Positions 1-55,134 of a DNA stretch of 55,134 nt are shown one piece after another. This DNA is from a virus. A program made the position numbers and the translations under genes. The stretch is from the IMG/VR virus record IMGVR_UViG_3300032294_001470, positions 1 to 55,134 of that record. One strand, 5' to 3'. How positions within the stretch are numbered: position 1 is the first letter of the stretch; each line of letters starts with the position of its first letter. The notes under the pieces were generated by a model that made no database searches, was not told where the DNA came from, and saw only the letters and a list, made by a program, of their open reading frames with translations.

Positions 1-158
1 TTATAACGTCTCGCGTCCAAATGGTTATGGACCGTGGTGTTTTTCGGACTTGGGTACCATCCCGCATTACGTCCACTTGACTATTTTACCCCACTTCACC
101 AGTAGATTGGACTGGATGCCATATAGGGAGTGGGGGTTTCCCGTTATTTCGGGACTCC
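1..158 (-). ncRNA. Structured non-coding RNA, cut by the window edge
   Basis: This stretch is GC-richer than its surroundings and has no convincing reading frame. Read on the minus strand it offers several nested helices: CCCG/CGGG inside GGAGT/ACTCC, CCAGT/ACTGG with a 7-nt loop inside CCCCAC/GTGGGG, GTGGAC-type pairings, and GTCCA/TGGAC near the left edge. The overlapping GGAGT..ACTCC and CCCCAC..GTGGGG pairings would compete or form a pseudoknot. It lies just downstream of the tRNA-Phe gene. It could be the 3' part of a tmRNA-like molecule that begins near 360, or a separate phage RNA of the kind found near tRNA clusters (GOLLD and ROOL are known examples). Strand is inferred from the flanking tRNAs. 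Confidence 0.45.
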
Positions 159-159
159 G

Positions 160-232
160 TGGTAAGAGATGGAATCGAACCATCGGCACCTTGCGTTTCG
201 AACAAGTGCTCTACCTACTGAGCTATCTTACC
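160..232 (-). tRNA. tRNA-Phe (GAA), probable
   Basis: The minus strand folds as a complete cloverleaf: a 7-bp acceptor (GGTAAGA/TCTTACC), a D arm GCTC..GAGC, an anticodon stem CTTGT/GCAAG, a 5-nt variable loop and a T arm GATGG-TTCGATT-CCATC. The seven-base anticodon loop is TCGAAAC, placing GAA at positions 34-36. Position 33 is C rather than the usual U, which is odd and leaves the identity slightly uncertain. CCA is not encoded. Confidence 0.8.
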
Positions 233-240
233 AAATAATG

Positions 241-362
241 ATAATGTTGGGACACCCATTTCGTCCCAATCTTAACTGCTTAATCGTAGTTTTACGAGGC
301 CTCGGCAGGGGGTGATGAATTCCGTCCTGGATTGTCGACATCCGGTGGGCGGGGAAGACCAT
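241..362 (-). ncRNA. tmRNA-like structured RNA (5' domain-like segment)
   Basis: On the minus strand the segment contains, in the order found in bacterial tmRNA, GGATGTCGAC (compare GGATTCGAC of E. coli ssrA), TGCCGAGG followed directly by CCTCGTAAAA (these flank the first pseudoknot in E. coli), and AAAACTACGATTAAGCAG then TTAAG (compare the end of the tag-coding part). A 7-bp hairpin TTGGGAC/GTCCCAA follows. Several blocks of E. coli ssrA appear deleted, and no reading frame ends in a normal ALAA-type tag. The tRNA-like 3' half is not evident before the tRNA-Phe gene. It may be a divergent, permuted or decayed tmRNA, or a coincidental resemblance. SmpB is encoded at 47399-47848. Confidence 0.35.
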
Positions 363-370
363 TATCAAAG

Positions 371-442
371 TAGTCGGTAGGAGAATCGAACTCCTCTTAC
401 CAGGATGAAAACCTGAGGTCCTAACCGATAGACGAACCGACC
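371..442 (-). tRNA. tRNA-Glu (TTC)
   Basis: Complete cloverleaf on the minus strand: acceptor GGTCGGT/ACCGACT with a terminal G-U pair, D arm GTCT..GGAC, anticodon loop TTTTCAT (anticodon TTC) and T arm AGGAG-TTCGATT-CTCCT. The body closely resembles Bacteroidota tRNA-Glu as I remember it. No CCA is encoded. Confidence 0.93.
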
Positions 443-537
443 ATATTTAATTCCACTATTTCAATGAACTCCTTTATTATTTTTGACGATACAAAGATAC
501 AAAGTTTTTTTTAAAGTCAAACTTTTTCTTTTGTCAA

Positions 538-1134
538 TTATTGTTTTAACAACTCAATTTTATTTTTAATTCCCTCAATTAGTCGGTTATAATGGTTGAT
601 ATTATTCACATTATTAAGTTGAGTTGATACATTCAAATAATATTCCATTTTATCCAACTCCTCATTCAATTTGAATAATTTATTAGTTTTTTTATCTTCG
701 GTCTTTGGAAGAGTTGTTTTGGTAATATATCGATAATGAAAGCATTGAATATCATACCCTCCGGCTTCAATCGCTCGGGTATTAAAAGAATGGGTAACAC
801 CATCTCGGGTTACATCACAAGTGATTTCCAAACCTTTAACACTTCGGTCCAATGTGACATCACTAATAATGTCAGTTTCTTGAATATAAGTAGTAAGAGA
901 TGTGAATAATTTGTATTTTAAAGTCAATTTCCAAAAAAAGATATCTCTTTCAATTGAATCTTCCTCTCTTTTAATTCTTTCAGGTAGAAATCTAACATCA
1001 AATTTTGATGTTTCCGGAGATTCCAATCTTTTTTTCATACGCTCAATATTATTCTTTATGGATTCTCTCTGTTTTTCCTCAAGAATTTTGATGTAAGACT
1101 CAATACTATCGTAAATTAAATTTAAATTATTCAT
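538..1134 (-). CDS. Hypothetical protein with coiled-coil ends
   Basis: The 198-residue product is not recognised. Residues 1-60 and about 150-198 are rich in K, E, N and L and look helical or coiled coil, while the centre (about 80-140) looks like beta strands and includes an HYRY stretch. No signal peptide or membrane segment is seen. A TAnnTTTG promoter lies 17 nt upstream of the ATG. It follows the tRNA-Glu gene on the same strand after about 95 bp of AT-rich spacer. Function unknown. Confidence 0.8.
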   Translation of the reverse strand: MNNLNLIYDSIESYIKILEEKQRESIKNNIERMKKRLESPETSKFDVRFLPERIKREEDSIERDIFFWKLTLKYKLFTSLTTYIQETDIISDVTLDRSVKGLEITCDVTRDGVTHSFNTRAIEAGGYDIQCFHYRYITKTTLPKTEDKKTNKLFKLNEELDKMEYYLNVSTQLNNVNNINHYNRLIEGIKNKIELLKQ

Positions 1135-1151
1135 ATCCTGTAATTTGATTA

Positions 1152-1159
1152 CAAAGATA
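1152..1159 (-). promoter_or_regulatory. Bacteroidota-type -7 box (TATCTTTG)
   Basis: TATCTTTG on the minus strand fits TAnnTTTG and lies 17 nt before the ATG of the gene at 538-1134, downstream of the tRNA-Leu gene on the same strand. Confidence 0.6.
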
Positions 1160-1192
1160 ATGTATTTTTTTTAAATCAATAAAAAAAAATTG

Positions 1193-1277
1193 TACCCGGG
1201 GCGGGACTTGAACCCGCACGGACATTACTGTCCAAATGATTTTAAGTCATTCGCGGCTACCTTTACGCCACCCGGGT
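1193..1277 (-). tRNA. tRNA-Leu (TAA)
   Basis: Type II tRNA of 85 nt on the minus strand: acceptor ACCCGGG/CCCGGGT, anticodon stem AATGA/TCATT with loop CTTAAAA (anticodon TAA), a long variable arm GGACA..TGTCC and T arm GCGGG-TTCAAGT-CCCGC. CCA is not encoded. Confidence 0.93.
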
Positions 1278-1292
1278 AAAAAAAATTGAATT

Positions 1293-2015
1293 TTAGAGAG
1301 AAAAATCTTCCTCAAACAATGTGTTTGTTTCACTTTCCTCAATATTATCAATATGTTCAAGTGTTATTGTGGAATCGTTGAAGTTAAAAACGAACATACC
1401 TTGGGACCCTTCGTTATTTTCCCAACCACCATAATTTCTTTCTAATTCACGATAACACCAATCTTCAATTTCAGCAGGAATAGGGTCACCCGTTTCTTCA
1501 AAATTACCTTCCATATATCCTGAATCACCCGAACCATTATACCTAATAGTTAAGTAACCATCTTCAGGGACTTCTGTTTCTTTTAACTCATTTTCCATCC
1601 AATTATCAAACATTTCTTTTTCTTCTTCAGAATCATATAAGATAGAACTCCCATCACTTTGGACATAATATGTATAATAATTTCTTATTGTTAAAGTTTT
1701 ATCTTCCGAGTCAATACTAATTTCAATACTATTGTAATTCACCATGTCAACATCATCCGCCAACTCATATAAACCCTCATCAACAACATAACTCCAAACT
1801 TTTTTTAGAATTGGAAGTAATCCTTCCGGAATATCTGCCCTGTAATTATTATCAAAATGGGTAACATATTTCCAATCAATCGTGTTTTCATTAACACTAT
1901 ATTGGTCATATTCAAGTTCTATGTTGATTGTTCCCTCTTTCATCCCTAAGGAACCCAAATACCGACAAACTCTATTTAGATATCTTTTTTCTTCTGTTGT
2001 TAAAATATTTTTCAT
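1293..2015 (-). CDS. Hypothetical acidic protein
   Basis: The 240-residue, strongly acidic product has no signal peptide or membrane segment. A Y-N-G-S-G-D-S-G stretch near residue 160 and the following tryptophan- and glycine-rich part (about 160-215) look like a small conserved domain seen in phage hypothetical proteins, but I cannot name it. An ATATTTAT octamer lies directly upstream (2020-2027), placing it in the candidate late class. It lies just downstream of the DUF6915-like gene on the same strand. Confidence 0.8.
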   Translation of the reverse strand: MKNILTTEEKRYLNRVCRYLGSLGMKEGTINIELEYDQYSVNENTIDWKYVTHFDNNYRADIPEGLLPILKKVWSYVVDEGLYELADDVDMVNYNSIEISIDSEDKTLTIRNYYTYYVQSDGSSILYDSEEEKEMFDNWMENELKETEVPEDGYLTIRYNGSGDSGYMEGNFEETGDPIPAEIEDWCYRELERNYGGWENNEGSQGMFVFNFNDSTITLEHIDNIEESETNTLFEEDFSL

Positions 2016-2019
2016 ATAT

Positions 2020-2027
2020 ATAAATAT
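2020..2027 (-). promoter_or_regulatory. ATATTTAT motif (candidate late promoter)
   Basis: Exact ATATTTAT on the coding strand, ending 4 nt before the ATG at 2015. It is one of about twenty copies placed just upstream of starts in this window. Confidence 0.45.
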
Positions 2028-2374
2028 TAGTCTTCTATCTTAAGTGTTCTCAGCATCCATTGAGGTCGTTTATTTTCCAAAATATTTGTCGCCCATTCTT
2101 TTGCAGATGGTATATAATTATTACAATCTTCTTTGACATGTTGTTCTCCGACATATCTAGTGTAAACTATTTTTCCATCACTATTTGTAAATTCTGAACC
2201 AAATTTTTTCTCCATTTCAAAGATACCTTCAGAATGATGTCTATACATTCTATGTAAGGAATCTCCAAACCAACTCTTGGTCTCATCAAGCCATTCGTGT
2301 AGATGTATATAATCTTCAGGTTTTCCACCAAATTTCTTGGCGGATGATTTTGCGTGTAAATTGGGATGTGACAT
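2027..2374 (-). CDS. DUF6915-like protein
   Basis: The 115-residue product begins MSHPNLHAKSSAKKFGGKPE and continues with HxWxDETK, RHHSEGIF and GEQHVKED motifs. These match, from memory, the small family called DUF6915, found in bacteria and phages. The many conserved His, Asp and Glu residues suggest metal binding, but no activity is established. It is close to the usual full length. A structured, apparently non-coding stretch lies upstream. Confidence 0.8.
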   Translation of the reverse strand: MSHPNLHAKSSAKKFGGKPEDYIHLHEWLDETKSWFGDSLHRMYRHHSEGIFEMEKKFGSEFTNSDGKIVYTRYVGEQHVKEDCNNYIPSAKEWATNILENKRPQWMLRTLKIED

Positions 2375-2399
2375 AATTATTTTTATTTTGTGGAGTTAT

Positions 2400-2659
2400 A
2401 CGAACCAAAAAATTTCCCCACCCTGAGATTACAGGTGAGTAGATTTTAACGGTTTAGTTTTCTTAAAAACAAACACATTAGTGTCTTACCACATAAAAAT
2501 ATAAATCAACACTACTGGGAGGAATTGTGTCAGTTCCTTGTTCCCAAGACCCCCTCTCTAAAATCGTGGAAGGCGACAACTATACCATTGTTAAGAAACG
2601 GTACCAAATCTATTGGGTATCTCTAACCCAGTGAGACGATAATCGGACTCAAACCGACC
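2400..2659 (-). ncRNA. Structured non-coding stretch
   Basis: This gap holds no supported gene. On the minus strand it contains four clean hairpins: TGGGT/ACCCA with a 7-nt loop, TACCGTT/AATGGTA (7 bp, one G-U, loop TCTTAAC), CTTG-GGAA-CAAG with a GNRA-type tetraloop, and GGAA..TTCC. It begins at the stop codon of the gene at 2660-2914, so it may be a structured 3' UTR, a processed RNA or an independent RNA. A TCGG-TTTGAGT-CCGA element looks like a T arm, but no full tRNA can be built. Strand is uncertain. Confidence 0.35.
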
Positions 2660-2914
2660 CTACATATATTTTTTAAATAATTTTTCCAAAACTTCTTCAT
2701 CATCAAGAGATATTCGGGTATATTGAGACGATAATTCGCTCATTTTTTTCACAAATGATTCTTCGAGAAAACTCATTTTTTCGTTAGTCGGAAAATAATT
2801 AGGTAAATGTCCATCATCTTTTAATGTCCCAATTAATTCCTTTATTTCTCTTTCACTACAATTAGATATGAATTCATCTACATCAATATCTACATAAGAT
2901 TCAAAATTTGGCAT
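2660..2914 (-). CDS. Hypothetical acidic protein
   Basis: The 84-residue product is acidic and probably helical, with no recognised domain. Its start lies 3 bp after the stop of the gene at 2918-3217, so the two are very likely cotranscribed from the promoter near 3340. The stop codon abuts a structured non-coding stretch. Confidence 0.7.
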   Translation of the reverse strand: MPNFESYVDIDVDEFISNCSEREIKELIGTLKDDGHLPNYFPTNEKMSFLEESFVKKMSELSSQYTRISLDDEEVLEKLFKKYM

Positions 2915-2917
2915 ATA

Positions 2918-3217
2918 TTATTTATTTAATAAGTTTAAAATTTCTTCTTTCGCTTTTTCGGTGGATTGTTTGTTGTGTCCACCGATATTCCATTCAATTT
3001 CTTCATCTATCCCAACCTCACGATACATTTTCCAATCGTAAATGGTGATTATTTCTTCATCTTCATTTTCCAATATCCATTGGAAAACTACTTTTCCATC
3101 TCCGGATTTTAATTTGGAGTATTCTCCAACAATTTCTGATAATTGATTTGCGGTTGCTCTAATTGTTATCCCATGAAAACTTGTTCCGATTCCAAATGAC
3201 TCTGACTTTTTTAACAT
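2918..3217 (-). CDS. Hypothetical protein
   Basis: The 99-residue soluble product mixes predicted beta strands with a helical C-terminus (KAKEEILNLLNK). It is not recognised. It is the second gene of a short minus-strand operon that begins with the tiny membrane protein at 3236-3316 and continues into 2660-2914. Confidence 0.7.
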   Translation of the reverse strand: MLKKSESFGIGTSFHGITIRATANQLSEIVGEYSKLKSGDGKVVFQWILENEDEEIITIYDWKMYREVGIDEEIEWNIGGHNKQSTEKAKEEILNLLNK

Positions 3218-3235
3218 AACCTCAATTTTTATTTT

Positions 3236-3316
3236 TTAATCTCTTTTTCTGCCCCAATATACACCAATAACCACCGATATAAAGGCGCATGCTAAATAAA
3301 ATCCTATTTCTTCCAT
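3236..3316 (-). CDS. Small single-pass membrane protein (26 aa)
   Basis: ATG begins MEEIGFYLACAFISVVIGVY and the protein ends in a basic tail (WGRKRD). It is essentially one transmembrane helix with a charged C-terminus. It lies between a TAnnTTTG promoter and the next gene on the same strand, which supports it as real. Small hydrophobic proteins like this are common in phage early regions; the function is unknown. Confidence 0.5.
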   Translation of the reverse strand: MEEIGFYLACAFISVVIGVYWGRKRD

Positions 3317-3336
3317 AACTTTTTTATTTTATAATG

Positions 3337-3344
3337 CAAATATA
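3337..3344 (-). promoter_or_regulatory. Bacteroidota-type -7 box (TATATTTG)
   Basis: TATATTTGCA on the minus strand, 20 nt before the ATG at 3316. It probably drives the three-gene operon 3316 to 2660. Confidence 0.6.
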
Positions 3345-3419
3345 GTAAAGTTTATTTTAAGTTGTCAAATTTTCTTTGAACTTTTTTTTCCAACATGAAC
3401 TATGTCCACTATCTTCATA

Positions 3420-3833
3420 TTACACTGTGTGTTCAATTTTAACTCTAACACAATTTTGAGGTAATCGATTTATGTGTCGATAATTATTGATGTAACCCAT
3501 AATGTTTGCGCTACCAATAGCGTTTGCTGAGTGAGTGAAGACATCCACAACCGGAGCTCCATCCATCCATTTCTCAACCAACCATTTCGCACAATCATAA
3601 CCTGTTTTCTCGGTAATATTGTCATAATTCAACTCATAGTTGTTATAGACATTGTTATGCCATTCTTGCATTGCACTATCTCCCAAGTCGTGGTCAAGAG
3701 AAATCAATTCAATGTTCTCCAACCCTATTTCGGTTACTTTATCAACGAATTCCTCGTAATTTCTAACAACAACCCATTCATTTTTTGCAACAGGTGTTCG
3801 CACATCATCTAGATAAATTTTTACTTTTTTCAT
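3420..3833 (-). CDS. Cyclic-phosphate-processing receiver-like (cREC) protein
   Basis: The start is taken at MKKVKIYLDDVRTP, 4 nt after a TATCTTTG box, giving 137 residues. LDDVRTP near the N-terminus, SLDHDLG in the middle, TGYDCAKWL, and a late HSAN..G block match a receiver-like domain named cREC, proposed by others to act on cyclic phosphate ends during RNA repair. It lacks an output domain, so it is not a two-component regulator. An RNA ligase, a P-loop kinase and metallophosphoesterases in the same window fit an RNA-repair role, but this is inference. Confidence 0.72.
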   Translation of the reverse strand: MKKVKIYLDDVRTPVAKNEWVVVRNYEEFVDKVTEIGLENIELISLDHDLGDSAMQEWHNNVYNNYELNYDNITEKTGYDCAKWLVEKWMDGAPVVDVFTHSANAIGSANIMGYINNYRHINRLPQNCVRVKIEHTV

Positions 3834-3837
3834 ACCA

Positions 3838-3845
3838 CAAAGATA
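3838..3845 (-). promoter_or_regulatory. -7 box 4 nt before the ATG (leaderless candidate)
   Basis: TATCTTTG followed by TGGT and then ATG on the minus strand. With the usual Bacteroidota geometry the transcript would start at or next to the A of the start codon at 3833. Confidence 0.6.
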
Positions 3846-3919
3846 ATACATTTTTTCTAAAATCAAATTTTTTTTGGTTTTACAAATAAAACACTTATAA
3901 TTTACAAAAAACCAATGAA

Positions 3920-4408
3920 ATGACCGGAGTATTAGTATTAAATTACGACTATACCCCATTGAATATTACTACAATGCGAAGAGGATTTGTATTAGTCGAT
4001 AAGGGTAAAGCCGAAATTATAAAGTCGGATGATAATCCCATAGTTGGGAGTTATCAGACTTATCTTAGACCCGTAATTATAAGATTGTTACATTATATTA
4101 AACATAAAGCAAGGAACATTAAACCCAATCGAATGAGGGTTTATAAAAGGGATAACCATGAATGTGTTTATTGTGGGTCAAAAAAACAATTGACCTTAGA
4201 CCATGTCGTTCCCAAATCTCGTGGTGGAAAGAATACTTGGAGTAATTTGGTAACATGTTGTTTTACTTGTAATCTCAAAAAAGGAAATAAAACTCCGGAT
4301 GAAGCAAAAATGGTAATGAGAACTCAACCATACACTCCAAACATTTTAACCGAAAACGGGGTATTAAATAAAATATGGAATGATTATCAACAATCATTTG
4401 TTTATTAA
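3920..4408 (+). CDS. HNH endonuclease family protein
   Basis: The 162-residue protein has an N-terminal domain (about 1-65) followed by an HNH finger: C82-x2-C85, D94-H95, the asparagine-containing KNTWSNLV stretch and C114-x2-C117. This is the McrA/HNH_5-like arrangement of zinc-stabilised, metal-dependent nucleases. Very similar HNH proteins are widespread in Bacteroidota chromosomes and phages and may be free-standing homing or packaging-type nucleases; which applies here cannot be told. It opens a plus-strand run that includes ClpP. Confidence 0.85.
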   Translation: MTGVLVLNYDYTPLNITTMRRGFVLVDKGKAEIIKSDDNPIVGSYQTYLRPVIIRLLHYIKHKARNIKPNRMRVYKRDNHECVYCGSKKQLTLDHVVPKSRGGKNTWSNLVTCCFTCNLKKGNKTPDEAKMVMRTQPYTPNILTENGVLNKIWNDYQQSFVY

Positions 4409-4449
4409 ATAAAAAATTATTATTATTAAAAAAATCAAATCAAAAAAAA

Positions 4450-4767
4450 ATGGAAAATCAAACAAATCCTGAACAATCAGGGACAGAACAAATGGGACAA
4501 GGACAAAACTCGCTAGATGTATTAAACGCATCATTATTATTCGCAAGAGCATTGGGACTAATCTTTCAAGAAAATGAAGGAATCGTTGTCGATGTTAAAG
4601 GAGATGTTAATTTAGGTGATGACGCTAAAAAAGTAATTGTATTTAAACAAAACGACCAAATTCATATCTTCAGATGTGACGAAGACATTGAAGAAGGTAT
4701 GGCAGTAAATTTGGGACCAAATCCTGATGACGCTACAACTCAAGAAACGGAAACCACTGAAAATTAA
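4450..4767 (+). CDS. Hypothetical protein with Gln/Glu-rich tails
   Basis: The 105-residue product has low-complexity N- and C-termini (rich in Q, E, T and N) around a compact beta-rich core (about 25-88), in which VVDVKGDVN and VIVFKQNDQIHIF are plausible strands. No signal peptide. It sits 41 bp after the HNH gene and 57 bp before clpP on the same strand. Not recognised. Confidence 0.75.
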   Translation: MENQTNPEQSGTEQMGQGQNSLDVLNASLLFARALGLIFQENEGIVVDVKGDVNLGDDAKKVIVFKQNDQIHIFRCDEDIEEGMAVNLGPNPDDATTQETETTEN

Positions 4768-4796
4768 TTTTTTTAATTAGTTTAAATTTTTTCGAT

Positions 4797-4804
4797 TACA
4801 TTTG
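4797..4804 (+). promoter_or_regulatory. Bacteroidota-type -7 box (TACATTTG)
   Basis: TACATTTGCA, 20 nt upstream of the ClpP start codon, fits TAnnTTTG. Confidence 0.55.
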
Positions 4805-4824
4805 CATAAATAAATTTTAAGAAC

Positions 4825-5508
4825 ATGAATTACGGACAAGAATTTCAATCGTATTACACGAAACATTTAGGTAAACCATCATCCCATTTGGATTACTTCG
4901 AAAAACAAATTGAATCCTCAATGACACCATACATCTTGGAAGAAAGAGAAATGAGAGTTACTCAAATGGATATCTTCTCAAGATTAATGAGAGACCGAGT
5001 GTTATGGGTTGCAGGACCTGTTGATGACAGAATGTCAACTATAGTTCAAGCTCAATTAATGTTCTTGGATTCTTCAGATAAATCGGACATTACAATGCAC
5101 ATTGATAGTCCCGGAGGAAGTGTGAAATCAGGTTTATCTATGGTAGATGTGATGGAATACATCTCTTGTGACATCAGAACCGTGAATACTGGTATGGCGG
5201 CATCGATGGGTTCAGTATTGTTAGGTGCGGGAACCAAAGGAAAGCGTTCATCATTGAGATTTTCCAAAACAATGTTACATCAATCATCAGGAGGTGCTGG
5301 TGGAAATATTCAAGACGCTCGTATCAATATGATTGAGTGGGAAAAGACTAATAATATTCTTTTTGAATTATTAGGTTCTTATTGTGGCAAATCTGCAGAA
5401 CAAGTTATGACAGATGCAACTCGAGATTTATGGTTGGACGCTCAAGAAGCGTTAGATTATGGTATTATCGATGAAATTGTTAAACCAAAAGAAAAAGTGA
5501 GTAAGTAA
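4825..5508 (+). CDS. clpP: ClpP-type serine protease (phage)
   Basis: The 227-residue protein carries the ClpP core: HIDSPGGSV (oxyanion region, about 92-100), GMAASMG with the likely nucleophile S127, H152 in TMLHQ, and D201 in TRDLW, so the triad looks intact. The N-terminal 50 residues are longer than in cellular ClpP. ClpP forms tetradecameric chambers that degrade proteins fed by AAA+ unfoldases. In phages, ClpP-fold proteases can instead act as prohead maturation proteases. With many [LIV]-x-E-Q sites in neighbouring proteins, a role in virion processing is possible, although the T4-type protease with glutamate specificity is a different fold. A strong terminator follows. Confidence 0.88.
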   Translation: MNYGQEFQSYYTKHLGKPSSHLDYFEKQIESSMTPYILEEREMRVTQMDIFSRLMRDRVLWVAGPVDDRMSTIVQAQLMFLDSSDKSDITMHIDSPGGSVKSGLSMVDVMEYISCDIRTVNTGMAASMGSVLLGAGTKGKRSSLRFSKTMLHQSSGGAGGNIQDARINMIEWEKTNNILFELLGSYCGKSAEQVMTDATRDLWLDAQEALDYGIIDEIVKPKEKVSK

Positions 5509-5533
5509 CATTATTTCAAGCATTCTGTAAACC

Positions 5534-5565
5534 AAAAAAGGAGAGTCAATGACTCTCCTTTTTCG
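5534..5565. terminator. Bidirectional intrinsic terminator
   Basis: GGAGAGTC-AAT-GACTCTCC stem flanked by an A-run and a T-run, between clpP and the converging minus-strand block. It can serve both strands. Confidence 0.85.
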
Positions 5566-5641
5566 TTAGATATGGAATACCCCCTTAGTTTAAACCATTT
5601 ATATTCAAAAAGTATCTAACTATTTGAATTTCTTTAAGTAA

Positions 5642-6316
5642 TCATGTAGTTCCTGGAACTACAGAACTACCAGTACTTTTTAATTTTTCCGCGACTTTTT
5701 GAGCATTACCGGTAAACTTACCAAGCATGTTACAAACCATATCTCCAAACCCTTTTTCAATACCTTTAATAAATTCAGTACTGGTTAACGCATCTCCCAT
5801 ACTCTGTCTTAAAAATACATAACCCGGTGAGTTTAACCCTTTAGCGTCCTGTATTTGCATAAACACCGCCTCTGAAATAGATTGAGCAATTAATTTAGTC
5901 ATTATTTTACAATCATTAAGTCCTCGTATGAATTCTGCAGTATTTTTAGTTAACAATGATATAATAAAATTTGTAAAATAACCCTCACCAAACCATGGAA
6001 CTAATATTCCTTTCAACACAGGTTCTACAAATGTTTGAATTGCATTACCAAACCATCCACCAAATAATGAACTTAAGATGTTCCCAAAATTTTGTTCAGA
6101 AATCAATCCAGTGTTTTGTAAATAAGAAAGCTCTTGTATAAATTTAGTACTTATTTTAAGTTGTTGTTTATTTGACAATTTTTTAAAATCCTCTTCACTA
6201 TTAATACCCTCAAGTATTATAGATATTCTATTTTTGACCAATTTTTGTTCAATCAAAAGTTTTTCTTTTTGTTCTTTAATTTCAATTAAAGATTTTTTCA
6301 CTTTTTTATTTAACAT
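5642..6316 (-). CDS. Leader-block protein, hydrophobic/glycine-rich (candidate virion protein)
   Basis: The 224-residue product has a charged helical N-terminus containing IKEQ (13-16) and LIEQ (21-24). A region rich in Gly, Phe and Trp follows (about 78-125), with amphipathic or weakly hydrophobic segments but no classical signal peptide. It is the last gene of a six-gene minus-strand block (10486 to 5642) with very short gaps. The shared E-Q sites and the membrane-active look suggest a protein packaged in the head and ejected, but homology is not recognised. Confidence 0.75.
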   Translation of the reverse strand: MLNKKVKKSLIEIKEQKEKLLIEQKLVKNRISIILEGINSEEDFKKLSNKQQLKISTKFIQELSYLQNTGLISEQNFGNILSSLFGGWFGNAIQTFVEPVLKGILVPWFGEGYFTNFIISLLTKNTAEFIRGLNDCKIMTKLIAQSISEAVFMQIQDAKGLNSPGYVFLRQSMGDALTSTEFIKGIEKGFGDMVCNMLGKFTGNAQKVAEKLKSTGSSVVPGTT

Positions 6317-6326
6317 AATACTTTTA

Positions 6327-7235
6327 TTAGTTTAATCTCCATTTAGAATCTTCTCCTCGTCTTGAAGGTCCTCCAATACCACCTCGTAGTATCTCAACAT
6401 ATTTTTTTGTATTTTTTAAATCTACCCCTAAAAATCCTCCCCATTCACCTTCGTATGTGTTAACACACGATTGAACTACTTTTTTCATTGGGTCAAATGT
6501 TACTTGTGGGATATCTTTTTTAGTTTTAAATCCTTCGTAATATGTGTCAATTGCGTTTTTACAGATTGATTTATTAATGGTCTGTGATTTAGAAATATCT
6601 TCAAATTTTGTAGATATTTTCCCTCCTTCTTTAGCGATATCAGATGGTGACCACCACATTGTTATTCCGTTTGGTGGGAAAAATTTTTCACTACCCGGTA
6701 CTTTCATTTCTTTGTAAGAACCTGAAGCAATTTCATCAGGAGTTAAGTCTTTTTCCTCTTTATAACCTAAATTAACCGCTTTATCAATAAATGCCTGTTT
6801 TTGAACCTCTAATTTTCCTTGCTCTGATTTTTTTTCAGCATCTAATTTTTCTTGCTCTGATTTTTTTTGAGCCTCTAAATTTTGTTGTTCCTTCATTTTT
6901 GGACAATCCCATTTTTGACTGATAATTTCAAATTTACCTAAATCATTTAACATGCCAATGGCATTATCAATAAAAAAATAACCAAATTTACCAGGATTTT
7001 TTTTACTTTCTTGTTTAATAGCCCATTGTCTATTAGGTTCTGTAAATTTAGTTTTTATAACAGGGGAATTTTGATTAAAACACCCATAACCCCTTATTTT
7101 TTCTAATTGAGTATTAATAGGTATTTGTTCTGTTGATGTTGTAGAAGTTGAAGGATTACCTTGTTCTTTAACTAGTCTATGTTGATTAAGTATATCAGTT
7201 ATTTCACTTTCACTTAAAATAAATTTATTTTTCAT
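6327..7235 (-). CDS. Leader-bearing protein with charged repeat helix (candidate virion protein)
   Basis: The 302-residue product opens with the leader FILSESEITDILNQHRLVKE and then Q25, a VKEQ site. A Thr/Ser-rich linker follows, then a globular part (about 45-115), a coiled coil with K-S-E-Q repeats (about 118-150), and a C-terminal domain with several Cys and Trp residues. It starts 3 bp after the gene at 7239-8291. The related leader I-L-N-Q-H occurs in the protein at 11460-13397. Function unknown; virion targeting is inferred. Confidence 0.75.
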   Translation of the reverse strand: MKNKFILSESEITDILNQHRLVKEQGNPSTSTTSTEQIPINTQLEKIRGYGCFNQNSPVIKTKFTEPNRQWAIKQESKKNPGKFGYFFIDNAIGMLNDLGKFEIISQKWDCPKMKEQQNLEAQKKSEQEKLDAEKKSEQGKLEVQKQAFIDKAVNLGYKEEKDLTPDEIASGSYKEMKVPGSEKFFPPNGITMWWSPSDIAKEGGKISTKFEDISKSQTINKSICKNAIDTYYEGFKTKKDIPQVTFDPMKKVVQSCVNTYEGEWGGFLGVDLKNTKKYVEILRGGIGGPSRRGEDSKWRLN

Positions 7236-7238
7236 TTT

Positions 7239-8291
7239 TTAAAAATTTTCAGGGTTAATAGTATTATCCGGAGCTTCTATCTCTTCAGGTTTGACCGGTG
7301 GTGTGGTAACAGGTGGTTTATTGGTGTTATTTTGACCACATACATTAATGGTTATTTCAGTGGTAATTGAATTTCCATCATATCCTTTATTAATTAACGC
7401 TTGTTGTGTTTTTGGACCAAATTTCCCATCAGGTGTAACTCCTAAACATTCTTGAACTTTAGCAATTGTCTCATTTTTACATCTAAATTTAATTGGGTAT
7501 ACCTCAGGACAACTTTTATATTGACTTGTTCTTGGTTGTGGTGCTGGTTGTGGAGACGGAGTTGTTTCTTCAGTATCTACAACATCCTCAACATCGCCAT
7601 CATTAAAATAATAATAAAGAAGTGCAATAACACCAATACTTAAACCCGCACCTATACCCCACTTTTTGAGTGCAGTCCAAGTACTTCGGGATTCAACAGG
7701 AGGTTTAGGAATATTTGCAATAGCATCATCAATATCTGTTGGTTTTACAGGTACATTTTTTGGTAAGTTTTTATTTGCTATCTTTACCGCAATTTCATCG
7801 GCAATTGTTGGGTCGTATCCTTTTCTGATTAAATCATTTTTAATTTTTTGACCTGACATGTTAGGGAATTTTTTAAATGATAAGTTAGCTGCCTTATCAG
7901 TCAAACTCTTTCTTAGAGGACCAGTTATTCTACCTTTTTTTAACAATGCTTTAGCAATAGGGCCAATTTGGGATGTCTTTAAAGTACCTTTAGCCATTGC
8001 TGTTGCTATTTCATCACCACTTCTGAACCCTGCTTGTGCCGCAACATCGTCTAAAAATTTAATACCTTGTAAGTATTTGGCATTTTTAGCTTGTTTAAGA
8101 GACGCAATTAATGCCTCATCCGCAGTTCCAAACAAAGACGTTAAAAATGTTTTAACAGGTTGTTCAGTTAATAAAGAACCATTAGAAACAAAAGTTTTAT
8201 TACTTATTAAATTTTCACTTAATGTTGCTTTTGTGTTATATAACATTAGTAATTTTGTTTTATTAAGTTCTTCAAGAATTATGTTTTTCAT
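7239..8291 (-). CDS. Membrane-anchored peptidoglycan-binding-domain protein (candidate virion protein)
   Basis: The 350 residues contain an N-terminal helical leader ending in LTEQ (41-44), a long basic alpha-helical region (about 45-200), one transmembrane helix (about 211-228), an acidic then Pro-rich linker, and a PG_binding_1-like domain (about 260-318) with the typical LGVTPDGKFGPKTQQAL motif. Three cysteines in the last domain may form disulfides. The layout suits a protein that spans or docks on the cell envelope during genome entry. A peptidoglycan-binding module linked to a leader strengthens the case for a virion component. Confidence 0.8.
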   Translation of the reverse strand: MKNIILEELNKTKLLMLYNTKATLSENLISNKTFVSNGSLLTEQPVKTFLTSLFGTADEALIASLKQAKNAKYLQGIKFLDDVAAQAGFRSGDEIATAMAKGTLKTSQIGPIAKALLKKGRITGPLRKSLTDKAANLSFKKFPNMSGQKIKNDLIRKGYDPTIADEIAVKIANKNLPKNVPVKPTDIDDAIANIPKPPVESRSTWTALKKWGIGAGLSIGVIALLYYYFNDGDVEDVVDTEETTPSPQPAPQPRTSQYKSCPEVYPIKFRCKNETIAKVQECLGVTPDGKFGPKTQQALINKGYDGNSITTEITINVCGQNNTNKPPVTTPPVKPEEIEAPDNTINPENF

Positions 8292-8314
8292 ATTTATTAT
8301 TTTTTGTTTTTTTA

Positions 8315-9712
8315 TTACAGTTCAAACGTTACTTCATCGTCCTCAAACGTTTTCGCAAATTCTGATTCGGCTTTAGCTTGAGCTTGTTTTAATTGTTCAT
8401 CAGTTATTTCACCACTCTCAACTTTTGGTTGACAACTTAAACCATCAAGTCCTAGTGCCGCACATATTCCGGTAGTAAGTAAAAATGAAGACCCCATTCT
8501 ATCAACAATCACACCTCCCGGTGGTATTGGTTTAGGTGGTTTTTTCGCCCAAATGTCTTTAACTTTAGCTTTAAATCCTGATTTAGGTGTGGTAGGGTTT
8601 GGAGTTTTATTTTTTGCTGCTGCCACCATTTCATCCACCATCTGAGACACTTTTTGTTGAACTTTCGTTCCCCAAGATTGTAGAGATTTTATTCCTAATT
8701 TTTCACCTAAGAATTTAGCTGCTTGACCTATTAAGTTTTTTAAAGTACCAATTCCTGATTTTAATAAATTAAATGCTTTAAGAAAAATCCCTCCTTTACT
8801 TACTGCAGCCGTACCTAATTGTGCAAAAGATTTTATTCCTGCAAATGCGGTTTTAAATATTTTCCCCATTGAAGGTGCTAATATTGCAATTGCACTCGCC
8901 ATAATACTTATAATCTCCCAACCTTGACCTGTTAATCCCTTATAAGTGTCCCATAACAATAATGAACCAAAAATAACCCCATTTGTTATTTGACCAATAA
9001 CTGGTATTAAAGAAACACCCGTTAATGCTGCGGTACCTGAAGCACTGAAGACTAATTTTCTCATTCCTTCCATAATACATTCAATACCACTTTTAGTACA
9101 ATTCCATACGTCGGCAATTTTAGTTTTTACATACTCCCATACTTTACCGGCACTTTCTTTAGCCCACTGAGTAAACCCTTTTTGTTTAATCAATTTATCT
9201 TGGTCTTTAACCCATTCAGCACCTTGTTTAACAAGGTCTTTACCATAATTGTAAACATTTTTAGCACCTGTTTTAGCAATATCACCTACTTTATTAGCAA
9301 TATTTACAGGATTGTACCATTCACCTTGTTCAATAATTAATTTTATTGAATTCCACGAATCCACAACTCTTTGTTCTATAAGTAATTTATCAACTGACTC
9401 GTTAATTAATAATAATTTATTACCATGATTACTTTCCCATTCTTGAATTATTTTTATTGTATTTTCAGGTTTTAATGTTTCAATTAAAAAATACAAAAAT
9501 CTTCTTGGTTCGGATGTATATTCTGTTAATGAAATTGAACCTGTTTTATATTTGAAATTAAAATTTTCATTTATAATATCTAAAGCAATATTTAATGATT
9601 CAAAAGTATAAGGTACAAAGTTCCTTCCATTCAAATCATTTTGTTCAAAAGACATTTTTACAACTCCTTTATCGGTAAACAAATACCCCATATTTACAGA
9701 CATCCCTATCAT
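8315..9712 (-). CDS. Large leader-block protein with membrane segments (candidate virion/ejection protein)
   Basis: The 465-residue product starts at an ATG overlapping the TAA of the upstream gene (TAATG), which supports this start and translational coupling. E-Q sites occur at LIEQ (111-114) and IIEQ (126-129). A Lys-rich helical region follows, then two or three hydrophobic glycine/alanine-rich segments (about 215-300), more amphipathic helices, and an acidic tail. There are no catalytic motifs. Hydrophobic stretches deep inside a soluble-looking protein recall phage inner-head proteins that insert into membranes; this is inference. Confidence 0.78.
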   Translation of the reverse strand: MIGMSVNMGYLFTDKGVVKMSFEQNDLNGRNFVPYTFESLNIALDIINENFNFKYKTGSISLTEYTSEPRRFLYFLIETLKPENTIKIIQEWESNHGNKLLLINESVDKLLIEQRVVDSWNSIKLIIEQGEWYNPVNIANKVGDIAKTGAKNVYNYGKDLVKQGAEWVKDQDKLIKQKGFTQWAKESAGKVWEYVKTKIADVWNCTKSGIECIMEGMRKLVFSASGTAALTGVSLIPVIGQITNGVIFGSLLLWDTYKGLTGQGWEIISIMASAIAILAPSMGKIFKTAFAGIKSFAQLGTAAVSKGGIFLKAFNLLKSGIGTLKNLIGQAAKFLGEKLGIKSLQSWGTKVQQKVSQMVDEMVAAAKNKTPNPTTPKSGFKAKVKDIWAKKPPKPIPPGGVIVDRMGSSFLLTTGICAALGLDGLSCQPKVESGEITDEQLKQAQAKAESEFAKTFEDDEVTFEL

Positions 9713-10227
9713 TATATTTTACCGTATTTTAGTTCATCACTTGTTTTAACTTTACAAATACTAATATTTGTTTTACCTTGGCACCATGTCTCTATTTGTT
9801 CCGAAACTCTTTTAACTACCTCATTCATTTTCAATCTTCCAAACAATTCCCCATTTAATGCGTCAAATAATGATTCACCTCCTATTTCAGGGTACGATTT
9901 AATAATTGCCATTGAACTGGCGATGTCTTTAAAACCGTTGTCTAAAACATATGTTATTCCCTTAAAATCGGTTCCCATTCCACTAACAGCCTTTTTAATT
10001 TGGGTTGCAGCATTTTTAACATTTGCGGTTGGGTTGCCAAAATTTATGTTTTTAACTTGTGATGGGTTCTTCATTAGTGACTTTGTAACAGTTTTAAAAT
10101 ATTCCGGGTTGTTAACTTGTTCACTAAGTAATTTTCTATTTTCATTTAAAGTTTTTGACATATCATAAGACATCATCAATTTAACTCTCTCTAACGCTTC
10201 TTGCGGACTATAATTAGGTTGTACCAT
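9712..10227 (-). CDS. Leader-block protein (candidate virion protein)
   Basis: The 171-residue product begins with an amphipathic helix (residues 7-33) and reaches LSEQ at 34-37. The rest resembles annexin-like or helical repeats in feel (VSGMGTDFKGITYVLDNG), but I cannot name a family. Its stop overlaps the next start. An ATATTTAT motif lies 13 nt before the ATG. Confidence 0.75.
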   Translation of the reverse strand: MVQPNYSPQEALERVKLMMSYDMSKTLNENRKLLSEQVNNPEYFKTVTKSLMKNPSQVKNINFGNPTANVKNAATQIKKAVSGMGTDFKGITYVLDNGFKDIASSMAIIKSYPEIGGESLFDALNGELFGRLKMNEVVKRVSEQIETWCQGKTNISICKVKTSDELKYGKI

Positions 10228-10240
10228 ATTTTTTTTATTT

Positions 10241-10248
10241 ATAAATAT
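10241..10248 (-). promoter_or_regulatory. ATATTTAT motif (candidate late promoter)
   Basis: Exact octamer on the coding strand 13 nt before the start at 10227, in the short gap after the gene at 10256-10486. Confidence 0.45.
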
Positions 10249-10255
10249 CTTTTAT

Positions 10256-10486
10256 CTACCAAATTTGATTTGCGGAACCTCTTTTTATTCCCGTATTCCA
10301 TTTTTGTCCCGATTTCATTAATGGGTTTGCTTTACCTCTAGTTAAAGGATATGAGTCGGCCCATTTTGGGACACTTCCTCCACCTCCGGATGATGCGGAA
10401 GCATCATCTTGTTCGTCTAACTCATCTTTAAAGCCACCGGAATTTTTATTAAAAAAATCTATTAAAAAATCTACATCCAAATTCAT
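10256..10486 (-). CDS. Small leader-block protein
   Basis: The 76-residue product has a short hydrophobic/acidic helix, LDEQ at 23-26, an acidic then Ser/Gly-rich linker, and a basic C-terminal half with Trp and Gly (PKWADSYPLTRGKANP). It is the first gene of the minus-strand block and has an ATATTTAT motif 4 nt upstream. If cleaved after LDE it would release a basic peptide of about 50 residues. Function unknown. Confidence 0.65.
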   Translation of the reverse strand: MNLDVDFLIDFFNKNSGGFKDELDEQDDASASSGGGGSVPKWADSYPLTRGKANPLMKSGQKWNTGIKRGSANQIW

Positions 10487-10490
10487 AACA

Positions 10491-10498
10491 ATAAATAT
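10491..10498 (-). promoter_or_regulatory. ATATTTAT motif (candidate late promoter)
   Basis: Exact octamer ending 4 nt before the start codon at 10486, at the head of the 10486-5642 block. Confidence 0.5.
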
Positions 10499-10522
10499 AT
10501 TATCAATTAGAAAAAAAAGTAT

Positions 10523-10530
10523 TATATTTG
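10523..10530 (+). promoter_or_regulatory. -7 box 4 nt before the ATG (leaderless candidate)
   Basis: TATATTTG, then CAGT, then ATG at 10535. The predicted transcription start falls on or next to the start codon. Confidence 0.6.
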
Positions 10531-10534
10531 CAGT

Positions 10535-11068
10535 ATGAAAAATTTATATATCCTTTTAATTTTGTTTTTATTCACTTCTTGTGAGAAATTTTCCCTTGAA
10601 ACCAGTGATGTTACTTTAAGTGGAAAATATGTTGTTTCAAAACTTGACATTACCAATGTCGACCAAAGTCAAACGAGAGATTCTTTATATACTATCGGTG
10701 ACACATATCTTAATAAAATGATGTCAGACCCTTTTGATTCAATGGTTATCAATCGTTTTTATATCCATTTTGATTACTCAACAGTACGAATGAATTTACA
10801 GGGAGTTAATCCAACGGGTAGGGATATATGGGAATATGGTTCATCACCCAATGAAATATTTTATAGAATCATCGGTAATAACACTTACAATAACGGGTTC
10901 TTACAATTTGATTATGTTGCGTCAGATAAATCCGTTAGGACTTTAACATTCTTAATTGAGGATGATGGATTTGAATCTCTTCAATTGAAAAGTGCTGGTG
11001 GTTGGTTTAGAGGAAAATTTGGTGAGAAACAAGTAATGACATTATATCTCACCAGAGTTGGACCTTAA
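10535..11068 (+). CDS. Predicted lipoprotein
   Basis: The 177 residues start with a lipoprotein signal peptide (MKNLYILLILFLFTSCEKFS); Cys16 would be lipidated. The mature part is beta-rich and resembles small Bacteroidota lipocalin-like or hypothetical lipoproteins, but no family is assigned. A host-type promoter with no room for a leader suggests early expression. A surface lipoprotein from a phage could block superinfection; that is only a suggestion. Confidence 0.8.
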   Translation: MKNLYILLILFLFTSCEKFSLETSDVTLSGKYVVSKLDITNVDQSQTRDSLYTIGDTYLNKMMSDPFDSMVINRFYIHFDYSTVRMNLQGVNPTGRDIWEYGSSPNEIFYRIIGNNTYNNGFLQFDYVASDKSVRTLTFLIEDDGFESLQLKSAGGWFRGKFGEKQVMTLYLTRVGP

Positions 11069-11370
11069 TATAATTCTGTCTCAGGTAGTTCGTTTGAATT
11101 TACTTCGTAATATTCATTCAAAAAAGATAACAACTCATCTTCATTTAATTGGGTGAAATAATTTCTTTCCCATAACTCATCTTCATCGATTTCATCTTCT
11201 AATAAAATTTTGTCTTCGGATTCTACAGAAAACCCGTATTCACTAGCAACCGAAAAATTTATATTTCCGGTTCTTATTACATCATCATCGTCTTCGATTG
11301 TTCTAAAAGAAACTTCCAATATGTTTGTTTCTTGGTTTAAAAAATATGATACTATTTCTTTAATTTCCAT
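11065..11370 (-). CDS. Hypothetical acidic protein
   Basis: The 101-residue product is very acidic, with many Asp-Glu runs and alternating beta-like strands. No signal peptide or membrane helix. It converges with the lipoprotein gene, overlapping it by 4 bp. Not recognised. Confidence 0.65.
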   Translation of the reverse strand: MEIKEIVSYFLNQETNILEVSFRTIEDDDDVIRTGNINFSVASEYGFSVESEDKILLEDEIDEDELWERNYFTQLNEDELLSFLNEYYEVNSNELPETELY

Positions 11371-11426
11371 GTTTAAATGTTTTTATTATAAAATATTCGA
11401 AAATTCGCCAAAAACCATTTTGACAT

Positions 11427-11458
11427 AAAAAAAACCCTCAATTTGAGGGTTTTATTTT
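11427..11458. terminator. Bidirectional intrinsic terminator
   Basis: AACCCTCAA/TTGAGGGTT stem with flanking A- and T-runs, immediately after the stop of the 11460-13397 gene. Confidence 0.8.
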
Positions 11459-11459
11459 T

Positions 11460-13397
11460 TTAATTGAATTTATTAATTCTGTTGAACATCTCCGAAATTT
11501 TATTCTTTTGGGTAATAAATGATTCTTTCATATCAACATCAATTTCTTCCCAATCATCATCTTCAGAGTCATCTCCTTCAAAATCCCCACTATGTGTTGC
11601 AAATCCGAAATCATCTTCAGAGTCATATTCCTCCAATTCACTTTCATATGAAAATTCTTGGTAAGGACCTCCTTTACCTGGTCCCTCACTATCAAAATCA
11701 TATGCTCTTTTCATACTACCATAAATTCCTTGAGACCCTGAAACATCTTGTTCGTCCATTTCTTCTTCAATTTCATCGTCAGCCCATGCAGATTCCATAG
11801 TTTCATACATTTTTTCAGGGTCATATCCATACATGTCATCTTCATTAACCGGATATACACCTAATGGTCCGTTAGATTCAAAATCATATGCTGGTTGAAC
11901 ATCATCAACATCCATATCATCAACATTTCCCTCTTGTTCGTCTAAATCTGAGATATAATCCTCGACATCTCTATCTGGGAACAAGTAGTTTGATTTTTTT
12001 CCTCTAAATTTAAAATGAGGATTTGAATTATCCTCATAATCAATTCTATCCACGAATTCAATATCATCTTCATAATCAGGGTTATACTTTGGAAAGTATT
12101 TGTATTTACTACCTTTACTTAATTTGTCAACCTCAATTTCATCAAGATTCATATCTTCAAATCCATCATCTTCATTATCCGGGTCATCAACACCATCTTC
12201 AGTGTAAGATGATTCATAATCTTGGAAATCATTATCATCATCATAATATGGGTCATACATACTTCGGTCTTTATAATCGTCATTACTAACTTGTTCAGTT
12301 TTAATTTTTTTCATGTGATGAGCTTTTTCAAATGTCCCATAGTCGTTTCCACCACCTTCAACATAATCGAAATCACCTTTTGTTAAGTTCAAATCATGCA
12401 CATTATAAATGTCATCCAAATGTCCGGTTTCTTCCTCCATTCTTCCTGAACCACATTGCTCACAAACATTTTCTTTCATGGTGCCACCACATTGTTCACA
12501 AACTTCTTTGAGTTTATTTTTACCAATAATCACATCGTCAATAACAATTTGTTCTGTCCTATCTTTTCTTAAGTTTTTAAAGTCATTTTCTTTACCCTTA
12601 GTTTTACCACCAAGTACATCAATAACGACCATATCTTTTTCTTCGTTTCTATCTTTTCGTAAATTTTTTAATTTATCAGTAGTTTTACCACCAAGTACAT
12701 CATCACTATGTCTATATTTAGTTTTGTATGATGGCATGTCACGAGGCATTCTTAGTTCAGGATAATATTCTTCTTCATCGTCATCACCATAGTATGGGTC
12801 ATACATACTTCTGTCTTTATATTCTTCATCGTCATCATCACCTAAACCATATTTAGTATTACCATAGTCAATATCATCTTCAAAAGAATCTTCATAATCT
12901 CTATCACCCATCAACATGTCTTTTTCTCTTCTAGACATTTTAGAAAGGTTTTTATTACCGAACCTTGGGTGTCCGTCATCCATACCACCAAGTTCCATAA
13001 CTTCACCCTTCGCACCACATTGTTCGCAAGTCTCACCTTCTTTCATTTCACCACCACATTGTTCGCACATATTACCTTCTTCCATTTCCGACTCTTCCAT
13101 ATGTCCATAATTACATTCAGAACAAACACCATCCATAATCATTGCACCACACTCATCACAAACTTCGTTATTCTCAACTTGTTCGTTAATTCCCATGTTT
13201 GTGTATTTCTTAACTTCACCCTTATTATTAACAACCATACCATCTTTATCGCCAGCAAAATCATAAACATATAATGGTTGAGTGTTTGATACCTGTGGTT
13301 GCATTGTTTGGTATCCGTTATATAAACTTTTATGTTGGTTCAAAATATCTTGTTTTTCACTTGCAGATAATTGACCTAATCCAAAATAACCTCTCAT
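11460..13397 (-). CDS. Large acidic repeat protein with three zinc ribbons and leader
   Basis: The 645-residue product opens with a leader (LSASEKQDILNQHKSLYNG) like that of the protein at 6327-7235. Three CxxC..CxxC zinc-ribbon-like units follow: one CDECG..CSECN and two of the form CEQCGG..CEQCG (about 80-135 and 300-320). Between and after them lie acidic low-complexity repeats with copies of RSMYDPYY, VLGGKT and NLRKDR. Multiple D/T/N-E-Q sites are scattered through it. A highly acidic, repetitive, possibly multiply cleaved protein would suit a scaffold or internal head protein. No enzyme motif is seen; not matched to a family. Confidence 0.78.
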   Translation of the reverse strand: MRGYFGLGQLSASEKQDILNQHKSLYNGYQTMQPQVSNTQPLYVYDFAGDKDGMVVNNKGEVKKYTNMGINEQVENNEVCDECGAMIMDGVCSECNYGHMEESEMEEGNMCEQCGGEMKEGETCEQCGAKGEVMELGGMDDGHPRFGNKNLSKMSRREKDMLMGDRDYEDSFEDDIDYGNTKYGLGDDDDEEYKDRSMYDPYYGDDDEEEYYPELRMPRDMPSYKTKYRHSDDVLGGKTTDKLKNLRKDRNEEKDMVVIDVLGGKTKGKENDFKNLRKDRTEQIVIDDVIIGKNKLKEVCEQCGGTMKENVCEQCGSGRMEEETGHLDDIYNVHDLNLTKGDFDYVEGGGNDYGTFEKAHHMKKIKTEQVSNDDYKDRSMYDPYYDDDNDFQDYESSYTEDGVDDPDNEDDGFEDMNLDEIEVDKLSKGSKYKYFPKYNPDYEDDIEFVDRIDYEDNSNPHFKFRGKKSNYLFPDRDVEDYISDLDEQEGNVDDMDVDDVQPAYDFESNGPLGVYPVNEDDMYGYDPEKMYETMESAWADDEIEEEMDEQDVSGSQGIYGSMKRAYDFDSEGPGKGGPYQEFSYESELEEYDSEDDFGFATHSGDFEGDDSEDDDWEEIDVDMKESFITQKNKISEMFNRINKFN

Positions 13398-13571
13398 AAT
13401 TTAATTTTAATAATAAATACTTCTAAATCTACATTTATCGTTTGACAAAGTCGAAACTTGAGTTTATTATTATATTGTCAGTGAGAGTTCTCAACATATT
13501 TGATAGTATCTTGGTAACTTACTTTCGCCGAAAAAGGGCTCTCCTGATTTTTTCTCACAATTTTTTTCAAG

Positions 13572-13826
13572 ATGAATATTAAAGGATACGATATTAATGA
13601 AATTGCCGAAGGTGCTGTTATATTAGATGGATTAGATTCCGCGATAATTGGTGTCATTGAGGAATTTGGTCGAGACAATCGAATCCTATATTCAAAAAAT
13701 AAAATCATAGAAATTCTATCCGAGAGAGATGGTATGGATTGGGAGGACGCCGAAGAATTTTATGGTTACAATATTTTGGGTCTTTACGCCGGAGAACAAA
13801 ATCCAGTTTTTTTAATTACGGAATAA
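13572..13826 (+). CDS. Hypothetical acidic protein
   Basis: The 84-residue soluble acidic product has no recognised motif and no signal peptide. It opens the long plus-strand run of probable early genes. The 170-bp gap before it contains the string GTATCTTGGT also found near 36850 and 42585. Confidence 0.7.
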   Translation: MNIKGYDINEIAEGAVILDGLDSAIIGVIEEFGRDNRILYSKNKIIEILSERDGMDWEDAEEFYGYNILGLYAGEQNPVFLITE

Positions 13827-13841
13827 CTAAAAAAAATTTAT

Positions 13842-13849
13842 TATATTTG
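13842..13849 (+). promoter_or_regulatory. Bacteroidota-type -7 box (TATATTTG)
   Basis: TATATTTGCA 17 nt before the ATG at 13867. Confidence 0.6.
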
Positions 13850-13866
13850 CATCAAAATTGTAAATA

Positions 13867-14367
13867 ATGAATATATTCTTTTTAGATTATGATGTTGAAA
13901 AATGTGCTCAATATCATTGTGACAAGCATGTTGTTAAAATGATACTTGAAACCGCCCAATTATTGTGCGGTGTTCATCATATAACCGACCAAGTAACCGA
14001 CCAAGTAACCGACCAAGTACCCTACAAGTTGTCACATAAAAACCATCCTTGTGCGATATGGTCTCGGGAATCATTAACCAATTATTTGTATCTATGTGAA
14101 CTGGGTTTAGCTCTTTGTAAAGAATATACCCATAGATATGGAAAACGACATAAGTCTCAAGATGTTATTGAGTGGTGTGTCACAAATAAAGTCAATATTT
14201 GTGACAAAGGTTTCACCGAACCTCCAAAGGCAATGCCGGATGAATATAAAGTTAAATCGGTGATTCAATCTTATAGAAATTATTATGTTGGAGCAAAATC
14301 ATCATTTGCAAAATGGAAAAATAGAGAAATTCCACAATGGTTTAAATTAGAAGAAGAATTAGTATGA
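13867..14367 (+). CDS. Conserved phage-type hypothetical protein (YHCDKHVVKM family)
   Basis: The 166 residues open with a motif I have seen repeatedly in phage hypotheticals: a D-x-D, then AQYHCDKHVVKMILETAQLL. An HKNHPCAIW block and the C-terminal R-Y-x-N-Y-Y..K-W follow. The conserved His, Cys and Asp suggest a metal site. A 12-bp unit repeated three times (13984-14019) inserts TDQV copies after residue 38. The function is not established. It overlaps the next gene by 4 bp. Confidence 0.75.
   Translation: MNIFFLDYDVEKCAQYHCDKHVVKMILETAQLLCGVHHITDQVTDQVTDQVPYKLSHKNHPCAIWSRESLTNYLYLCELGLALCKEYTHRYGKRHKSQDVIEWCVTNKVNICDKGFTEPPKAMPDEYKVKSVIQSYRNYYVGAKSSFAKWKNREIPQWFKLEEELV
13984..14019 (+). 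repeat. Tandem 12-bp repeat, three copies
   Basis: ACCGACCAAGTA is repeated three times in frame, adding TDQV units. The perfect copies suggest recent slippage and possible length variation. Confidence 0.85.
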
Positions 14368-14825
14368 AAGTATTCAAAGAAATTGAAAGAAAGTTTTTAT
14401 TAAAAAGATTCCCAAGACTTGAAAAAATAAATAATGTTTTTCAAATTGAGCAATGGTATCACTCGGATGGTTATCGTTATAGAAAACAGGTTGAAGTTCC
14501 GACAAACGAACTCAAAATTTTCAAAACAAAAAAAACCAATATATCAAAAGGAATAAATCAAGAAGAAGAAACCACTTTAACCATATTTGAATTTAATGAA
14601 TTGGACTTATCAAACTCATTACACATAAATAAGACAAGAACGGTCATCAAATACAAAGGTAAAAATTTTGAGATTGATAAATATGAGGGAATAAATATTG
14701 TAATACTTGAAGTTGAATTAAACGACATCAATGAAAAAATAGAATTTCCAAAGTATCTTGAGAGAGAAATTTTATATGAAGTTACCGGGATAAAAGAATT
14801 TAGTAATAAAAAACTAGCCGAATAA
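14364..14825 (+). CDS. CYTH-domain protein (triphosphate tunnel metalloenzyme-like)
   Basis: The 153-residue product carries the signature EIERKFLL at residues 6-13 (E-x-E-x-K), a basic YRYRKQ strand, KTRTVIKYKGKNFEIDKYEG, and an ILEVEL strand, as in CYTH enzymes that bind triphosphate-containing substrates with metal in a beta tunnel. Family members include thiamine triphosphatase, class IV adenylyl cyclase and RNA triphosphatases. Which reaction applies is not visible. It overlaps the preceding gene by 4 bp and lies just before a metallophosphoesterase, so an RNA-end or nucleotide role is plausible. Confidence 0.85.
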   Translation: MKVFKEIERKFLLKRFPRLEKINNVFQIEQWYHSDGYRYRKQVEVPTNELKIFKTKKTNISKGINQEEETTLTIFEFNELDLSNSLHINKTRTVIKYKGKNFEIDKYEGINIVILEVELNDINEKIEFPKYLEREILYEVTGIKEFSNKKLAE

Positions 14826-14836
14826 AATTTTTTTAT

Positions 14837-14844
14837 TATATTTG
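14837..14844 (+). promoter_or_regulatory. -7 box 4 nt before the ATG (leaderless candidate)
   Basis: TATATTTG, TGGT, then ATG at 14849. Same geometry as at 3838, 10523, 18410, 41078 and 47853. Confidence 0.6.
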
Positions 14845-14848
14845 TGGT

Positions 14849-15499
14849 ATGATTAAGATAGAAAAAAATAGAAAAGTTTTTATTACTTCGGATACTCACT
14901 ACGGACACAAAAATATTTGTAGAGGAGTGACCGAATGGCGTCTCCCTGATGGTAGTATTCCAATATCTCAAACCAGAGATTTTGACACCATTGAAAAAAT
15001 GAATGAAAAAATAATTAAGACCATTAACTCAATTGTTGGTGAGGATGATGTTTTAATTCACTTGGGAGACTGGTCATTTGGTGGATTTGAGAATGTTCAA
15101 AAATTCAGAGATAGAATTCTGTGTAAAGAGATTCGTCTTATATTAGGTAATCACGATACACATATCGAAAATGACCGATACAATGTTCAGGAATTATTTA
15201 CAAGTGTTACCCATTACACAAAATTGATGTATAAGTTCAAAACATTTGTATTATCTCACTATCCAATCTCGTCTTGGGACGGACTAAATAAAGGTCACAT
15301 CCATCTTCACGGACATGTTCACCTACCAACTGAATTGAGATTCGGTAAAGGTAAAAAAATGGATGTTGGTATGGATGGTCACCCAACTTTTGGGATATAT
15401 GATATGGATGATATCATAAGAATAATGGATAAACGCGAGATTATGTCAGATATGTTATTTGACCACCACACAGACGAAATAAAAGGAATTGTAGGGTAA
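14849..15499 (+). CDS. Calcineurin-like metallophosphoesterase
   Basis: The 216-residue protein has the metal-site series of this superfamily in order: D-T-H-x-G-H (about 16-21), H-L-G-D-W (about 70-74), G-N-H-D (about 104-107), S-H-Y-P and H-x-H-G-H-V-H. It is a small single-domain phosphatase or phosphodiesterase of a type common in phages. In bacterial Pnkp a similar fold removes 2',3'-cyclic phosphates before ligation, so a role with the kinase and RNA ligase a few kb downstream is possible but not shown. Its stop overlaps the next ATG. Confidence 0.88.
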   Translation: MIKIEKNRKVFITSDTHYGHKNICRGVTEWRLPDGSIPISQTRDFDTIEKMNEKIIKTINSIVGEDDVLIHLGDWSFGGFENVQKFRDRILCKEIRLILGNHDTHIENDRYNVQELFTSVTHYTKLMYKFKTFVLSHYPISSWDGLNKGHIHLHGHVHLPTELRFGKGKKMDVGMDGHPTFGIYDMDDIIRIMDKREIMSDMLFDHHTDEIKGIVG

Positions 15500-15837
15500 T
15501 GGAAACGAAAATTTATTACAAACCACCGAAACAAGAATACTTCGATGATTTGAAATCCTCATGTATTCGATATTGGAAAACATTTGACAATGATTTTGGT
15601 TATACAGATGAAAAAATCAAAACATTGGAGTCATTGGAAAATGTTGGTGGTAATTTTATGACGATGGTAAAAATGATTCATCCATTGGCGTGGGAAGTAA
15701 TTGCGGAACTAGTGACTTTGGAAACTAGAGTTCATATTAGTGTAAGATTAGAAGATGGAGGAGATAGTTTAGAAACAGATTTTTTTAATATTTGGGGAAA
15801 AAATAAATCAAAGGAAAAATATGGTCAGCTCAATTAA
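15499..15837 (+). CDS. Hypothetical protein
   Basis: The 112-residue soluble product shows no known motif. It begins in the last base of the phosphoesterase gene (TAATG), implying translational coupling, and its 3' end overlaps the next gene by 17 bp. Confidence 0.7.
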   Translation: METKIYYKPPKQEYFDDLKSSCIRYWKTFDNDFGYTDEKIKTLESLENVGGNFMTMVKMIHPLAWEVIAELVTLETRVHISVRLEDGGDSLETDFFNIWGKNKSKEKYGQLN

Positions 15838-16096
15838 ACTTGGTAATTTAACAATCAAAGGTGTTTTCAGACATCAATGGGATAATCTTGAATCCGATAG
15901 AATATTTCATAGGATTAAATGGAAAACAAAAGAAATTGGTGTTTTCTTTAGAAAAGATTTATGTGTTGGGACCGATAAAAAAGGTAAGAAAATGTTTGAT
16001 GAAGGTAATCTTAGACCATCGTATATGTTTGGCGTTCGGTTCATTTGGTTTAAAATGTGGATTGAAATTTCTTGGAAAGTATTACATTTAAAATAA
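15821..16096 (+). CDS. Hypothetical Trp-rich basic protein
   Basis: The 91-residue product is basic and rich in Trp, Phe and Ile, with beta-like strands (IKLGNLTIKGVF, FGVRFIWFKMWIEISW). No signal peptide. It is probably part of the same operon. Not recognised. Confidence 0.6.
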   Translation: MVSSIKLGNLTIKGVFRHQWDNLESDRIFHRIKWKTKEIGVFFRKDLCVGTDKKGKKMFDEGNLRPSYMFGVRFIWFKMWIEISWKVLHLK

Positions 16097-16104
16097 AAAA
16101 AAAT

Positions 16105-16977
16105 ATGTCAAGATTAGATAAATTAAAACAACAACATCCTGAATTTAATATATCCATTATCGATTTAATGGGTAAGATTGACCCAACTGATACATACAAA
16201 TACACCGAGTTTTTAATAAAACAATTAAAAGAATGGTTTGAGGGTAAAACCCATGAGGAAACTCAATTGATTATGGGAGCTGAACTGATTGGTGAAGATA
16301 ATGTTGTAACTCTAAATGAATTTGAAATTCATTGCGGGGCAGGTAGAATCAAAAAAAACGATATAGGACAACATTCAGGGTTTCGTTCCCTTAAAGATTC
16401 AGTTAAAAAAGCGGAACAAATCCAAAAACAAAAAGATACGGAAAAACAAGTAATAAAATTACTTGATAATGATGAATATTGTGTTGTTATCCCATTAAGT
16501 TACGATGCTTCAAAAGTTTATGGTTCAAATACAAAATGGTGTACCACTCAAGAAAGATATTGGAATGATTATATCGACAAATACAAATTAATTTACATTA
16601 TCGATAGGCTCAATAACGACAAATACGCTGTCTCAATTAAAAAAGGAGACTCAAGTAAAATTCAAGGTTGGCTAGCTGACGATAAAGAAGTTAGTCCTTT
16701 AACTCTCCCAATATCTGTTGATGTTATCAACATAATTGTTTCCGAGATTAAAAAAGATGAAACCATTATGGATTTAGAAGACTACAAAAAAATTCATTCA
16801 AAAATAAATGAATCAAAATCAAAAATAGATGTGGGTAATCAATATCACGATAGTATTTTAGAAATGATGAATCAATATATTACAGGAATTGACACAGGTT
16901 TTAGACCTAATAACCAATACAATACTTCTTATTCTGAATATCTTAATGATGGCGGGCTTTATCGACGAAGAAACTAA
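16105..16977 (+). CDS. WCTT-motif phage protein, paralogue 1
   Basis: The start is taken at MSRLDKLKQQHPEF because the paralogue at 28106-29116 starts alike (MSRLNELKRDNP). The 290 residues share with it the pattern YGSNTKWCTT, then an aromatic-rich stretch ending in LIYIID, then KYAVSIKKGDS. KWC[TI][ST] motifs occur in many phage hypothetical proteins of unknown role. The invariant Trp-Cys pair after K/R suggests an active or binding site. No membrane segment. Confidence 0.75.
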   Translation: MSRLDKLKQQHPEFNISIIDLMGKIDPTDTYKYTEFLIKQLKEWFEGKTHEETQLIMGAELIGEDNVVTLNEFEIHCGAGRIKKNDIGQHSGFRSLKDSVKKAEQIQKQKDTEKQVIKLLDNDEYCVVIPLSYDASKVYGSNTKWCTTQERYWNDYIDKYKLIYIIDRLNNDKYAVSIKKGDSSKIQGWLADDKEVSPLTLPISVDVINIIVSEIKKDETIMDLEDYKKIHSKINESKSKIDVGNQYHDSILEMMNQYITGIDTGFRPNNQYNTSYSEYLNDGGLYRRRN

Positions 16978-16980
16978 ATT

Positions 16981-17178
16981 ATGAAAGAATGTAAAGAATG
17001 CCCTTGGAGGGTAATGAACAAACACAACGAAACAATTATTGGTTTTTCAAAAAGAACCGATAAACCACACAATTGTCATATGACAAAGAATGGTGGTGAG
17101 AAATTGTGGGATGTCGATGAAAAAACAAAATGTCGAGGAAGATTAAATTATGAAAAAAAAAATAGTCATTTAATTTAA
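16981..17178 (+). CDS. Small Cys/His-rich putative zinc protein
   Basis: The 65 residues contain CKECPWR at the N-terminus, then HNCHM and a later C-R-G-R, giving C-x2-C..C-x-H..C spacing suited to one zinc ion. It resembles a small phage/bacterial DUF (possibly DUF6283), from memory. It follows the WCTT gene by 3 bp. Confidence 0.65.
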   Translation: MKECKECPWRVMNKHNETIIGFSKRTDKPHNCHMTKNGGEKLWDVDEKTKCRGRLNYEKKNSHLI

Positions 17179-17184
17179 ATTTAT

Positions 17185-17192
17185 TATCTTTG
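17185..17192 (+). promoter_or_regulatory. Bacteroidota-type -7 box (TATCTTTG)
   Basis: TATCTTTG 10 nt before the ATG at 17203. Confidence 0.5.
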
Positions 17193-17202
17193 TTAAAAAA
17201 TT

Positions 17203-17703
17203 ATGTCTTATAAACTAATCATGTTAAGTTCACCAATACTCATCAACGACCAAAATGATGATTATAAAGAATATGATTGGAATAATTTGAATTATTCCGA
17301 TTTTGACGACAATTCTGGTGTGATTGTTTCAGGATTTGGTTTACCTCAACTACCGAGATTGGATTTATCTAAATTAACTACTGACGAATGTATAAGTATT
17401 GGGTGGATTGATAATGGGTGGATTGAGGAAACCTCTAATCTTCTCAATGATGAGATAATAAAAAAAGTATCAAGACTTTGTTTGACTTCAGGTCATTCCA
17501 AGACCAGAGTTATGAATAAAGATAAATTTTTATTAGATTTTGAAGACATGAGAAAAATTATCCTTATGTCGAGAATTAGGAATTACAACACGACTCCGAG
17601 ATATTCTTTTGATGAAATAATTTCTTCGTGTTGTAAACCTAAAATGTTTGATGTTGAAGTTGAATTTGAAGATGATAAATGTGTAATAACCAAACTTATA
17701 TAA
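17203..17703 (+). CDS. Hypothetical protein
   Basis: The 166-residue acidic soluble product has no clear family and no signal peptide despite an initial hydrophobic stretch (LIMLSSPILI). It is followed 4 bp later by the P-loop kinase, so they are probably cotranscribed. Confidence 0.7.
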   Translation: MSYKLIMLSSPILINDQNDDYKEYDWNNLNYSDFDDNSGVIVSGFGLPQLPRLDLSKLTTDECISIGWIDNGWIEETSNLLNDEIIKKVSRLCLTSGHSKTRVMNKDKFLLDFEDMRKIILMSRIRNYNTTPRYSFDEIISSCCKPKMFDVEVEFEDDKCVITKLI

Positions 17704-17707
17704 TATA

Positions 17708-18091
17708 ATGAAAGAACTAGTACTAGTTAGAGGAATTCCCGGGTCAGGAAAATCGACCTTCGCAAAATTAATCTGTAACCAATATGTCGAAGCCGATATG
17801 TTTTTTAACATTGAGGGTGAATATATGTTTGACCCAACAAAATTAAAAGAAGCTCACGAATGGTGTAGAAATAAGACCGAAGAGTGGATGAAACAAGATT
17901 GGAATGTTGCGGTTTCAAACACTTTCACCCAAGAGTGGGAAATGGAACCATATTTTGAACTAGCAAAAAAATATGGATATAGAGTCCATTCTATAATTGT
18001 TGAGAATAGACATGGCGGAGAGAATCAACATGGGGTCCCTGAAGATAAATTAACTCAAATGGTCGATAGATTTAACATTAAACTAAAATAA
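17708..18091 (+). CDS. P-loop kinase, polynucleotide-kinase-like
   Basis: The 127-residue protein has a Walker A motif GIPGSGKST at 9-17 directly after the first strand (ELVLVRG), then EADMFF and a C-terminal region with a lid-like HxGENxHxVP stretch, as in the short AAA_33-type kinases related to the T4 Pnk 5'-kinase domain. Such proteins phosphorylate 5'-OH ends of nucleic acids. It lacks a phosphatase domain; separate metallophosphoesterases are encoded nearby. An RNA ligase lies 0.3 kb downstream, which fits tRNA or RNA repair. Confidence 0.85.
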   Translation: MKELVLVRGIPGSGKSTFAKLICNQYVEADMFFNIEGEYMFDPTKLKEAHEWCRNKTEEWMKQDWNVAVSNTFTQEWEMEPYFELAKKYGYRVHSIIVENRHGGENQHGVPEDKLTQMVDRFNIKLK

Positions 18092-18101
18092 AAAATAAAA
18101 T

Positions 18102-18323
18102 ATGCAAACATTAATTTTTGACACATCTAAAAAAACAATTCGATTACTAGATGGTTCTCGAGGTAGCTCTAAAGAAATAGAAACTTTCGAGAGAATAAAA
18201 ACGGTAAAGGTTTTAGTGAGTTGTTATGAAGCAATTCAAATACCACTTGAACCACATCTAAACCCAATGCCGGTTTTAAGAGTTCCGATATCTAACACTA
18301 ATATGGTAATCATAAATGAATAA
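18102..18323 (+). CDS. Hypothetical small protein
   Basis: The 73-residue product looks beta-rich and has no known motif. It sits between the kinase and the RNA ligase, with a terminator after it. Confidence 0.65.
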   Translation: MQTLIFDTSKKTIRLLDGSRGSSKEIETFERIKTVKVLVSCYEAIQIPLEPHLNPMPVLRVPISNTNMVIINE

Positions 18324-18356
18324 TATGAAATAACCATATTCGGAGACTAACTAAAA

Positions 18357-18388
18357 TAAAATTCTCATCCTTTGATGAGAATTTTTTT
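18357..18388 (+). terminator. Intrinsic terminator
   Basis: ATTCTCATC/GATGAGAAT stem with a T-run, between the 18102-18323 gene and the promoter of the ligase gene. Confidence 0.8.
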
Positions 18389-18409
18389 ATGGGTTTGAAA
18401 AAATTTTAT

Positions 18410-18417
18410 TATATTTG
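18410..18417 (+). promoter_or_regulatory. -7 box 4 nt before the ATG (leaderless candidate)
   Basis: TATATTTG, CATT, then ATG at 18422. The box decides the ligase start: an upstream in-frame codon at 18389 would lie before the promoter. Confidence 0.65.
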
Positions 18418-18421
18418 CATT

Positions 18422-19462
18422 ATGAATGAATTTATAAGGACTTTGGAAAAATATTATGAAGATGGTTTGTTATATAAACAAACACATCCGACATTACCAT
18501 TAACCATATGGAACTACACACCAAAAGTTCAATACGAAAACACTTGGGATGAGATAACTTTACAATGCCGTGGTTTAGTTACCGATGACAATGGAAATGT
18601 TGTTGCAAGACCATTTAAAAAATTCTTCAACATCGAAGAAGGGAAACACACTCCAACATCAGAATTTGAGGTTTATGAGAAAATGGATGGTAGTTGTATC
18701 ATATTATTTAACTATAACGATGAATGGGTATTTGCCACTCGTGGGTCATTCACCTCTGACCAATCAAAAAAGGCGTATGAATTCGCAGAAAAATACCCAA
18801 TAGAGATTTTAGATAAAAATAACACATACCTTTTTGAAATTTTATTCAAAAATAATAGGATAGTTGTAGATTATGGTGATTACGAAGGTCTAGTATTGCT
18901 CGGAGCATTTAATACAAAAACAGGTAAAGAAATTGAATATTCCGAACTTAAAAAAATTGATGGTTTTGAATTAGTTCGAAACTACGACGGAATTGAGGAT
19001 TATACAAAATTAAAATCTTTGATTGACAATAACGCAGAAGGATTTGTTATTCGATTCTCAAATGGTGATAGAATGAAAATTAAAGGTGAGGAATATTTGA
19101 GACTCCACAAAATAATGACCAATGTTTCAACTACAGGAATATGGGAAATGTTATCCAATGGTGACAATGTTAATGAATTATTGAAAGATGTTCCGGATGA
19201 GTTTTACAAAAAAATTCAAAACTATGTTAGAGATTTAAAATATAACTATGTTCAAATATCTGAGATGGCCGGAAAACTTCACGATGGGTTCCGTTATGGT
19301 AAATATAACGATGTAGACCCGGAACCAACAAAAAAAGAATTTGCAGAATTCGTATTTAAACAACAAAAAGTATTACATCCTGTGATGTTTGCAATGTGGG
19401 ACAAAAAAAAATATGATAAAATAATTTGGAATATATTGAAACCGGAATTTTCAAAACTTTAA
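18422..19462 (+). CDS. RNA ligase, T4 Rnl1-like
   Basis: The 346-residue protein shows the nucleotidyltransferase motifs in order: motif I E-K-M-D-G-S with the likely adenylated lysine K87, RGLVTDDNG..FKKFFN upstream as in T4 Rnl1, motif III-like TYLFEILFKNNRIVVDYG, motif IV AEGFVIRF and motif V MKIKGEEYLRLHK. Such enzymes join 3'-OH and 5'-phosphate RNA ends with ATP; T4 Rnl1 repairs tRNAs cut by host anticodon nucleases. With the kinase at 17708-18091 and the local tRNA genes, it probably serves RNA repair. It is transcribed from its own promoter after a terminator. Confidence 0.92.
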   Translation: MNEFIRTLEKYYEDGLLYKQTHPTLPLTIWNYTPKVQYENTWDEITLQCRGLVTDDNGNVVARPFKKFFNIEEGKHTPTSEFEVYEKMDGSCIILFNYNDEWVFATRGSFTSDQSKKAYEFAEKYPIEILDKNNTYLFEILFKNNRIVVDYGDYEGLVLLGAFNTKTGKEIEYSELKKIDGFELVRNYDGIEDYTKLKSLIDNNAEGFVIRFSNGDRMKIKGEEYLRLHKIMTNVSTTGIWEMLSNGDNVNELLKDVPDEFYKKIQNYVRDLKYNYVQISEMAGKLHDGFRYGKYNDVDPEPTKKEFAEFVFKQQKVLHPVMFAMWDKKKYDKIIWNILKPEFSKL

Positions 19463-19466
19463 CACC

Positions 19467-19673
19467 ATGAAAGAGAGATTAAATAAAATTTATGAAAAAA
19501 ATGTAAGTGAAACTTATGTTATCGATAAAGAAGGAGTTGTCAAATCGATGGAAGATGCTTATAATTTAGGTATCACTGATGTTTTTAAATGGTTATCAAA
19601 CATGGATTATCTAACGGATAACATGCAATACATAATTGATGAATGGAACAATCAAAATAATACCGAAATATGA
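19467..19673 (+). CDS. Hypothetical small protein
   Basis: The 68-residue acidic helical product is not recognised. It starts 4 bp after the ligase gene and its TGA overlaps the next start (ATGA), implying coupled translation. Confidence 0.65.
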   Translation: MKERLNKIYEKNVSETYVIDKEGVVKSMEDAYNLGITDVFKWLSNMDYLTDNMQYIIDEWNNQNNTEI

Positions 19674-19840
19674 CAAACGAGGAAAGAATTGAAGAAATAA
19701 TTTTTGAAATCCATAGATTGGGTAAAAAAGAGCCCTTTTTTGAGTTAATTAAAGTATTATATGCTGATTATCTAAAAAAAGATAGGATTGATGTTTATGA
19801 AATGGCATACAAAATCATTAAAAATAACGAAAAAAAATAA
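19670..19840 (+). CDS. Hypothetical small protein (56 aa)
   Basis: Translation from the ATG overlapping the previous stop gives a charged, all-helical peptide starting MTNEERIEEIIFEIHRLGKK. The ATGA overlap and uninterrupted frame support a real gene. Function unknown. Confidence 0.6.
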   Translation: MTNEERIEEIIFEIHRLGKKEPFFELIKVLYADYLKKDRIDVYEMAYKIIKNNEKK

Positions 19841-19846
19841 ATAAGA

Positions 19847-20161
19847 ATGGATAAGATTATTATTGAAAAAATGGAAACTTGTTCTTTAGTTAGACAAGGT
19901 TCGGAATCCTCAGGTCATGGTGCTTTTGGAGAATCTGAAGTTTACAATTATAACTATGTTATAATCAATGGTCATCAGGAAAAAATATATAAAGGTATGT
20001 ATATCGTCCATGATGGTAAGAATGTCTATGATACAGGTCATGTGTCACATATGAAAGACAATTTGAGAAGATTATTGGATGAAGAGTATGAAGTGAAATT
20101 AAAAGAAGAAAGAAGACAAAATTATTTAAAACTTAAAAAAGAATTTGAACATGAAAAATAG
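19847..20161 (+). CDS. Hypothetical protein
   Basis: The 104 residues have an N-terminal beta-rich part with an S-G-H-G-x-F-G-E loop (about 22-29) and a basic helical C-terminus. Not recognised. It overlaps the next gene by 11 bp. Confidence 0.65.
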   Translation: MDKIIIEKMETCSLVRQGSESSGHGAFGESEVYNYNYVIINGHQEKIYKGMYIVHDGKNVYDTGHVSHMKDNLRRLLDEEYEVKLKEERRQNYLKLKKEFEHEK

Positions 20162-20324
20162 GAAAGAAATTAGGCGTTACTGCCAATTAATTGCGGAGAT
20201 TAACTCAACCCATTGGTCAATCGATAATAGTGAATATCGTGCGGATACCATAAAATTCGAAGAAAAACTTACCTTGTTAGAAAATGAGTTGGAAACAATA
20301 TTAAAAAAATTAGTTCAAGAATAA
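20151..20324 (+). CDS. Hypothetical small protein (57 aa)
   Basis: Opens MKNRKEIRRYCQLIAEINST and is helical throughout. It overlaps genes on both sides (its stop shares a base with the next ATG), consistent with a compact operon. Function unknown. Confidence 0.55.
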   Translation: MKNRKEIRRYCQLIAEINSTHWSIDNSEYRADTIKFEEKLTLLENELETILKKLVQE

Positions 20325-20614
20325 TGATAACATTTATTAAAAATAATTTTGGAGAACTTTTAATCTCATGTCTTGTTATAATGGTTATTGCCACATTTGT
20401 GGTAAATTTATATTATCGAGAAAGTAAAATTGTAAATGGTGTTGTCCTTGAGCATGGTGTCACCTCAGATAAATATGGTGATAGGACTTATATCACAATT
20501 ATTAAAACTGATGATGGTTTTATTGAGGAAAAAACTGGTTTAAACTGGTATGTAACACCAATTAATCAGAATGTTAAGGTTGAAGTTTATAGATGGAAAA
20601 AAATAAAATTATGA
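20324..20614 (+). CDS. Single-pass membrane protein
   Basis: The 96-residue product has one transmembrane helix (about 11-30) followed by a beta-rich extracytoplasmic domain with a G-D-R-T-Y-I-T-I segment. It overlaps its neighbours at both ends (ATGA), so it is translated together with them. Not recognised. Confidence 0.65.
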   Translation: MITFIKNNFGELLISCLVIMVIATFVVNLYYRESKIVNGVVLEHGVTSDKYGDRTYITIIKTDDGFIEEKTGLNWYVTPINQNVKVEVYRWKKIKL

Positions 20615-21033
20615 AGATATTATCAATAATAATAATTATTTGTCTTATAATCCTTAACTTTATTTCTGTGGAAGATTGTCCGTGTAATAGAGTTCATCAT
20701 CCCTCAAGACTAGTTTTATTAGATAGTAGTAAGGTATTAGTGGGTAAAGTAGATAAAGTAGAATCAGATATTGATGGTGATATACATATAAGATTAAAGA
20801 TAGGTGATAGTTCATTATTGGTAAAAAATAACTATAAAGATGAAAATGGGTGTATGGTGGGAGAAATTGTATGTGCGGTTCCATCGATATTCACGGTTTG
20901 TTGGTTTTATAAAAATAAAATTACAATCCCAAAAAAAGGTGATAGTATAGAAATAGAAGGGCCTTATGTTTTTGATAAAACCCATGAGATAACAGAAATA
21001 CACCCTATAATGAATTTAAAAATTATTAAATAA
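20611..21033 (+). CDS. Exported or membrane-anchored small protein
   Basis: The start is taken at MKILSIIIIICLI because this ATG overlaps the previous TGA. The 140 residues have an N-terminal hydrophobic segment, then a C-x-C motif and a beta-rich domain. It may be a signal-anchored periplasmic protein. Its stop overlaps the start of the thymidylate synthase gene. Confidence 0.65.
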   Translation: MKILSIIIIICLIILNFISVEDCPCNRVHHPSRLVLLDSSKVLVGKVDKVESDIDGDIHIRLKIGDSSLLVKNNYKDENGCMVGEIVCAVPSIFTVCWFYKNKITIPKKGDSIEIEGPYVFDKTHEITEIHPIMNLKIIK

Positions 21034-22328
21034 TGAATAAATTAGATAAAGATTATCAAGCACTACTTCAAGACATTCTTGATAATGGTATAAATAAAAC
21101 AGATAGAACAGGAACTGGGACTATATCAGTATTTGGTAGACAAATTAGACATAACATGAGAGATGGGTTTCCGTTGTTAACTACCAAGAAAATGGCATTT
21201 AAGACAATGGTAACTGAGTTACTATGGTTCCTTCGTGGTGATACAAACATTAAGTTCCTTGTTGATAATGGTTGTCATATTTGGGATGGTGATTGTTTCT
21301 CTAATTACCAAAAACAAATGCATAAGATAATGATGAATAATATCAAATATGAAAAAGGGTTTGATACAACGGTATTGAATGAAAGAACAGATGGTTTTTG
21401 GTCTTATGAAGAATTCATAAACAAAATAAAAACAGATGATGAGTTTGCTAAAAAGTGGGGTGAGCTAGGTTCAATTTATGGTAAGCAATGGAGAAATTGG
21501 AAAGGATTTGAACAAGGTTATAACACCATTTATAATGAAGAATTTATTGGTTCAGATAAAACTCAATTAAAAGATACCAAAGGTATAGACCAAATTCAAA
21601 ACTTAATCAACGACCTTAAAATAAATCCAGACTCAAGACGATTAATGGTTAATGCTTGGAATGTTGGAGAATTAGACCAAATGGTTCTTCCACCTTGTCA
21701 TTATGGATTTCAAGTTTATACAAGAGAGTTGAGTATGAGTGAGAAGGAACTTTGGTATAAAAATAACAATGTCAACCCAAACTCACCCTGGTATCCAACC
21801 TTCCCAACCAGAGCAATATCTTTAATGTATAATGCTAGAAGTCAAGATGTTCCATTAGGAACTCCATTCAATATCGCATCATATGCCTTACTATTAGAAA
21901 TAATTGCAAAGATGGTTAATATGGTTCCTGACGAATTGATTACAAATATGGGTGATTGTCATATTTACTCAAATCAAATTGATGGAATTAAAGAACAAAT
22001 TGGTAGAGATTATACATTAGAGGAACGACTTAATATGGTTTCTGAGGAAATACAAAAAGAATTTAGTAGTGGTATAGTTAATTTACCTAATTTTCCAAAC
22101 ACTCCAGTTTGGAGTGATGGTGGGAAAATGTCCTGTTTAGATGATTTTGGAGTGCCTCGTAGAACAAGAGAACCATATCCATTACCAAAGTTAGTTCATA
22201 TGAAAACAGATGATTTTTATAAATCATTGTCAAATGATTTAAGTTTGTTAACACATTTGGATAATACTGATTTTGTTGTTGAAAATTATCAATCACACCC
22301 ATCTATAAAAATGCCGCTATCAAATTAA
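21033..22328 (+). CDS. thyA: Thymidylate synthase (ThyA type) with large insertions
   Basis: This enzyme methylates dUMP to dTMP using methylenetetrahydrofolate. At 431 residues it is much longer than the usual 264. The core is intact: RTGTGT near 25, ELLWFLRGDTN at 62-72, YGKQWR near 150, PDSRRLMVNAWN, the catalytic cysteine C222 in LPPCHYGFQV, LGTPFNIASYA and a late H-x-Y-S-N. Insertions lie at about 85-140, 165-185, 230-260 and 315-375. Many lytic phages carry thyA to raise dTTP supply. The insertions are unusual and are coding, with no sign of an intron. Confidence 0.95.
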   Translation: MNKLDKDYQALLQDILDNGINKTDRTGTGTISVFGRQIRHNMRDGFPLLTTKKMAFKTMVTELLWFLRGDTNIKFLVDNGCHIWDGDCFSNYQKQMHKIMMNNIKYEKGFDTTVLNERTDGFWSYEEFINKIKTDDEFAKKWGELGSIYGKQWRNWKGFEQGYNTIYNEEFIGSDKTQLKDTKGIDQIQNLINDLKINPDSRRLMVNAWNVGELDQMVLPPCHYGFQVYTRELSMSEKELWYKNNNVNPNSPWYPTFPTRAISLMYNARSQDVPLGTPFNIASYALLLEIIAKMVNMVPDELITNMGDCHIYSNQIDGIKEQIGRDYTLEERLNMVSEEIQKEFSSGIVNLPNFPNTPVWSDGGKMSCLDDFGVPRRTREPYPLPKLVHMKTDDFYKSLSNDLSLLTHLDNTDFVVENYQSHPSIKMPLSN

Positions 22329-22331
22329 ATT

Positions 22332-22526
22332 ATGAAAACAGAAGAACAGATTAAAAAAAAGTATAAGGAGATGTTAGAACATACAAAACTCCTAACAGAT
22401 AAATACCAGAACCCAAACAATCACGATGATGTCAATGTCAACAATATTCAAGAACATATACGAAATGCAAATGAACAATTTAGCATGAACTCGTTAATCG
22501 AATGGGTTTTAGATATTAAAAAATAA
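22332..22526 (+). CDS. Hypothetical small helical protein
   Basis: The 64-residue charged product is probably coiled coil (EEQIKKKYKEMLEHTKLLTD). It begins 3 bp after the thymidylate synthase gene. Not recognised. Confidence 0.6.
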   Translation: MKTEEQIKKKYKEMLEHTKLLTDKYQNPNNHDDVNVNNIQEHIRNANEQFSMNSLIEWVLDIKK

Positions 22527-22543
22527 AAAAAAAATAAAAAAAT

Positions 22544-22780
22544 ATGGAAAATTACAAAGGAGATTATTATAATCCTGAAACATTTGAAAAAACAGAAATC
22601 GAAACTAAAATACCTAATTATTTGGTGACACATATTAAAGAATCGCTAGACAAATTAGAAGAACATTTTGTCACACCTATTTTAATCAATCCCGAAGACA
22701 CATCTGTTGTTTTTGGTGTTATGAATAATGAAAATAAATTAAAATATAGAATAGTAATTACACCAACATTATCAAATTAA
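22544..22780 (+). CDS. Hypothetical small protein
   Basis: The 78-residue product has no recognised motif. It lies between the small helical gene and PEP synthase on the same strand. Confidence 0.6.
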   Translation: MENYKGDYYNPETFEKTEIETKIPNYLVTHIKESLDKLEEHFVTPILINPEDTSVVFGVMNNENKLKYRIVITPTLSN

Positions 22781-22808
22781 ATCATTATATAAAAAACACA
22801 AAAATTAC

Positions 22809-25217
22809 ATGAAATACATCTTAAATTTAGACAATGTGTCTTTGAAAGACATTAATATTGTTGGAGGAAAAAACGCATCATTAGGTGAAATGTTACAACA
22901 CCTAAAAAAATTAGAAATTAAAGTCCCTAATGGATTTGCAATAACTATTGATGGTTATTATGACTTCATAAAACATAATAACTTAGATAAACCAATCAGA
23001 GAACTTATTGGGAATCTAAAAGAAAATGACATTATTGAGCTTAGAAGAACCGGTTTAACGGTAAGACAATTAATTCGTAATGGAGTTTTTCCTGAACAAT
23101 TAAAAAACGAAATACAAACAAAATATCGTGAGTTGTCCGAAATTTATGGTCAAACAATGACTGATGTTGCGGTGAGGTCATCGGCAACTGCAGAAGATTT
23201 GCCCGATGCTTCTTTTGCGGGTCAACAAGAGACTTTCTTAAATGTTAGAGGTTCGGAATCAATCTTAGAATCAGTTAGAAATTGTTTTGCGTCTTTGTTC
23301 ACCGATAGAGCCATTTCATATAGAAATTCTTTTGGTTATGACCATTTCGATGTTGGGTTGTCGGTATGTATCCAAAAAATGGTCCGGTCAGATTTATCTT
23401 CATCCGGAGTCGCATTTTCATTAGACACAGAAAGTGGGTTTAAAGATGTTGTTATGATTAATGGTTCATATGGTTTAGGAGAAATGATAGTTCAAGGAAC
23501 AATATCACCAGATGAATTTATTGTTTTTAAACCATTATTGGAAAAAGGTTTTAGTTCCATAATTGAAAAAAAATTAGGGAATAAAGACCAAAAAATGATT
23601 TATGGTGAAGACCACGGCAAGTTAACCAAAATCGTTAATATTGATGATGAACATAGAAACAATTTTTGTATTAACGATAAACAAGTATTAGAAATCGCAA
23701 AATGGGTTACATCAATTGAAAAATACTACTCAGAATTAAAAGGACATTGGTGTCCAATGGATGTGGAATGGGCGATTGACGGATTAACTAATGAGTTATA
23801 TATTGTTCAGGCTAGACCTGAAACAATCCACTCAAGGAAAAAAAGAGATATATTAACCGAATATACAATTAATACTGAAAATTTAAAACCTATTGTTAAA
23901 GGTAGTGCTGTTGGAGATAAAATCACTAATGGAGAAGTAACTATTATGTATTCATTAGATGGTAGAGACGGGTCGTTAGATTGTTCTGAATTTGTTGAGG
24001 GAAGTGTCTTAGTAACTGATATGACAGACCCTGATTGGGAACCTATAATGAAAAAAGCGTCTGCGATTATAACAAATCGAGGAGGTAGGACATGTCACGC
24101 AGCGATTGTTGCAAGAGAAATGGGATTACCGGCAATTGTTGGAACAATGAATGCTACGGAAATATTAAAAAATAATCAAAAGGTGACGGTATCTTGTGGA
24201 GAAGGAGATGTTGGTTTTGTATATGATGGTTTCATTGATTATGAGAAAATTGAAACAAATTTGGACGATTTACCTGAAGTTTCAACACCAATTATGTTGA
24301 ATGTTGCATCTCCCGAAATCGCATTTAAGTTTTCAAATCTTCCAAACGCAGGTGTTGGTTTGGCAAGAGAAGAATTCATAATAAATAACTATATAAAAGC
24401 ACATCCAATGGCTTTATTAAAACATAAAGAAATTGGAGATGAGGAATTAACAAAACAAATTAATTCAATTATTAAAGGGTATGATGATGAAGAAACTTTC
24501 TTCATTAAAAAATTAAGTTATGGTATTGCAAGAATTGCCGCAGCGTTTTACCCCAATAAAGTTATTGTTAGACTTTCAGACTTTAAATCAAATGAATATA
24601 AAAATCTTTTAGGTGGGTCGTATTTTGAACCGGATGAAGAAAACCCAATGATTGGTTGGAGAGGAGCATCAAGATACTATTCCGACAAATATAAAGAAGC
24701 TTTTGGTATGGAAATTAAGGCAATAAAAAGAGTTAGGGAAAAAATGGGATTTGATAATGTCGTTGTTATGATACCTTTTTGTAGGACCATAGATGAGTTA
24801 TTGAAAGTTTATAAGGTTATGGAATCTTATGGGTTAAAACGAGGTGAGAAAGGGTTAGAAGTTTATTTAATGGCCGAATTACCATCAAACATTTTTATGG
24901 CGGAAGAATTTTCAGAATATGTGGACGGATTCTCAATTGGGTCAAACGATTTAACACAATTAGTGTTAGGTTTAGATAGGGATTCCGCACTTGTTTCTCC
25001 AATTTACGATGAAAGAAATCTTGCGGTTAAAAGAGCGATATCTCATTTAATAAAAATTGGAAAGAAAACAAATACGAAAGTTGGAATTTGTGGTCAAGGT
25101 CCGTCTGATTTCCCTGATTTCGCAGAATTCTTGGTAGAAGAAGGTATTGATAGTATCTCAATAACACCGGATTCATTATTAAAAACATTAAAAACTTTAA
25201 GTAAATTAAAAAAATAA
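22809..25217 (+). CDS. ppsA: Phosphoenolpyruvate synthase (pyruvate, water dikinase)
   Basis: The 802 residues match PpsA in length and order. An N-terminal ATP-binding domain has VGGKNASLGEM (18-28), AVRSSATAEDLPDASFAGQQ (121-140) and MDVEWA..YIVQARPET. The swivelling phosphohistidine domain has GGRTCHAAIVAREMGLPA with catalytic H430. The C-terminal PEP/pyruvate TIM barrel has FSIGSNDLTQLVLGLDRDSA and catalytic C761 in GICGQGPSD. PpsA makes PEP, AMP and phosphate from pyruvate, ATP and water. A complete copy in a phage would be an unusual auxiliary metabolic gene, feeding gluconeogenesis, sugar-nucleotide or aromatic precursors. Confidence 0.95.
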   Translation: MKYILNLDNVSLKDINIVGGKNASLGEMLQHLKKLEIKVPNGFAITIDGYYDFIKHNNLDKPIRELIGNLKENDIIELRRTGLTVRQLIRNGVFPEQLKNEIQTKYRELSEIYGQTMTDVAVRSSATAEDLPDASFAGQQETFLNVRGSESILESVRNCFASLFTDRAISYRNSFGYDHFDVGLSVCIQKMVRSDLSSSGVAFSLDTESGFKDVVMINGSYGLGEMIVQGTISPDEFIVFKPLLEKGFSSIIEKKLGNKDQKMIYGEDHGKLTKIVNIDDEHRNNFCINDKQVLEIAKWVTSIEKYYSELKGHWCPMDVEWAIDGLTNELYIVQARPETIHSRKKRDILTEYTINTENLKPIVKGSAVGDKITNGEVTIMYSLDGRDGSLDCSEFVEGSVLVTDMTDPDWEPIMKKASAIITNRGGRTCHAAIVAREMGLPAIVGTMNATEILKNNQKVTVSCGEGDVGFVYDGFIDYEKIETNLDDLPEVSTPIMLNVASPEIAFKFSNLPNAGVGLAREEFIINNYIKAHPMALLKHKEIGDEELTKQINSIIKGYDDEETFFIKKLSYGIARIAAAFYPNKVIVRLSDFKSNEYKNLLGGSYFEPDEENPMIGWRGASRYYSDKYKEAFGMEIKAIKRVREKMGFDNVVVMIPFCRTIDELLKVYKVMESYGLKRGEKGLEVYLMAELPSNIFMAEEFSEYVDGFSIGSNDLTQLVLGLDRDSALVSPIYDERNLAVKRAISHLIKIGKKTNTKVGICGQGPSDFPDFAEFLVEEGIDSISITPDSLLKTLKTLSKLKK

Positions 25218-25408
25218 TTTCAATTTTATTAATTTTATTCGTTATGGGCTCGTGTTCAAAAGACGAGCTCATACCCAATAAGATTACCAGTAAAATCAAA
25301 CAAACTGAGGTTAAACCTAAAGATACTCTTAAACCAAAGAAGAAAAAGTTCAGACTTTTTAGAAAAAAGAAATGTAAAGTTTCACAAGTTTCTCCGCAAA
25401 TCTCCTAA
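25205..25408 (+). CDS. Small basic lipoprotein, possibly with an ATT start
   Basis: From ATG 25244 the frame gives 54 residues, but this cuts a perfect lipoprotein signal in two. Read from ATT at 25205 it begins (I/M)KKIISILLILFVMGSCSKDE, with lipobox M-G-S-C. A TAA just upstream leaves ATT or ATA as the only codons that include the full signal. The mature part is short and very basic (K-rich, RLFRKKKCK). The 5' end overlaps ppsA by 13 bp and the 3' end overlaps the convergent gene by 50 bp. A small basic outer-membrane lipoprotein could be spanin-like; that is speculative. Confidence 0.55.
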   Translation: MKKIISILLILFVMGSCSKDELIPNKITSKIKQTEVKPKDTLKPKKKKFRLFRKKKCKVSQVSPQIS

Positions 25409-25964
25409 CATATCGATTAACTGAATCTAATTCAGGTTCCATATTTTTAGAATCCATATAACTCAAAATTCCTTGCACCATTTTATCTTTGGATTTGTTG
25501 GCCATATCTAACATTTCCTCATATTCTTCATTATCTTCTTGGTTTGTTCCATAATTCATGTCAATCCATTCTTTACCCGAAAATAAGAATGGTGAAGATG
25601 AATGCATGTTAACAACTCGACTTTCTCTAACTTTATTCAAAAATTCTCTAAAAAATCTCCAATCAAAATGGTCAAATATTTCGGGATTTTCCGAAAAATA
25701 ATCTATTCGAGAATCTCCAACTTTTGATTCTTTAATTTGACTATCAGCAACTTTAACCCAACTATCGGTTACACTAATTAATGCTAAACTAGACCCGTTA
25801 TCCCACTTAACTTCGATAATTTTTCCATCTTCCTCAAATGGGTCACGACCTACTTTAGTGACAACTCCTTCAACTCCCATTGGAACTCCAGTCTCTCCAT
25901 CCATATGAAGACACATTACTCTATCACCTTTAACTAATTCAGGATTTAATTCTCTTTTTGACAT
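25359..25964 (-). CDS. Hypothetical protein with a KOW/SH3-like N-terminal domain
   Basis: The 201-residue product begins with a small beta domain (about 8-70) containing KGDRVMCLHMDGE and EGVVTKVGRDPF, of the KOW or Tudor-like barrel type seen in phage proteins of unknown function. The remainder is acidic and helical. A palindromic ATATTTATAAATAT element lies between its start and that of the divergent gene at 25997. Confidence 0.7.
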   Translation of the reverse strand: MSKRELNPELVKGDRVMCLHMDGETGVPMGVEGVVTKVGRDPFEEDGKIIEVKWDNGSSLALISVTDSWVKVADSQIKESKVGDSRIDYFSENPEIFDHFDWRFFREFLNKVRESRVVNMHSSSPFLFSGKEWIDMNYGTNQEDNEEYEEMLDMANKSKDKMVQGILSYMDSKNMEPELDSVNRYVRRFAEKLVKLYISFF

Positions 25965-25982
25965 ATAAATAAATTATTCAAT

Positions 25983-25996
25983 ATATTTATAAATAT
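25983..25996. promoter_or_regulatory. Divergent ATATTTAT pair (candidate late promoters)
   Basis: ATATTTATAAATAT holds the octamer on both strands. It serves the divergent starts at 25964 (minus) and 25997 (plus). Confidence 0.5.
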
Positions 25997-26617
25997 ATGG
26001 AATTTTTAATTAACGAATCTCAATTGAGAGTTATCTTACAAGAACAAGACCAGTCAAAAATGACTGACTATATGAAAGAATTATATTCATTCACGAGTAA
26101 TATCATCAATAAAGTTAGAAAAACATACGGATTAAATTTGAAGTTGTTACTAACTTGGGGGGCATCGGTTGGTGGTTTAGTGATGCCATTAGATAATTTT
26201 ATCAGAAGTGGTAGGTTTGATATCACGGATGAACAAGTGGCGTTACTTTTGGTTGGGGTTGCTTGCACATATTTCTACGACAATGAAAACGCATTAAAAA
26301 AGATTTTATCGAAAATAAAAGAAGAGGGTCTTGAGGATATTTTTAAAGAAGTTCTATTAAAAGGTAAAAATCTTAAGGATTCGTTCACCAAATTCATTAA
26401 ATCTTCTAAAGTTACCATAAATTCAACTTTGGATATCATAACATATGCGTTTTTGATTCCAATAATAACGGACATTCAGTCTTCAATTACTTCCGGGGAA
26501 GATATCCAAACAGTATCAATGAAAGTCGCCAAAAGATTGGTTGCTTCGGGAGTTGTCTTGGTTGGTCAGGTCGTTTTAACTGAAATTATAAAAAAAATTA
26601 TCAAGAAACTTTCCTAA
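25997..26617 (+). CDS. Leader-bearing membrane-associated protein (candidate virion protein)
   Basis: The 206-residue product starts with the leader EFLINESQLRVILQEQ; the LQEQ site is at 14-17. Afterwards it has several long hydrophobic helices (about 49-65, 80-97, 145-160, 180-200), some likely membrane-inserted. No catalytic motif. It overlaps the convergent gene by 4 bp. Leader plus hydrophobic helices parallels the 5.6-10 kb block. Confidence 0.72.
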   Translation: MEFLINESQLRVILQEQDQSKMTDYMKELYSFTSNIINKVRKTYGLNLKLLLTWGASVGGLVMPLDNFIRSGRFDITDEQVALLLVGVACTYFYDNENALKKILSKIKEEGLEDIFKEVLLKGKNLKDSFTKFIKSSKVTINSTLDIITYAFLIPIITDIQSSITSGEDIQTVSMKVAKRLVASGVVLVGQVVLTEIIKKIIKKLS

Positions 26618-27582
26618 GATAATTCAAGGATTCGTTTAATAACTTTCTCAACATCTTTTGGTGATAAGTTATGTTTTGAGTAATTCTTTACAAACCATCC
26701 TCTAATCACATCTTCGAGTGGTTTTCTTTCTTTTTGAGCTCTTCTTATAAATCCCGCCAATTGAGCCTCTAATTCGTGTTTTTGGGTATAATATTCTAAA
26801 GAGTTTTCAGGTTCATATTCCGGGAATTCCTCTCCTCTATCCAATTGAGACATATGTTCTATCTCATGTCTAACTAACTCATTGAGTTCAAAATGTAATT
26901 CTTCTAAAATTTCTCGGTCGAGATTTGGATTGGAGACTATTTCAATCAATATAATATCTTCATCTGGGTAATATTCACCATCAACTTCAACGGTCTCAAC
27001 ATCTTCACTTGTATTTAATGTTAATTCGATTGAAAACGGACTATAAAGTTTAGGACTCGTATAAACCGTTTCATTACTAATATCTTCAGGTAAAACATAT
27101 TCTCCTTCTTTTTGGTATTTAACCACAGACATAATATCTTTAACTACTTTTCTTACGATATTGTCGTATCTTCCTTCATTAATAAAACTTTCATTAATTT
27201 CGCTCTTTAAATTATTAACCACTTTATCACAAAAAATGTGATTTTCGATATTAAAAAAATTTAGTAAATTATATAAATTATTACTTACTCGTGAAATCAC
27301 TTGAAAAAGTGTAGTATCGGTAGTTGTTAATGTTTTTTCATTTCCTCCGATTGACTCAAAAATACGATTTAGGATTTTAGAACTAACTCTGCCCGCGCTC
27401 TCAAGATATAAGGTATATTCGATAACATTTTGCCAATCACCAACAACTATCAATTTACGGGTTCCTGTAAGTTTAATTTTATAATTAATCACTTCCTCTT
27501 CATAGTAAGGAGACTCTATCGTAAAATTGTGTACTTTAAGAAAATTATTAATTCGTTCTATTGGGAAATTTATTGGCTCCAT
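26614..27582 (-). CDS. Zincin-like protein with HExxH motif
   Basis: The 322-residue product has H239-E240-I-E-H243 within LVRHEIEHMSQ, and a following E-(x)n-KHELEAQ helix that could give the third ligand. This is the pattern of small phage zincins often annotated as hypothetical. The first 150 residues are unassigned. A role in protein processing or host-cell lysis is possible. An ATATTTAT motif lies 5 nt before the ATG. Confidence 0.72.
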   Translation of the reverse strand: MEPINFPIERINNFLKVHNFTIESPYYEEEVINYKIKLTGTRKLIVVGDWQNVIEYTLYLESAGRVSSKILNRIFESIGGNEKTLTTTDTTLFQVISRVSNNLYNLLNFFNIENHIFCDKVVNNLKSEINESFINEGRYDNIVRKVVKDIMSVVKYQKEGEYVLPEDISNETVYTSPKLYSPFSIELTLNTSEDVETVEVDGEYYPDEDIILIEIVSNPNLDREILEELHFELNELVRHEIEHMSQLDRGEEFPEYEPENSLEYYTQKHELEAQLAGFIRRAQKERKPLEDVIRGWFVKNYSKHNLSPKDVEKVIKRILELS

Positions 27583-27587
27583 AATCT

Positions 27588-27595
27588 ATAAATAT
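27588..27595 (-). promoter_or_regulatory. ATATTTAT motif (candidate late promoter)
   Basis: Exact octamer ending 5 nt before the start at 27582. Confidence 0.45.
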
Positions 27596-27598
27596 CCC

Positions 27599-28021
27599 TT
27601 AAAATGGTATTGATAACCCAACACCATATCTAAACCCTTTTGAGTAATTTAATCCCAAAGAAAAATCCAAAGTTTTTTTATTTCTAGTTATCATTCTAAT
27701 TGGGTATAATTTAACCCAAACATCCGGAATTAATTCTAAATCAATTTGTCTATTTTCAATAAATGTTCCAGCCATAATACTAAATGAATTACTTTTATCG
27801 ACATATGAAAGACCTAATCTATTCATAATTGATAATGGAGTGGTATATGTATATGGTTGTGGGAATGATGTGGTGTAATATCCCCCAACATATAACCCAA
27901 CTTGTTTAAAGTTATATGAAGCAACTAAAGAGTTTTGGTTTGGGATATATAAAATATCGGTTTGTTGAGATTTTACAGATAATGTTACCGCTAAGAAAAC
28001 TAATGTTATTATTTTTTTCAT
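27599..28021 (-). CDS. Small exported outer-membrane beta-barrel-like protein
   Basis: The 140 residues begin with a signal peptide (MKKIITLVFLAVTLSVKSQQ) and continue as alternating aromatic beta strands ending in an aromatic residue (GVGLSIPF), a usual sign of outer-membrane barrels. Length suits a four- to eight-stranded barrel. Transcribed from a host-like promoter, so probably expressed early; it might alter the host surface. Confidence 0.7.
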   Translation of the reverse strand: MKKIITLVFLAVTLSVKSQQTDILYIPNQNSLVASYNFKQVGLYVGGYYTTSFPQPYTYTTPLSIMNRLGLSYVDKSNSFSIMAGTFIENRQIDLELIPDVWVKLYPIRMITRNKKTLDFSLGLNYSKGFRYGVGLSIPF

Positions 28022-28040
28022 ATCTAACTATTTTATGTTG

Positions 28041-28048
28041 CAAATATA
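28041..28048 (-). promoter_or_regulatory. Bacteroidota-type -7 box (TATATTTG)
   Basis: TATATTTGCA on the minus strand, 19 nt before the ATG at 28021. Confidence 0.6.
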
Positions 28049-28105
28049 CATAAAAAATTTGATTTAGAGGTAAATATATTTTATATTTTAAAAAAAACTG
28101 AAACA

Positions 28106-29116
28106 ATGTCCAGACTTAACGAATTAAAACGAGACAACCCATCATTAATCCTTAATGTTATCGAAATTATCAATAGTTTATTTAATAAAAGCAAATATAC
28201 CGAATTATCGGTCAATTTAATTAAAAACTATCGAGATAACAGAATGAATAATTATGATAGAGCCGATAATCTAAAGTTAGAATTAATTCATGAATTTAAA
28301 TTAGATGAAGATTTTGTAAACTCAAAATCCAATGAAGAAATAATTAATATTCATTGGTGTTTAGTTGATTATTTTGGGTATCATAATTTTGAGTTGATTA
28401 AAAAATTTGAAGAATTAAACGAAAGAAATTTAATAATTAATAATGATTTAACTAAATTTAAAACTTTTGAGGAGTTGGAGTTGGAGGTATCTTTAGCCGA
28501 ATTAAAGTCAGTAACTAAAGATTTAGAAAAGCAAACCATTAAATTATATGAAAATGATGAATGGTTAATTATTAAACCTATGTCTTTTTTAGCATCTAAA
28601 AAATATGGGGCAACTACAAGATGGTGTACCACTATGGAACACAATCCTGATTATTATTTGAAATACTCAAGAAATGGTATTTTAATTTATTGTTTAAATA
28701 AGAAAACAGGCGATAAGGTTGCGGCATATAAATCCCTTTCCACTCACGAAAATCGCGAAACATCTTTTTGGGACATGTCCGACATCAGAATTGATTCAAT
28801 TGAAAGTGGATTACCTAATGAAATTATGGAAGTCATTAAGAATGAGTTCATTAATATGAAAAAAACTAACTGGGATTTATTGTCCGAAGATGACGCAAAT
28901 AATCAATTATTATGGATTCAGCGAAACTCGTATGACAAAGAGTTTATAGTACCTGAACCTATGTTGACAAGAATTGGAATTGAGGAATACACTGAGGAGA
29001 TTAATGAATATGTTGGAGAACCTGGTGAACTTAGCTTTGTCCCTCAAAGAGCTCGAATTATTCCGTTTAGACCACATGAAACCTCAAATGATGAGGTCCC
29101 GACGAATCGAGGTTAA
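28106..29116 (+). CDS. WCTT-motif phage protein, paralogue 2
   Basis: The 336-residue product shares with the protein at 16105-16977 the start MSRLxxLK and the central YGATTRWCTT..RNGILIYCL..DKVAAYK block. The N- and C-terminal parts differ, which suggests a conserved catalytic or binding core with variable surroundings. No membrane segment. Function unknown. Its 3' end overlaps the convergent cupin-like gene by 4 bp. Confidence 0.75.
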   Translation: MSRLNELKRDNPSLILNVIEIINSLFNKSKYTELSVNLIKNYRDNRMNNYDRADNLKLELIHEFKLDEDFVNSKSNEEIINIHWCLVDYFGYHNFELIKKFEELNERNLIINNDLTKFKTFEELELEVSLAELKSVTKDLEKQTIKLYENDEWLIIKPMSFLASKKYGATTRWCTTMEHNPDYYLKYSRNGILIYCLNKKTGDKVAAYKSLSTHENRETSFWDMSDIRIDSIESGLPNEIMEVIKNEFINMKKTNWDLLSEDDANNQLLWIQRNSYDKEFIVPEPMLTRIGIEEYTEEINEYVGEPGELSFVPQRARIIPFRPHETSNDEVPTNRG

Positions 29117-29382
29117 TCAAATTCTTCAATCTCAACAACTAAATTACTACCACCCTTTAAGACACGATGCCAAGCAAGTTTTGGAATGAAGATTTGTTTG
29201 GTATCGTCCAATTTTATGGGTAATTCATTTTCCATTTGAAATTGCCATCCACCACCCTCAAGAATTGTAACTTTTCGGTCGTTAAGGTCTTGGTGCCATT
29301 TTAATTCATAATCATCAACATCGGGACTAAATGTCCTGATTTTTTTATTATCAATTTCAACTTGTTCAAACGGAAACTCCAT
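29113..29382 (-). CDS. Small cupin-like protein
   Basis: The ATG at 29382 gives 89 residues. Alternating strands, ELKWHQDL, EGGGWQFQ and PKLAWHRVLKG resemble a cupin fold with two histidines, as in small phage/bacterial proteins that may bind metal or sugars. Weak call. It lies 24 bp downstream of the leader protein gene at 29407-30033. Confidence 0.55.
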   Translation of the reverse strand: MEFPFEQVEIDNKKIRTFSPDVDDYELKWHQDLNDRKVTILEGGGWQFQMENELPIKLDDTKQIFIPKLAWHRVLKGGSNLVVEIEEFD

Positions 29383-29406
29383 GATAGATTTTAATGACAA
29401 TATGGT

Positions 29407-30033
29407 TTACCAAGAATTTGAAGACGATAGTCCTAATTGTTTAGCGTAACGACCAACTGAACAACTCCAATATCCTGCCGTTGTTCTATCTTTCTTTTGG
29501 TCACATTTATGACGAGCCCTAAAAGACTTCGCAGCCTTTTTATTTGCATTTTTAATTCTTAATCCAGGGTCACCAAAAGTAACTTTTTTAATTCCACCAC
29601 CCGGTGATTTTACATAAACCGCAAACTTTTTAGGACCACCAGGTGTTCTGAATGGTTTGTTTAATTTAACATTCTTTCCACGATGTTTGGCTTCAGATAA
29701 AATATCTTCTTCAGTCTCGACCTCATAAATAAATGGTGCGTCCAAGTATATGTATTCCTTACCTATTTTCACTTTTTTACCTAAATCGGATTCTATCATC
29801 ATAGTATCCTCTTCATTTAATTTTATATTTCCTTCGGTATATAATTTTCTTACCTCATTAACTAAATCAAAATAACTTTCAGAGTAAACTCTAAAAACAT
29901 TATCAGTTAATGTTAGACCATTGTCTATATGATATTGTAGAGCATCTGAAACTTTAACATTTTCAGTTAATACTAAAGTTCTATTTAATTGTTCTTCTAA
30001 TGTTTCTCTAATTAGTTTGCGTAAATTCATCAC
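29407..30033 (-). CDS. Leader-bearing protein with DUF5872-like basic C-terminal domain
   Basis: The 208 residues begin with MMNLRKLIRETLEEQLN, a leader with LEEQ at 12-15. The C-terminal 80 residues carry VTFGDPGLRIKN, KSFRARHKCDQKKDRTTAGY and a W-S-C motif. Similar segments occur in phages and large DNA viruses, and I believe the family is called DUF5872. Its conserved Cys, His, Lys and Arg may bind nucleic acid. The leader and an ATATTTAT motif upstream support a late, possibly packaged protein. Confidence 0.72.
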   Translation of the reverse strand: MMNLRKLIRETLEEQLNRTLVLTENVKVSDALQYHIDNGLTLTDNVFRVYSESYFDLVNEVRKLYTEGNIKLNEEDTMMIESDLGKKVKIGKEYIYLDAPFIYEVETEEDILSEAKHRGKNVKLNKPFRTPGGPKKFAVYVKSPGGGIKKVTFGDPGLRIKNANKKAAKSFRARHKCDQKKDRTTAGYWSCSVGRYAKQLGLSSSNSW

Positions 30034-30047
30034 ATTTTATTTTACTT

Positions 30048-30055
30048 ATAAATAT
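30048..30055 (-). promoter_or_regulatory. ATATTTAT motif (candidate late promoter)
   Basis: Exact octamer 14 nt before the start at 30033. Confidence 0.45.
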
Positions 30056-30069
30056 ACTAACATGTATCT

Positions 30070-31173
30070 TTATTGGGAAGAAGATGATAAGTCAACATCA
30101 CCTAATACAATATACCTTAAATTTAACACAATTGGTGATGTTGTAAAATTAACATCAAAAAAAGATGATGAATTTATAGTATTAAAATTATTCAATGTTA
30201 TGGTTGAATAGGTCGATGATGTGAACCATAACACTTCGGTTAATGGATTCATCCCCGTTAAACTTCTTGCAAGTAGATATCCATCATCAATATAAACTCT
30301 TCCATTTTTGTTAATATCACCAGCTCTCATCTTCGGTCCGGTATTCAATACCAATCCCGGGTTTAATACCGGAGGAACGCTAACATTTCTCGCTTCGTTC
30401 AATAATAAAGATAAATCGTTGTTAGTTAATGTTGTTGAGAATGATGGGATTATCCTATAAGTCATATTATATTCGTTTGGTTTCAATGAGTAATTTCCAC
30501 TTATATCAACATTACTACTATCAATTAATGTGGTGGTTGCGCCATTAATTTTGAATAATTTTAATTTTGGTCGATTAACCAACCCTGATGGTATGGAAAG
30601 ATTTCCACTTATTGTTTCGGTTGGGGGTAAGTTTGGATTTGGTTGGGCCCCAGCAATTGTGGTCTTAAAATCAAAAGTATTACCATAAGGATAAGTTCCA
30701 CATATTACAGGAGAACCGGAATATTGCATAATAAATCTCATAAAAACGGGTCCGTTAAAGACTGTCGTTGGAACAACAAATGTTGAAGTTATTGTTTTGG
30801 TTCCTGTCCAAGAAGTGTTGGTGCTATGAACTAATTCTCCAGCATCTGTTAAAACTCCATTCCCGTTAAAATCAATCCATAATTTGAAATATTCCATGTA
30901 ATTACCATTTGTAACTGCGGTATATGAAATGGATATGGTTTGACCTGCGGTAATGGTTGGGACTGCCGTTCCATTGGTGTAGTTAAAATAACCTGCCGGA
31001 TTACCTCCGGATGCTGCGGTAAATCCATTACTACCTGCATATGTTTGTCCGTTTATCGTAACACTGGAAACATACTCACAACAAAATGTTGTTGGGTGAC
31101 TAGTACATAATGAAGTTTGAGAGTGTACGAAACTACTTATCGATAATAAAATGAATAACAAATATTTCATCAT
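30070..31173 (-). CDS. Secreted GEVED-domain protein with dockerin-like segment
   Basis: The 367 residues carry a signal peptide (cleavage after VHS, before QTS), a GEVED-type beta domain (about 40-175; WIDFNGNGVLTDAGE), a carboxypeptidase-regulatory-like strand region (about 190-260), and a dockerin-like calcium loop (GDINKNGRVYIDDGY). It ends at YIVLGDVDLSSSSQ. The longer protein at 34437-36341 has the same last module (YFVLGDVDRTHSSP) but continues into further domains, so this one looks like a shortened paralogue without a sorting domain. It belongs to the seven-gene envelope cassette and overlaps the upstream gene by 4 bp. Confidence 0.8.
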   Translation of the reverse strand: MMKYLLFILLSISSFVHSQTSLCTSHPTTFCCEYVSSVTINGQTYAGSNGFTAASGGNPAGYFNYTNGTAVPTITAGQTISISYTAVTNGNYMEYFKLWIDFNGNGVLTDAGELVHSTNTSWTGTKTITSTFVVPTTVFNGPVFMRFIMQYSGSPVICGTYPYGNTFDFKTTIAGAQPNPNLPPTETISGNLSIPSGLVNRPKLKLFKINGATTTLIDSSNVDISGNYSLKPNEYNMTYRIIPSFSTTLTNNDLSLLLNEARNVSVPPVLNPGLVLNTGPKMRAGDINKNGRVYIDDGYLLARSLTGMNPLTEVLWFTSSTYSTITLNNFNTINSSSFFDVNFTTSPIVLNLRYIVLGDVDLSSSSQ

Positions 31174-32804
31174 AAATTAATTTTTGAACCAATTAGGAAA
31201 AACGAAAGAACCGGAAAGTCGGGATTGGTACTCGTGTTTAGTTTATAATTCATATTGACTTTAAATCTTTTTGAAAATTGGTAATCAACACTTGTCCCTA
31301 TAAAGGCACTGAATGTTCTGTCCGAAACACTGACTTTATCAACAGAGGAATACATCAATGGTGTGGATATTACATACAGTTCAGGTGAGAGTATCATTCT
31401 TTTCCCGACTTTAAATGGTTTAGTGTAAAATGCTGTCATCGCAGGACTTAAATATAAATTCACATCTTCAGGGCTTTTAGTAATAGAACCGCTAACATTA
31501 AACCCCGTAATTCCATATTTTCCTGCATTTAGAATCATACTATACCCTAAAAAACTCATAAGATTACCATATGAATAAACTCCAGTTAAATTCAAATTAT
31601 GAATTAATTTCAATTTTTTGTTCTTACTAAAGTGCATTTTGGTGTATCTCCCTGTTAATGCGAATTGTTTGAAATTTAACCAAATCATCGAGTTTAATCC
31701 CCAACTTGAGGTTCCAGTCATCGATGATTGTGACATTCCAACATTAATGATTGGTGTAAAACTTCTGTCCATATTTTGGGCACTTGTTAAATCAGATGAA
31801 ACTATGATTGGATTAGACCTACTATTACTTTTACCACCTCCTTTACTACCTCCTGAACCTTTATCATTGTTCGCATCAGTTGTCATTGTTGTTGTCACCG
31901 CAACTTCACTACCTTGACCACCTGTTTCACTACCTGTTTGACCACCTGTTTGACCACCTTCACTCTTGGTTGTTTCTTGAGTATTAGTTGAATTTGAAGT
32001 TGTTGATGTATTGGTTGTCTCTGTAGTGGTTGAGTTATTCTTTACACTTGGTCCACCATTCCCTTCAGTTTTTGTCGTATTATTTCCACTACCTTGACCA
32101 CCTGCTTGACCACCGCTTTTTGTTGTGATTGTTGTTGAATTTCCACCGCTTTTTGTTGTGATTGTTGTTGAATTTCCACCGCTTTTTGTTGTGCTTGTTG
32201 TTGAATTTCCTCCGACTTGTGTCGTATTTGTTGTTGAATTTCCTCCACCTTGTGTTGTACTTGTGGGTGATGGAGTATTATTCGAAGAAAAGACACTTGA
32301 GTTAAATGTTGACGGAAATGGGACGCCGGATGTAGAAATTGTTGGTGGTGGTTGTGAACTACTTTTTTTCTCATTTTTTTCATTTTTCGATGTTTTTTCA
32401 TCCGAATTTGAACTCAAATCCGTATTCACTAACATTCCTGATTCCGCGTTAACTTGTCCCATAATACTTCCTACTACACTTTGAATTGTGTTCCCAATTA
32501 TTTGGGAGGTTATTTGGTTTCTAATTATTGTTGTGGTTTGAATCGAACATGGTGTTAATCTCCTATATTCGGTATAGACTTGGTTAATCCAAGTGGCAAA
32601 AACACCACTGATAACATCATCAGCGGTGAAATATTTTTGTTGACCTAAAAATGACACTAATGAACCATTTCCACTTTGTATTGGAAGGTTGAATTGTGTC
32701 ATTTCTTTAGTGCAAGGGTCTACAAAAGTGTAGGTAAATGTTTGACCAATCGCGGTGATATTTGTAAATAAAAGTATCAATAAGATTGGTAATATTTTTA
32801 ACAT
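31170..32804 (-). CDS. Exported outer-membrane protein with Ser/Thr/Asn/Gly repeat region
   Basis: The 544-residue product has a signal peptide, an N-terminal domain (about 25-135), a low-complexity Ser/Thr/Gly/Asn region (about 140-330) with five 11-residue units of GGNSTTxTTKS type, and a C-terminal beta-barrel-like region (about 340-544). Long disordered repeats joined to a barrel suggest a surface-exposed stalk. No sorting domain is seen. It lies between the GEVED protein and the CsgG-like gene, so it may be part of one export or assembly unit. Confidence 0.78.
   Translation of the reverse strand: MLKILPILLILLFTNITAIGQTFTYTFVDPCTKEMTQFNLPIQSGNGSLVSFLGQQKYFTADDVISGVFATWINQVYTEYRRLTPCSIQTTTIIRNQITSQIIGNTIQSVVGSIMGQVNAESGMLVNTDLSSNSDEKTSKNEKNEKKSSSQPPPTISTSGVPFPSTFNSSVFSSNNTPSPTSTTQGGGNSTTNTTQVGGNSTTSTTKSGGNSTTITTKSGGNSTTITTKSGGQAGGQGSGNNTTKTEGNGGPSVKNNSTTTETTNTSTTSNSTNTQETTKSEGGQTGGQTGSETGGQGSEVAVTTTMTTDANNDKGSGGSKGGGKSNSRSNPIIVSSDLTSAQNMDRSFTPIINVGMSQSSMTGTSSWGLNSMIWLNFKQFALTGRYTKMHFSKNKKLKLIHNLNLTGVYSYGNLMSFLGYSMILNAGKYGITGFNVSGSITKSPEDVNLYLSPAMTAFYTKPFKVGKRMILSPELYVISTPLMYSSVDKVSVSDRTFSAFIGTSVDYQFSKRFKVNMNYKLNTSTNPDFPVLSFFLIGSKINL
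32111..32275 (-). repeat. 33-bp coding minisatellite, five units
   Basis: Units start at 32111, 32144, 32177, 32210 and 32243; the first three are nearly identical and the last two diverged. Each encodes 11 residues of the protein at 31170-32804. Confidence 0.85.
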
Positions 32805-32806
32805 TT

Positions 32807-33520
32807 TTAATGAGTAAAGATTTGTTTTTTAATCATCCTTGTCACGATTTTAGAACATGCACTTTCCAATGACTTTTTGGTTGTTATACCAATTGTTGAT
32901 TGATTGAATTTTACATCAGTCAAATTATCGTCATTTAATAAAGTCATTTCTCTTGTTGTTGACGCTTCTCCTAATCCTGATGCGGTGAAATAAGCTCCGG
33001 TTTCAGCATTAACAAATTTAACTTGGAGTCCTAACCGAGTTGTCAAGGTATTCTTGACACTTCCTTTAAGTTTTATGGTTTCATCTTCACTAACACTAAA
33101 ATCATAAACCTCAACATAAACAAAGTAGTGAGCCAATCTAATCTTACCTCTACCATTTAATGTGTCCTGTGAGATTCCTGCTTGAGATGCTTGAAATTGT
33201 TTCACCATTCTGTTCTTAATTTCCGTTTTGTCTTCAGTAAAAATAAATCTGTCGGTAAATTCCAAATATTCGACTACGATGTTTGTCAAACCTAACCCAA
33301 CCCTTTTATCTTTTAACTCGGGATATGACTCATATAATTCAGGAGTTACTCCAATGTTTAACAATTGAATTGGTATCGGTTTTCCGTTATATTCAGGTAA
33401 TGTGTCCATTGACGCATTCTTTTCGAAAGATGCTCGGTATTGTTCTGTCTTAATGGTTCCAACTTGAGAGTACGCCACAAAACTTATCATACTCGCTAAA
33501 ATCAATATTATTTTTTTCAT
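32807..33520 (-). CDS. CsgG-like outer-membrane secretion protein
   Basis: ATG at 33520 gives a signal peptide (MKKIILILASMISFVAYSQ) and 237 residues. The arrangement GLTNIVVEYLEFTDRFIF, a long helix, then DETIKLKGSV..LGLQVKFVNAETGAYF, and a C-terminal helix is typical of CsgG/HfaB proteins, which form large outer-membrane channels for curli subunits. CsgG homologues are known in some marine T4-like phages. Here it is flanked by a barrel protein and membrane proteins. It lacks a clear lipobox Cys, unlike E. coli CsgG. Moderate confidence. Confidence 0.68.
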   Translation of the reverse strand: MKKIILILASMISFVAYSQVGTIKTEQYRASFEKNASMDTLPEYNGKPIPIQLLNIGVTPELYESYPELKDKRVGLGLTNIVVEYLEFTDRFIFTEDKTEIKNRMVKQFQASQAGISQDTLNGRGKIRLAHYFVYVEVYDFSVSEDETIKLKGSVKNTLTTRLGLQVKFVNAETGAYFTASGLGEASTTREMTLLNDDNLTDVKFNQSTIGITTKKSLESACSKIVTRMIKKQIFTH

Positions 33521-33521
33521 A

Positions 33522-34109
33522 TTATTCTTCAATTGGTTTAATTAGTCCACAAACCAAACATTCTTCGTCACCATCACCATCTGAGTCACCCCAAACATGT
33601 TGACAATTTCTGTGTGGAAAATATTCGTCAATAACACCATCATTATCGAAATCTAATCCGTCCATAACACCATCTCCATCTTCATCAACTTCAACACCAA
33701 TTTTTGTAACTTGGTCATTTACTTGGACAGGTTGTCCAACTTCTTCACTTGTCGGTAAAACTAATGGTTCTATTGACATTGGAACGATTGGGTTACTTGG
33801 CATATCTGCCGTGTTTGAAAGAGATGTACCATCCTCCTCATCCATTTTCTGGACTAGCATTTTATCTTTATCGGTATCACTGAACCAGTAATCGATAATT
33901 TTACCATAAGAACCAATAAATGCACCTAATAAAAGAAGTAGTAATTCTTTCCACTCGGTTGACATTGGTGTTTTCCACATTATGGCTCCGAAGATTCCTC
34001 CTATAATAAGGATAAACCCACCTAATACCATGGCAGTAATATACCATCTTCTTTTCATCATCGAATTTAGAAGTTCTTTAAATCCTGTTGCTTGCTGATT
34101 GTTTACCAT
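33522..34109 (-). CDS. Membrane protein with Asp-rich calcium-loop repeats and zinc-like Cys/His
   Basis: The 195 residues have two transmembrane helices (about 22-45 and 53-70), a Pro-rich linker, then thrombospondin-3-like loops (DEDGDGVMDG, DFDNDGVIDE, DSDGDGDEE) that should bind calcium. A C-terminal H-R-N-C-x2-H..C-x2-C may bind zinc. This domain mix is uncommon. It overlaps its upstream neighbour by 7 bp. It may anchor or sense in the periplasm; unknown. Confidence 0.72.
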   Translation of the reverse strand: MVNNQQATGFKELLNSMMKRRWYITAMVLGGFILIIGGIFGAIMWKTPMSTEWKELLLLLLGAFIGSYGKIIDYWFSDTDKDKMLVQKMDEEDGTSLSNTADMPSNPIVPMSIEPLVLPTSEEVGQPVQVNDQVTKIGVEVDEDGDGVMDGLDFDNDGVIDEYFPHRNCQHVWGDSDGDGDEECLVCGLIKPIEE

Positions 34110-34432
34110 TGTGGTTCTTTAGTTTTTAATTCGTCTTGTTTAGGTTCAGCTTTTTTTGTTTCTTGTGGTGCTGATTTTTCAACAACTTTTTCTTTGATGA
34201 TAGTTGTTGTTCCACCTGCGGTTGCAGTTTGTTGTTGTGTGTTGTTGATGTTAATAACTGGTGCCGCTTGTTGAACCGGATGTGGTTCTGACGATTCTTC
34301 TTTTCCACCGAAAAGTTGAGTACTTAACCATACTCCTCCCGCAGTTACAAGAGTGGTTAAGGTTGCAATGATTGTTTTTTTAAGACCTGACCAAGTTCCG
34401 TCATTTGTCTCTACATTTTGTTCTTCTGACAT
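34103..34432 (-). CDS. Single-pass membrane protein with low-complexity tail
   Basis: The 109-residue product has one transmembrane helix (about 19-40), then a Pro/Gln/Thr-rich region and a Lys/Glu-rich C-terminus. It starts 4 bp after the stop of the T9SS-sorted protein gene and is clearly part of the same operon. The topology would suit a periplasmic linker, TonB-like in composition but without a TonB domain. Confidence 0.68.
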   Translation of the reverse strand: MSEEQNVETNDGTWSGLKKTIIATLTTLVTAGGVWLSTQLFGGKEESSEPHPVQQAAPVININNTQQQTATAGGTTTIIKEKVVEKSAPQETKKAEPKQDELKTKEPQW

Positions 34433-34436
34433 TTTT

Positions 34437-36341
34437 TTAAAGTTTAATAAAAGGTTTAGTTATTTGTTTATTATCATCGGACAAAACCAATAGATAGTTT
34501 CCTTGGGGTAGTTCAGGATGGTTTATATTCTTTGTGATTTTTGTATTAGTACCATCTGAATTAATATATCCTAAGTCAATCATTAGTTTGCCTTGATAAT
34601 CATAAATAGATGCATTCATGTTTGTGTTAGGTAATAATTCAAATTCTGTTGTAAAATTACCTGTATTTGGATTAGGGTAAATACTAATCGTTGGCTCTGT
34701 GATATTACTCACTACTTGTGTCATTTTATACATCATCACAACTCTTTGTGATGCTAACACAATATTCAAATGGTCTCCTTCTTTATCTGAAGCATCCATT
34801 AATTGTCTGATAACAACATCGGTTGAAATATCATCCGTTGATGTTTTGGCTAAAAATTTTAATTTAAAAGGGGTCGCTAACCCTTGTAGCGACCCATTTT
34901 TTTGATTATTCATTGCTCCGAATCTAACAATACCATTTACATCGTCATTGGTTACATATTGTAACCAAGGACCTTGTAAATTCGATACTATCTCATCGAA
35001 TGAAACTTTATTGACATCATATTTTATCTCAAATTGTAAACCATTACTAAGTTCACCATTTGTTGAGATGTTAAATGGAACATACATTGGTTCACCCACA
35101 GAATAAACATCAGGAATATTCACATCAAATTGTCCTTTGTAAATCGCTGCGAATATTTCAGTTGTTCCGTTAAATACCGGTGAAGAGTGTGTTCTATCAA
35201 CATCACCTAAAACAAAATATTTGATATCTAAACTTAAATTTGTTAATCCAACACTATCATAAATGAAAGTTCCTCTATTAGAGTAATTTACCCAATCAGT
35301 CCATTGGTTACTTCCTAACACAAGAGAATCATATTCATCTTTACTAAAGACATTTATTAATTTTGAAGTGTCGATAGGTTTTAACCCTGAAACTGATGCG
35401 TATATCCCATAAGGGTCACCACCATCTAATTTAGTGTTTAAGTTAATATCACCAATTAAAAATCCTAAACCATGTTTCAAATAAAGGTGTCCATAAGTTT
35501 GATTAACATCCGTATTAACATACTCATTATATGATTTGATTGCGTCTGAAATTGTAACAGCGTTGTCTCTAATATAATTCAAACTATCTTTAGGGAATCT
35601 AACTTCAATCTTATATTTAGTATTCTCATCAACATTATTTAAAGTATATGTTCCATTGATGTTTGGTTTAGTTTGTGACACCAAGTTTCCGGTATTTTTC
35701 TCATAACAATAGATTGTCGGAAGAAGTCCTGTTGTCATTGTTGTCGGGAACCAAACTTTACCTGAAATTGTTAAGTTACCTAACAACTTAACTCTTTGTT
35801 TTTGAATGTTAAGACTTGCGATGTTATCACCTATTGAAGTTCCGTCCACTTTAAACATTCTCGACCAATTCACAATAATTGAATCTGATTCATAATTTGA
35901 TTCAACATTATTGATAATGAATTTGTTATGGATAATATACCCATTTGACGAGAAATTCGCGGCACTTCCTGAAGCGAATATTAGGTAATTACGACCTACT
36001 TTCCAGTTAGTGTCTGAAGTATAATTATATATCCCTGTTGCTGAGGTATATGAACTATACTTGTAGTTATTCCATTCTTGATAATCTAAGGTTGGAGTGT
36101 TGGTTGAATACATTGCGTCAACCGATGTTGAAATGTGCGTAAATAGGGTTTTCTTAAATTGAAAATCGATTTGAAAGGTTCTAATATCGACACCTGACGC
36201 TGGTTTATAATACCATGCGACATCTATCGTATCACCCCTTCTAACCGTCTTTAATTGTTGAAAATGACCTATTTCCGGTGTTTGTGAGTATCCAATTACA
36301 CTAAAAAGAGCAATGAATACCACGGAAATTAGTTTTTTCAT
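34437..36341 (-). CDS. Secreted multidomain protein with T9SS C-terminal sorting domain
   Basis: The 634 residues comprise a signal peptide (ends IGYSQ), an N-terminal beta domain (about 25-190), a regulatory-like beta sandwich (NLTISGKVWFP, about 195-265), a dockerin-like calcium loop (GDINLNTKLDGGDPYG), a cohesin-like domain (about 405-540), and a type A sorting domain (about 555-634) with SIYPNPNTGNF, GKLMIDLG and LPQGNYLLVLSDD..KPFIKL. Such domains direct proteins through the host type IX system and are removed at the surface. This ties the element to a T9SS-bearing Bacteroidota host. The target or ligand is unknown. Confidence 0.85.
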   Translation of the reverse strand: MKKLISVVFIALFSVIGYSQTPEIGHFQQLKTVRRGDTIDVAWYYKPASGVDIRTFQIDFQFKKTLFTHISTSVDAMYSTNTPTLDYQEWNNYKYSSYTSATGIYNYTSDTNWKVGRNYLIFASGSAANFSSNGYIIHNKFIINNVESNYESDSIIVNWSRMFKVDGTSIGDNIASLNIQKQRVKLLGNLTISGKVWFPTTMTTGLLPTIYCYEKNTGNLVSQTKPNINGTYTLNNVDENTKYKIEVRFPKDSLNYIRDNAVTISDAIKSYNEYVNTDVNQTYGHLYLKHGLGFLIGDINLNTKLDGGDPYGIYASVSGLKPIDTSKLINVFSKDEYDSLVLGSNQWTDWVNYSNRGTFIYDSVGLTNLSLDIKYFVLGDVDRTHSSPVFNGTTEIFAAIYKGQFDVNIPDVYSVGEPMYVPFNISTNGELSNGLQFEIKYDVNKVSFDEIVSNLQGPWLQYVTNDDVNGIVRFGAMNNQKNGSLQGLATPFKLKFLAKTSTDDISTDVVIRQLMDASDKEGDHLNIVLASQRVVMMYKMTQVVSNITEPTISIYPNPNTGNFTTEFELLPNTNMNASIYDYQGKLMIDLGYINSDGTNTKITKNINHPELPQGNYLLVLSDDNKQITKPFIKL

Positions 36342-36838
36342 CTTTTAAATAAATTAATGATTAATGTCTCTGAGGACTTTTTTATAACATTCGAAACTGA
36401 TGTTTGATTAAAACCACCATTTTCTGATATTATTAGTGTTGACATGGAAATCTCGGAGGATTTACCACTGGTAATGGTTTCTCTAATTTTTTTACCATTT
36501 TTATCATATAGATAACCTTTAACCCTTAAGATTGTTTCATTCTCATCTTTATGAAAAACTGAAACTCCGGAGTTTGTTTGAATTATATCAAAATAAAGTA
36601 ATTCAACTTTAATCACATAATCCGCGTCTTTAATAGAATCGGTTACATCATAATTCATTTCCTGTAAATTCTCCAAAAGAATGTTTTTAACTCCAAAAGT
36701 CAAATTTCGGTTGTTAGATAGTTCTCCAATCTCAATCTTATTTTCAATTGATTGAATAAAAACTTTTTTAGGAGATTCTTGTTGAGTGAAGGATGCGAGC
36801 ATCACGATGGCTAGCATCGAAGTGAATAATTTTAACAT
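36338..36838 (-). CDS. Exported CsgG/LPS-assembly-like small protein
   Basis: The 166-residue product has a signal peptide (MLKLFTSMLAIVMLASFTQQ) and a fold-like pattern shared in part with the CsgG-like protein at 32807: an early helix-strand (GVKNILLENLQEMNYDVTDS), DADYVIKVELLYFDI, then RVKGYLYDKNGKKIRE and a C-terminal helix. It may be a second, shorter CsgG-family subunit. It is first in the envelope cassette, with an ATATTTAT motif 21 nt upstream and the conserved string ACCAAGATACTA in the 5' UTR. Confidence 0.62.
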   Translation of the reverse strand: MLKLFTSMLAIVMLASFTQQESPKKVFIQSIENKIEIGELSNNRNLTFGVKNILLENLQEMNYDVTDSIKDADYVIKVELLYFDIIQTNSGVSVFHKDENETILRVKGYLYDKNGKKIRETITSGKSSEISMSTLIISENGGFNQTSVSNVIKKSSETLIINLFKR

Positions 36839-36859
36839 ATTAATAGTATCTTGGTATTG

Positions 36860-36896
36860 ATAAATATTTCAAAACTTATTGTTGATAGATATTTAT
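36860..36896. promoter_or_regulatory. Divergent ATATTTAT motifs (candidate late promoters)
   Basis: Minus copy at 36860-36867 faces the envelope cassette; plus copy at 36889-36896 faces the endolysin, 15 nt before its ATG. Both genes start in opposite directions from this 73-bp gap. Confidence 0.55.
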
Positions 36897-36911
36897 TATA
36901 AAAAATATATT

Positions 36912-37760
36912 ATGTTATTAAAAATTGGTTCTAAAGGAGATGATGTAAAAAAACTCCAAACAAAATTAGGTCTTGTATCTGACGGATATTATGGTGCATT
37001 AACTGCAACTGCAGTGAAAAAATGGCAGGCAGCTAACGGATTAACCGCCGATGGTATTGTTGGTGCCGGAACTTGGAGTAAAATGTTTGGAACACCGACT
37101 CAAGAAACTACAATAGTTAAAGAAGATAAAATCATTCCTCAACCTGTTACTTCAGTTGGAGGATTAAAAATTGATAGATTAAGAGGTCATATTCCTGATT
37201 CAGTTATCTCACAAATACCTGATACAGCGGCAAAATTTAACATTACAAATAACTTGAGATTAGCTCACTTTTTGGCACAATGTGGTCATGAATCAGGTGG
37301 GTTCAAAGCGGTTAGTGAGAATGTTAACTATTCCGCGGCAGGTCTTAAGGGTATTTTTGGAAAATACTTTCCCGGTAATTTAGCGGAATCATACGCTCGT
37401 AACCCACAAAAAATCGCAAGTAGAGTTTATGGTGGAAGAATGGGTAATGGCCCTGAAGCAACTGGAGACGGATATAAATTCCGTGGCCGCGGCTTTATAC
37501 AATTAACAGGAAAAAACAATTACACACAATTTTCCAAATTTATTAGTGAGGATTGTGTTGCTAATCCTGATTTGGTCGCAACCAAATATCCTTTGGCGTC
37601 AGCCGCATTCTTCTTCGATTCAAACAAACTTTGGGCGATTTGTGACAAAGGGGCAGATAACGCAACTATAACTGCGGTAACAAAACGAGTTAATGGCGGG
37701 ACAATAGGATTGGCCGATAGAATTAAACATTTCAACGAATATTATAAATTACTATCGTAA
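36912..37760 (+). CDS. Endolysin: peptidoglycan-binding domain plus GH19 hydrolase
   Basis: The start is set at MLLKIGSKGDDVKKLQ. Residues 1-60 are a PG_binding_1 domain; residues about 85-282 are a GH19 chitinase/lysozyme-like domain with the likely catalytic glutamate E127 in CGHESGGF, a FRGRGFIQLTG motif, and NY of the substrate cleft. GH19 endolysins cleave the glycan strands of peptidoglycan and lyse Gram-negative hosts. No signal peptide, so export would need a holin; a holin-like gene lies at 42327-42581. The ATATTTAT motif upstream fits late expression. Confidence 0.92.
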   Translation: MLLKIGSKGDDVKKLQTKLGLVSDGYYGALTATAVKKWQAANGLTADGIVGAGTWSKMFGTPTQETTIVKEDKIIPQPVTSVGGLKIDRLRGHIPDSVISQIPDTAAKFNITNNLRLAHFLAQCGHESGGFKAVSENVNYSAAGLKGIFGKYFPGNLAESYARNPQKIASRVYGGRMGNGPEATGDGYKFRGRGFIQLTGKNNYTQFSKFISEDCVANPDLVATKYPLASAAFFFDSNKLWAICDKGADNATITAVTKRVNGGTIGLADRIKHFNEYYKLLS

Positions 37761-38176
37761 TGCAAGAAGGACCGGTTATATATAATAGTGAATTTTTACC
37801 AAATGTAGAAATTGCCGTTCTATTTGAGGGTAATTTTCAATACGAAAAGATGAAACCTTTTTTTGACGAATTTGGGTATGGGTTTATGGTACCAGGCAAT
37901 AATTTAGTTGTTATTGATGGAGAACAATTGCTTGACTCAAGAGGTAATAACCTATTGAAATTCATTGAAGCTCACGAAGTTTCTCATATTGTTATGGGTC
38001 ACGACGGACCAAGAAGTGACGATGAGGAGTTGGACGCTGATTTAGGTGCGTATATCTTATTGGAGAAATATGGTTACATTGACGACATTAAAGTATTGTT
38101 AAGAGAATTTAAAAATCGTCACGGAGTTAGATTTGACGCCTCTTTATTAGAAAGAGTGAAAAAATATTTCACTTAA
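37760..38176 (+). CDS. Putative metallopeptidase with HExxH motif
   Basis: The 138 residues include AHEVSHIVMGH (H72, E73, H76) followed by DEELDADLGAYILL, where a Glu or Asp could be the third ligand. This is the pattern of ImmA/IrrE-like (M78) and related small zincins. Its ATG overlaps the stop of the endolysin gene (TAATG). It may cleave a host regulator or assist lysis; substrate unknown. Confidence 0.72.
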   Translation: MQEGPVIYNSEFLPNVEIAVLFEGNFQYEKMKPFFDEFGYGFMVPGNNLVVIDGEQLLDSRGNNLLKFIEAHEVSHIVMGHDGPRSDDEELDADLGAYILLEKYGYIDDIKVLLREFKNRHGVRFDASLLERVKKYFT

Positions 38177-38201
38177 TTCAACTCATTTAATTTTTTTTGT
38201 T

Positions 38202-38209
38202 TATATTTG
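38202..38209 (+). promoter_or_regulatory. Bacteroidota-type -7 box (TATATTTG)
   Basis: TATATTTGCA 19 nt before the ATG at 38229. Confidence 0.6.
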
Positions 38210-38228
38210 CATCATAAAACTTAAAAAT

Positions 38229-38489
38229 ATGGCGGCAGTAAGCAAACATTATGGAGATGTAAATACATGGATTGAAAAAATCATAGATTCGTGTGATTCA
38301 CCTAAACAAAAACAGACAATTCAGAATTTGATTAATCAATTCGAGAAGATGTTAGATAACGACTCTAAATTAGATACTTATTTTCGTCGAACTCTAATTC
38401 GTAATCTTGAAATTAGGATTAATAATAAAATTGACGAGTTGTTTGACAAAAAAATTAAAGAACTAGAAAAAGAAGAAAATTATGGATAG
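38229..38489 (+). CDS. Hypothetical helical protein
   Basis: The 86-residue charged product is all-helical in appearance and has no recognised motif. It overlaps the next gene by 8 bp. Confidence 0.65.
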   Translation: MAAVSKHYGDVNTWIEKIIDSCDSPKQKQTIQNLINQFEKMLDNDSKLDTYFRRTLIRNLEIRINNKIDELFDKKIKELEKEENYG

Positions 38490-39024
38490 GATATACTATA
38501 AATTAGAAAGTACGATTAAGGATACATTGAATTTTTTTAAGAATGTATGGAGATTTAGGAAACCTCTCACTAATCACTATTGGTGGGATAATCAGTCATT
38601 TTTAGAGTTTTTACAGGTATCCTTAACTCATATGGCAGATAATATTGAGAAATATGGAAATGAGATTGATGGTCCAAGATTTAAAAAAGTTGAAAAGATG
38701 AGAAGAGCATCTCAACTAATTAAAAATTATGTTGAGGGTTCATATATTGAAATAGCAGAATCCGAATTAGGTGAATTGATATTACACGATTGGGAATTTG
38801 AACCTTCTCCGGATAATCCAAATTGTAGTCGATTGGTCGATAAAGATACTCCTGAAGAAAGAGCACATAACAAAAAAGTGTTCAAAAGGTCTAGTGAGAT
38901 TGAAGAACAAGAATGGAATGAATTATTATCAATTTTAAAAGGTCAAGACATCACAAAATTTGATAAGGATTTGGATTGGTATGAACAATTTGATGGTTCA
39001 GGATTAAAAAATTGGTGGGATTAA
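38482..39024 (+). CDS. Hypothetical protein
   Basis: The 180-residue product is rich in Trp and charged residues and probably helical. It may belong to a family of phage proteins with an NHYWWDNQSFLEFL motif, which I have seen but cannot name. It precedes a small membrane protein. Confidence 0.7.
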   Translation: MDRIYYKLESTIKDTLNFFKNVWRFRKPLTNHYWWDNQSFLEFLQVSLTHMADNIEKYGNEIDGPRFKKVEKMRRASQLIKNYVEGSYIEIAESELGELILHDWEFEPSPDNPNCSRLVDKDTPEERAHNKKVFKRSSEIEEQEWNELLSILKGQDITKFDKDLDWYEQFDGSGLKNWWD

Positions 39025-39034
39025 ATTAAAAAAT

Positions 39035-39196
39035 ATGACAACAATCGCAATTATTCTAATTATTCTAATTATTATTGTACCTTTATCGGTATTATGGGTT
39101 AGAGGTATTGATTATATGTCAAATAATCATCCTGACTATAAAGGAAACGATTTATTTGGAGAATTTGATGAAGATGATAAAAATTGTATATTATGA
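39035..39196 (+). CDS. Small single-pass membrane protein (53 aa)
   Basis: Opens MTTIAIILIILIIIVPLSVL, one transmembrane helix, followed by an acidic tail. Its TGA overlaps the start of the phosphoesterase gene (ATGA), supporting coupled translation. Function unknown. Confidence 0.6.
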   Translation: MTTIAIILIILIIIVPLSVLWVRGIDYMSNNHPDYKGNDLFGEFDEDDKNCIL

Positions 39197-39903
39197 TGAA
39201 AAGAATAACATTTATTAGCGATACACATAACAAACACAAGCAAATAACCTCTCATTTACCGGGAGGAGATATTTTAATTCACGCAGGCGATATCAGTTCA
39301 ATGGGTTATCCAAGAGAAATTAAAGATTTTTGTAAATGGTTTAATGGGATTGAGGGGTATACACATAAGATATTCATTGCAGGGAACCACGATTGGGGGT
39401 TTATAAATCATATTGACAAGGTTAACGATATTTTGGAAAAATATGATGATATTACATACCTACAAGATGATTTGTATCTTGCTGGTCAGGATGAAACTGA
39501 CTACAATGATATGATTAAAATATATGGAAGTCCTTGGCAACCTGAGTTCCACAATTGGGCGTTTAACTTACCAAGGAATGGTTGGGAGTTAGGACAAAAA
39601 TGGAGTGATGTTCCTGTGGATACCGACATCTTAATCACTCACGGGCCAGCATATGGTTTTGTCGATAAAGTTATCGGTCGTTCCGAAAATCTTGGTTGTG
39701 AATTGTTGGCGGATAGGATTAAAACAATCAAACCAAAAATCCATGTTTGCGGCCACATCCATTCCGGAAGAGGAATTATCTTTAACGATGGAACCCTTTA
39801 TATTAACGCGTCTGTTTTAGATGAACAATACAATTACACCCAAAAACCATTCACAATTGATTTTGATTTTGAAACCAATGAGTGGGAAGTTATAAATTAT
39901 TAA
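39193..39903 (+). CDS. Calcineurin-like metallophosphoesterase
   Basis: About 236 residues starting MMKRITFISDTHNKH. The metal-site motifs are complete: S-D-T-H, H-A-G-D, G-N-H-D-W, T-H-G-P and G-H-I-H-S-G. This subgroup (MPPED-like) has unknown substrates, often cyclic nucleotides or phosphodiesters. It is distinct from the one at 14849. It could take part in RNA-end healing or nucleotide signalling; no direct evidence. Confidence 0.88.
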   Translation: MMKRITFISDTHNKHKQITSHLPGGDILIHAGDISSMGYPREIKDFCKWFNGIEGYTHKIFIAGNHDWGFINHIDKVNDILEKYDDITYLQDDLYLAGQDETDYNDMIKIYGSPWQPEFHNWAFNLPRNGWELGQKWSDVPVDTDILITHGPAYGFVDKVIGRSENLGCELLADRIKTIKPKIHVCGHIHSGRGIIFNDGTLYINASVLDEQYNYTQKPFTIDFDFETNEWEVINY

Positions 39904-39907
39904 GAAT

Positions 39908-40216
39908 ATGAAAAAAGATTTATGTAATTGTGGAAAGGTTGCCGTATGGACTTACGGACCGGGATATAGTAATGGATTTAGTTCCGAGTTTTGCGATGAT
40001 TGCGTCCCTCGTGGGTGTGCCTGCAATCATCGTTATATTGATGTGAATGTTTATCATCCACCATTGGGTGAACCGGATTTACCTGAAGGTGAAGAAGGAA
40101 AGGATTGGAAATGGGTGGATGAAGAAAAGACCCACTGGTGTAGAATCGATGAACAGGGAAGAGAATACCCTTGCGCCGAATTTTGGTATGATGAAGATGG
40201 TTGGGAAACAGAATAA
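39908..40216 (+). CDS. Cys-rich putative zinc protein
   Basis: The 102 residues have C-x-C near 6-8, then F-C-D-D-C-V-P-R-G-C-x-C-N (about 28-40) and later Cys residues, consistent with one or two zinc sites. The CVPRGCxC segment occurs in phage and bacterial hypotheticals. The C-terminal half is acidic and Trp-rich. It starts 4 bp after the phosphoesterase gene. Confidence 0.7.
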   Translation: MKKDLCNCGKVAVWTYGPGYSNGFSSEFCDDCVPRGCACNHRYIDVNVYHPPLGEPDLPEGEEGKDWKWVDEEKTHWCRIDEQGREYPCAEFWYDEDGWETE

Positions 40217-40242
40217 ATTGAGGTGCGAGGATATTTAATAAT

Positions 40243-40863
40243 ATGAGTACAGAACAAAGTGAGTTTTCCAACCAACCAAAAAAGATTTTATATTTAATCT
40301 CCCAAAAATTAATTTCTGACGATTTTGATGAGGAGTATTCTATACATACCTATGATAGTAATCACACTATATTAAGTGACATATCGCGTATGTTTAGTAT
40401 CGATGTAGTTGATGATGAGGATGTTCAATTTTTCATAAAATTTATCGAAATTAACAAACAACTTATTTCGGAAATATCTGAAACTAAAGATAGAAGTTTA
40501 ATAGATAAACTTGTAATACCTATTGCAAAAACTTATGAGATGCTTTACAGCACTCGGGGTACATGTACTTATGAGGTATTTCTTAAACAAGAAATTGACT
40601 CTTACGATGAAGACTGGGTTAGAAGAAGTATTTTAAGACAACATGCTGATGGTTATTGGGATACCTATGAAGGTTGGGAAACTAGTAAACCCCAGTATGA
40701 CAATTATGAAGAGAGTGATTGGTCGATTGATTCAGTCCGTGAATCTAATAAAAACATCCAAGAAAACAATTTCAAGAAAACAACAAAAGTTATTTCCTCA
40801 ATGGATAAGAAAAGTTTACTTGAATTGAAAAATATTATCGACTCAAGACTTAGTCTTCTTTGA
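40243..40863 (+). CDS. Hypothetical acidic protein
   Basis: The 206-residue product is acidic and mostly helical with no signal peptide or known motif. It overlaps the convergent gene at 40843-41073 by 21 bp. Confidence 0.65.
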   Translation: MSTEQSEFSNQPKKILYLISQKLISDDFDEEYSIHTYDSNHTILSDISRMFSIDVVDDEDVQFFIKFIEINKQLISEISETKDRSLIDKLVIPIAKTYEMLYSTRGTCTYEVFLKQEIDSYDEDWVRRSILRQHADGYWDTYEGWETSKPQYDNYEESDWSIDSVRESNKNIQENNFKKTTKVISSMDKKSLLELKNIIDSRLSLL

Positions 40864-41073
40864 TTTTGAAGTCTTTTTTGACTCACCGACTAAATCACCT
40901 AAGGTTTTTTTCTTTGTAGGTCCTATTTCAAATCCTTTCTTCCATTTGTGTTCAACAGATATCGGATTAAATTGATGTATGTTTGAATCATATTTCCAAA
41001 TAGAAATACATTCTTCACTCTCATAAGTACGAGACCATTTTGTTGGGTCTTTAGGGTTAACTTCTTTTGGCAT
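40843..41073 (-). CDS. Small basic hypothetical protein
   Basis: The start MPKEVNPKDPTKW is taken because TATATTTG lies 4 nt upstream. The 76 residues end in a Lys/Ser-rich tail (KKTSKSKKTKS) suited to nucleic-acid binding. Not recognised. Confidence 0.65.
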   Translation of the reverse strand: MPKEVNPKDPTKWSRTYESEECISIWKYDSNIHQFNPISVEHKWKKGFEIGPTKKKTLGDLVGESKKTSKSKKTKS

Positions 41074-41077
41074 AGTG

Positions 41078-41085
41078 CAAATATA
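41078..41085 (-). promoter_or_regulatory. -7 box 4 nt before the ATG (leaderless candidate)
   Basis: TATATTTG, CACT, then ATG at 41073 on the minus strand. Confidence 0.6.
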
Positions 41086-41090
41086 CAAAA

Positions 41091-42266
41091 TTAAATAGAA
41101 GGAAAAAAATCTTTTTCAAAGGATTCAGCAATGCCGCCCTTTGCTTTATACAACCAATCGCCATAATTTATTTTTTGTTCAGTTCCTTTAGTTGGAAATA
41201 CCATAATACCACCAATATCATAATTTAATAATTTTGTAGATACCTCAGAACTTTTTACTTGGATTGGTGTTTTAACATCATTTAAATCAAGTATTAAGTC
41301 AGTTTGAAAAGTTATATCAACTAAGTTACCATAAGACGAAAAACTATGTATTTTTGATTGTGGTACATTTTTATTAATTATTAACCATTTAATAAAATCA
41401 TCCTCACTTTTGTCACCAGATTTTGTTGTTTTTTCAATTCTATTAATAATATTACTCAACGGGTCAATACCTAACATTTCAGTATCTTCGTCATTTTGAT
41501 GATGAAACGCTTCAATTATATCAAACTCAGCAAAACTCAAAGTTTCCACAGAATTTGGTACAATATTTTTTTTGTGTTTATCTAAATGGTAAAAATGTAA
41601 AATTGATTGTTGTTCAAAATATTTTTTCAAAACTTCAAGAGTAGAACCTTTACCCAAATCACCATTAAGATATCTTTTGGTAATCATTCTCGCCCAATTA
41701 ATTGTGTTGGTATTAATTTTATTTAAGATTGACCAAGTTTTTTTATCACCATCAAGTTCAACAAATCCAACAAATTTTTCAGTTGTTAATTCGCTCATTA
41801 ATTTAAGAGCCTCTTCGTGAGTGGTTGATTGGTTTTTTCTATCTTCGAATTTGTGTGAGTTTGGACTATTTTTTGTGTTTTCTATGAAAAACTTCAAATC
41901 ATTTAAATTCCTAATGACCCATTCTTGACTTGGTTTATCAACAATTATTTTATAATCTTTTGAAGGTTTTAAAAAGTCTTTTTTGGATGTTTTCATTAAA
42001 TTTAGATAAGCCTCAATACCCAACTCCTTCATTTTACTTTGATAGTGTGTTCGAAGACTGTCATAAATTAAAGAATCTTTATAAAAATTTGTTTTGAAAA
42101 TTTCTACGGCAACATCTATTTGCTTCGTGGTTAAAGTTCCTTTTTTTTCTAATTTAGTTTTTATATCATTCATAAAAACGTTTGAACCTTTGTAACCACG
42201 AATTAATTCAAGTGTGTCAAATTTCTTAACCTCTTCTCTAATAATTGCTTTAATTAAATCCCTCAT
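41091..42266 (-). CDS. Leader-bearing PD-(D/E)xK nuclease-like protein
   Basis: ATG at 42266 gives 391 residues starting MRDLIKAIIREEVKK, a short leader with IREE at 9-12. The long middle is helical and unassigned. The C-terminal 130 residues hold an E in KSEDDFIKWL, then GNLVDITFQTDLILDL and PIQVKSSE, the E..D..QVK order of the PD-(D/E)xK fold. A nuclease with a packaging-type leader could be delivered with the genome to degrade host DNA; this is inference. A terminator lies upstream. Confidence 0.68.
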   Translation of the reverse strand: MRDLIKAIIREEVKKFDTLELIRGYKGSNVFMNDIKTKLEKKGTLTTKQIDVAVEIFKTNFYKDSLIYDSLRTHYQSKMKELGIEAYLNLMKTSKKDFLKPSKDYKIIVDKPSQEWVIRNLNDLKFFIENTKNSPNSHKFEDRKNQSTTHEEALKLMSELTTEKFVGFVELDGDKKTWSILNKINTNTINWARMITKRYLNGDLGKGSTLEVLKKYFEQQSILHFYHLDKHKKNIVPNSVETLSFAEFDIIEAFHHQNDEDTEMLGIDPLSNIINRIEKTTKSGDKSEDDFIKWLIINKNVPQSKIHSFSSYGNLVDITFQTDLILDLNDVKTPIQVKSSEVSTKLLNYDIGGIMVFPTKGTEQKINYGDWLYKAKGGIAESFEKDFFPSI

Positions 42267-42293
42267 ATGAATATAAATACCCAATTAAAATAA

Positions 42294-42322
42294 AAAACCC
42301 CACTCAAAGGTGGGGATTTTTA
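42294..42322 (-). terminator. Intrinsic terminator
   Basis: CCCCAC-TCAAAG-GTGGGG stem with A-run and T-run, following the holin-like gene on the minus strand. Confidence 0.8.
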
Positions 42323-42326
42323 ATTT

Positions 42327-42581
42327 CTACTCCTCTTCTTCTTGAGGTTTTTTGTTCAATGTGATAAACTTATCAACTGACGCAATTCCAAAACAAGCGA
42401 TGGTTAAGATTTTAAATGAATCGAAGATGAATTCATTAACCAATAAAGGTCTTCCCATTGCGCCTGTCACAATGTCTACAACAGCAAATGAGCACATCAT
42501 AACAAATGACATGAATCCGATGACCGCTTTTTCGTTGATTGAGTTGTGGTCGTTAAACAAATCTTTAAAAAATTTTTTCAT
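42327..42581 (-). CDS. Holin-like small membrane protein
   Basis: The 84 residues have a charged N-terminus, two transmembrane helices (about 20-40 and 54-73) and an acidic C-terminal tail (PQEEEE). Size and topology fit class II holins or similar pore proteins that release endolysin. An ATATTTAT motif and the conserved 5' UTR string ACCAAGATACT-ATG support late expression alongside the GH19 endolysin. A non-holin membrane role cannot be excluded. Confidence 0.6.
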   Translation of the reverse strand: MKKFFKDLFNDHNSINEKAVIGFMSFVMMCSFAVVDIVTGAMGRPLLVNEFIFDSFKILTIACFGIASVDKFITLNKKPQEEEE

Positions 42582-42598
42582 AGTATCTTGGTTTTACT

Positions 42599-42606
42599 AT
42601 AAATAT
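42599..42606 (-). promoter_or_regulatory. ATATTTAT motif (candidate late promoter)
   Basis: Exact octamer 17 nt before the holin-like gene start; the intervening 5' UTR ends in ACCAAGATACT directly before ATG, as in the transcript starting near 36860. Confidence 0.5.
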
Positions 42607-42628
42607 CTTTTAAAAAGTAAATAGTAAA

Positions 42629-42973
42629 TTAAGGTAAAACAAATACCTTAAGGAACCAATCAACAAGAATATCTCTTGTAAACTCTTCGCAAGTCACTTT
42701 ACCATTAGGATATAAAACATTAAAATAGTATGTTGTTCTCGTTCTTTGAACTGTCACAACATGATTACTATCAGTATAAATTGTTGTCTCATGTTGGTTT
42801 TCAAAATCAATGGTGTTCATACCTCTTACTCTATAACTTTTCCCGTCAATCATAACTTGCCCACAATCTTTAAATTTCCAAACACAATGATTTACTTTAA
42901 GTTTACCAACATGTTGAGAAAATCCACTATTAAATGTAAAAAATAAAGTTATAATAATTAATAATTTTTTCAT
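42629..42973 (-). CDS. Small exported protein
   Basis: ATG at 42973 gives a signal peptide (MKKLLIIITLFFTFNSGFSQ) and a beta-rich mature part of about 94 residues with two early cysteines. It follows the 34-residue membrane peptide gene at 42981. Not recognised. Confidence 0.68.
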   Translation of the reverse strand: MKKLLIIITLFFTFNSGFSQHVGKLKVNHCVWKFKDCGQVMIDGKSYRVRGMNTIDFENQHETTIYTDSNHVVTVQRTRTTYYFNVLYPNGKVTCEEFTRDILVDWFLKVFVLP

Positions 42974-42980
42974 ACCCAAA

Positions 42981-43085
42981 CTAGTTTGTTATTTTATTAA
43001 CTATAATTGCAACTGAGGTCATAATTAAAAACCACACCATTACCCAAAAATAAGGATTACGAAATATTTGTTTTACTTTTTTCAT
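42981..43085 (-). CDS. Small single-pass membrane protein (34 aa)
   Basis: ATG opens MKKVKQIFRNPYFWVMVWFL, with a basic N-terminus and one transmembrane helix. It sits 7 bp upstream of the next gene and 19 nt downstream of a TAnnTTTG box. Function unknown. Confidence 0.55.
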   Translation of the reverse strand: MKKVKQIFRNPYFWVMVWFLIMTSVAIIVNKITN

Positions 43086-43104
43086 ATATTTTTTTTTAAC
43101 GATG

Positions 43105-43112
43105 CAAATATA
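43105..43112 (-). promoter_or_regulatory. Bacteroidota-type -7 box (TATATTTG)
   Basis: TATATTTGCA on the minus strand, 19 nt before the ATG at 43085. Confidence 0.6.
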
Positions 43113-43127
43113 ATAAAAATTATTTTA

Positions 43128-43135
43128 ATATTTAT
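43128..43135 (+). promoter_or_regulatory. ATATTTAT motif before a candidate small RNA
   Basis: Exact octamer on the plus strand about 10 nt before a compact structured segment that ends in an intrinsic terminator. It is the only copy here that precedes no clear protein gene, which favours a promoter over a translation signal. Confidence 0.5.
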
Positions 43136-43144
43136 ATAAAAAAA

Positions 43145-43224
43145 TAGCCGACCCATAAAAATGGGACTTTGGGGCCGTTATCGTCATGGTAACACCGGAA
43201 AGGGAAGGTTCGCTACCATTCCCT
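43145..43224 (+). ncRNA. Candidate small structured RNA with own promoter and terminator
   Basis: GC-richer 80-nt stretch on the plus strand with hairpins CCCAT-AAAA-ATGGG, GTTATC-GTCAT-GGTAAC, and a terminal AAAGGGAA..TTCCCTTT stem closed over a TTCG-containing loop and followed by CTTTTTTT. It lies between minus-strand genes. A 25-codon frame starting MGLWGRYRHG (43160-43237) runs through it, so a tiny basic protein is an alternative reading. Confidence 0.5.
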
Positions 43225-43232
43225 TTCTTTTT

Positions 43233-43526
43233 TTATAATAAATTTCCATCGATAAATTTTTTAATGGTTCTTCGTAATACATCATTACCCAAATGAGTCC
43301 ATTCATCCTCAAGATAATTTGTTAATTTTCCTACCAAATATTTTTTATTATCCTCAATGTGATATGTTTTATCATCAATATAAATTTGTTTAATTGGTTT
43401 TGACATCCAATTAAGTTTGAATTCAGTTACAGGAAAATTCCTTTTCAGATATGTCAATAACTTATCTGAAGTATTACCTATGTATTTTGATAAAATTTCT
43501 TTTTTTTCGGATTCTGTAATTCTCAT
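43233..43526 (-). CDS. Leader-type small protein
   Basis: ATG at 43526 gives 97 residues beginning MRITESEKKEILSKYIGN, the T-E-S-E-K-x2-E-I-L form of the shared leader. The rest is helical with a KFIDGNLL end. ATATTTAT lies 4 nt upstream. Function unknown. Confidence 0.65.
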   Translation of the reverse strand: MRITESEKKEILSKYIGNTSDKLLTYLKRNFPVTEFKLNWMSKPIKQIYIDDKTYHIEDNKKYLVGKLTNYLEDEWTHLGNDVLRRTIKKFIDGNLL

Positions 43527-43530
43527 AATT

Positions 43531-43538
43531 ATAAATAT
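43531..43538 (-). promoter_or_regulatory. ATATTTAT motif (candidate late promoter)
   Basis: Exact octamer ending 4 nt before the ATG at 43526. Confidence 0.45.
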
Positions 43539-43564
43539 AAATGTATTTATATTAAAATAATATA

Positions 43565-43705
43565 ATGGCAAAAGCAAAAACTTCAAGTTCGATAACTAAA
43601 ATTGAAAGAAAAATTTCAAGACCGGGTGTTCATTCTAAAAAGAAAAATTCAAGAACTAAAAGTTCAAAGAATTATGTGAAGGCTTATCGCGGACAGGGTA
43701 GGTAA
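43565..43705 (+). CDS. Small very basic protein (46 aa)
   Basis: ATG opens MAKAKTSSSITKIERKISRP and the peptide ends KAYRGQGR. About a third of the residues are Lys or Arg and Ser is abundant, so it probably binds nucleic acid, like ribosomal-protein tails or DNA-condensing peptides. I have the impression similar peptides occur in other Bacteroidota phages. An intact ORF with a stop in a proper intergenic place supports it. Confidence 0.6.
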   Translation: MAKAKTSSSITKIERKISRPGVHSKKKNSRTKSSKNYVKAYRGQGR

Positions 43706-43744
43706 TCTGTGGTCTTTTTTTAATTTTTTGTTAGTATTATCATA

Positions 43745-44029
43745 ATGGATAATAGACGGAGGTTGTATAGATTAATTGAAAAGTATCTGAATGATGTCAA
43801 AAAAGATGTTGTGGAGTTATTTTATGGTGAAGGTTCAACCATAAAAATTCACACAATTAATTTTGGGATAACAAATAATACAATCTTAATAGAAGGGATT
43901 GTTATTTTGGGAAACTCAATAAATGAAAATGTTGTTGATAATTCCTTAGCCGAAGTTTTAATTAGAGAGTCGATGGTTTATTTTTTCCCTGAACACCAAA
44001 TTAAGACTTATATTAGATTTGATATCTAA
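43745..44029 (+). CDS. Hypothetical protein
   Basis: The 94-residue product has a basic helical start (MDNRRRLYRLIEKYLNDVKK), which is weakly leader-like, then beta strands. Not recognised. It overlaps the convergent gene by 4 bp. Confidence 0.65.
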   Translation: MDNRRRLYRLIEKYLNDVKKDVVELFYGEGSTIKIHTINFGITNNTILIEGIVILGNSINENVVDNSLAEVLIRESMVYFFPEHQIKTYIRFDI

Positions 44030-44337
44030 GTGATATTTCTATTTATCATTGCAGTCATAAGTTCACTATTTTCTTTTTGTAAGAATTCAACTTTAACTGT
44101 AAGTTGGGCAACTTTTTCGGTTAACTCTAATATGGTTTTTCTCATGTTATCTTTTTCGTCACTACTCGCAACTAATAACCCCTCCAATTTGGAAATTCTG
44201 TCCCTACAATCATTACGAATAAAATCATCGTCTCTTTCTTTCCTATCAGCTCTTTTCTCATAAAATCTCCAAGCACTTGCTGACCCCAAAACCGTTACCG
44301 CGGTAACCAGTACAGTCCAAATCGATTGATTCTCCAT
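44026..44337 (-). CDS. Membrane-anchored coiled-coil protein
   Basis: The 103 residues have an N-terminal transmembrane helix (about 6-24), a basic segment, and a long coiled coil (about 45-95) with heptad-like LTEKVAQLTVKVEFLQKEN. The topology matches i-spanins or phage membrane-tethered coiled coils. An ATATTTAT motif is upstream. A spanin role would fit the nearby lysis genes but no partner o-spanin is certain; the lipoprotein at 25205-25408 is one candidate. Confidence 0.65.
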   Translation of the reverse strand: MENQSIWTVLVTAVTVLGSASAWRFYEKRADRKERDDDFIRNDCRDRISKLEGLLVASSDEKDNMRKTILELTEKVAQLTVKVEFLQKENSELMTAMINRNIT

Positions 44338-44355
44338 ATTTCTGTCTTTTTAGTA

Positions 44356-44363
44356 ATAAATAT
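44356..44363 (-). promoter_or_regulatory. ATATTTAT motif (candidate late promoter)
   Basis: Exact octamer 18 nt before the start at 44337. Confidence 0.45.
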
Positions 44364-44410
44364 ATTCTATTTTAAAAAAGAAAAATTGTCTTTTGGTCGA
44401 GATGGAAATA

Positions 44411-44490
44411 ATTATTATTCTTATAGAATAATAATATAATATTAAAAAAATAGTAAAATAAAAAAAATACTAGTCTAGTACTAGTTCTAG
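44411..44490. repeat. AT-rich inverted repeats in an intergenic gap
   Basis: ATTATTATTC-TTATA-GAATAATAAT (44411-44435) is a perfect 10-bp hairpin. About 35 bp further on, CTAGTCTAGTACTAGTTCTAG is a cluster of CTAG/ACTAG palindromes. There is no gene between 44338 and 44495. They may be protein-binding sites or a weak terminator. Confidence 0.5.
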
Positions 44491-44495
44491 GGATT

Positions 44496-44753
44496 TTACG
44501 CAAAATCCACACAACAATCAAATCCTATTAGAGATTGTAGTAAGTTTTCAATATCAGCTATGTTATAAGAATTTCCATTAAGTGTTTCACCCCTTTTTAA
44601 TGTAATAAATAACGAGTATGAATCCGGAACCCATTTTGTCACATTTTCATCCCATTTATTGGTTGGTAAAACCATCAACTCATTCATTTTTGCCCCACTA
44701 AATGAATTATCTAATACCGATTGAATAATTTTTTTTAATCTATTTTGGTCCAT
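44496..44753 (-). CDS. Hypothetical small protein
   Basis: The 85-residue product starts with an amphipathic helix (NRLKKIIQSVLDN), weakly like the leaders but without an E-Q site, then a beta-rich part. It overlaps the DUF2452-like gene by 19 bp. Confidence 0.6.
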   Translation of the reverse strand: MDQNRLKKIIQSVLDNSFSGAKMNELMVLPTNKWDENVTKWVPDSYSLFITLKRGETLNGNSYNIADIENLLQSLIGFDCCVDFA

Positions 44754-45115
44754 GTCATGTCTGAATTAAGAATCGCCGAATATAAATGTTTTTTATCCCA
44801 TTTGGTTGGTTCAATCAGAGATAATAGTTTCCCACCATCAGAATCTTCATATAAGTGGTATATTTCCCCAACAATCGGTTCAAATTTATAATTCGACTCA
44901 TAAACCTCTTGAGTGATTGTAAACGATTTTTGGAGGGTTTCTGCTTGTTCCACAAGTTCTTTATACCTCCGGTCAAAAACTTTTTCGACTTTAGATAAAC
45001 CATTTCGTTTAAATGGGGTTAAATCGATTGGTTTGATAGATGGCGCTCCGATATTACTACCATAAGGAAGTAGTCCGGGATTATCAACAAAACTATCAGG
45101 TCTTTTAGTCTCCAT
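44735..45115 (-). CDS. DUF2452-like protein
   Basis: The ATG at 45115 gives 126 residues. VDNPGLLPYGSNIGAPSIKP, the helical RRYKELVEQAETLQ, Y-K-F-E-P-x-V-G-E-I-Y-H-L-Y and L-S-L-I-E-P match, from memory, the small DUF2452 family found in Bacteroidota and Gammaproteobacteria. Function unknown. The presence of a family normally found in host chromosomes suggests acquisition from a host. Confidence 0.75.
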   Translation of the reverse strand: METKRPDSFVDNPGLLPYGSNIGAPSIKPIDLTPFKRNGLSKVEKVFDRRYKELVEQAETLQKSFTITQEVYESNYKFEPIVGEIYHLYEDSDGGKLLSLIEPTKWDKKHLYSAILNSDMTWTKID

Positions 45116-45147
45116 AAAAAAAAATGTCCCACAAGTGTGAGACATTA
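45116..45147 (-). terminator. Intrinsic terminator
   Basis: On the minus strand, TGTCTCACACTTGTGGGACA folds into a stem followed by a long T-run, between the genes at 45178 and 44735. Confidence 0.7.
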
Positions 45148-45177
45148 ATTATAATATTTTAAAAGTAAAAGTCAAAA

Positions 45178-45678
45178 TTACTGACCTTTAATCATACCGA
45201 TTCCGTGTTTAAGAAATTCTTTCGCTCTTGGTGAGAGGTGTTGCATTGCATAAACTTTTTCGATATCTTTAACAAGTTCTTCACCATGTTCATTCTCTTT
45301 ATAAAGTTCAATAATTTTATCCATCGCAGAGTTACATTCATTCTTTGTTTCATCAAAATAATTGTAAGGTTTGAATGCTTTCAAGTGATTCATAATCTCA
45401 CTTGCCAAGTGTTCACCTCCGTCAGAAACTTTCGGGTGAATTCTAAGTGTCTTTAATAGTTCAATTTTATCTACCAATCCATTAACACCATTAGGTCTAA
45501 TTTGGACTCCCTCGATATAATCTTCCATTTCATCACCCCCAACTATTTCCTCAAGGGATTTAGTGTTTCCACCATGACAGAATTTTCGGTCATCTTTTTT
45601 ATTTTCCGATTGTTCTATAAGATAGAGTTTTTTAATCTCTTCTTTTTCTTGCTCTGTAATTATAAATTTTGTTCCCAT
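45178..45678 (-). CDS. Leader-bearing protein (candidate virion protein)
   Basis: ATG at 45678 gives 166 residues beginning MGTKFIITEQEKEEIKKLYL followed by IEQ, an LIEQ site at 20-23. The remainder is helical, acidic and unassigned. An ATATTTAT motif ends 4 nt before the ATG. Confidence 0.72.
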   Translation of the reverse strand: MGTKFIITEQEKEEIKKLYLIEQSENKKDDRKFCHGGNTKSLEEIVGGDEMEDYIEGVQIRPNGVNGLVDKIELLKTLRIHPKVSDGGEHLASEIMNHLKAFKPYNYFDETKNECNSAMDKIIELYKENEHGEELVKDIEKVYAMQHLSPRAKEFLKHGIGMIKGQ

Positions 45679-45682
45679 AGTA

Positions 45683-45709
45683 ATAAATATATCATTCAAT
45701 CATATTTAT
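45683..45709. promoter_or_regulatory. Divergent ATATTTAT motifs
   Basis: Minus copy at 45683-45690 serves the leader protein start at 45678. Plus copy at 45702-45709 ends 4 nt before the secreted nuclease start at 45714. Confidence 0.5.
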
Positions 45710-45713
45710 CAAT

Positions 45714-46346
45714 ATGAAAAAATTTTTTATAATTACTTTGATATTACTATTCAGTGTATCAATCTATTCTCAAGACACTATTCGTCTTAAACATACAAAT
45801 TACACTTCACTTTTTAGTAAGTCTAAACATTACCCGGTAATGGTTGAGTGGTTGATTACCAAATCAATGGTGACATGTCCATCTCCACTAAAAAGAAAGG
45901 ATAACTTTAAACCTGACCCATTATTGGTTAAGGAAACCGATTTATCTGAAGATTATAAGGGAAGTGGATATGATAGGGGACATATGATGCCGGCTGCGGA
46001 GAATTTATGTCAGACACCTCAAGTTCAAGATGAATGTTTTTATTTCTCTAACATAACACCTCAACCTCATACATTAAATGCGGGTTCATGGAAAACTCTT
46101 GAGACTATGGAACGAAAATTCGCATCTGAACAAGATAGTGTTCGTGTTTGGTGCGGTAATGTAGGTGAAGTTAAAAAAATTGGTAAGGTTTCGGTTCCAT
46201 CACATTGTTGGAAAGTAATTTACATTGTGAAGACAAAACAATACCTAGCTTATATTTTCCAAAATACCTCAAACAAAGTTGAGTTGGAAAAATTAAAAGT
46301 AACGAAAGAGGCTGTTGAAAAACTAACCGGATTTAAATTCTTCTAA
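45714..46346 (+). CDS. Secreted DNA/RNA non-specific endonuclease (NUC1 family)
   Basis: The 210-residue protein has a signal peptide (ends SIYSQ, residue 20), then the family core: D87-R-G-H90 with catalytic His, M-P-A-A-E-N, and FSNITPQ with the metal-binding Asn113. Serratia-type nucleases cut DNA and RNA non-specifically. Export means it would act in the periplasm or outside, for example on incoming DNA of rival phages or on DNA released at lysis. The ATATTTAT motif argues for late expression. Confidence 0.9.
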   Translation: MKKFFIITLILLFSVSIYSQDTIRLKHTNYTSLFSKSKHYPVMVEWLITKSMVTCPSPLKRKDNFKPDPLLVKETDLSEDYKGSGYDRGHMMPAAENLCQTPQVQDECFYFSNITPQPHTLNAGSWKTLETMERKFASEQDSVRVWCGNVGEVKKIGKVSVPSHCWKVIYIVKTKQYLAYIFQNTSNKVELEKLKVTKEAVEKLTGFKFF

Positions 46347-46540
46347 AACAATTTTTGAGTATCGTTGTATAATATTTTCATTTTACCTTCGATAAAATTA
46401 ATTAATTTTTGGTCTTCATCTGAGACTTCAAAATTCTTAGCCTTAATTTGTCTAACTTGTTCTTGAAGTATTTGATATCTTTTTAACATATCTTCGTATA
46501 ATGCCGCCTTTTCTTGTTGTGTTAGGTGTTGTGCTCCCAT
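46343..46540 (-). CDS. Small coiled-coil protein
   Basis: The 65-residue, highly charged helical product (LTQQEKAALYEDMLKRYQIL) may be coiled coil. It converges with the nuclease gene, overlapping by 4 bp. Function unknown. Confidence 0.6.
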   Translation of the reverse strand: MGAQHLTQQEKAALYEDMLKRYQILQEQVRQIKAKNFEVSDEDQKLINFIEGKMKILYNDTQKLF

Positions 46541-46590
46541 ATTGTCTTGTTTTATCTAAAATTAAGATATTTTTATTGTATATAAATAGA

Positions 46591-46785
46591 TTATTGTTTT
46601 TTTCGTTCTTTCCAATCCAACCAAAATCCAAATGCCACGATAATGTTCATTCCGAAGGATGATAATATCTCATATATATCATCATATATATTCGTGGTTA
46701 GATGAACATGACCAACAACCCAAAAAGGGATGGATAAATTTGATGCAATCCATTTAATTGCGTATTTTATGAATTCCATGACCAT
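46591..46785 (-). CDS. Small membrane protein
   Basis: About 64 residues with two hydrophobic segments (IKWIASNLSIPFWVVGHVHL and GMNIIVAFGFWLDW) and a basic C-terminus. The start could be the ATG at 46785 or 46779. It overlaps the next upstream gene. It could be holin-like, but this is weak. Confidence 0.5.
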   Translation of the reverse strand: MVMEFIKYAIKWIASNLSIPFWVVGHVHLTTNIYDDIYEILSSFGMNIIVAFGFWLDWKERKKQ

Positions 46786-47036
46786 TTTAACCCTAACCAA
46801 TAATCTTTATTTACCTTTAAATTGGTATATTTCTTAATCCCATCGACCAATTCATCTCTTTGATTATCATCATTTTTGGAGTGTTCACATGAATATTCAA
46901 TAACATATGATGGATATTCGCCATCATAGGTTGAAATCGAATCACATGTTATGTTTTTTACCGGGGACTTATGAATATGTTCGGTTTTTAGGTAAGTTTC
47001 TACCAATTTTTTAACCTGTTCTTGACTTTTAACCAT
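46767..47036 (-). CDS. Hypothetical protein
   Basis: The 89-residue product has a helical start (SQEQVKKLVETYLKT) followed by strands with two cysteines and a Trp-rich end. Not recognised. It starts 3 bp after the stop of the gene at 47040. Confidence 0.6.
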   Translation of the reverse strand: MVKSQEQVKKLVETYLKTEHIHKSPVKNITCDSISTYDGEYPSYVIEYSCEHSKNDDNQRDELVDGIKKYTNLKVNKDYWLGLKWSWNS

Positions 47037-47039
47037 AAA

Positions 47040-47402
47040 TTATTCAATATATTTGACAGGATTACCAAATTTTTCGATAAACCATAATCTGAATGGTTCT
47101 TTCCATTCATCATTGAATAGTGAATTCAATTGTTTTTCATAAGTTGTCTCAACCACAACTAAAGGACAATTGGACTGGGCATTTGAACCAAAATATTCAC
47201 AACCATACCATCTAAAACAAACACCATCATCTATATAGTCTCCAATATAATATTCAATTAAGTTTGGGTCTTCATATGATTCCATTTCTTCAGGGTCATA
47301 CATCATAGGATTAGTCCAATTGATTTCATCCACCGGAAATAAACCTTCAAGGTAATTAGTTACAAAATTTTGTAGTTTGGATTCACTTATAACATACTTC
47401 AT
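47040..47402 (-). CDS. Leader-type protein, paralogue of 52745-53410
   Basis: The 120 residues begin MKYVISESKLQNFVTNYLEG and end F-R-L-W-F-I-E-K-F-G-N-P-V-K-Y-I. The protein at 52745-53410 carries the same two blocks (YAISQDKLNSFIYNYIN and MKQWFQDKFNLPVNYI), so this is a duplicated phage family of unknown role. It overlaps smpB by 4 bp. Confidence 0.7.
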   Translation of the reverse strand: MKYVISESKLQNFVTNYLEGLFPVDEINWTNPMMYDPEEMESYEDPNLIEYYIGDYIDDGVCFRWYGCEYFGSNAQSNCPLVVVETTYEKQLNSLFNDEWKEPFRLWFIEKFGNPVKYIE

Positions 47403-47848
47403 ATTTTTAAATATGCGGTATTTCGGTTAATTTCTCTTTCAACATCTCTGGCTTTGATTGATTCTCTCTTATCATGAGTCTTTTTACCTCTTGCTAACGC
47501 GATTTCGACCTTAATTAACCCCTTTTCATTCAAAAAAACTCGATATGGGACAATTGTAAGTCCCTTAATCAATTCTTTTTGTAATTTAGTCAATTCTCTC
47601 CTTTTTAAGAGGATTTTTCGGTCTTGGGTTGATTTATGGGTGTAATTTGTTGGTATTTCCGTGATATTAGCATTTCTTAAGTATAATTCACCATTAATAA
47701 AAGTACAAAAAGATTCTGATAACGATATTTTTCCATCTCGAATTGATTTAACTTCGGAACCCATTAATACAATACCGCCAATTTCAGTTCGAATGAACTC
47801 GTATTCAAACTTCGCTTTTTTATTTACAATATTAACTTGATTTTTCAT
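47399..47848 (-). CDS. smpB: SmpB, SsrA-binding protein
   Basis: The 149-residue product matches SmpB in length and sequence: NKKAKFEYEF, GIVLMGSEVKSIR, the FCTFINGELYLRNANI strand, and LKRRELTKLQK. The C-terminal tail RGKKTHDKRESIKARDVERE normally enters the ribosomal mRNA channel. SmpB brings tmRNA to stalled ribosomes. A phage-borne copy is unusual. A tmRNA-like RNA lies at 241-362 in this window. It has its own TATATTTG box 4 nt before ATG. Confidence 0.95.
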   Translation of the reverse strand: MKNQVNIVNKKAKFEYEFIRTEIGGIVLMGSEVKSIRDGKISLSESFCTFINGELYLRNANITEIPTNYTHKSTQDRKILLKRRELTKLQKELIKGLTIVPYRVFLNEKGLIKVEIALARGKKTHDKRESIKARDVEREINRNTAYLKI

Positions 47849-47852
47849 AAGG

Positions 47853-47860
47853 CAAATATA
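47853..47860 (-). promoter_or_regulatory. -7 box 4 nt before the ATG (leaderless candidate)
   Basis: TATATTTG, CCTT, then the SmpB ATG at 47848. Confidence 0.65.
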
Positions 47861-47863
47861 ATA

Positions 47864-47892
47864 AAAAAACCCTCAATAGTGAGGGTTTTTTT
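47864..47892 (-). terminator. Intrinsic terminator
   Basis: AACCCTCA..TGAGGGTT stem with an A-run on one side and a T-run on the other, after the gene at 47897 and before the smpB promoter. Confidence 0.8.
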
Positions 47893-47896
47893 TATA

Positions 47897-48445
47897 TTAT
47901 GCTATTTGTGTATCTATAGGACCAGGTTTTGGTGTTGCACCGGCCAAATAACCATCAGCTACTTTAGCTAATAATTGTCCGGTTCCCCATTTTTTCAAAC
48001 CCTCCATTCTCGATAATTCATAAAGACCGACATCATTTTTTAACCCATTAACAATATCTTGATAATAACTCAATTTTAAAGTATCACAAGTTGCCTTAAT
48101 TCCATCTTCGATTGACTGATAATTCTTAACTTTATGAGTATTATAAATGGTTGCTCCCGGCATATTTTTCGTAGTATTGAACGGATTAAAACTTGCTTTA
48201 CCTCCTTCAGATTGTCTCCAAGCATACATAAAAGACATATTACCCTTAGTTGGTTTAGCCCCAAGACATTTTAACACTTGTTTATAAAATTCATCATCTG
48301 AAGTCGTTTTATTTACAATTTTACTATCAAATTCTTTAGTATCGACAGAATCATTACTTAATTTTTCAGTTGAGGGGGACCCAACCAACAAATTTTTAAG
48401 GATACTAATCAAATCTTGTTCAGTAAGTCTTATTACTCTTTTCAT
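47897..48445 (-). CDS. Leader-bearing putative muralytic enzyme (virion lysozyme-like)
   Basis: The 182-residue product starts MKRVIRLTEQDLISILKNLL, the classic leader, then a Ser/Asp-rich linker. The C-terminal domain (about 55-170) has AWRQSEGGKASFNPFNTT, an N-T-x-x-V-K-N-Y-x-S-I-E-D-G-I block and YYQDIVNGL, as in small phage and actinobacterial lysozyme-like domains; the Glu after RQS may be catalytic. A wall-degrading enzyme carrying the leader supports the view that leader proteins travel in the virion. Confidence 0.7.
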   Translation of the reverse strand: MKRVIRLTEQDLISILKNLLVGSPSTEKLSNDSVDTKEFDSKIVNKTTSDDEFYKQVLKCLGAKPTKGNMSFMYAWRQSEGGKASFNPFNTTKNMPGATIYNTHKVKNYQSIEDGIKATCDTLKLSYYQDIVNGLKNDVGLYELSRMEGLKKWGTGQLLAKVADGYLAGATPKPGPIDTQIA

Positions 48446-48477
48446 ACTTATAAATACTCCAATATTGAGTAAATTAA

Positions 48478-48831
48478 TTAATTTTTAAGAATCACATACT
48501 CTCCACAAACAATTACATCCTGATTATTACTTGTTTTCTTGAAAAAAACACAATTATCTTTAATTTCAAACTGATTTGTTTGATAAATTATATTATTTGA
48601 GGTTTTTATTTCATATCGACCTTTGGGTTGAATTAACGCCACATAACTGATAATTTGATAGGACACAAATATTATAACAATTAAATAAAATAATTTTGGG
48701 TTTCTTGAGAAGAAATTTGTGATACGACTGAAAAAATTCACCATTTTTGACATAAATCTCATATATAATTGTGTGAACTTTTCCAAATTTTTCATTTGGT
48801 CTTCATCAAAATTAAAGTTGTTTCTATTCAT
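48478..48831 (-). CDS. Single-pass membrane protein
   Basis: The 117 residues have a charged N-terminus with phenylalanine-rich amphipathic helices, a transmembrane helix (about 47-65) and a small beta-rich C-terminal domain with two cysteines. Not recognised. Confidence 0.65.
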   Translation of the reverse strand: MNRNNFNFDEDQMKNLEKFTQLYMRFMSKMVNFFSRITNFFSRNPKLFYLIVIIFVSYQIISYVALIQPKGRYEIKTSNNIIYQTNQFEIKDNCVFFKKTSNNQDVIVCGEYVILKN

Positions 48832-48850
48832 ATTTTTGTTTTTTTAAATA

Positions 48851-48878
48851 AAAAACCCACCTTTTTGGGGTGGGGTTC
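48851..48878 (-). terminator. Intrinsic terminator
   Basis: AACCCACC..GGTGGGGTT stem with a T-run on the minus strand, downstream of the gene at 48899-49318. Confidence 0.75.
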
Positions 48879-48898
48879 AAATTTTAAATTTATTTTAA

Positions 48899-49318
48899 TT
48901 AATTATTAAATTGATAACGGTCTTCCCATATTTTTTCATAACAATTATCTTGAGTTTCTTCAAAATTGTTTGGAGTTCCTGATAAATTAATAAATACCAA
49001 ATCAGGATATTGACAAAAATCCACATTAGAAAAATCAATTCCTTCACAATTTTGAAACGAAATAAATTTTGCTTTGCCTTTACTACTTTTTAGGAAGTTT
49101 TTCAAAAGGTGGTTTGCAGTTCTTTTGTCCGCACCTTCAACACGAAGAGCTTCATTAGTCATGTGTTTTATGACATCCATTTGGTCTCTGTTATTTACTA
49201 AATGGTTTACAAACCCTTCAAGTTCATCCATATCATCGTCATTATATTGTTGTTCTTTAATAACTCTTTTAACAATACGAGTTAAATCGGCTTCTGTTAA
49301 TCTAACTATTTTTTTCAT
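48899..49318 (-). CDS. Leader-bearing protein with the archetypal leader (candidate virion protein)
   Basis: The 139 residues begin MKKIVRLTEADLTRIVKRVI and then K-E-Q (IKEQ at 20-23). The mature part is acidic and then mixed alpha/beta with three cysteines. Not recognised. An ATATTTAT motif lies 18 nt upstream. The leader is nearly identical to that at 51984-52262 although the mature parts differ. Confidence 0.75.
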   Translation of the reverse strand: MKKIVRLTEADLTRIVKRVIKEQQYNDDDMDELEGFVNHLVNNRDQMDVIKHMTNEALRVEGADKRTANHLLKNFLKSSKGKAKFISFQNCEGIDFSNVDFCQYPDLVFINLSGTPNNFEETQDNCYEKIWEDRYQFNN

Positions 49319-49336
49319 ATTTATTTTTATTTTATA

Positions 49337-49344
49337 ATAAATAT
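49337..49344 (-). promoter_or_regulatory. ATATTTAT motif (candidate late promoter)
   Basis: Exact octamer upstream of the start at 49318. Confidence 0.45.
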
Positions 49345-49355
49345 CACAGATAATA

Positions 49356-49386
49356 AAAAACCCCCATCCTTGTGAGATGGGGTTTA
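49356..49386 (-). terminator. Intrinsic terminator
   Basis: CCCCATC..GATGGGG stem with a T-run on the minus strand, downstream of the cyclophilin gene. Confidence 0.78.
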
Positions 49387-49389
49387 AGG

Positions 49390-49818
49390 TTATATAACTT
49401 TGATTGAGTGGATTTTGTCTCCTTGTTCGATTTGGTCTACAATATCGATACCTTCAACAACTTTACCGAAACATGTATGGTTTCCGTCCAAGTGTTGTGT
49501 TCCTTGTCTGTTGTGACAGATGAAGAACTGAGAACCACCAGTGTTTCTTCCAGCGTGTGCCATTGATAATACACCTTTATCGTGGAATTGTTTTGGTGCT
49601 GTTACCTCACATTCGATTGTATATCCCGGACCTCCATTACCAACTCCGTTTGGACATCCTCCTTGAGCTACGAACCCGGGAATAACTCTATGGAAATTCA
49701 ACCCATCATAGAATTTTTTTTCAATTAAACTTTTGAAATTTTCGGTTGTGATTGGTGTTTCGTCATATAATTCACAAATCATATCACCTTTGCTTGTAGA
49801 AATTTTTACTTTACTCAT
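49390..49818 (-). CDS. Cyclophilin-type peptidyl-prolyl cis-trans isomerase
   Basis: The 142-residue protein is a compact cyclophilin: STSKGDMICELYDE, NFKSLIEKKFYDGLNFHRVI (H43, catalytic R44), GFVAQGGCPNGVG, GVLSMAHAGRNTGGSQFFI and the late NHTCFGKVVEGIDIV. These enzymes speed proline isomerisation during protein folding. It has no signal peptide, so it acts in the cytoplasm. Cyclophilins are common in hosts and rare in phages. Confidence 0.95.
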   Translation of the reverse strand: MSKVKISTSKGDMICELYDETPITTENFKSLIEKKFYDGLNFHRVIPGFVAQGGCPNGVGNGGPGYTIECEVTAPKQFHDKGVLSMAHAGRNTGGSQFFICHNRQGTQHLDGNHTCFGKVVEGIDIVDQIEQGDKIHSIKVI

Positions 49819-49867
49819 ATATCTTATTTTTTTATAAAATATAAGAAAAATAAAAATAAAATCAAAT

Positions 49868-50119
49868 TTAATATCTACCCGTTAGATAAACATAAATTAC
49901 TTCAGGTATTGTGGTGCAAACTTTTTTATTACCTTTATCATCATAACAATCAATCTCAGGTAAAGTTTTGATATATTTTCTTAATCGTAAAGGCGCGTTA
50001 TTTAACCTATCTACAATATACCATCGATTGTAGAGTTTGTCCGGATTGTATTGTTCATTAATAATTCTTTCAATTAATGATACAAGCTCAGATTCTCTTA
50101 AAGTTATTTTTTTTCCCAT
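49868..50119 (-). CDS. Leader-bearing small protein
   Basis: The 83 residues begin MGKKITLRESELVSLIERII then N-E-Q (INEQ at 20-23). The 60-residue remainder has a basic RLRKYIK helix, two cysteines and a Tyr-rich end. ATATTTAT at 50139-50146 lies 19 nt upstream. Function unknown. Confidence 0.7.
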   Translation of the reverse strand: MGKKITLRESELVSLIERIINEQYNPDKLYNRWYIVDRLNNAPLRLRKYIKTLPEIDCYDDKGNKKVCTTIPEVIYVYLTGRY

Positions 50120-50138
50120 CTCGAAAGATAATTTATCA

Positions 50139-50146
50139 TAAATATT
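50139..50146 (-). promoter_or_regulatory. ATATTTAT motif (candidate late promoter)
   Basis: Exact octamer 19 nt before the start at 50119. Confidence 0.45.
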
Positions 50147-50162
50147 CTGTTATTTCAATTAT

Positions 50163-50606
50163 TTAACCAATATTCAAATTTTCTACTATAACATAACCAA
50201 TTAATCCTTCAATGTAGTTAACAACTTGTTCTTCGGTGCAATCTTCAATTCGTTTCAAAGTAACCTCACCTGGTACAGATGATTCAGGAATAACTTTTAA
50301 ATCTTCAAGAATTTTAAGATTCTTAAGTTCAATTGCATATTTGTCCATTGTATCATCAAAAACAACATTATATCCACCCATTAAAATCTTTCTATGGTTA
50401 TCATAATAATCAGGATGAAGTAATCCTTCTAACGCAGGATACATCGTAATCGTATCTGCACCACCTCTCATCGAATTTCTGTTAATTTGTGCTGAAATTT
50501 CAGTGAATTTCTCCAATAATGTTTTATTCCATTTTAATTGTAATCCAACTTCAGGTTCATTATTTTCTTTCCATCCCATGAAGTCCCATGTAACTATATT
50601 TTCCAT
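50163..50606 (-). CDS. Hypothetical protein, possibly structural
   Basis: The 147-residue soluble product includes ISAQINRNSMRGGADTITMY followed by P-A-L-E and later GGYNVVFDDTMDKYAIEL. The RGGADTI..P-x-L pattern faintly recalls the part of phage major capsid proteins around the axial domain, but the protein is too short for a capsid protein and the likeness may be chance. Confidence 0.65.
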   Translation of the reverse strand: MENIVTWDFMGWKENNEPEVGLQLKWNKTLLEKFTEISAQINRNSMRGGADTITMYPALEGLLHPDYYDNHRKILMGGYNVVFDDTMDKYAIELKNLKILEDLKVIPESSVPGEVTLKRIEDCTEEQVVNYIEGLIGYVIVENLNIG

Positions 50607-50706
50607 AATAATATTTTTTTGAATTAAATATAAACAAAAAATAGTGAATTTACAAGTGGTTATTTGACATTATTCATCATTAGATGTATCTTTAAAGAAA
50701 AAAAAT

Positions 50707-50913
50707 ATGTTATATTTAAATTTTATTTTAACGGTTCTTTGCATAATTCTAATATTATATCCAATTATGATTTTTTATGTCATAAAAAAATATGGTAGCA
50801 AATTTATGGAGAAAATTACGAGTAAGTTTATGCCTAAAATGGGTGGTGGTAATGATATTATGCAATCTATGGATATCCTATCACAAATGTTTAAAAATCC
50901 AAACAAGAGGTAA
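50707..50913 (+). CDS. Small membrane-anchored protein
   Basis: The 68 residues begin with a transmembrane helix (about 3-26) and continue as a basic, Met- and Gly-rich tail (KFMPKMGGGNDIMQ). It is a lone plus-strand gene whose stop abuts that of the convergent gene at 50914. Unknown. Confidence 0.6.
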   Translation: MLYLNFILTVLCIILILYPIMIFYVIKKYGSKFMEKITSKFMPKMGGGNDIMQSMDILSQMFKNPNKR

Positions 50914-51168
50914 TTAAATTACCTCTTTTACCGGATATTTGTGGGAAATTTTAAACCAACCGGTAATAATTTCAAAGAATATTTTCTCAATAAAGGGTTT
51001 CCCGAATCTTTTCCATAGTTCGGTCTTTACAGCGTCAGAGACAAAGATGGTTTCGGTTTTTATATCATATAAAAAAAACTCATTATACCAAGTTTGTTCT
51101 TCCTTGTAATAATGTAAATAAGGGAAACTAAATCTGTCCTCAATAAATTTGATTATTTCTTTTTTCAT
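50914..51168 (-). CDS. Hypothetical small protein
   Basis: The 84-residue product is aromatic-rich, basic and soluble, with no recognised motif. It overlaps the upstream gene by one base (stop/start), so the two are coupled. Confidence 0.65.
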   Translation of the reverse strand: MKKEIIKFIEDRFSFPYLHYYKEEQTWYNEFFLYDIKTETIFVSDAVKTELWKRFGKPFIEKIFFEIITGWFKISHKYPVKEVI

Positions 51169-51443
51169 TACCCAATTCTTTTTGCGTCATCAAATGATTG
51201 TGTGGAAATAAAATCTTCATTAAGTTGTTTAATAACTCTTTCTATAATTTCATAATCCTTAACGCTTTCATTTTCTTCACTTCCGGCTAATTTAATAATT
51301 AAAGAAATCCCTCCGGTTAGCATTTGGGACATCTCCAATAAAGATAGTTTTCGTTGTTCTTTAGGGTAAGTTATTATTACTGAAACATTTTCGTCATTTG
51401 GTTTGACGGACACCGTTAATGATAATTGATTTTCCATATTCAT
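51168..51443 (-). CDS. Hypothetical small protein
   Basis: The 91-residue product has an N-terminal beta part (LSLTVSVKPNDENVSVIITY) and a helical remainder. Not recognised. A TATATTTG box lies at 51479-51486 on the same strand, about 35 nt upstream. Confidence 0.65.
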   Translation of the reverse strand: MNMENQLSLTVSVKPNDENVSVIITYPKEQRKLSLLEMSQMLTGGISLIIKLAGSEENESVKDYEIIERVIKQLNEDFISTQSFDDAKRIG

Positions 51444-51478
51444 TTAAGTTGTAAATTTCGTGGTGTGACCACATAAAC

Positions 51479-51486
51479 CAAATATA
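51479..51486 (-). promoter_or_regulatory. Bacteroidota-type -7 box (TATATTTG)
   Basis: TATATTTGG on the minus strand upstream of the 51443 start. An out-of-frame ATG lies 4 nt after it, opening a short frame beginning MWSHHEIYNL; that frame could be a leaderless peptide or simply 5' UTR. Confidence 0.45.
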
Positions 51487-51518
51487 CGAAAAAAATATAA
51501 ATAGAAAAATAAAATAAA

Positions 51519-51935
51519 TTAGTTAACCAAATACCATTCCAAGATTTCCTCTCCCTCATGAATATCCCGAAGAGCTTTCCCAAACCCATCAACATTTTGT
51601 TTCTCTTTATGAGGATAAGATGAATTACAAAAAGATGATGAATGAAAGAGATAATTAAAACCCTGAAATAGTTTTATTATCTTATAGTCCGGGTCATCAT
51701 TAATAAAATTCATATTGATTAATTTCAACACGGGTTCAGGAATTTCACTCAATCTATTTTTTGGGATATGATAAATTCCGGATTCATACGACCATTTGGG
51801 AAACACATATGTATCTTTAGGTATTTCCATAATGGAAAATACTCCGATACCATGAATGTCCGAAGATTTAAGTTCAGTAAATATGTTTTGTTTTAAGTGA
51901 AAGATTACTTCATCGACCATTATTGAATTTGTCAT
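51519..51935 (-). CDS. SET-domain-like protein
   Basis: ATG at 51935 gives about 138 residues. SSDIHGIGVFSIMEIPKDTY matches the N-terminal SET motif (G-x-G-V-F). The end has F-C-N-S-S, then GFGKALRDIHEGEEILEWYL, as in the C-terminal SET motifs (A-x-R-D-I-x-x-G-E-E-I). The usual N-H-S-C-N-P motif is replaced by F-H-S-S-S-F-C-N-S, so methyltransferase activity is uncertain. SET proteins methylate lysines, including in some large DNA viruses. Unusual in a phage. Confidence 0.72.
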   Translation of the reverse strand: MTNSIMVDEVIFHLKQNIFTELKSSDIHGIGVFSIMEIPKDTYVFPKWSYESGIYHIPKNRLSEIPEPVLKLINMNFINDDPDYKIIKLFQGFNYLFHSSSFCNSSYPHKEKQNVDGFGKALRDIHEGEEILEWYLVN

Positions 51936-51983
51936 ATTCACAATGATAGTAAAAAATGGGTATAAAAAAACCCCCTCACAATA

Positions 51984-52262
51984 TTACATTTCATTATCAA
52001 TAAATGAGAGAACTCTTCCAACCGCACCCCAACTTTCATTATCAACCGCATACCTCAACATTTTTCTAACATATTCCATTTTGTTAACAATGGAACCGGA
52101 TAATTCACCTGATGAATCATCAAGGTCAATATATTCATCATCTTTTAAGTTTTTTTCCAAACTTTTAATGTTATCATAACCATATACTCGGTCATTTTCA
52201 TTTATAACTCGTTTAACAATTCTTGTTAAATCATTCTCTGTTAATTTTACAATTTTTTTCAT
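51984..52262 (-). CDS. Leader-bearing small protein (candidate virion protein)
   Basis: The 92 residues begin MKKIVKLTENDLTRIVKRVI then N-E-N, nearly the same leader as the protein at 48899-49318, with INEN replacing IKEQ. The mature part is acidic and helical. ATATTTAT lies 5 nt upstream. Function unknown. Confidence 0.7.
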   Translation of the reverse strand: MKKIVKLTENDLTRIVKRVINENDRVYGYDNIKSLEKNLKDDEYIDLDDSSGELSGSIVNKMEYVRKMLRYAVDNESWGAVGRVLSFIDNEM

Positions 52263-52267
52263 ATCTT

Positions 52268-52275
52268 ATAAATAT
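52268..52275 (-). promoter_or_regulatory. ATATTTAT motif (candidate late promoter)
   Basis: Exact octamer 5 nt before the ATG at 52262. Confidence 0.45.
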
Positions 52276-52276
52276 A

Positions 52277-52690
52277 TTAAAATCTTCCAGCACCCTTATA
52301 ACTTCTATTATAAGGATGTTCATTTAAATCACTTACTTTCACCCCTTCTCTCTTATTGGATGAATGGACAAATTTATTATTACCAATGTAAATTCCACAA
52401 TGCCATCTTGATGGTGATGTTTTACTATTAAAAAATACTATATCACCTATTTCTAAACTATCTTTGGTTATTCGTTTTGTTTGGTGCCACTGTTTCCAAG
52501 CAACATCGGCCAATTGTTTATTATAAACATCTTTATATAATCGTTTGGTGAATTGAGAGCAATCGATTCCTGATTTAGAACGACCACCTAAACGATAAGG
52601 AGTTCCTTTCCATTCATTGATAAAACTATCCAATGTTGTTTGACCAAAAGAAATATTGGTAACTAAAATTAATATTAAAAATAATTTCAT
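52277..52690 (-). CDS. Secreted NlpC/P60 peptidoglycan endopeptidase
   Basis: The 137-residue protein has a signal peptide (ends NISFGQ, about residue 17) and an NlpC/P60 domain: GGRSKSGIDCSQF with nucleophile C44, GDIVFFNS, W-H97-C-G-I-Y-I-G-N and F-V-H109-S-S. The catalytic Cys and two His are present. Such enzymes cut peptide stems of peptidoglycan. With a signal peptide it acts in the periplasm without a holin, so it may assist lysis together with the GH19 endolysin. ATATTTAT lies upstream. Confidence 0.92.
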   Translation of the reverse strand: MKLFLILILVTNISFGQTTLDSFINEWKGTPYRLGGRSKSGIDCSQFTKRLYKDVYNKQLADVAWKQWHQTKRITKDSLEIGDIVFFNSKTSPSRWHCGIYIGNNKFVHSSNKREGVKVSDLNEHPYNRSYKGAGRF

Positions 52691-52697
52691 CTTAATT

Positions 52698-52705
52698 ATA
52701 AATAT
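52698..52705 (-). promoter_or_regulatory. ATATTTAT motif (candidate late promoter)
   Basis: Exact octamer 7 nt before the start at 52690. Confidence 0.45.
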
Positions 52706-52744
52706 ATTGGGATAAAAAAAATTAAATGGAAATAAAATCGTAAA

Positions 52745-53410
52745 TTAAAATGTGATGTAATTGACAGGTAAATTAAACTTATCTTGAAACCATTGTTTCA
52801 TAACATCCTTCCAATAAATATCAAATAAATCGTTAAATAAAAAATAATCATCAACATCAAGTTCAACCATCGGTGAGTTTTTTCGACTCCAATCATCAGA
52901 AAAATATTCAGGTCTAAAATAGGTAAAAAGTCTTTTACCGGTTTCATCATCAAAATCTATTAACCCCTCAAATTCTTCATCACCATCGTGTGTGATTATA
53001 TCGATACTATTTAAATTATAATGAGAATTTATGTAATTATATATGAAACTATTTAACTTGTCTTGGGAAATTGCATATTCTTTTTTTGATTCGGTAAGTT
53101 TTCCTTTCAAACACATTTTACTATATCTTTGGTATATATTATCTCCAAAAGTATCAACAAAATAATAATATAAAGTATCTTTATCTTTTGAAGTTAATTC
53201 AAATTTATATTCGTCTTCCAACCAATACATAATGTTTTGAACTAACATATCACAGACTTCTGAAACAAATTCGGATGCTGGAGATATATTACACGGATAA
53301 CCAATTTCATAGTCAATAATATTGGTTATCTCTTGGCTAAGAGATATATTTGACAATCTTCTACGAATTTGAGGGGATAAGGTCTCTAATATTTGTTTTT
53401 CACTTCCCAT
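52745..53410 (-). CDS. Hypothetical protein, paralogue of 47040-47402
   Basis: The 221-residue acidic product has an N-terminal helical domain (about 1-110) and a C-terminal 110 residues homologous to the whole of the 120-residue protein at 47040-47402 (ISQDKLNSFIYNYIN..; WFQDKFNLPVNYI). The leader-like segment is therefore internal here, starting near residue 113 after LTESKKEYAI. This suggests a fusion or loss of the upstream half in the other copy. Confidence 0.72.
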   Translation of the reverse strand: MGSEKQILETLSPQIRRRLSNISLSQEITNIIDYEIGYPCNISPASEFVSEVCDMLVQNIMYWLEDEYKFELTSKDKDTLYYYFVDTFGDNIYQRYSKMCLKGKLTESKKEYAISQDKLNSFIYNYINSHYNLNSIDIITHDGDEEFEGLIDFDDETGKRLFTYFRPEYFSDDWSRKNSPMVELDVDDYFLFNDLFDIYWKDVMKQWFQDKFNLPVNYITF

Positions 53411-53414
53411 ATCT

Positions 53415-53422
53415 ATAAATAT
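53415..53422 (-). promoter_or_regulatory. ATATTTAT motif (candidate late promoter)
   Basis: Exact octamer 4 nt before the start at 53410. Confidence 0.45.
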
Positions 53423-53438
53423 CCCATAAACCAGTTGA

Positions 53439-53855
53439 TTACATGGTATTAATTTGGTAGTCTATTGATAACGGAATACCTCCCGTTTTTCGGACTAACA
53501 ATTGTTTTAAATCGAAAACTATCGCATCAAATTCAGTTTTTGGGTTTGGGACCGAACAATTGATGGTTAATTTAATATACAATGATGATGTTACATTATA
53601 TGGTGTTCCATCCATCTTGGTTGGGCTTGAATACATCATTTTAACCTCATCAACTTTAATATTATCAATTACTTCACTATCTATGCAAGTGTCATAACTA
53701 ATCCCATCCGGTAATCTTAAAAAATCGAAAGAGTCACAACCCGCTTTGATATTGTCAAACTCATTGGTTATCATTTCTTGGAATAACTCGGTTTTACTTT
53801 TCCTCTCCTCAAATATTCTTTGGTATTGGGACTCGGTTATTATAATCTTCTTCAT
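53439..53855 (-). CDS. Leader-type protein
   Basis: The 138 residues begin MKKIIITESQYQRIFEERKS, the short leader form without an E-Q site, then a beta-rich domain with two cysteines near 55 (PDGISYDTCIDSE) and a late C in TINCSVPNP. Not recognised. ATATTTAT lies 6 nt upstream. Confidence 0.68.
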   Translation of the reverse strand: MKKIIITESQYQRIFEERKSKTELFQEMITNEFDNIKAGCDSFDFLRLPDGISYDTCIDSEVIDNIKVDEVKMMYSSPTKMDGTPYNVTSSLYIKLTINCSVPNPKTEFDAIVFDLKQLLVRKTGGIPLSIDYQINTM

Positions 53856-53861
53856 ATATCT

Positions 53862-53869
53862 ATAAATAT
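53862..53869 (-). promoter_or_regulatory. ATATTTAT motif (candidate late promoter)
   Basis: Exact octamer 6 nt before the start at 53855. Confidence 0.45.
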
Positions 53870-53885
53870 AAGAAGTTAATTAAAT

Positions 53886-54107
53886 CTACAAAGAAATGAT
53901 GTTCGAGATGGATTCAACCGCAGGATAAAAATATTCACCATATCCGGGAAAAGAAACTTCAAATGAAAGTCTTTCAGAGTTAAATGAAGTTATGATACCT
54001 TGAACTTTATTTTCAGTTAAATGTTTCATCACATCAGTTAAACTATTGTCTTCAAAATTGAACGCAACCATTTGTTCTCCAATATACTCATTAAAATAGA
54101 AATCCAT
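53886..54107 (-). CDS. Hypothetical small protein
   Basis: The 73-residue product is a mix of strands and helices with aromatic residues near the end (FPGYGEYFYPAVES). Not recognised. A TATATTTG box lies 17 nt upstream, so it belongs to the host-type promoter class. Confidence 0.65.
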   Translation of the reverse strand: MDFYFNEYIGEQMVAFNFEDNSLTDVMKHLTENKVQGIITSFNSERLSFEVSFPGYGEYFYPAVESISNIISL

Positions 54108-54124
54108 AAATTATTAATTTTAGG

Positions 54125-54132
54125 CAAATATA
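54125..54132 (-). promoter_or_regulatory. Bacteroidota-type -7 box (TATATTTG)
   Basis: TATATTTGCC on the minus strand, 17 nt before the ATG at 54107. Confidence 0.55.
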
Positions 54133-54144
54133 ATAATTTATTTT

Positions 54145-54402
54145 TTAAAACCTCAAATTATTTACTCGTTTATATTCGTCCAATGATTTTTTCAAATTTA
54201 CAATACATTCTCGATAATCAATCTCATCATTGAGTCCAAACCTCTTATTTTCCTCTTCTTCTTTGAAGAAAACTTTCAAAGATTCTTCGATGGTTGATAA
54301 GATGTCCAAATAAACATATTCCTTATCTCGAGATTTTTTTAATTGATATTTTAATTCAATAATTTCGTCCTCCAATAAGTCAATTTTTTCTGTTAATTCC
54401 AT
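54145..54402 (-). CDS. Coiled-coil protein
   Basis: ATG at 54402 gives 85 residues of charged heptad-like sequence (LTEKIDLLEDEIIELKYQLK), then an acidic helical end. No membrane segment. A short frame (54404-54502) may precede it in the same transcript. Function unknown. Confidence 0.65.
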   Translation of the reverse strand: MELTEKIDLLEDEIIELKYQLKKSRDKEYVYLDILSTIEESLKVFFKEEEENKRFGLNDEIDYRECIVNLKKSLDEYKRVNNLRF

Positions 54403-54403
54403 T

Positions 54404-54502
54404 TTATCCGTTAAATTCTCTATATTTTTCTCTAATATAATCTTCGAAAGCGTCGTCAATGAAATCCATTAATTCATCTCGGTCTATTTCATCCCAACTC
54501 AA
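54404..54502 (-). CDS. Possible 32-residue peptide with TTG start
   Basis: The frame reads SWDEIDRDELMDFIDDAFED and continues to FNG, very acidic and helical. It starts with TTG (or an internal ATG) just after a terminator and ends 1 bp before the next ATG. The position supports it but the size makes it uncertain. Confidence 0.35.
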   Translation of the reverse strand: MSWDEIDRDELMDFIDDAFEDYIREKYREFNG

Positions 54503-54520
54503 ATTTTGTCTATTACCTAA

Positions 54521-54549
54521 AAAAAAATCCCCTCACATTGGAGGGGATT
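54521..54549 (-). terminator. Intrinsic terminator
   Basis: AATCCCCTC..GAGGGGATT stem with a T-run on the minus strand, downstream of the gene at 54560-55003. Confidence 0.8.
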
Positions 54550-54559
54550 GTCAAATAAA

Positions 54560-55003
54560 TTATTTTCTAACTCTAATTCCGCCAGGTTTTTTGGCGTATA
54601 TATCATACATTCTCTTTGTTGTAAGACACCATTTGGTATTACAATTGTTAATGTAATCCATAAATGATTCCTGTTCGTCAGGACCAAAACTTCTTTCTTC
54701 AGAATAGTCAGTTGGTTCATCAACTTCTCTTTCGTCGGCATCATACCATCCATCACCTGCTGATGCGAATGGACCTTTTTCTGCCTTTCTGAGAGGAGCT
54801 TTTTTAATTTCTGAATCATCATTATCATCATCAAAAAAGTAAAATTCGTTCACATCTTGTTCACTAACCAATGGTTTCGCATTTCCCAATTTAGAATTCA
54901 ATAATTTTGAGAAATTTTCGGTCATAACCTTCATTCCTCCGGAATGTTGTTCACGGATTGATTTTTTTTCCTCTTCGGACATGTTATTTAATAAATGTTT
55001 CAT
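54560..55003 (-). CDS. Leader-bearing acidic/basic protein (candidate virion protein)
   Basis: The 147 residues begin MKHLLNNMSEEEKKSIREQH (IREQ at 16-19), with a second site VSEQ at 46-49. The middle is acidic (FFDDDNDDSE) and the end is basic (GGIRVRK) with a C-x4-C pair. Two E-Q sites bracket a peptide of about 30 residues. ATATTTAT lies upstream at 55019-55026. Not matched to a family. Confidence 0.72.
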   Translation of the reverse strand: MKHLLNNMSEEEKKSIREQHSGGMKVMTENFSKLLNSKLGNAKPLVSEQDVNEFYFFDDDNDDSEIKKAPLRKAEKGPFASAGDGWYDADEREVDEPTDYSEERSFGPDEQESFMDYINNCNTKWCLTTKRMYDIYAKKPGGIRVRK

Positions 55004-55018
55004 AATAATATTTTAACA

Positions 55019-55026
55019 ATAAATAT
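55019..55026 (-). promoter_or_regulatory. ATATTTAT motif (candidate late promoter)
   Basis: Exact octamer 15 nt before the start at 55003. Confidence 0.45.
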
Positions 55027-55086
55027 CTCAATAATGAAAAAAAACTATTTACTGGTTAATTTACCCATAATTGCGGGAACCATATC

Positions 55087-55134
55087 TTAATTTTTATAAA
55101 TCTCAACTTTAGAATACTTTCCGTTATTATCCAA
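55087..55134 (-). CDS. Possible 3' end of a gene cut by the window edge
   Basis: An open minus-strand frame enters from the right edge and ends in NNGKYSKVEIYKN then TAA. Only 15 residues are visible, so neither the gene nor its function can be judged. Confidence 0.3.
   Translation of the reverse strand: MDNNGKYSKVEIYKN

Follow-up and report, generated by a model that had tools for sequence, protein, structure and literature searches.

The window, a stretch of 55 134 nt from an IMG/VR virus record (IMGVR_UViG_3300032294_001470), carries a block of six genes on the minus strand (g1–g6; Table 1). All six are present at the limits given in the preliminary description, each with an ATG start, and the tight packing reported there was confirmed, with spacings from g1 to g6 of 28, −1, 23, 3 and 10 nt. 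The sequence element said to head the block, ATATTTAT, was found directly ahead of g1, and another copy lies within the cassette. Both the window and its nearest relative (G001) are genome fragments.

Table 1. Genes and sequence elements of the cassette and its surroundings; a slash marks the predicted cleavage position
Feature	Position (nt)	Strand	E-Q sites of the six proteins	Description
g1	10256..10486	−	E25	76 aa; propeptide 1-25 (LDE/Q); conserved C-terminus (GGGGSVPKWADxYPLTRGKAN...GSANQIW)
g2	9712..10227	−	E36	171 aa; leader YSPQEALERVKLMMSYDMSKTLNEN..LLSE/Q (1-36), then annexin-like repeat (about 74-132)
g3	8315..9712	−	E113, E128	465 aa; long N-terminal region, LIE/Q at 113, IIE/Q at 128; hydrophobic segments 221-282
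g4	7239..8291	−	E43	350 aa; LSE/N (26) and LTE/Q (43) in leader; hydrophobic segment 207-225; peptidoglycan-binding-like C-terminal domain
g5	6327..7235	−	E24	302 aa; leader LSESEITDILNQHRLVKE/Q (1-24)
g6	5642..6316	−	E23, E74	224 aa; LIE/Q at 23, ISE/Q at 74; model all-helical
Late-promoter element ATATTTAT before g1	10491..10498	−		4 nt before g1 ATG
Late-promoter element ATATTTAT before g2	10241..10248	−		second copy in cassette
Leader-bearing gene upstream of g1	11460..13397	−		LSASEKQDILNQHKSLYNGY ... INE/Q at 72; own late promoter; conserved there in many relatives
Acidic gene of ~100 aa, without leader	11065..11370	−		between upstream leader gene and g1; conserved
Lipoprotein-like gene (FLFTSCEK)	10535..11068	+		opposite strand inside cassette; kept in relatives
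ClpP protease gene	4825..5508	+		convergent with cassette in relatives

Homologues of the cassette, and likewise of g1, were found in at least 95 IMG/VR viral contigs, several of which are T4-like phages of 120–326 kb from the bS21/Bacteroidetes group. The usual order in these relatives is g1, one or more variable slot genes, g5 and g6, convergent with a ClpP gene; most of the 80 examined loci keep this arrangement. The slot composition differs between phages: g2 and g4 match opposite ends of one single protein in a relative, while g3 is limited to the window and G001 (90% identity), an iterated profile search with g3 having returned only the G001 copies. What is conserved is a co-ordered cassette, not a fixed set of six. 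Synteny with structural genes, proposed earlier as a check, was not seen: in a 309 kb relative (G008) the head genes occupy 192–209 kb and the block 246–249 kb, ∼37 kb apart. The protein bodies of the homologues have diverged to about 30–40% identity. The earlier statement that no homology is recognised is correct for Pfam, PHROGs and NCBIfam, where the six proteins gave nothing above cut-off, and for annotated phages, where nothing matched at the nucleotide level and searches with the proteins of g1, g3 and g6 and with a slot protein were likewise negative, but not for metagenomic viral contigs. Searches of bacterial and archaeal genomes did not find a relative of g1. The phage is large and uncultured, with a probable host from Bacteroidota.

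In seven related contigs, 199 of the 878 ORFs have the motif TATTTAT no more than 30 nt ahead of them, far above the 7.8 expected by chance. In the relatives it precedes 29 of 44 structural genes and none of 17 replication genes. The same motif was seen before 42 of 47 g1 homologues and 33 of 46 slot-gene homologues. Judged by this distribution, ATATTTAT is a genuine late promoter, and the promoter evidence points to expression of the cassette late, along with the virion genes.

Five of the six proteins have at the N-terminus a propeptide ending in [LIV]xE/Q; g3, having no short leader and two sites further downstream, would possess an N-terminal site of this type only by way of a long propeptide (113–128 aa). 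Few positions of these otherwise diverged proteins are as well conserved as the E-Q pair, which also exceeds the adjoining residues in conservation. The pair is kept in all 47 g1 homologues with usable upstream sequence and in 33 of 33 g5 homologues; E74 of g6 is invariant across 32 sequences and is situated, in the model, at a break between helices. The leaders and E-Q sites noted in the preliminary description are real and conserved; still, the leaders resemble capsid-targeting propeptides rather than secretion leaders, and no signal peptides were detected on the six proteins. Their best reading is as propeptides that would fit a T4-type prohead protease. In the literature we found neither a paper describing these leaders nor virion proteomics of this phage group.

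The leaders are not confined to the block; similar tags occur throughout the genomes of these phages, on unrelated proteins numbering in the dozens, peptidoglycan hydrolases included. Tagged proteins include a TseH-like hydrolase adjoining the capsid gene as well as glucosaminidase/M23-like proteins. The motif [LIV]xEQ was present at residues 12–45 in 85 of 1081 ORFs as compared with 77 of 3347 sequences after an internal Met (p = 4e-15), and [LI]TE at residues 5–11 in 44 of 1081 ORFs as compared with 28 of 4032 (p = 1.5e-13). The control motifs [LI]ET, [VFM]TE, [LIV]xDQ and non-LIV EQ showed no excess, and [LIV]xQE only a twofold one. When a single ORF per body cluster was retained, the enrichment persisted, with odds ratios of 10.4 (p = 2e-5) and 4.0 (p = 1e-3). 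The PWM leader classes, seeded from the same genomes, are used here descriptively only.

A prohead protease of the gp21 type (Peptidase_S77) is encoded in G001 (E = 6e-23, aligned with T4 gp21) and in other relatives; it was not found in the window, itself a genome fragment. At the T4 gp23 site E65/A66 gp21 removes 65 residues (PMC9958956), and the major capsid protein of the relatives keeps this site invariant as LINE/A; the scaffold carries LSE/Q. The P1′ residue does not match, being Q in the leaders and A in the capsid protein. T4 Alt is cleaved at ITE-6 and LTE-619 (PMC5694885). A cleavage site does not prove cleavage, as most head proteins of SPN3US are uncleaved (PMC10052503). The neighbouring ClpP was set aside as the leader-processing protease because it is closest to ATP-dependent ClpP and because Glu at P1 of the motif is of the S77 type.

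Membrane-active or peptidoglycan-binding segments, formerly ascribed to the set as a whole, are real in g3 and g4 and uneven over the six. The match of g4 to PG_binding_3 is sub-threshold (E = 0.0016). Glycine zippers, an annexin-like repeat and, at the C-terminus, a peptidoglycan-binding-like region are further features of the slot proteins. The family profile of the annexin repeat (GxGTDE region) reached E = 3e-7, with top matches all to annexins, whereas single family members matched weakly (1e-4 at best), and the peptidoglycan-binding match is likewise weak in single sequences. The AlphaFold model of g2 (pLDDT 68) had no fold match with E < 1, annexin being absent from its fold matches; the model of g6 (pLDDT 71) had none with E < 1 either. 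The polymorphic-toxin pre-toxin domain PT-TG (PF14449), considered for the g3 hairpin, gave no match. Tape-measure profiles matched g3 (E = 0.0037) and one slot homologue (E = 0.0004) weakly and in part; a tape-measure identity was rejected, as the match does not run over much of the protein and the tail genes of relatives are elsewhere.

Because the cassette is conserved, has a late promoter and encodes propeptides fitting the protease together with membrane or wall segments, its products are best read as head-packaged, possibly ejected proteins. We consider it likely that the genes form a late cassette of head-internal (capsid core) proteins that are targeted to the capsid, cleaved, most probably ejected and active on the envelope, in a large T4-like phage with a probable Bacteroidota host. 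Each protein would be made with an N-terminal propeptide that acts like a T4 capsid-targeting sequence and brings it into the prohead, where a gp21-type protease would cut behind [LIV]xE, in most cases ahead of Q. Once mature, the proteins would stay in the head beside the DNA, with which they would most probably be ejected; the host envelope would then be acted on by their glycine-zipper or hydrophobic segments, their annexin-like repeat and their peptidoglycan-binding-like domain. The earlier interpretation may be regarded as half demonstrated. Three independent lines point to the products as proteins of the virion head: the propeptide sites, the protease with the capsid-protein site, and the late promoter. 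Capsid targeting, cleavage, ejection and envelope action, and with them passage into the host, are all four steps that we infer from sequence. The earlier comparison with a pilot-protein module that crosses the envelope at infection agrees with a late, ordered, tagged and membrane- and wall-directed cassette, but not with its location away from structural genes or its variable membership.

The protease motif and the late promoter would also fit if the products were prohead core or scaffold helpers that are targeted and cut like T4 gp67 and gp68, give the large head its shape and are broken down or retained, without ever being ejected. The all-helical g6 with its two conserved sites and the slot make-up varying between phages also suit such a role; however, the glycine-zipper or hydrophobic, annexin-like and peptidoglycan-binding-like parts make little sense in a scaffold, and further tagged proteins resemble wall hydrolases, so we regard this explanation as unlikely. 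It is quite improbable that the proteins serve late lysis or remodelling of the cell envelope in the producing cell, unpackaged and with leaders unrelated to head maturation. The late promoter, the peptidoglycan-binding-like domain and a ClpP neighbour that could process the proteins speak for such a role; the absence of signal peptides from all six, and a conserved Glu site with L, I or V at P3 that agrees with the gp21 type and with the site in these phages' own capsid protein, speak against it.

Tail or baseplate proteins piercing the envelope, e.g. relatives of the tape measure or hub, would be in line with the weak profile matches of g3 and the slot homologue. Yet these matches are restricted to helical or hydrophobic stretches, the tail sheath, tube and hub genes of the relatives are located elsewhere and, to our knowledge, T4 tail proteins are not substrates of gp21; we find this assignment very doubtful. 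Chance, or the composition of AT-rich, Lys/Glu-rich proteins, could also be held to explain the leader motif, given that it is short, small ORFs are numerous and seed-based PWM scans are partly circular. As most permuted motifs show no excess, frequencies in the internal-Met controls are far lower and EQ is conserved beyond the neighbouring residues, such an origin is hardly credible.

A head-packaged cassette has its closest parallel in IPI–IPIII and Alt, internal head proteins of T4 that carry a capsid-targeting sequence and are processed by gp21; with these it shares propeptides with an [LI]xE-type site, predicted late expression, non-homologous cargo bodies and, in the same phage group, a gp21-type protease (Peptidase S77) and a gp23-type capsid protein. 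Unlike in T4, the propeptides measure 24–128 aa, fall into several classes and usually have Q at P1′; these phages tag many more proteins per genome, with cargo carrying wall- and membrane-directed domains, and no sequence homology to the IPs or Alt was detected. Long propeptides with several cleavage sites are also found in the ejection (E) proteins, head proteins of the phiKZ-like giant phages (SPN3US gp47, gp53 and gp54), whose ejection in SPN3US is presumed; gp47 has a TM segment (PMC5694885). There the motif is AxE or SxE in contrast to [LIV]xE, the host group is different, and our searches returned no homology. The podovirus pilot proteins (T7 gp14/15/16, P22 gp7/16/20) are likewise membrane- or wall-active virion proteins from co-located genes, whereas the cassette lies away from portal and tail genes and encodes protease-type propeptides; Pfam, PHROGs and NCBIfam revealed no homology to known ejection proteins. 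The best reading of the cassette is an expanded T4-style capsid-targeting system with envelope-acting cargo.

The relatives of the window fall within or next to the bS21-encoding Bacteroidetes phages of Chen et al. 2022 (PMC9723584): bS21 is encoded in 7 of 10 relative records, and the T4-like head genes, genome size and GC are similar. The sections of that paper that were consulted make no mention of the cassette, the leaders or the TATTTAT promoter.

For the majority of genes in large uncultured phages, no function is known. If our reading is true, the head-cargo tag and the TATTTAT late promoter would allow many such genes to be attributed to the virion by sequence alone, and the capsid cargo of these phages would become predictable. 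A long-standing question, namely what proteins accompany the DNA into the host, could then be tested in a group of lake phages that is abundant, and Bacteroidota, a phylum with a little-known phage injection step, would gain new capsid-targeting tags and envelope-crossing proteins. More tentatively, the leaders might work as an address label of general use across these jumbo phages of Bacteroidota: several classes of short N-terminal leader, removed by the prohead protease, could load tens of unrelated proteins into the head, making the virion a protein-injection device with cargo readable from the genome and with a hypervariable slot inside a conserved cassette. We hold this wider proposal to be possible rather than probable. 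The cargo would then comprise wall hydrolases, membrane and annexin-like proteins and small proteins of unknown function.

Nucleotide comparison of the window, a single linear IMG/VR record of 55,134 bases (31% GC), with annotated phages returned no near relative. The six minus-strand ORFs, g1 to g6 in transcription order (5642-10486), lie exactly where the preliminary description had placed them, with spacings of 28, -1, 23, 3 and 10 nt. Start sites were set at the first ATG. A simple rule served for ORF calling, so that some of the ORFs counted are spurious. No match above cut-off was observed for g1-g6 in family databases; g4 had a sub-threshold peptidoglycan-binding match (E=0.0016). Head genes are absent from the window itself. 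Elsewhere it carries a complete pyruvate phosphate dikinase-like gene (22809-25217, +), a metabolic gene unusual in phage, and a run of secreted-looking proteins (30070-36341, -) with signal peptides, GEVED domain and Por_Secre_tail type IX secretion signal; judging by these signals, the phage seems to use the type IX secretion of its host.

All six genes are present in the nearest relative contig, G001 (74.5 kb; identity 90% for g3, 66% for g4). Larger relatives, the 309 kb contig G008 among them, were reached via the prohead protease of G001; profile scans found g6 in 35 contigs and g1 in at least 95. The usual order, in most of 80 loci examined, is a gene with a leader (putative N-terminal propeptide ending in an [LIV]xE site), a ~100 aa gene, (a lipoprotein gene on the opposite strand), g1, slot gene(s), g5, g6 and a convergent ClpP gene. 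Slot content varies from one to three proteins of about 260-1015 aa. In relatives, a single slot protein starts like g2 and ends like g4; in the window two genes, separated by g3, encode these parts, and g3 was confined, in the loci examined and by profile search, to the window and G001. The earlier idea of a six-gene module thus holds as regards a conserved cassette but not a fixed six: given the variable slot, the single g2/g4-like slot protein and the restricted g3, the set represents one local form of a cassette with four parts. The ClpP of the window (4825-5508, +) is closest to ATP-dependent ClpP. The 645 aa protein encoded at 11460-13397 (-) is very acidic, carries CxxC repeats resembling zinc ribbons and has a leader whose end is INE/Q (slash, supposed cut); its length varies strongly among relatives.

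Candidate cleavage sites were located in all six proteins (see the table). The motif [LIVMF]xEQ occurs near the N-terminus in 47 of 47 g1 and 33 of 33 g5 homologues; few features of these proteins are conserved as well as this Glu-Gln pair. In g6, all 32 sequences compared, at 32-72% identity, share E74, and a structure model (pLDDT 71) places this second site at a helix-helix break.

In 1081 ORFs of seven related contigs, with windows after internal methionines as control, [LIV]xEQ at residues 12-45 was enriched 3.4-fold (p=4e-15) and [LI]TE at residues 5-11 5.9-fold (p=1.5e-13); [LIV]xQE showed a twofold excess, and [LI]ET, [VFM]TE, [LIV]xDQ and non-LIV-EQ showed none in the same contigs. 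Since related ORFs are not independent, we recounted with one ORF per body-similarity cluster, and the enrichments still hold: [LIV]xEQ then has an odds ratio of 10.4 (p=2e-5) and [LI]TE one of 4.0 (p=1e-3). One leader class is common to 7 or 8 unrelated bodies, with zero occurrences past residue 60; a single, always N-terminal class on unrelated bodies argues that the leader behaves as a tag, by these counts a genome-wide feature. Leaders outside the block start, for example, with MKKIVRLTEADLTRIVKRVIKEQ, MKKIIITESQY or MGTKFIITEQEKEEIKKLYLIEQ, the majority downstream of a putative late promoter, TATTTAT.

Candidate cleavage sites and leader-bearing proteins
Feature	Record	Position	Site or remark
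g1	window		LDE/Q 25
g2	window		LNE/N 29, LSE/Q 36
g3	window		LIE/Q 113, IIE/Q 128
g4	window		LSE/N 26, LTE/Q 43
g5	window		LSE/S 9, VKE/Q 24
g6	window		LIE/Q 23, ISE/Q 74
Related leaders outside block	window	25997-26617 (+)	
Related leaders outside block	window	29407-30033, 43233-43586, 45178-45699, 47040-47402, 47897-48445 (all -)	
Related leaders outside block	window	48899-49318, 49868-50119, 51984-52262, 53439-53855, 54560-55003 (all -)	
TseH-like type VI effector domain protein, leader-bearing	L099, G008	L099:13964-15094 (-); near the capsid gene in G008	E=3.3e-8
Leader-bearing protein	L091, G008	L091:10330-11388 (-)	hydrophobic hairpin resembling that of g3
Leader-bearing proteins, phage immuto	NC_055915	1803-2318, 117631-118632, 118632-118931	two directly ahead of terminase

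The preliminary description had flagged the element ATATTTAT. The heptamer TATTTAT differs from the T4 late promoter motif, TATAAATA. Of 878 ORFs, 199 have it in the 30 nt upstream (7.8 expected). When 60 nt are taken, it stands before 29 of 44 genes for structural proteins (portal, protease, scaffold, sheath, tube, neck) and before none of the 17 replication and nucleotide genes (p=1e-6). In the window and relatives it appears as a phage-specific promoter element tightly linked to structural genes. Because TATTTAT is common upstream of homologues of g1 (42/47) and slot genes (33/46) and rare before g5 (5/33) and g6 (1/33), the cassette is suggested to be an operon with transcription starting ahead of g1 and ahead of the slot gene. 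The element is also enriched before leader-bearing ORFs (55/131 vs 199/884, p=3.5e-6). The promoter data as a whole are the strongest evidence independent of the leader motif.

A Peptidase_S77 protein, aligning with the T4 prohead protease gp21, is encoded by G001 (E=6e-23) and the large relatives. Residues H85, S140 and D168 of gp21 are conserved in it; the first two we take to be catalytic. The major capsid protein retains E65/A66 of T4 gp23 as LINE/A, and the scaffold protein has an LSE/Q site. In T4, gp21 cuts off 65 N-terminal residues of gp23 (PMC9958956), and short N-terminal sequences of the internal proteins and Alt lead to head entry and gp21 cleavage, with Alt cut at ITE-6 (PMC5694885); their terminal site is of the same kind as in the leaders described here. 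The cassette would work like the T4 capsid-targeting system, whose sequence features are recognizable here.

As to cargo, the family profile of g2 and slot proteins had significant matches to annexins only (best E=3e-7). Single members matched Pfam Annexin (4/23, best 1e-4), PG_binding_3 (7/23) and glycine-zipper families; the structure model of g2 (pLDDT 68) gave no annexin among its fold matches. Hydrophobic segments occur in g3 (221-282) and g4 (207-225). In relatives, only a few genes separate the capsid gene from that of a leader-bearing TseH-like hydrolase (E=3e-8), and leader-bearing proteins there also include one glucosaminidase-like and one M23-like. In combination, the annexin, PG-binding, glycine-zipper, hydrophobic and hydrolase-like features suggest cargo acting on membrane and cell wall. 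In G008, several leader-bearing genes, the TseH-like one included, lie beside the major capsid gene.

The genes, their order, the conserved sites and the promoter, along with the protease and capsid site in relatives, are demonstrated by sequence. In the mechanism we propose, late transcription would start from TATTTAT, the leader would carry the protein into the prohead core, and the S77 protease would cleave after [LIV]xE; mature proteins would stay in the head, exit with the DNA, and aid its passage through the envelope or act on the envelope, working like giant-phage ejection proteins. Targeting, cleavage, ejection and function of the cassette proteins are what we infer: that they are head-internal and processed we consider quite probable, and towards their ejection we lean slightly.

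The relatives group with bS21-encoding Bacteroidetes phages (PMC9723584); the contigs are uncultured and the host assignment is taken from this published lineage. That study reports strong late expression of structural genes of these phages in lake water; the sections consulted describe for them no such cassette, leaders or promoter. A different shared leader, FDLKKFLVENKLTxNSKxLxE, was seen on several proteins of Flavobacterium phage immuto (NC_055915), an isolated phage and thus a culturable system for testing leaders.
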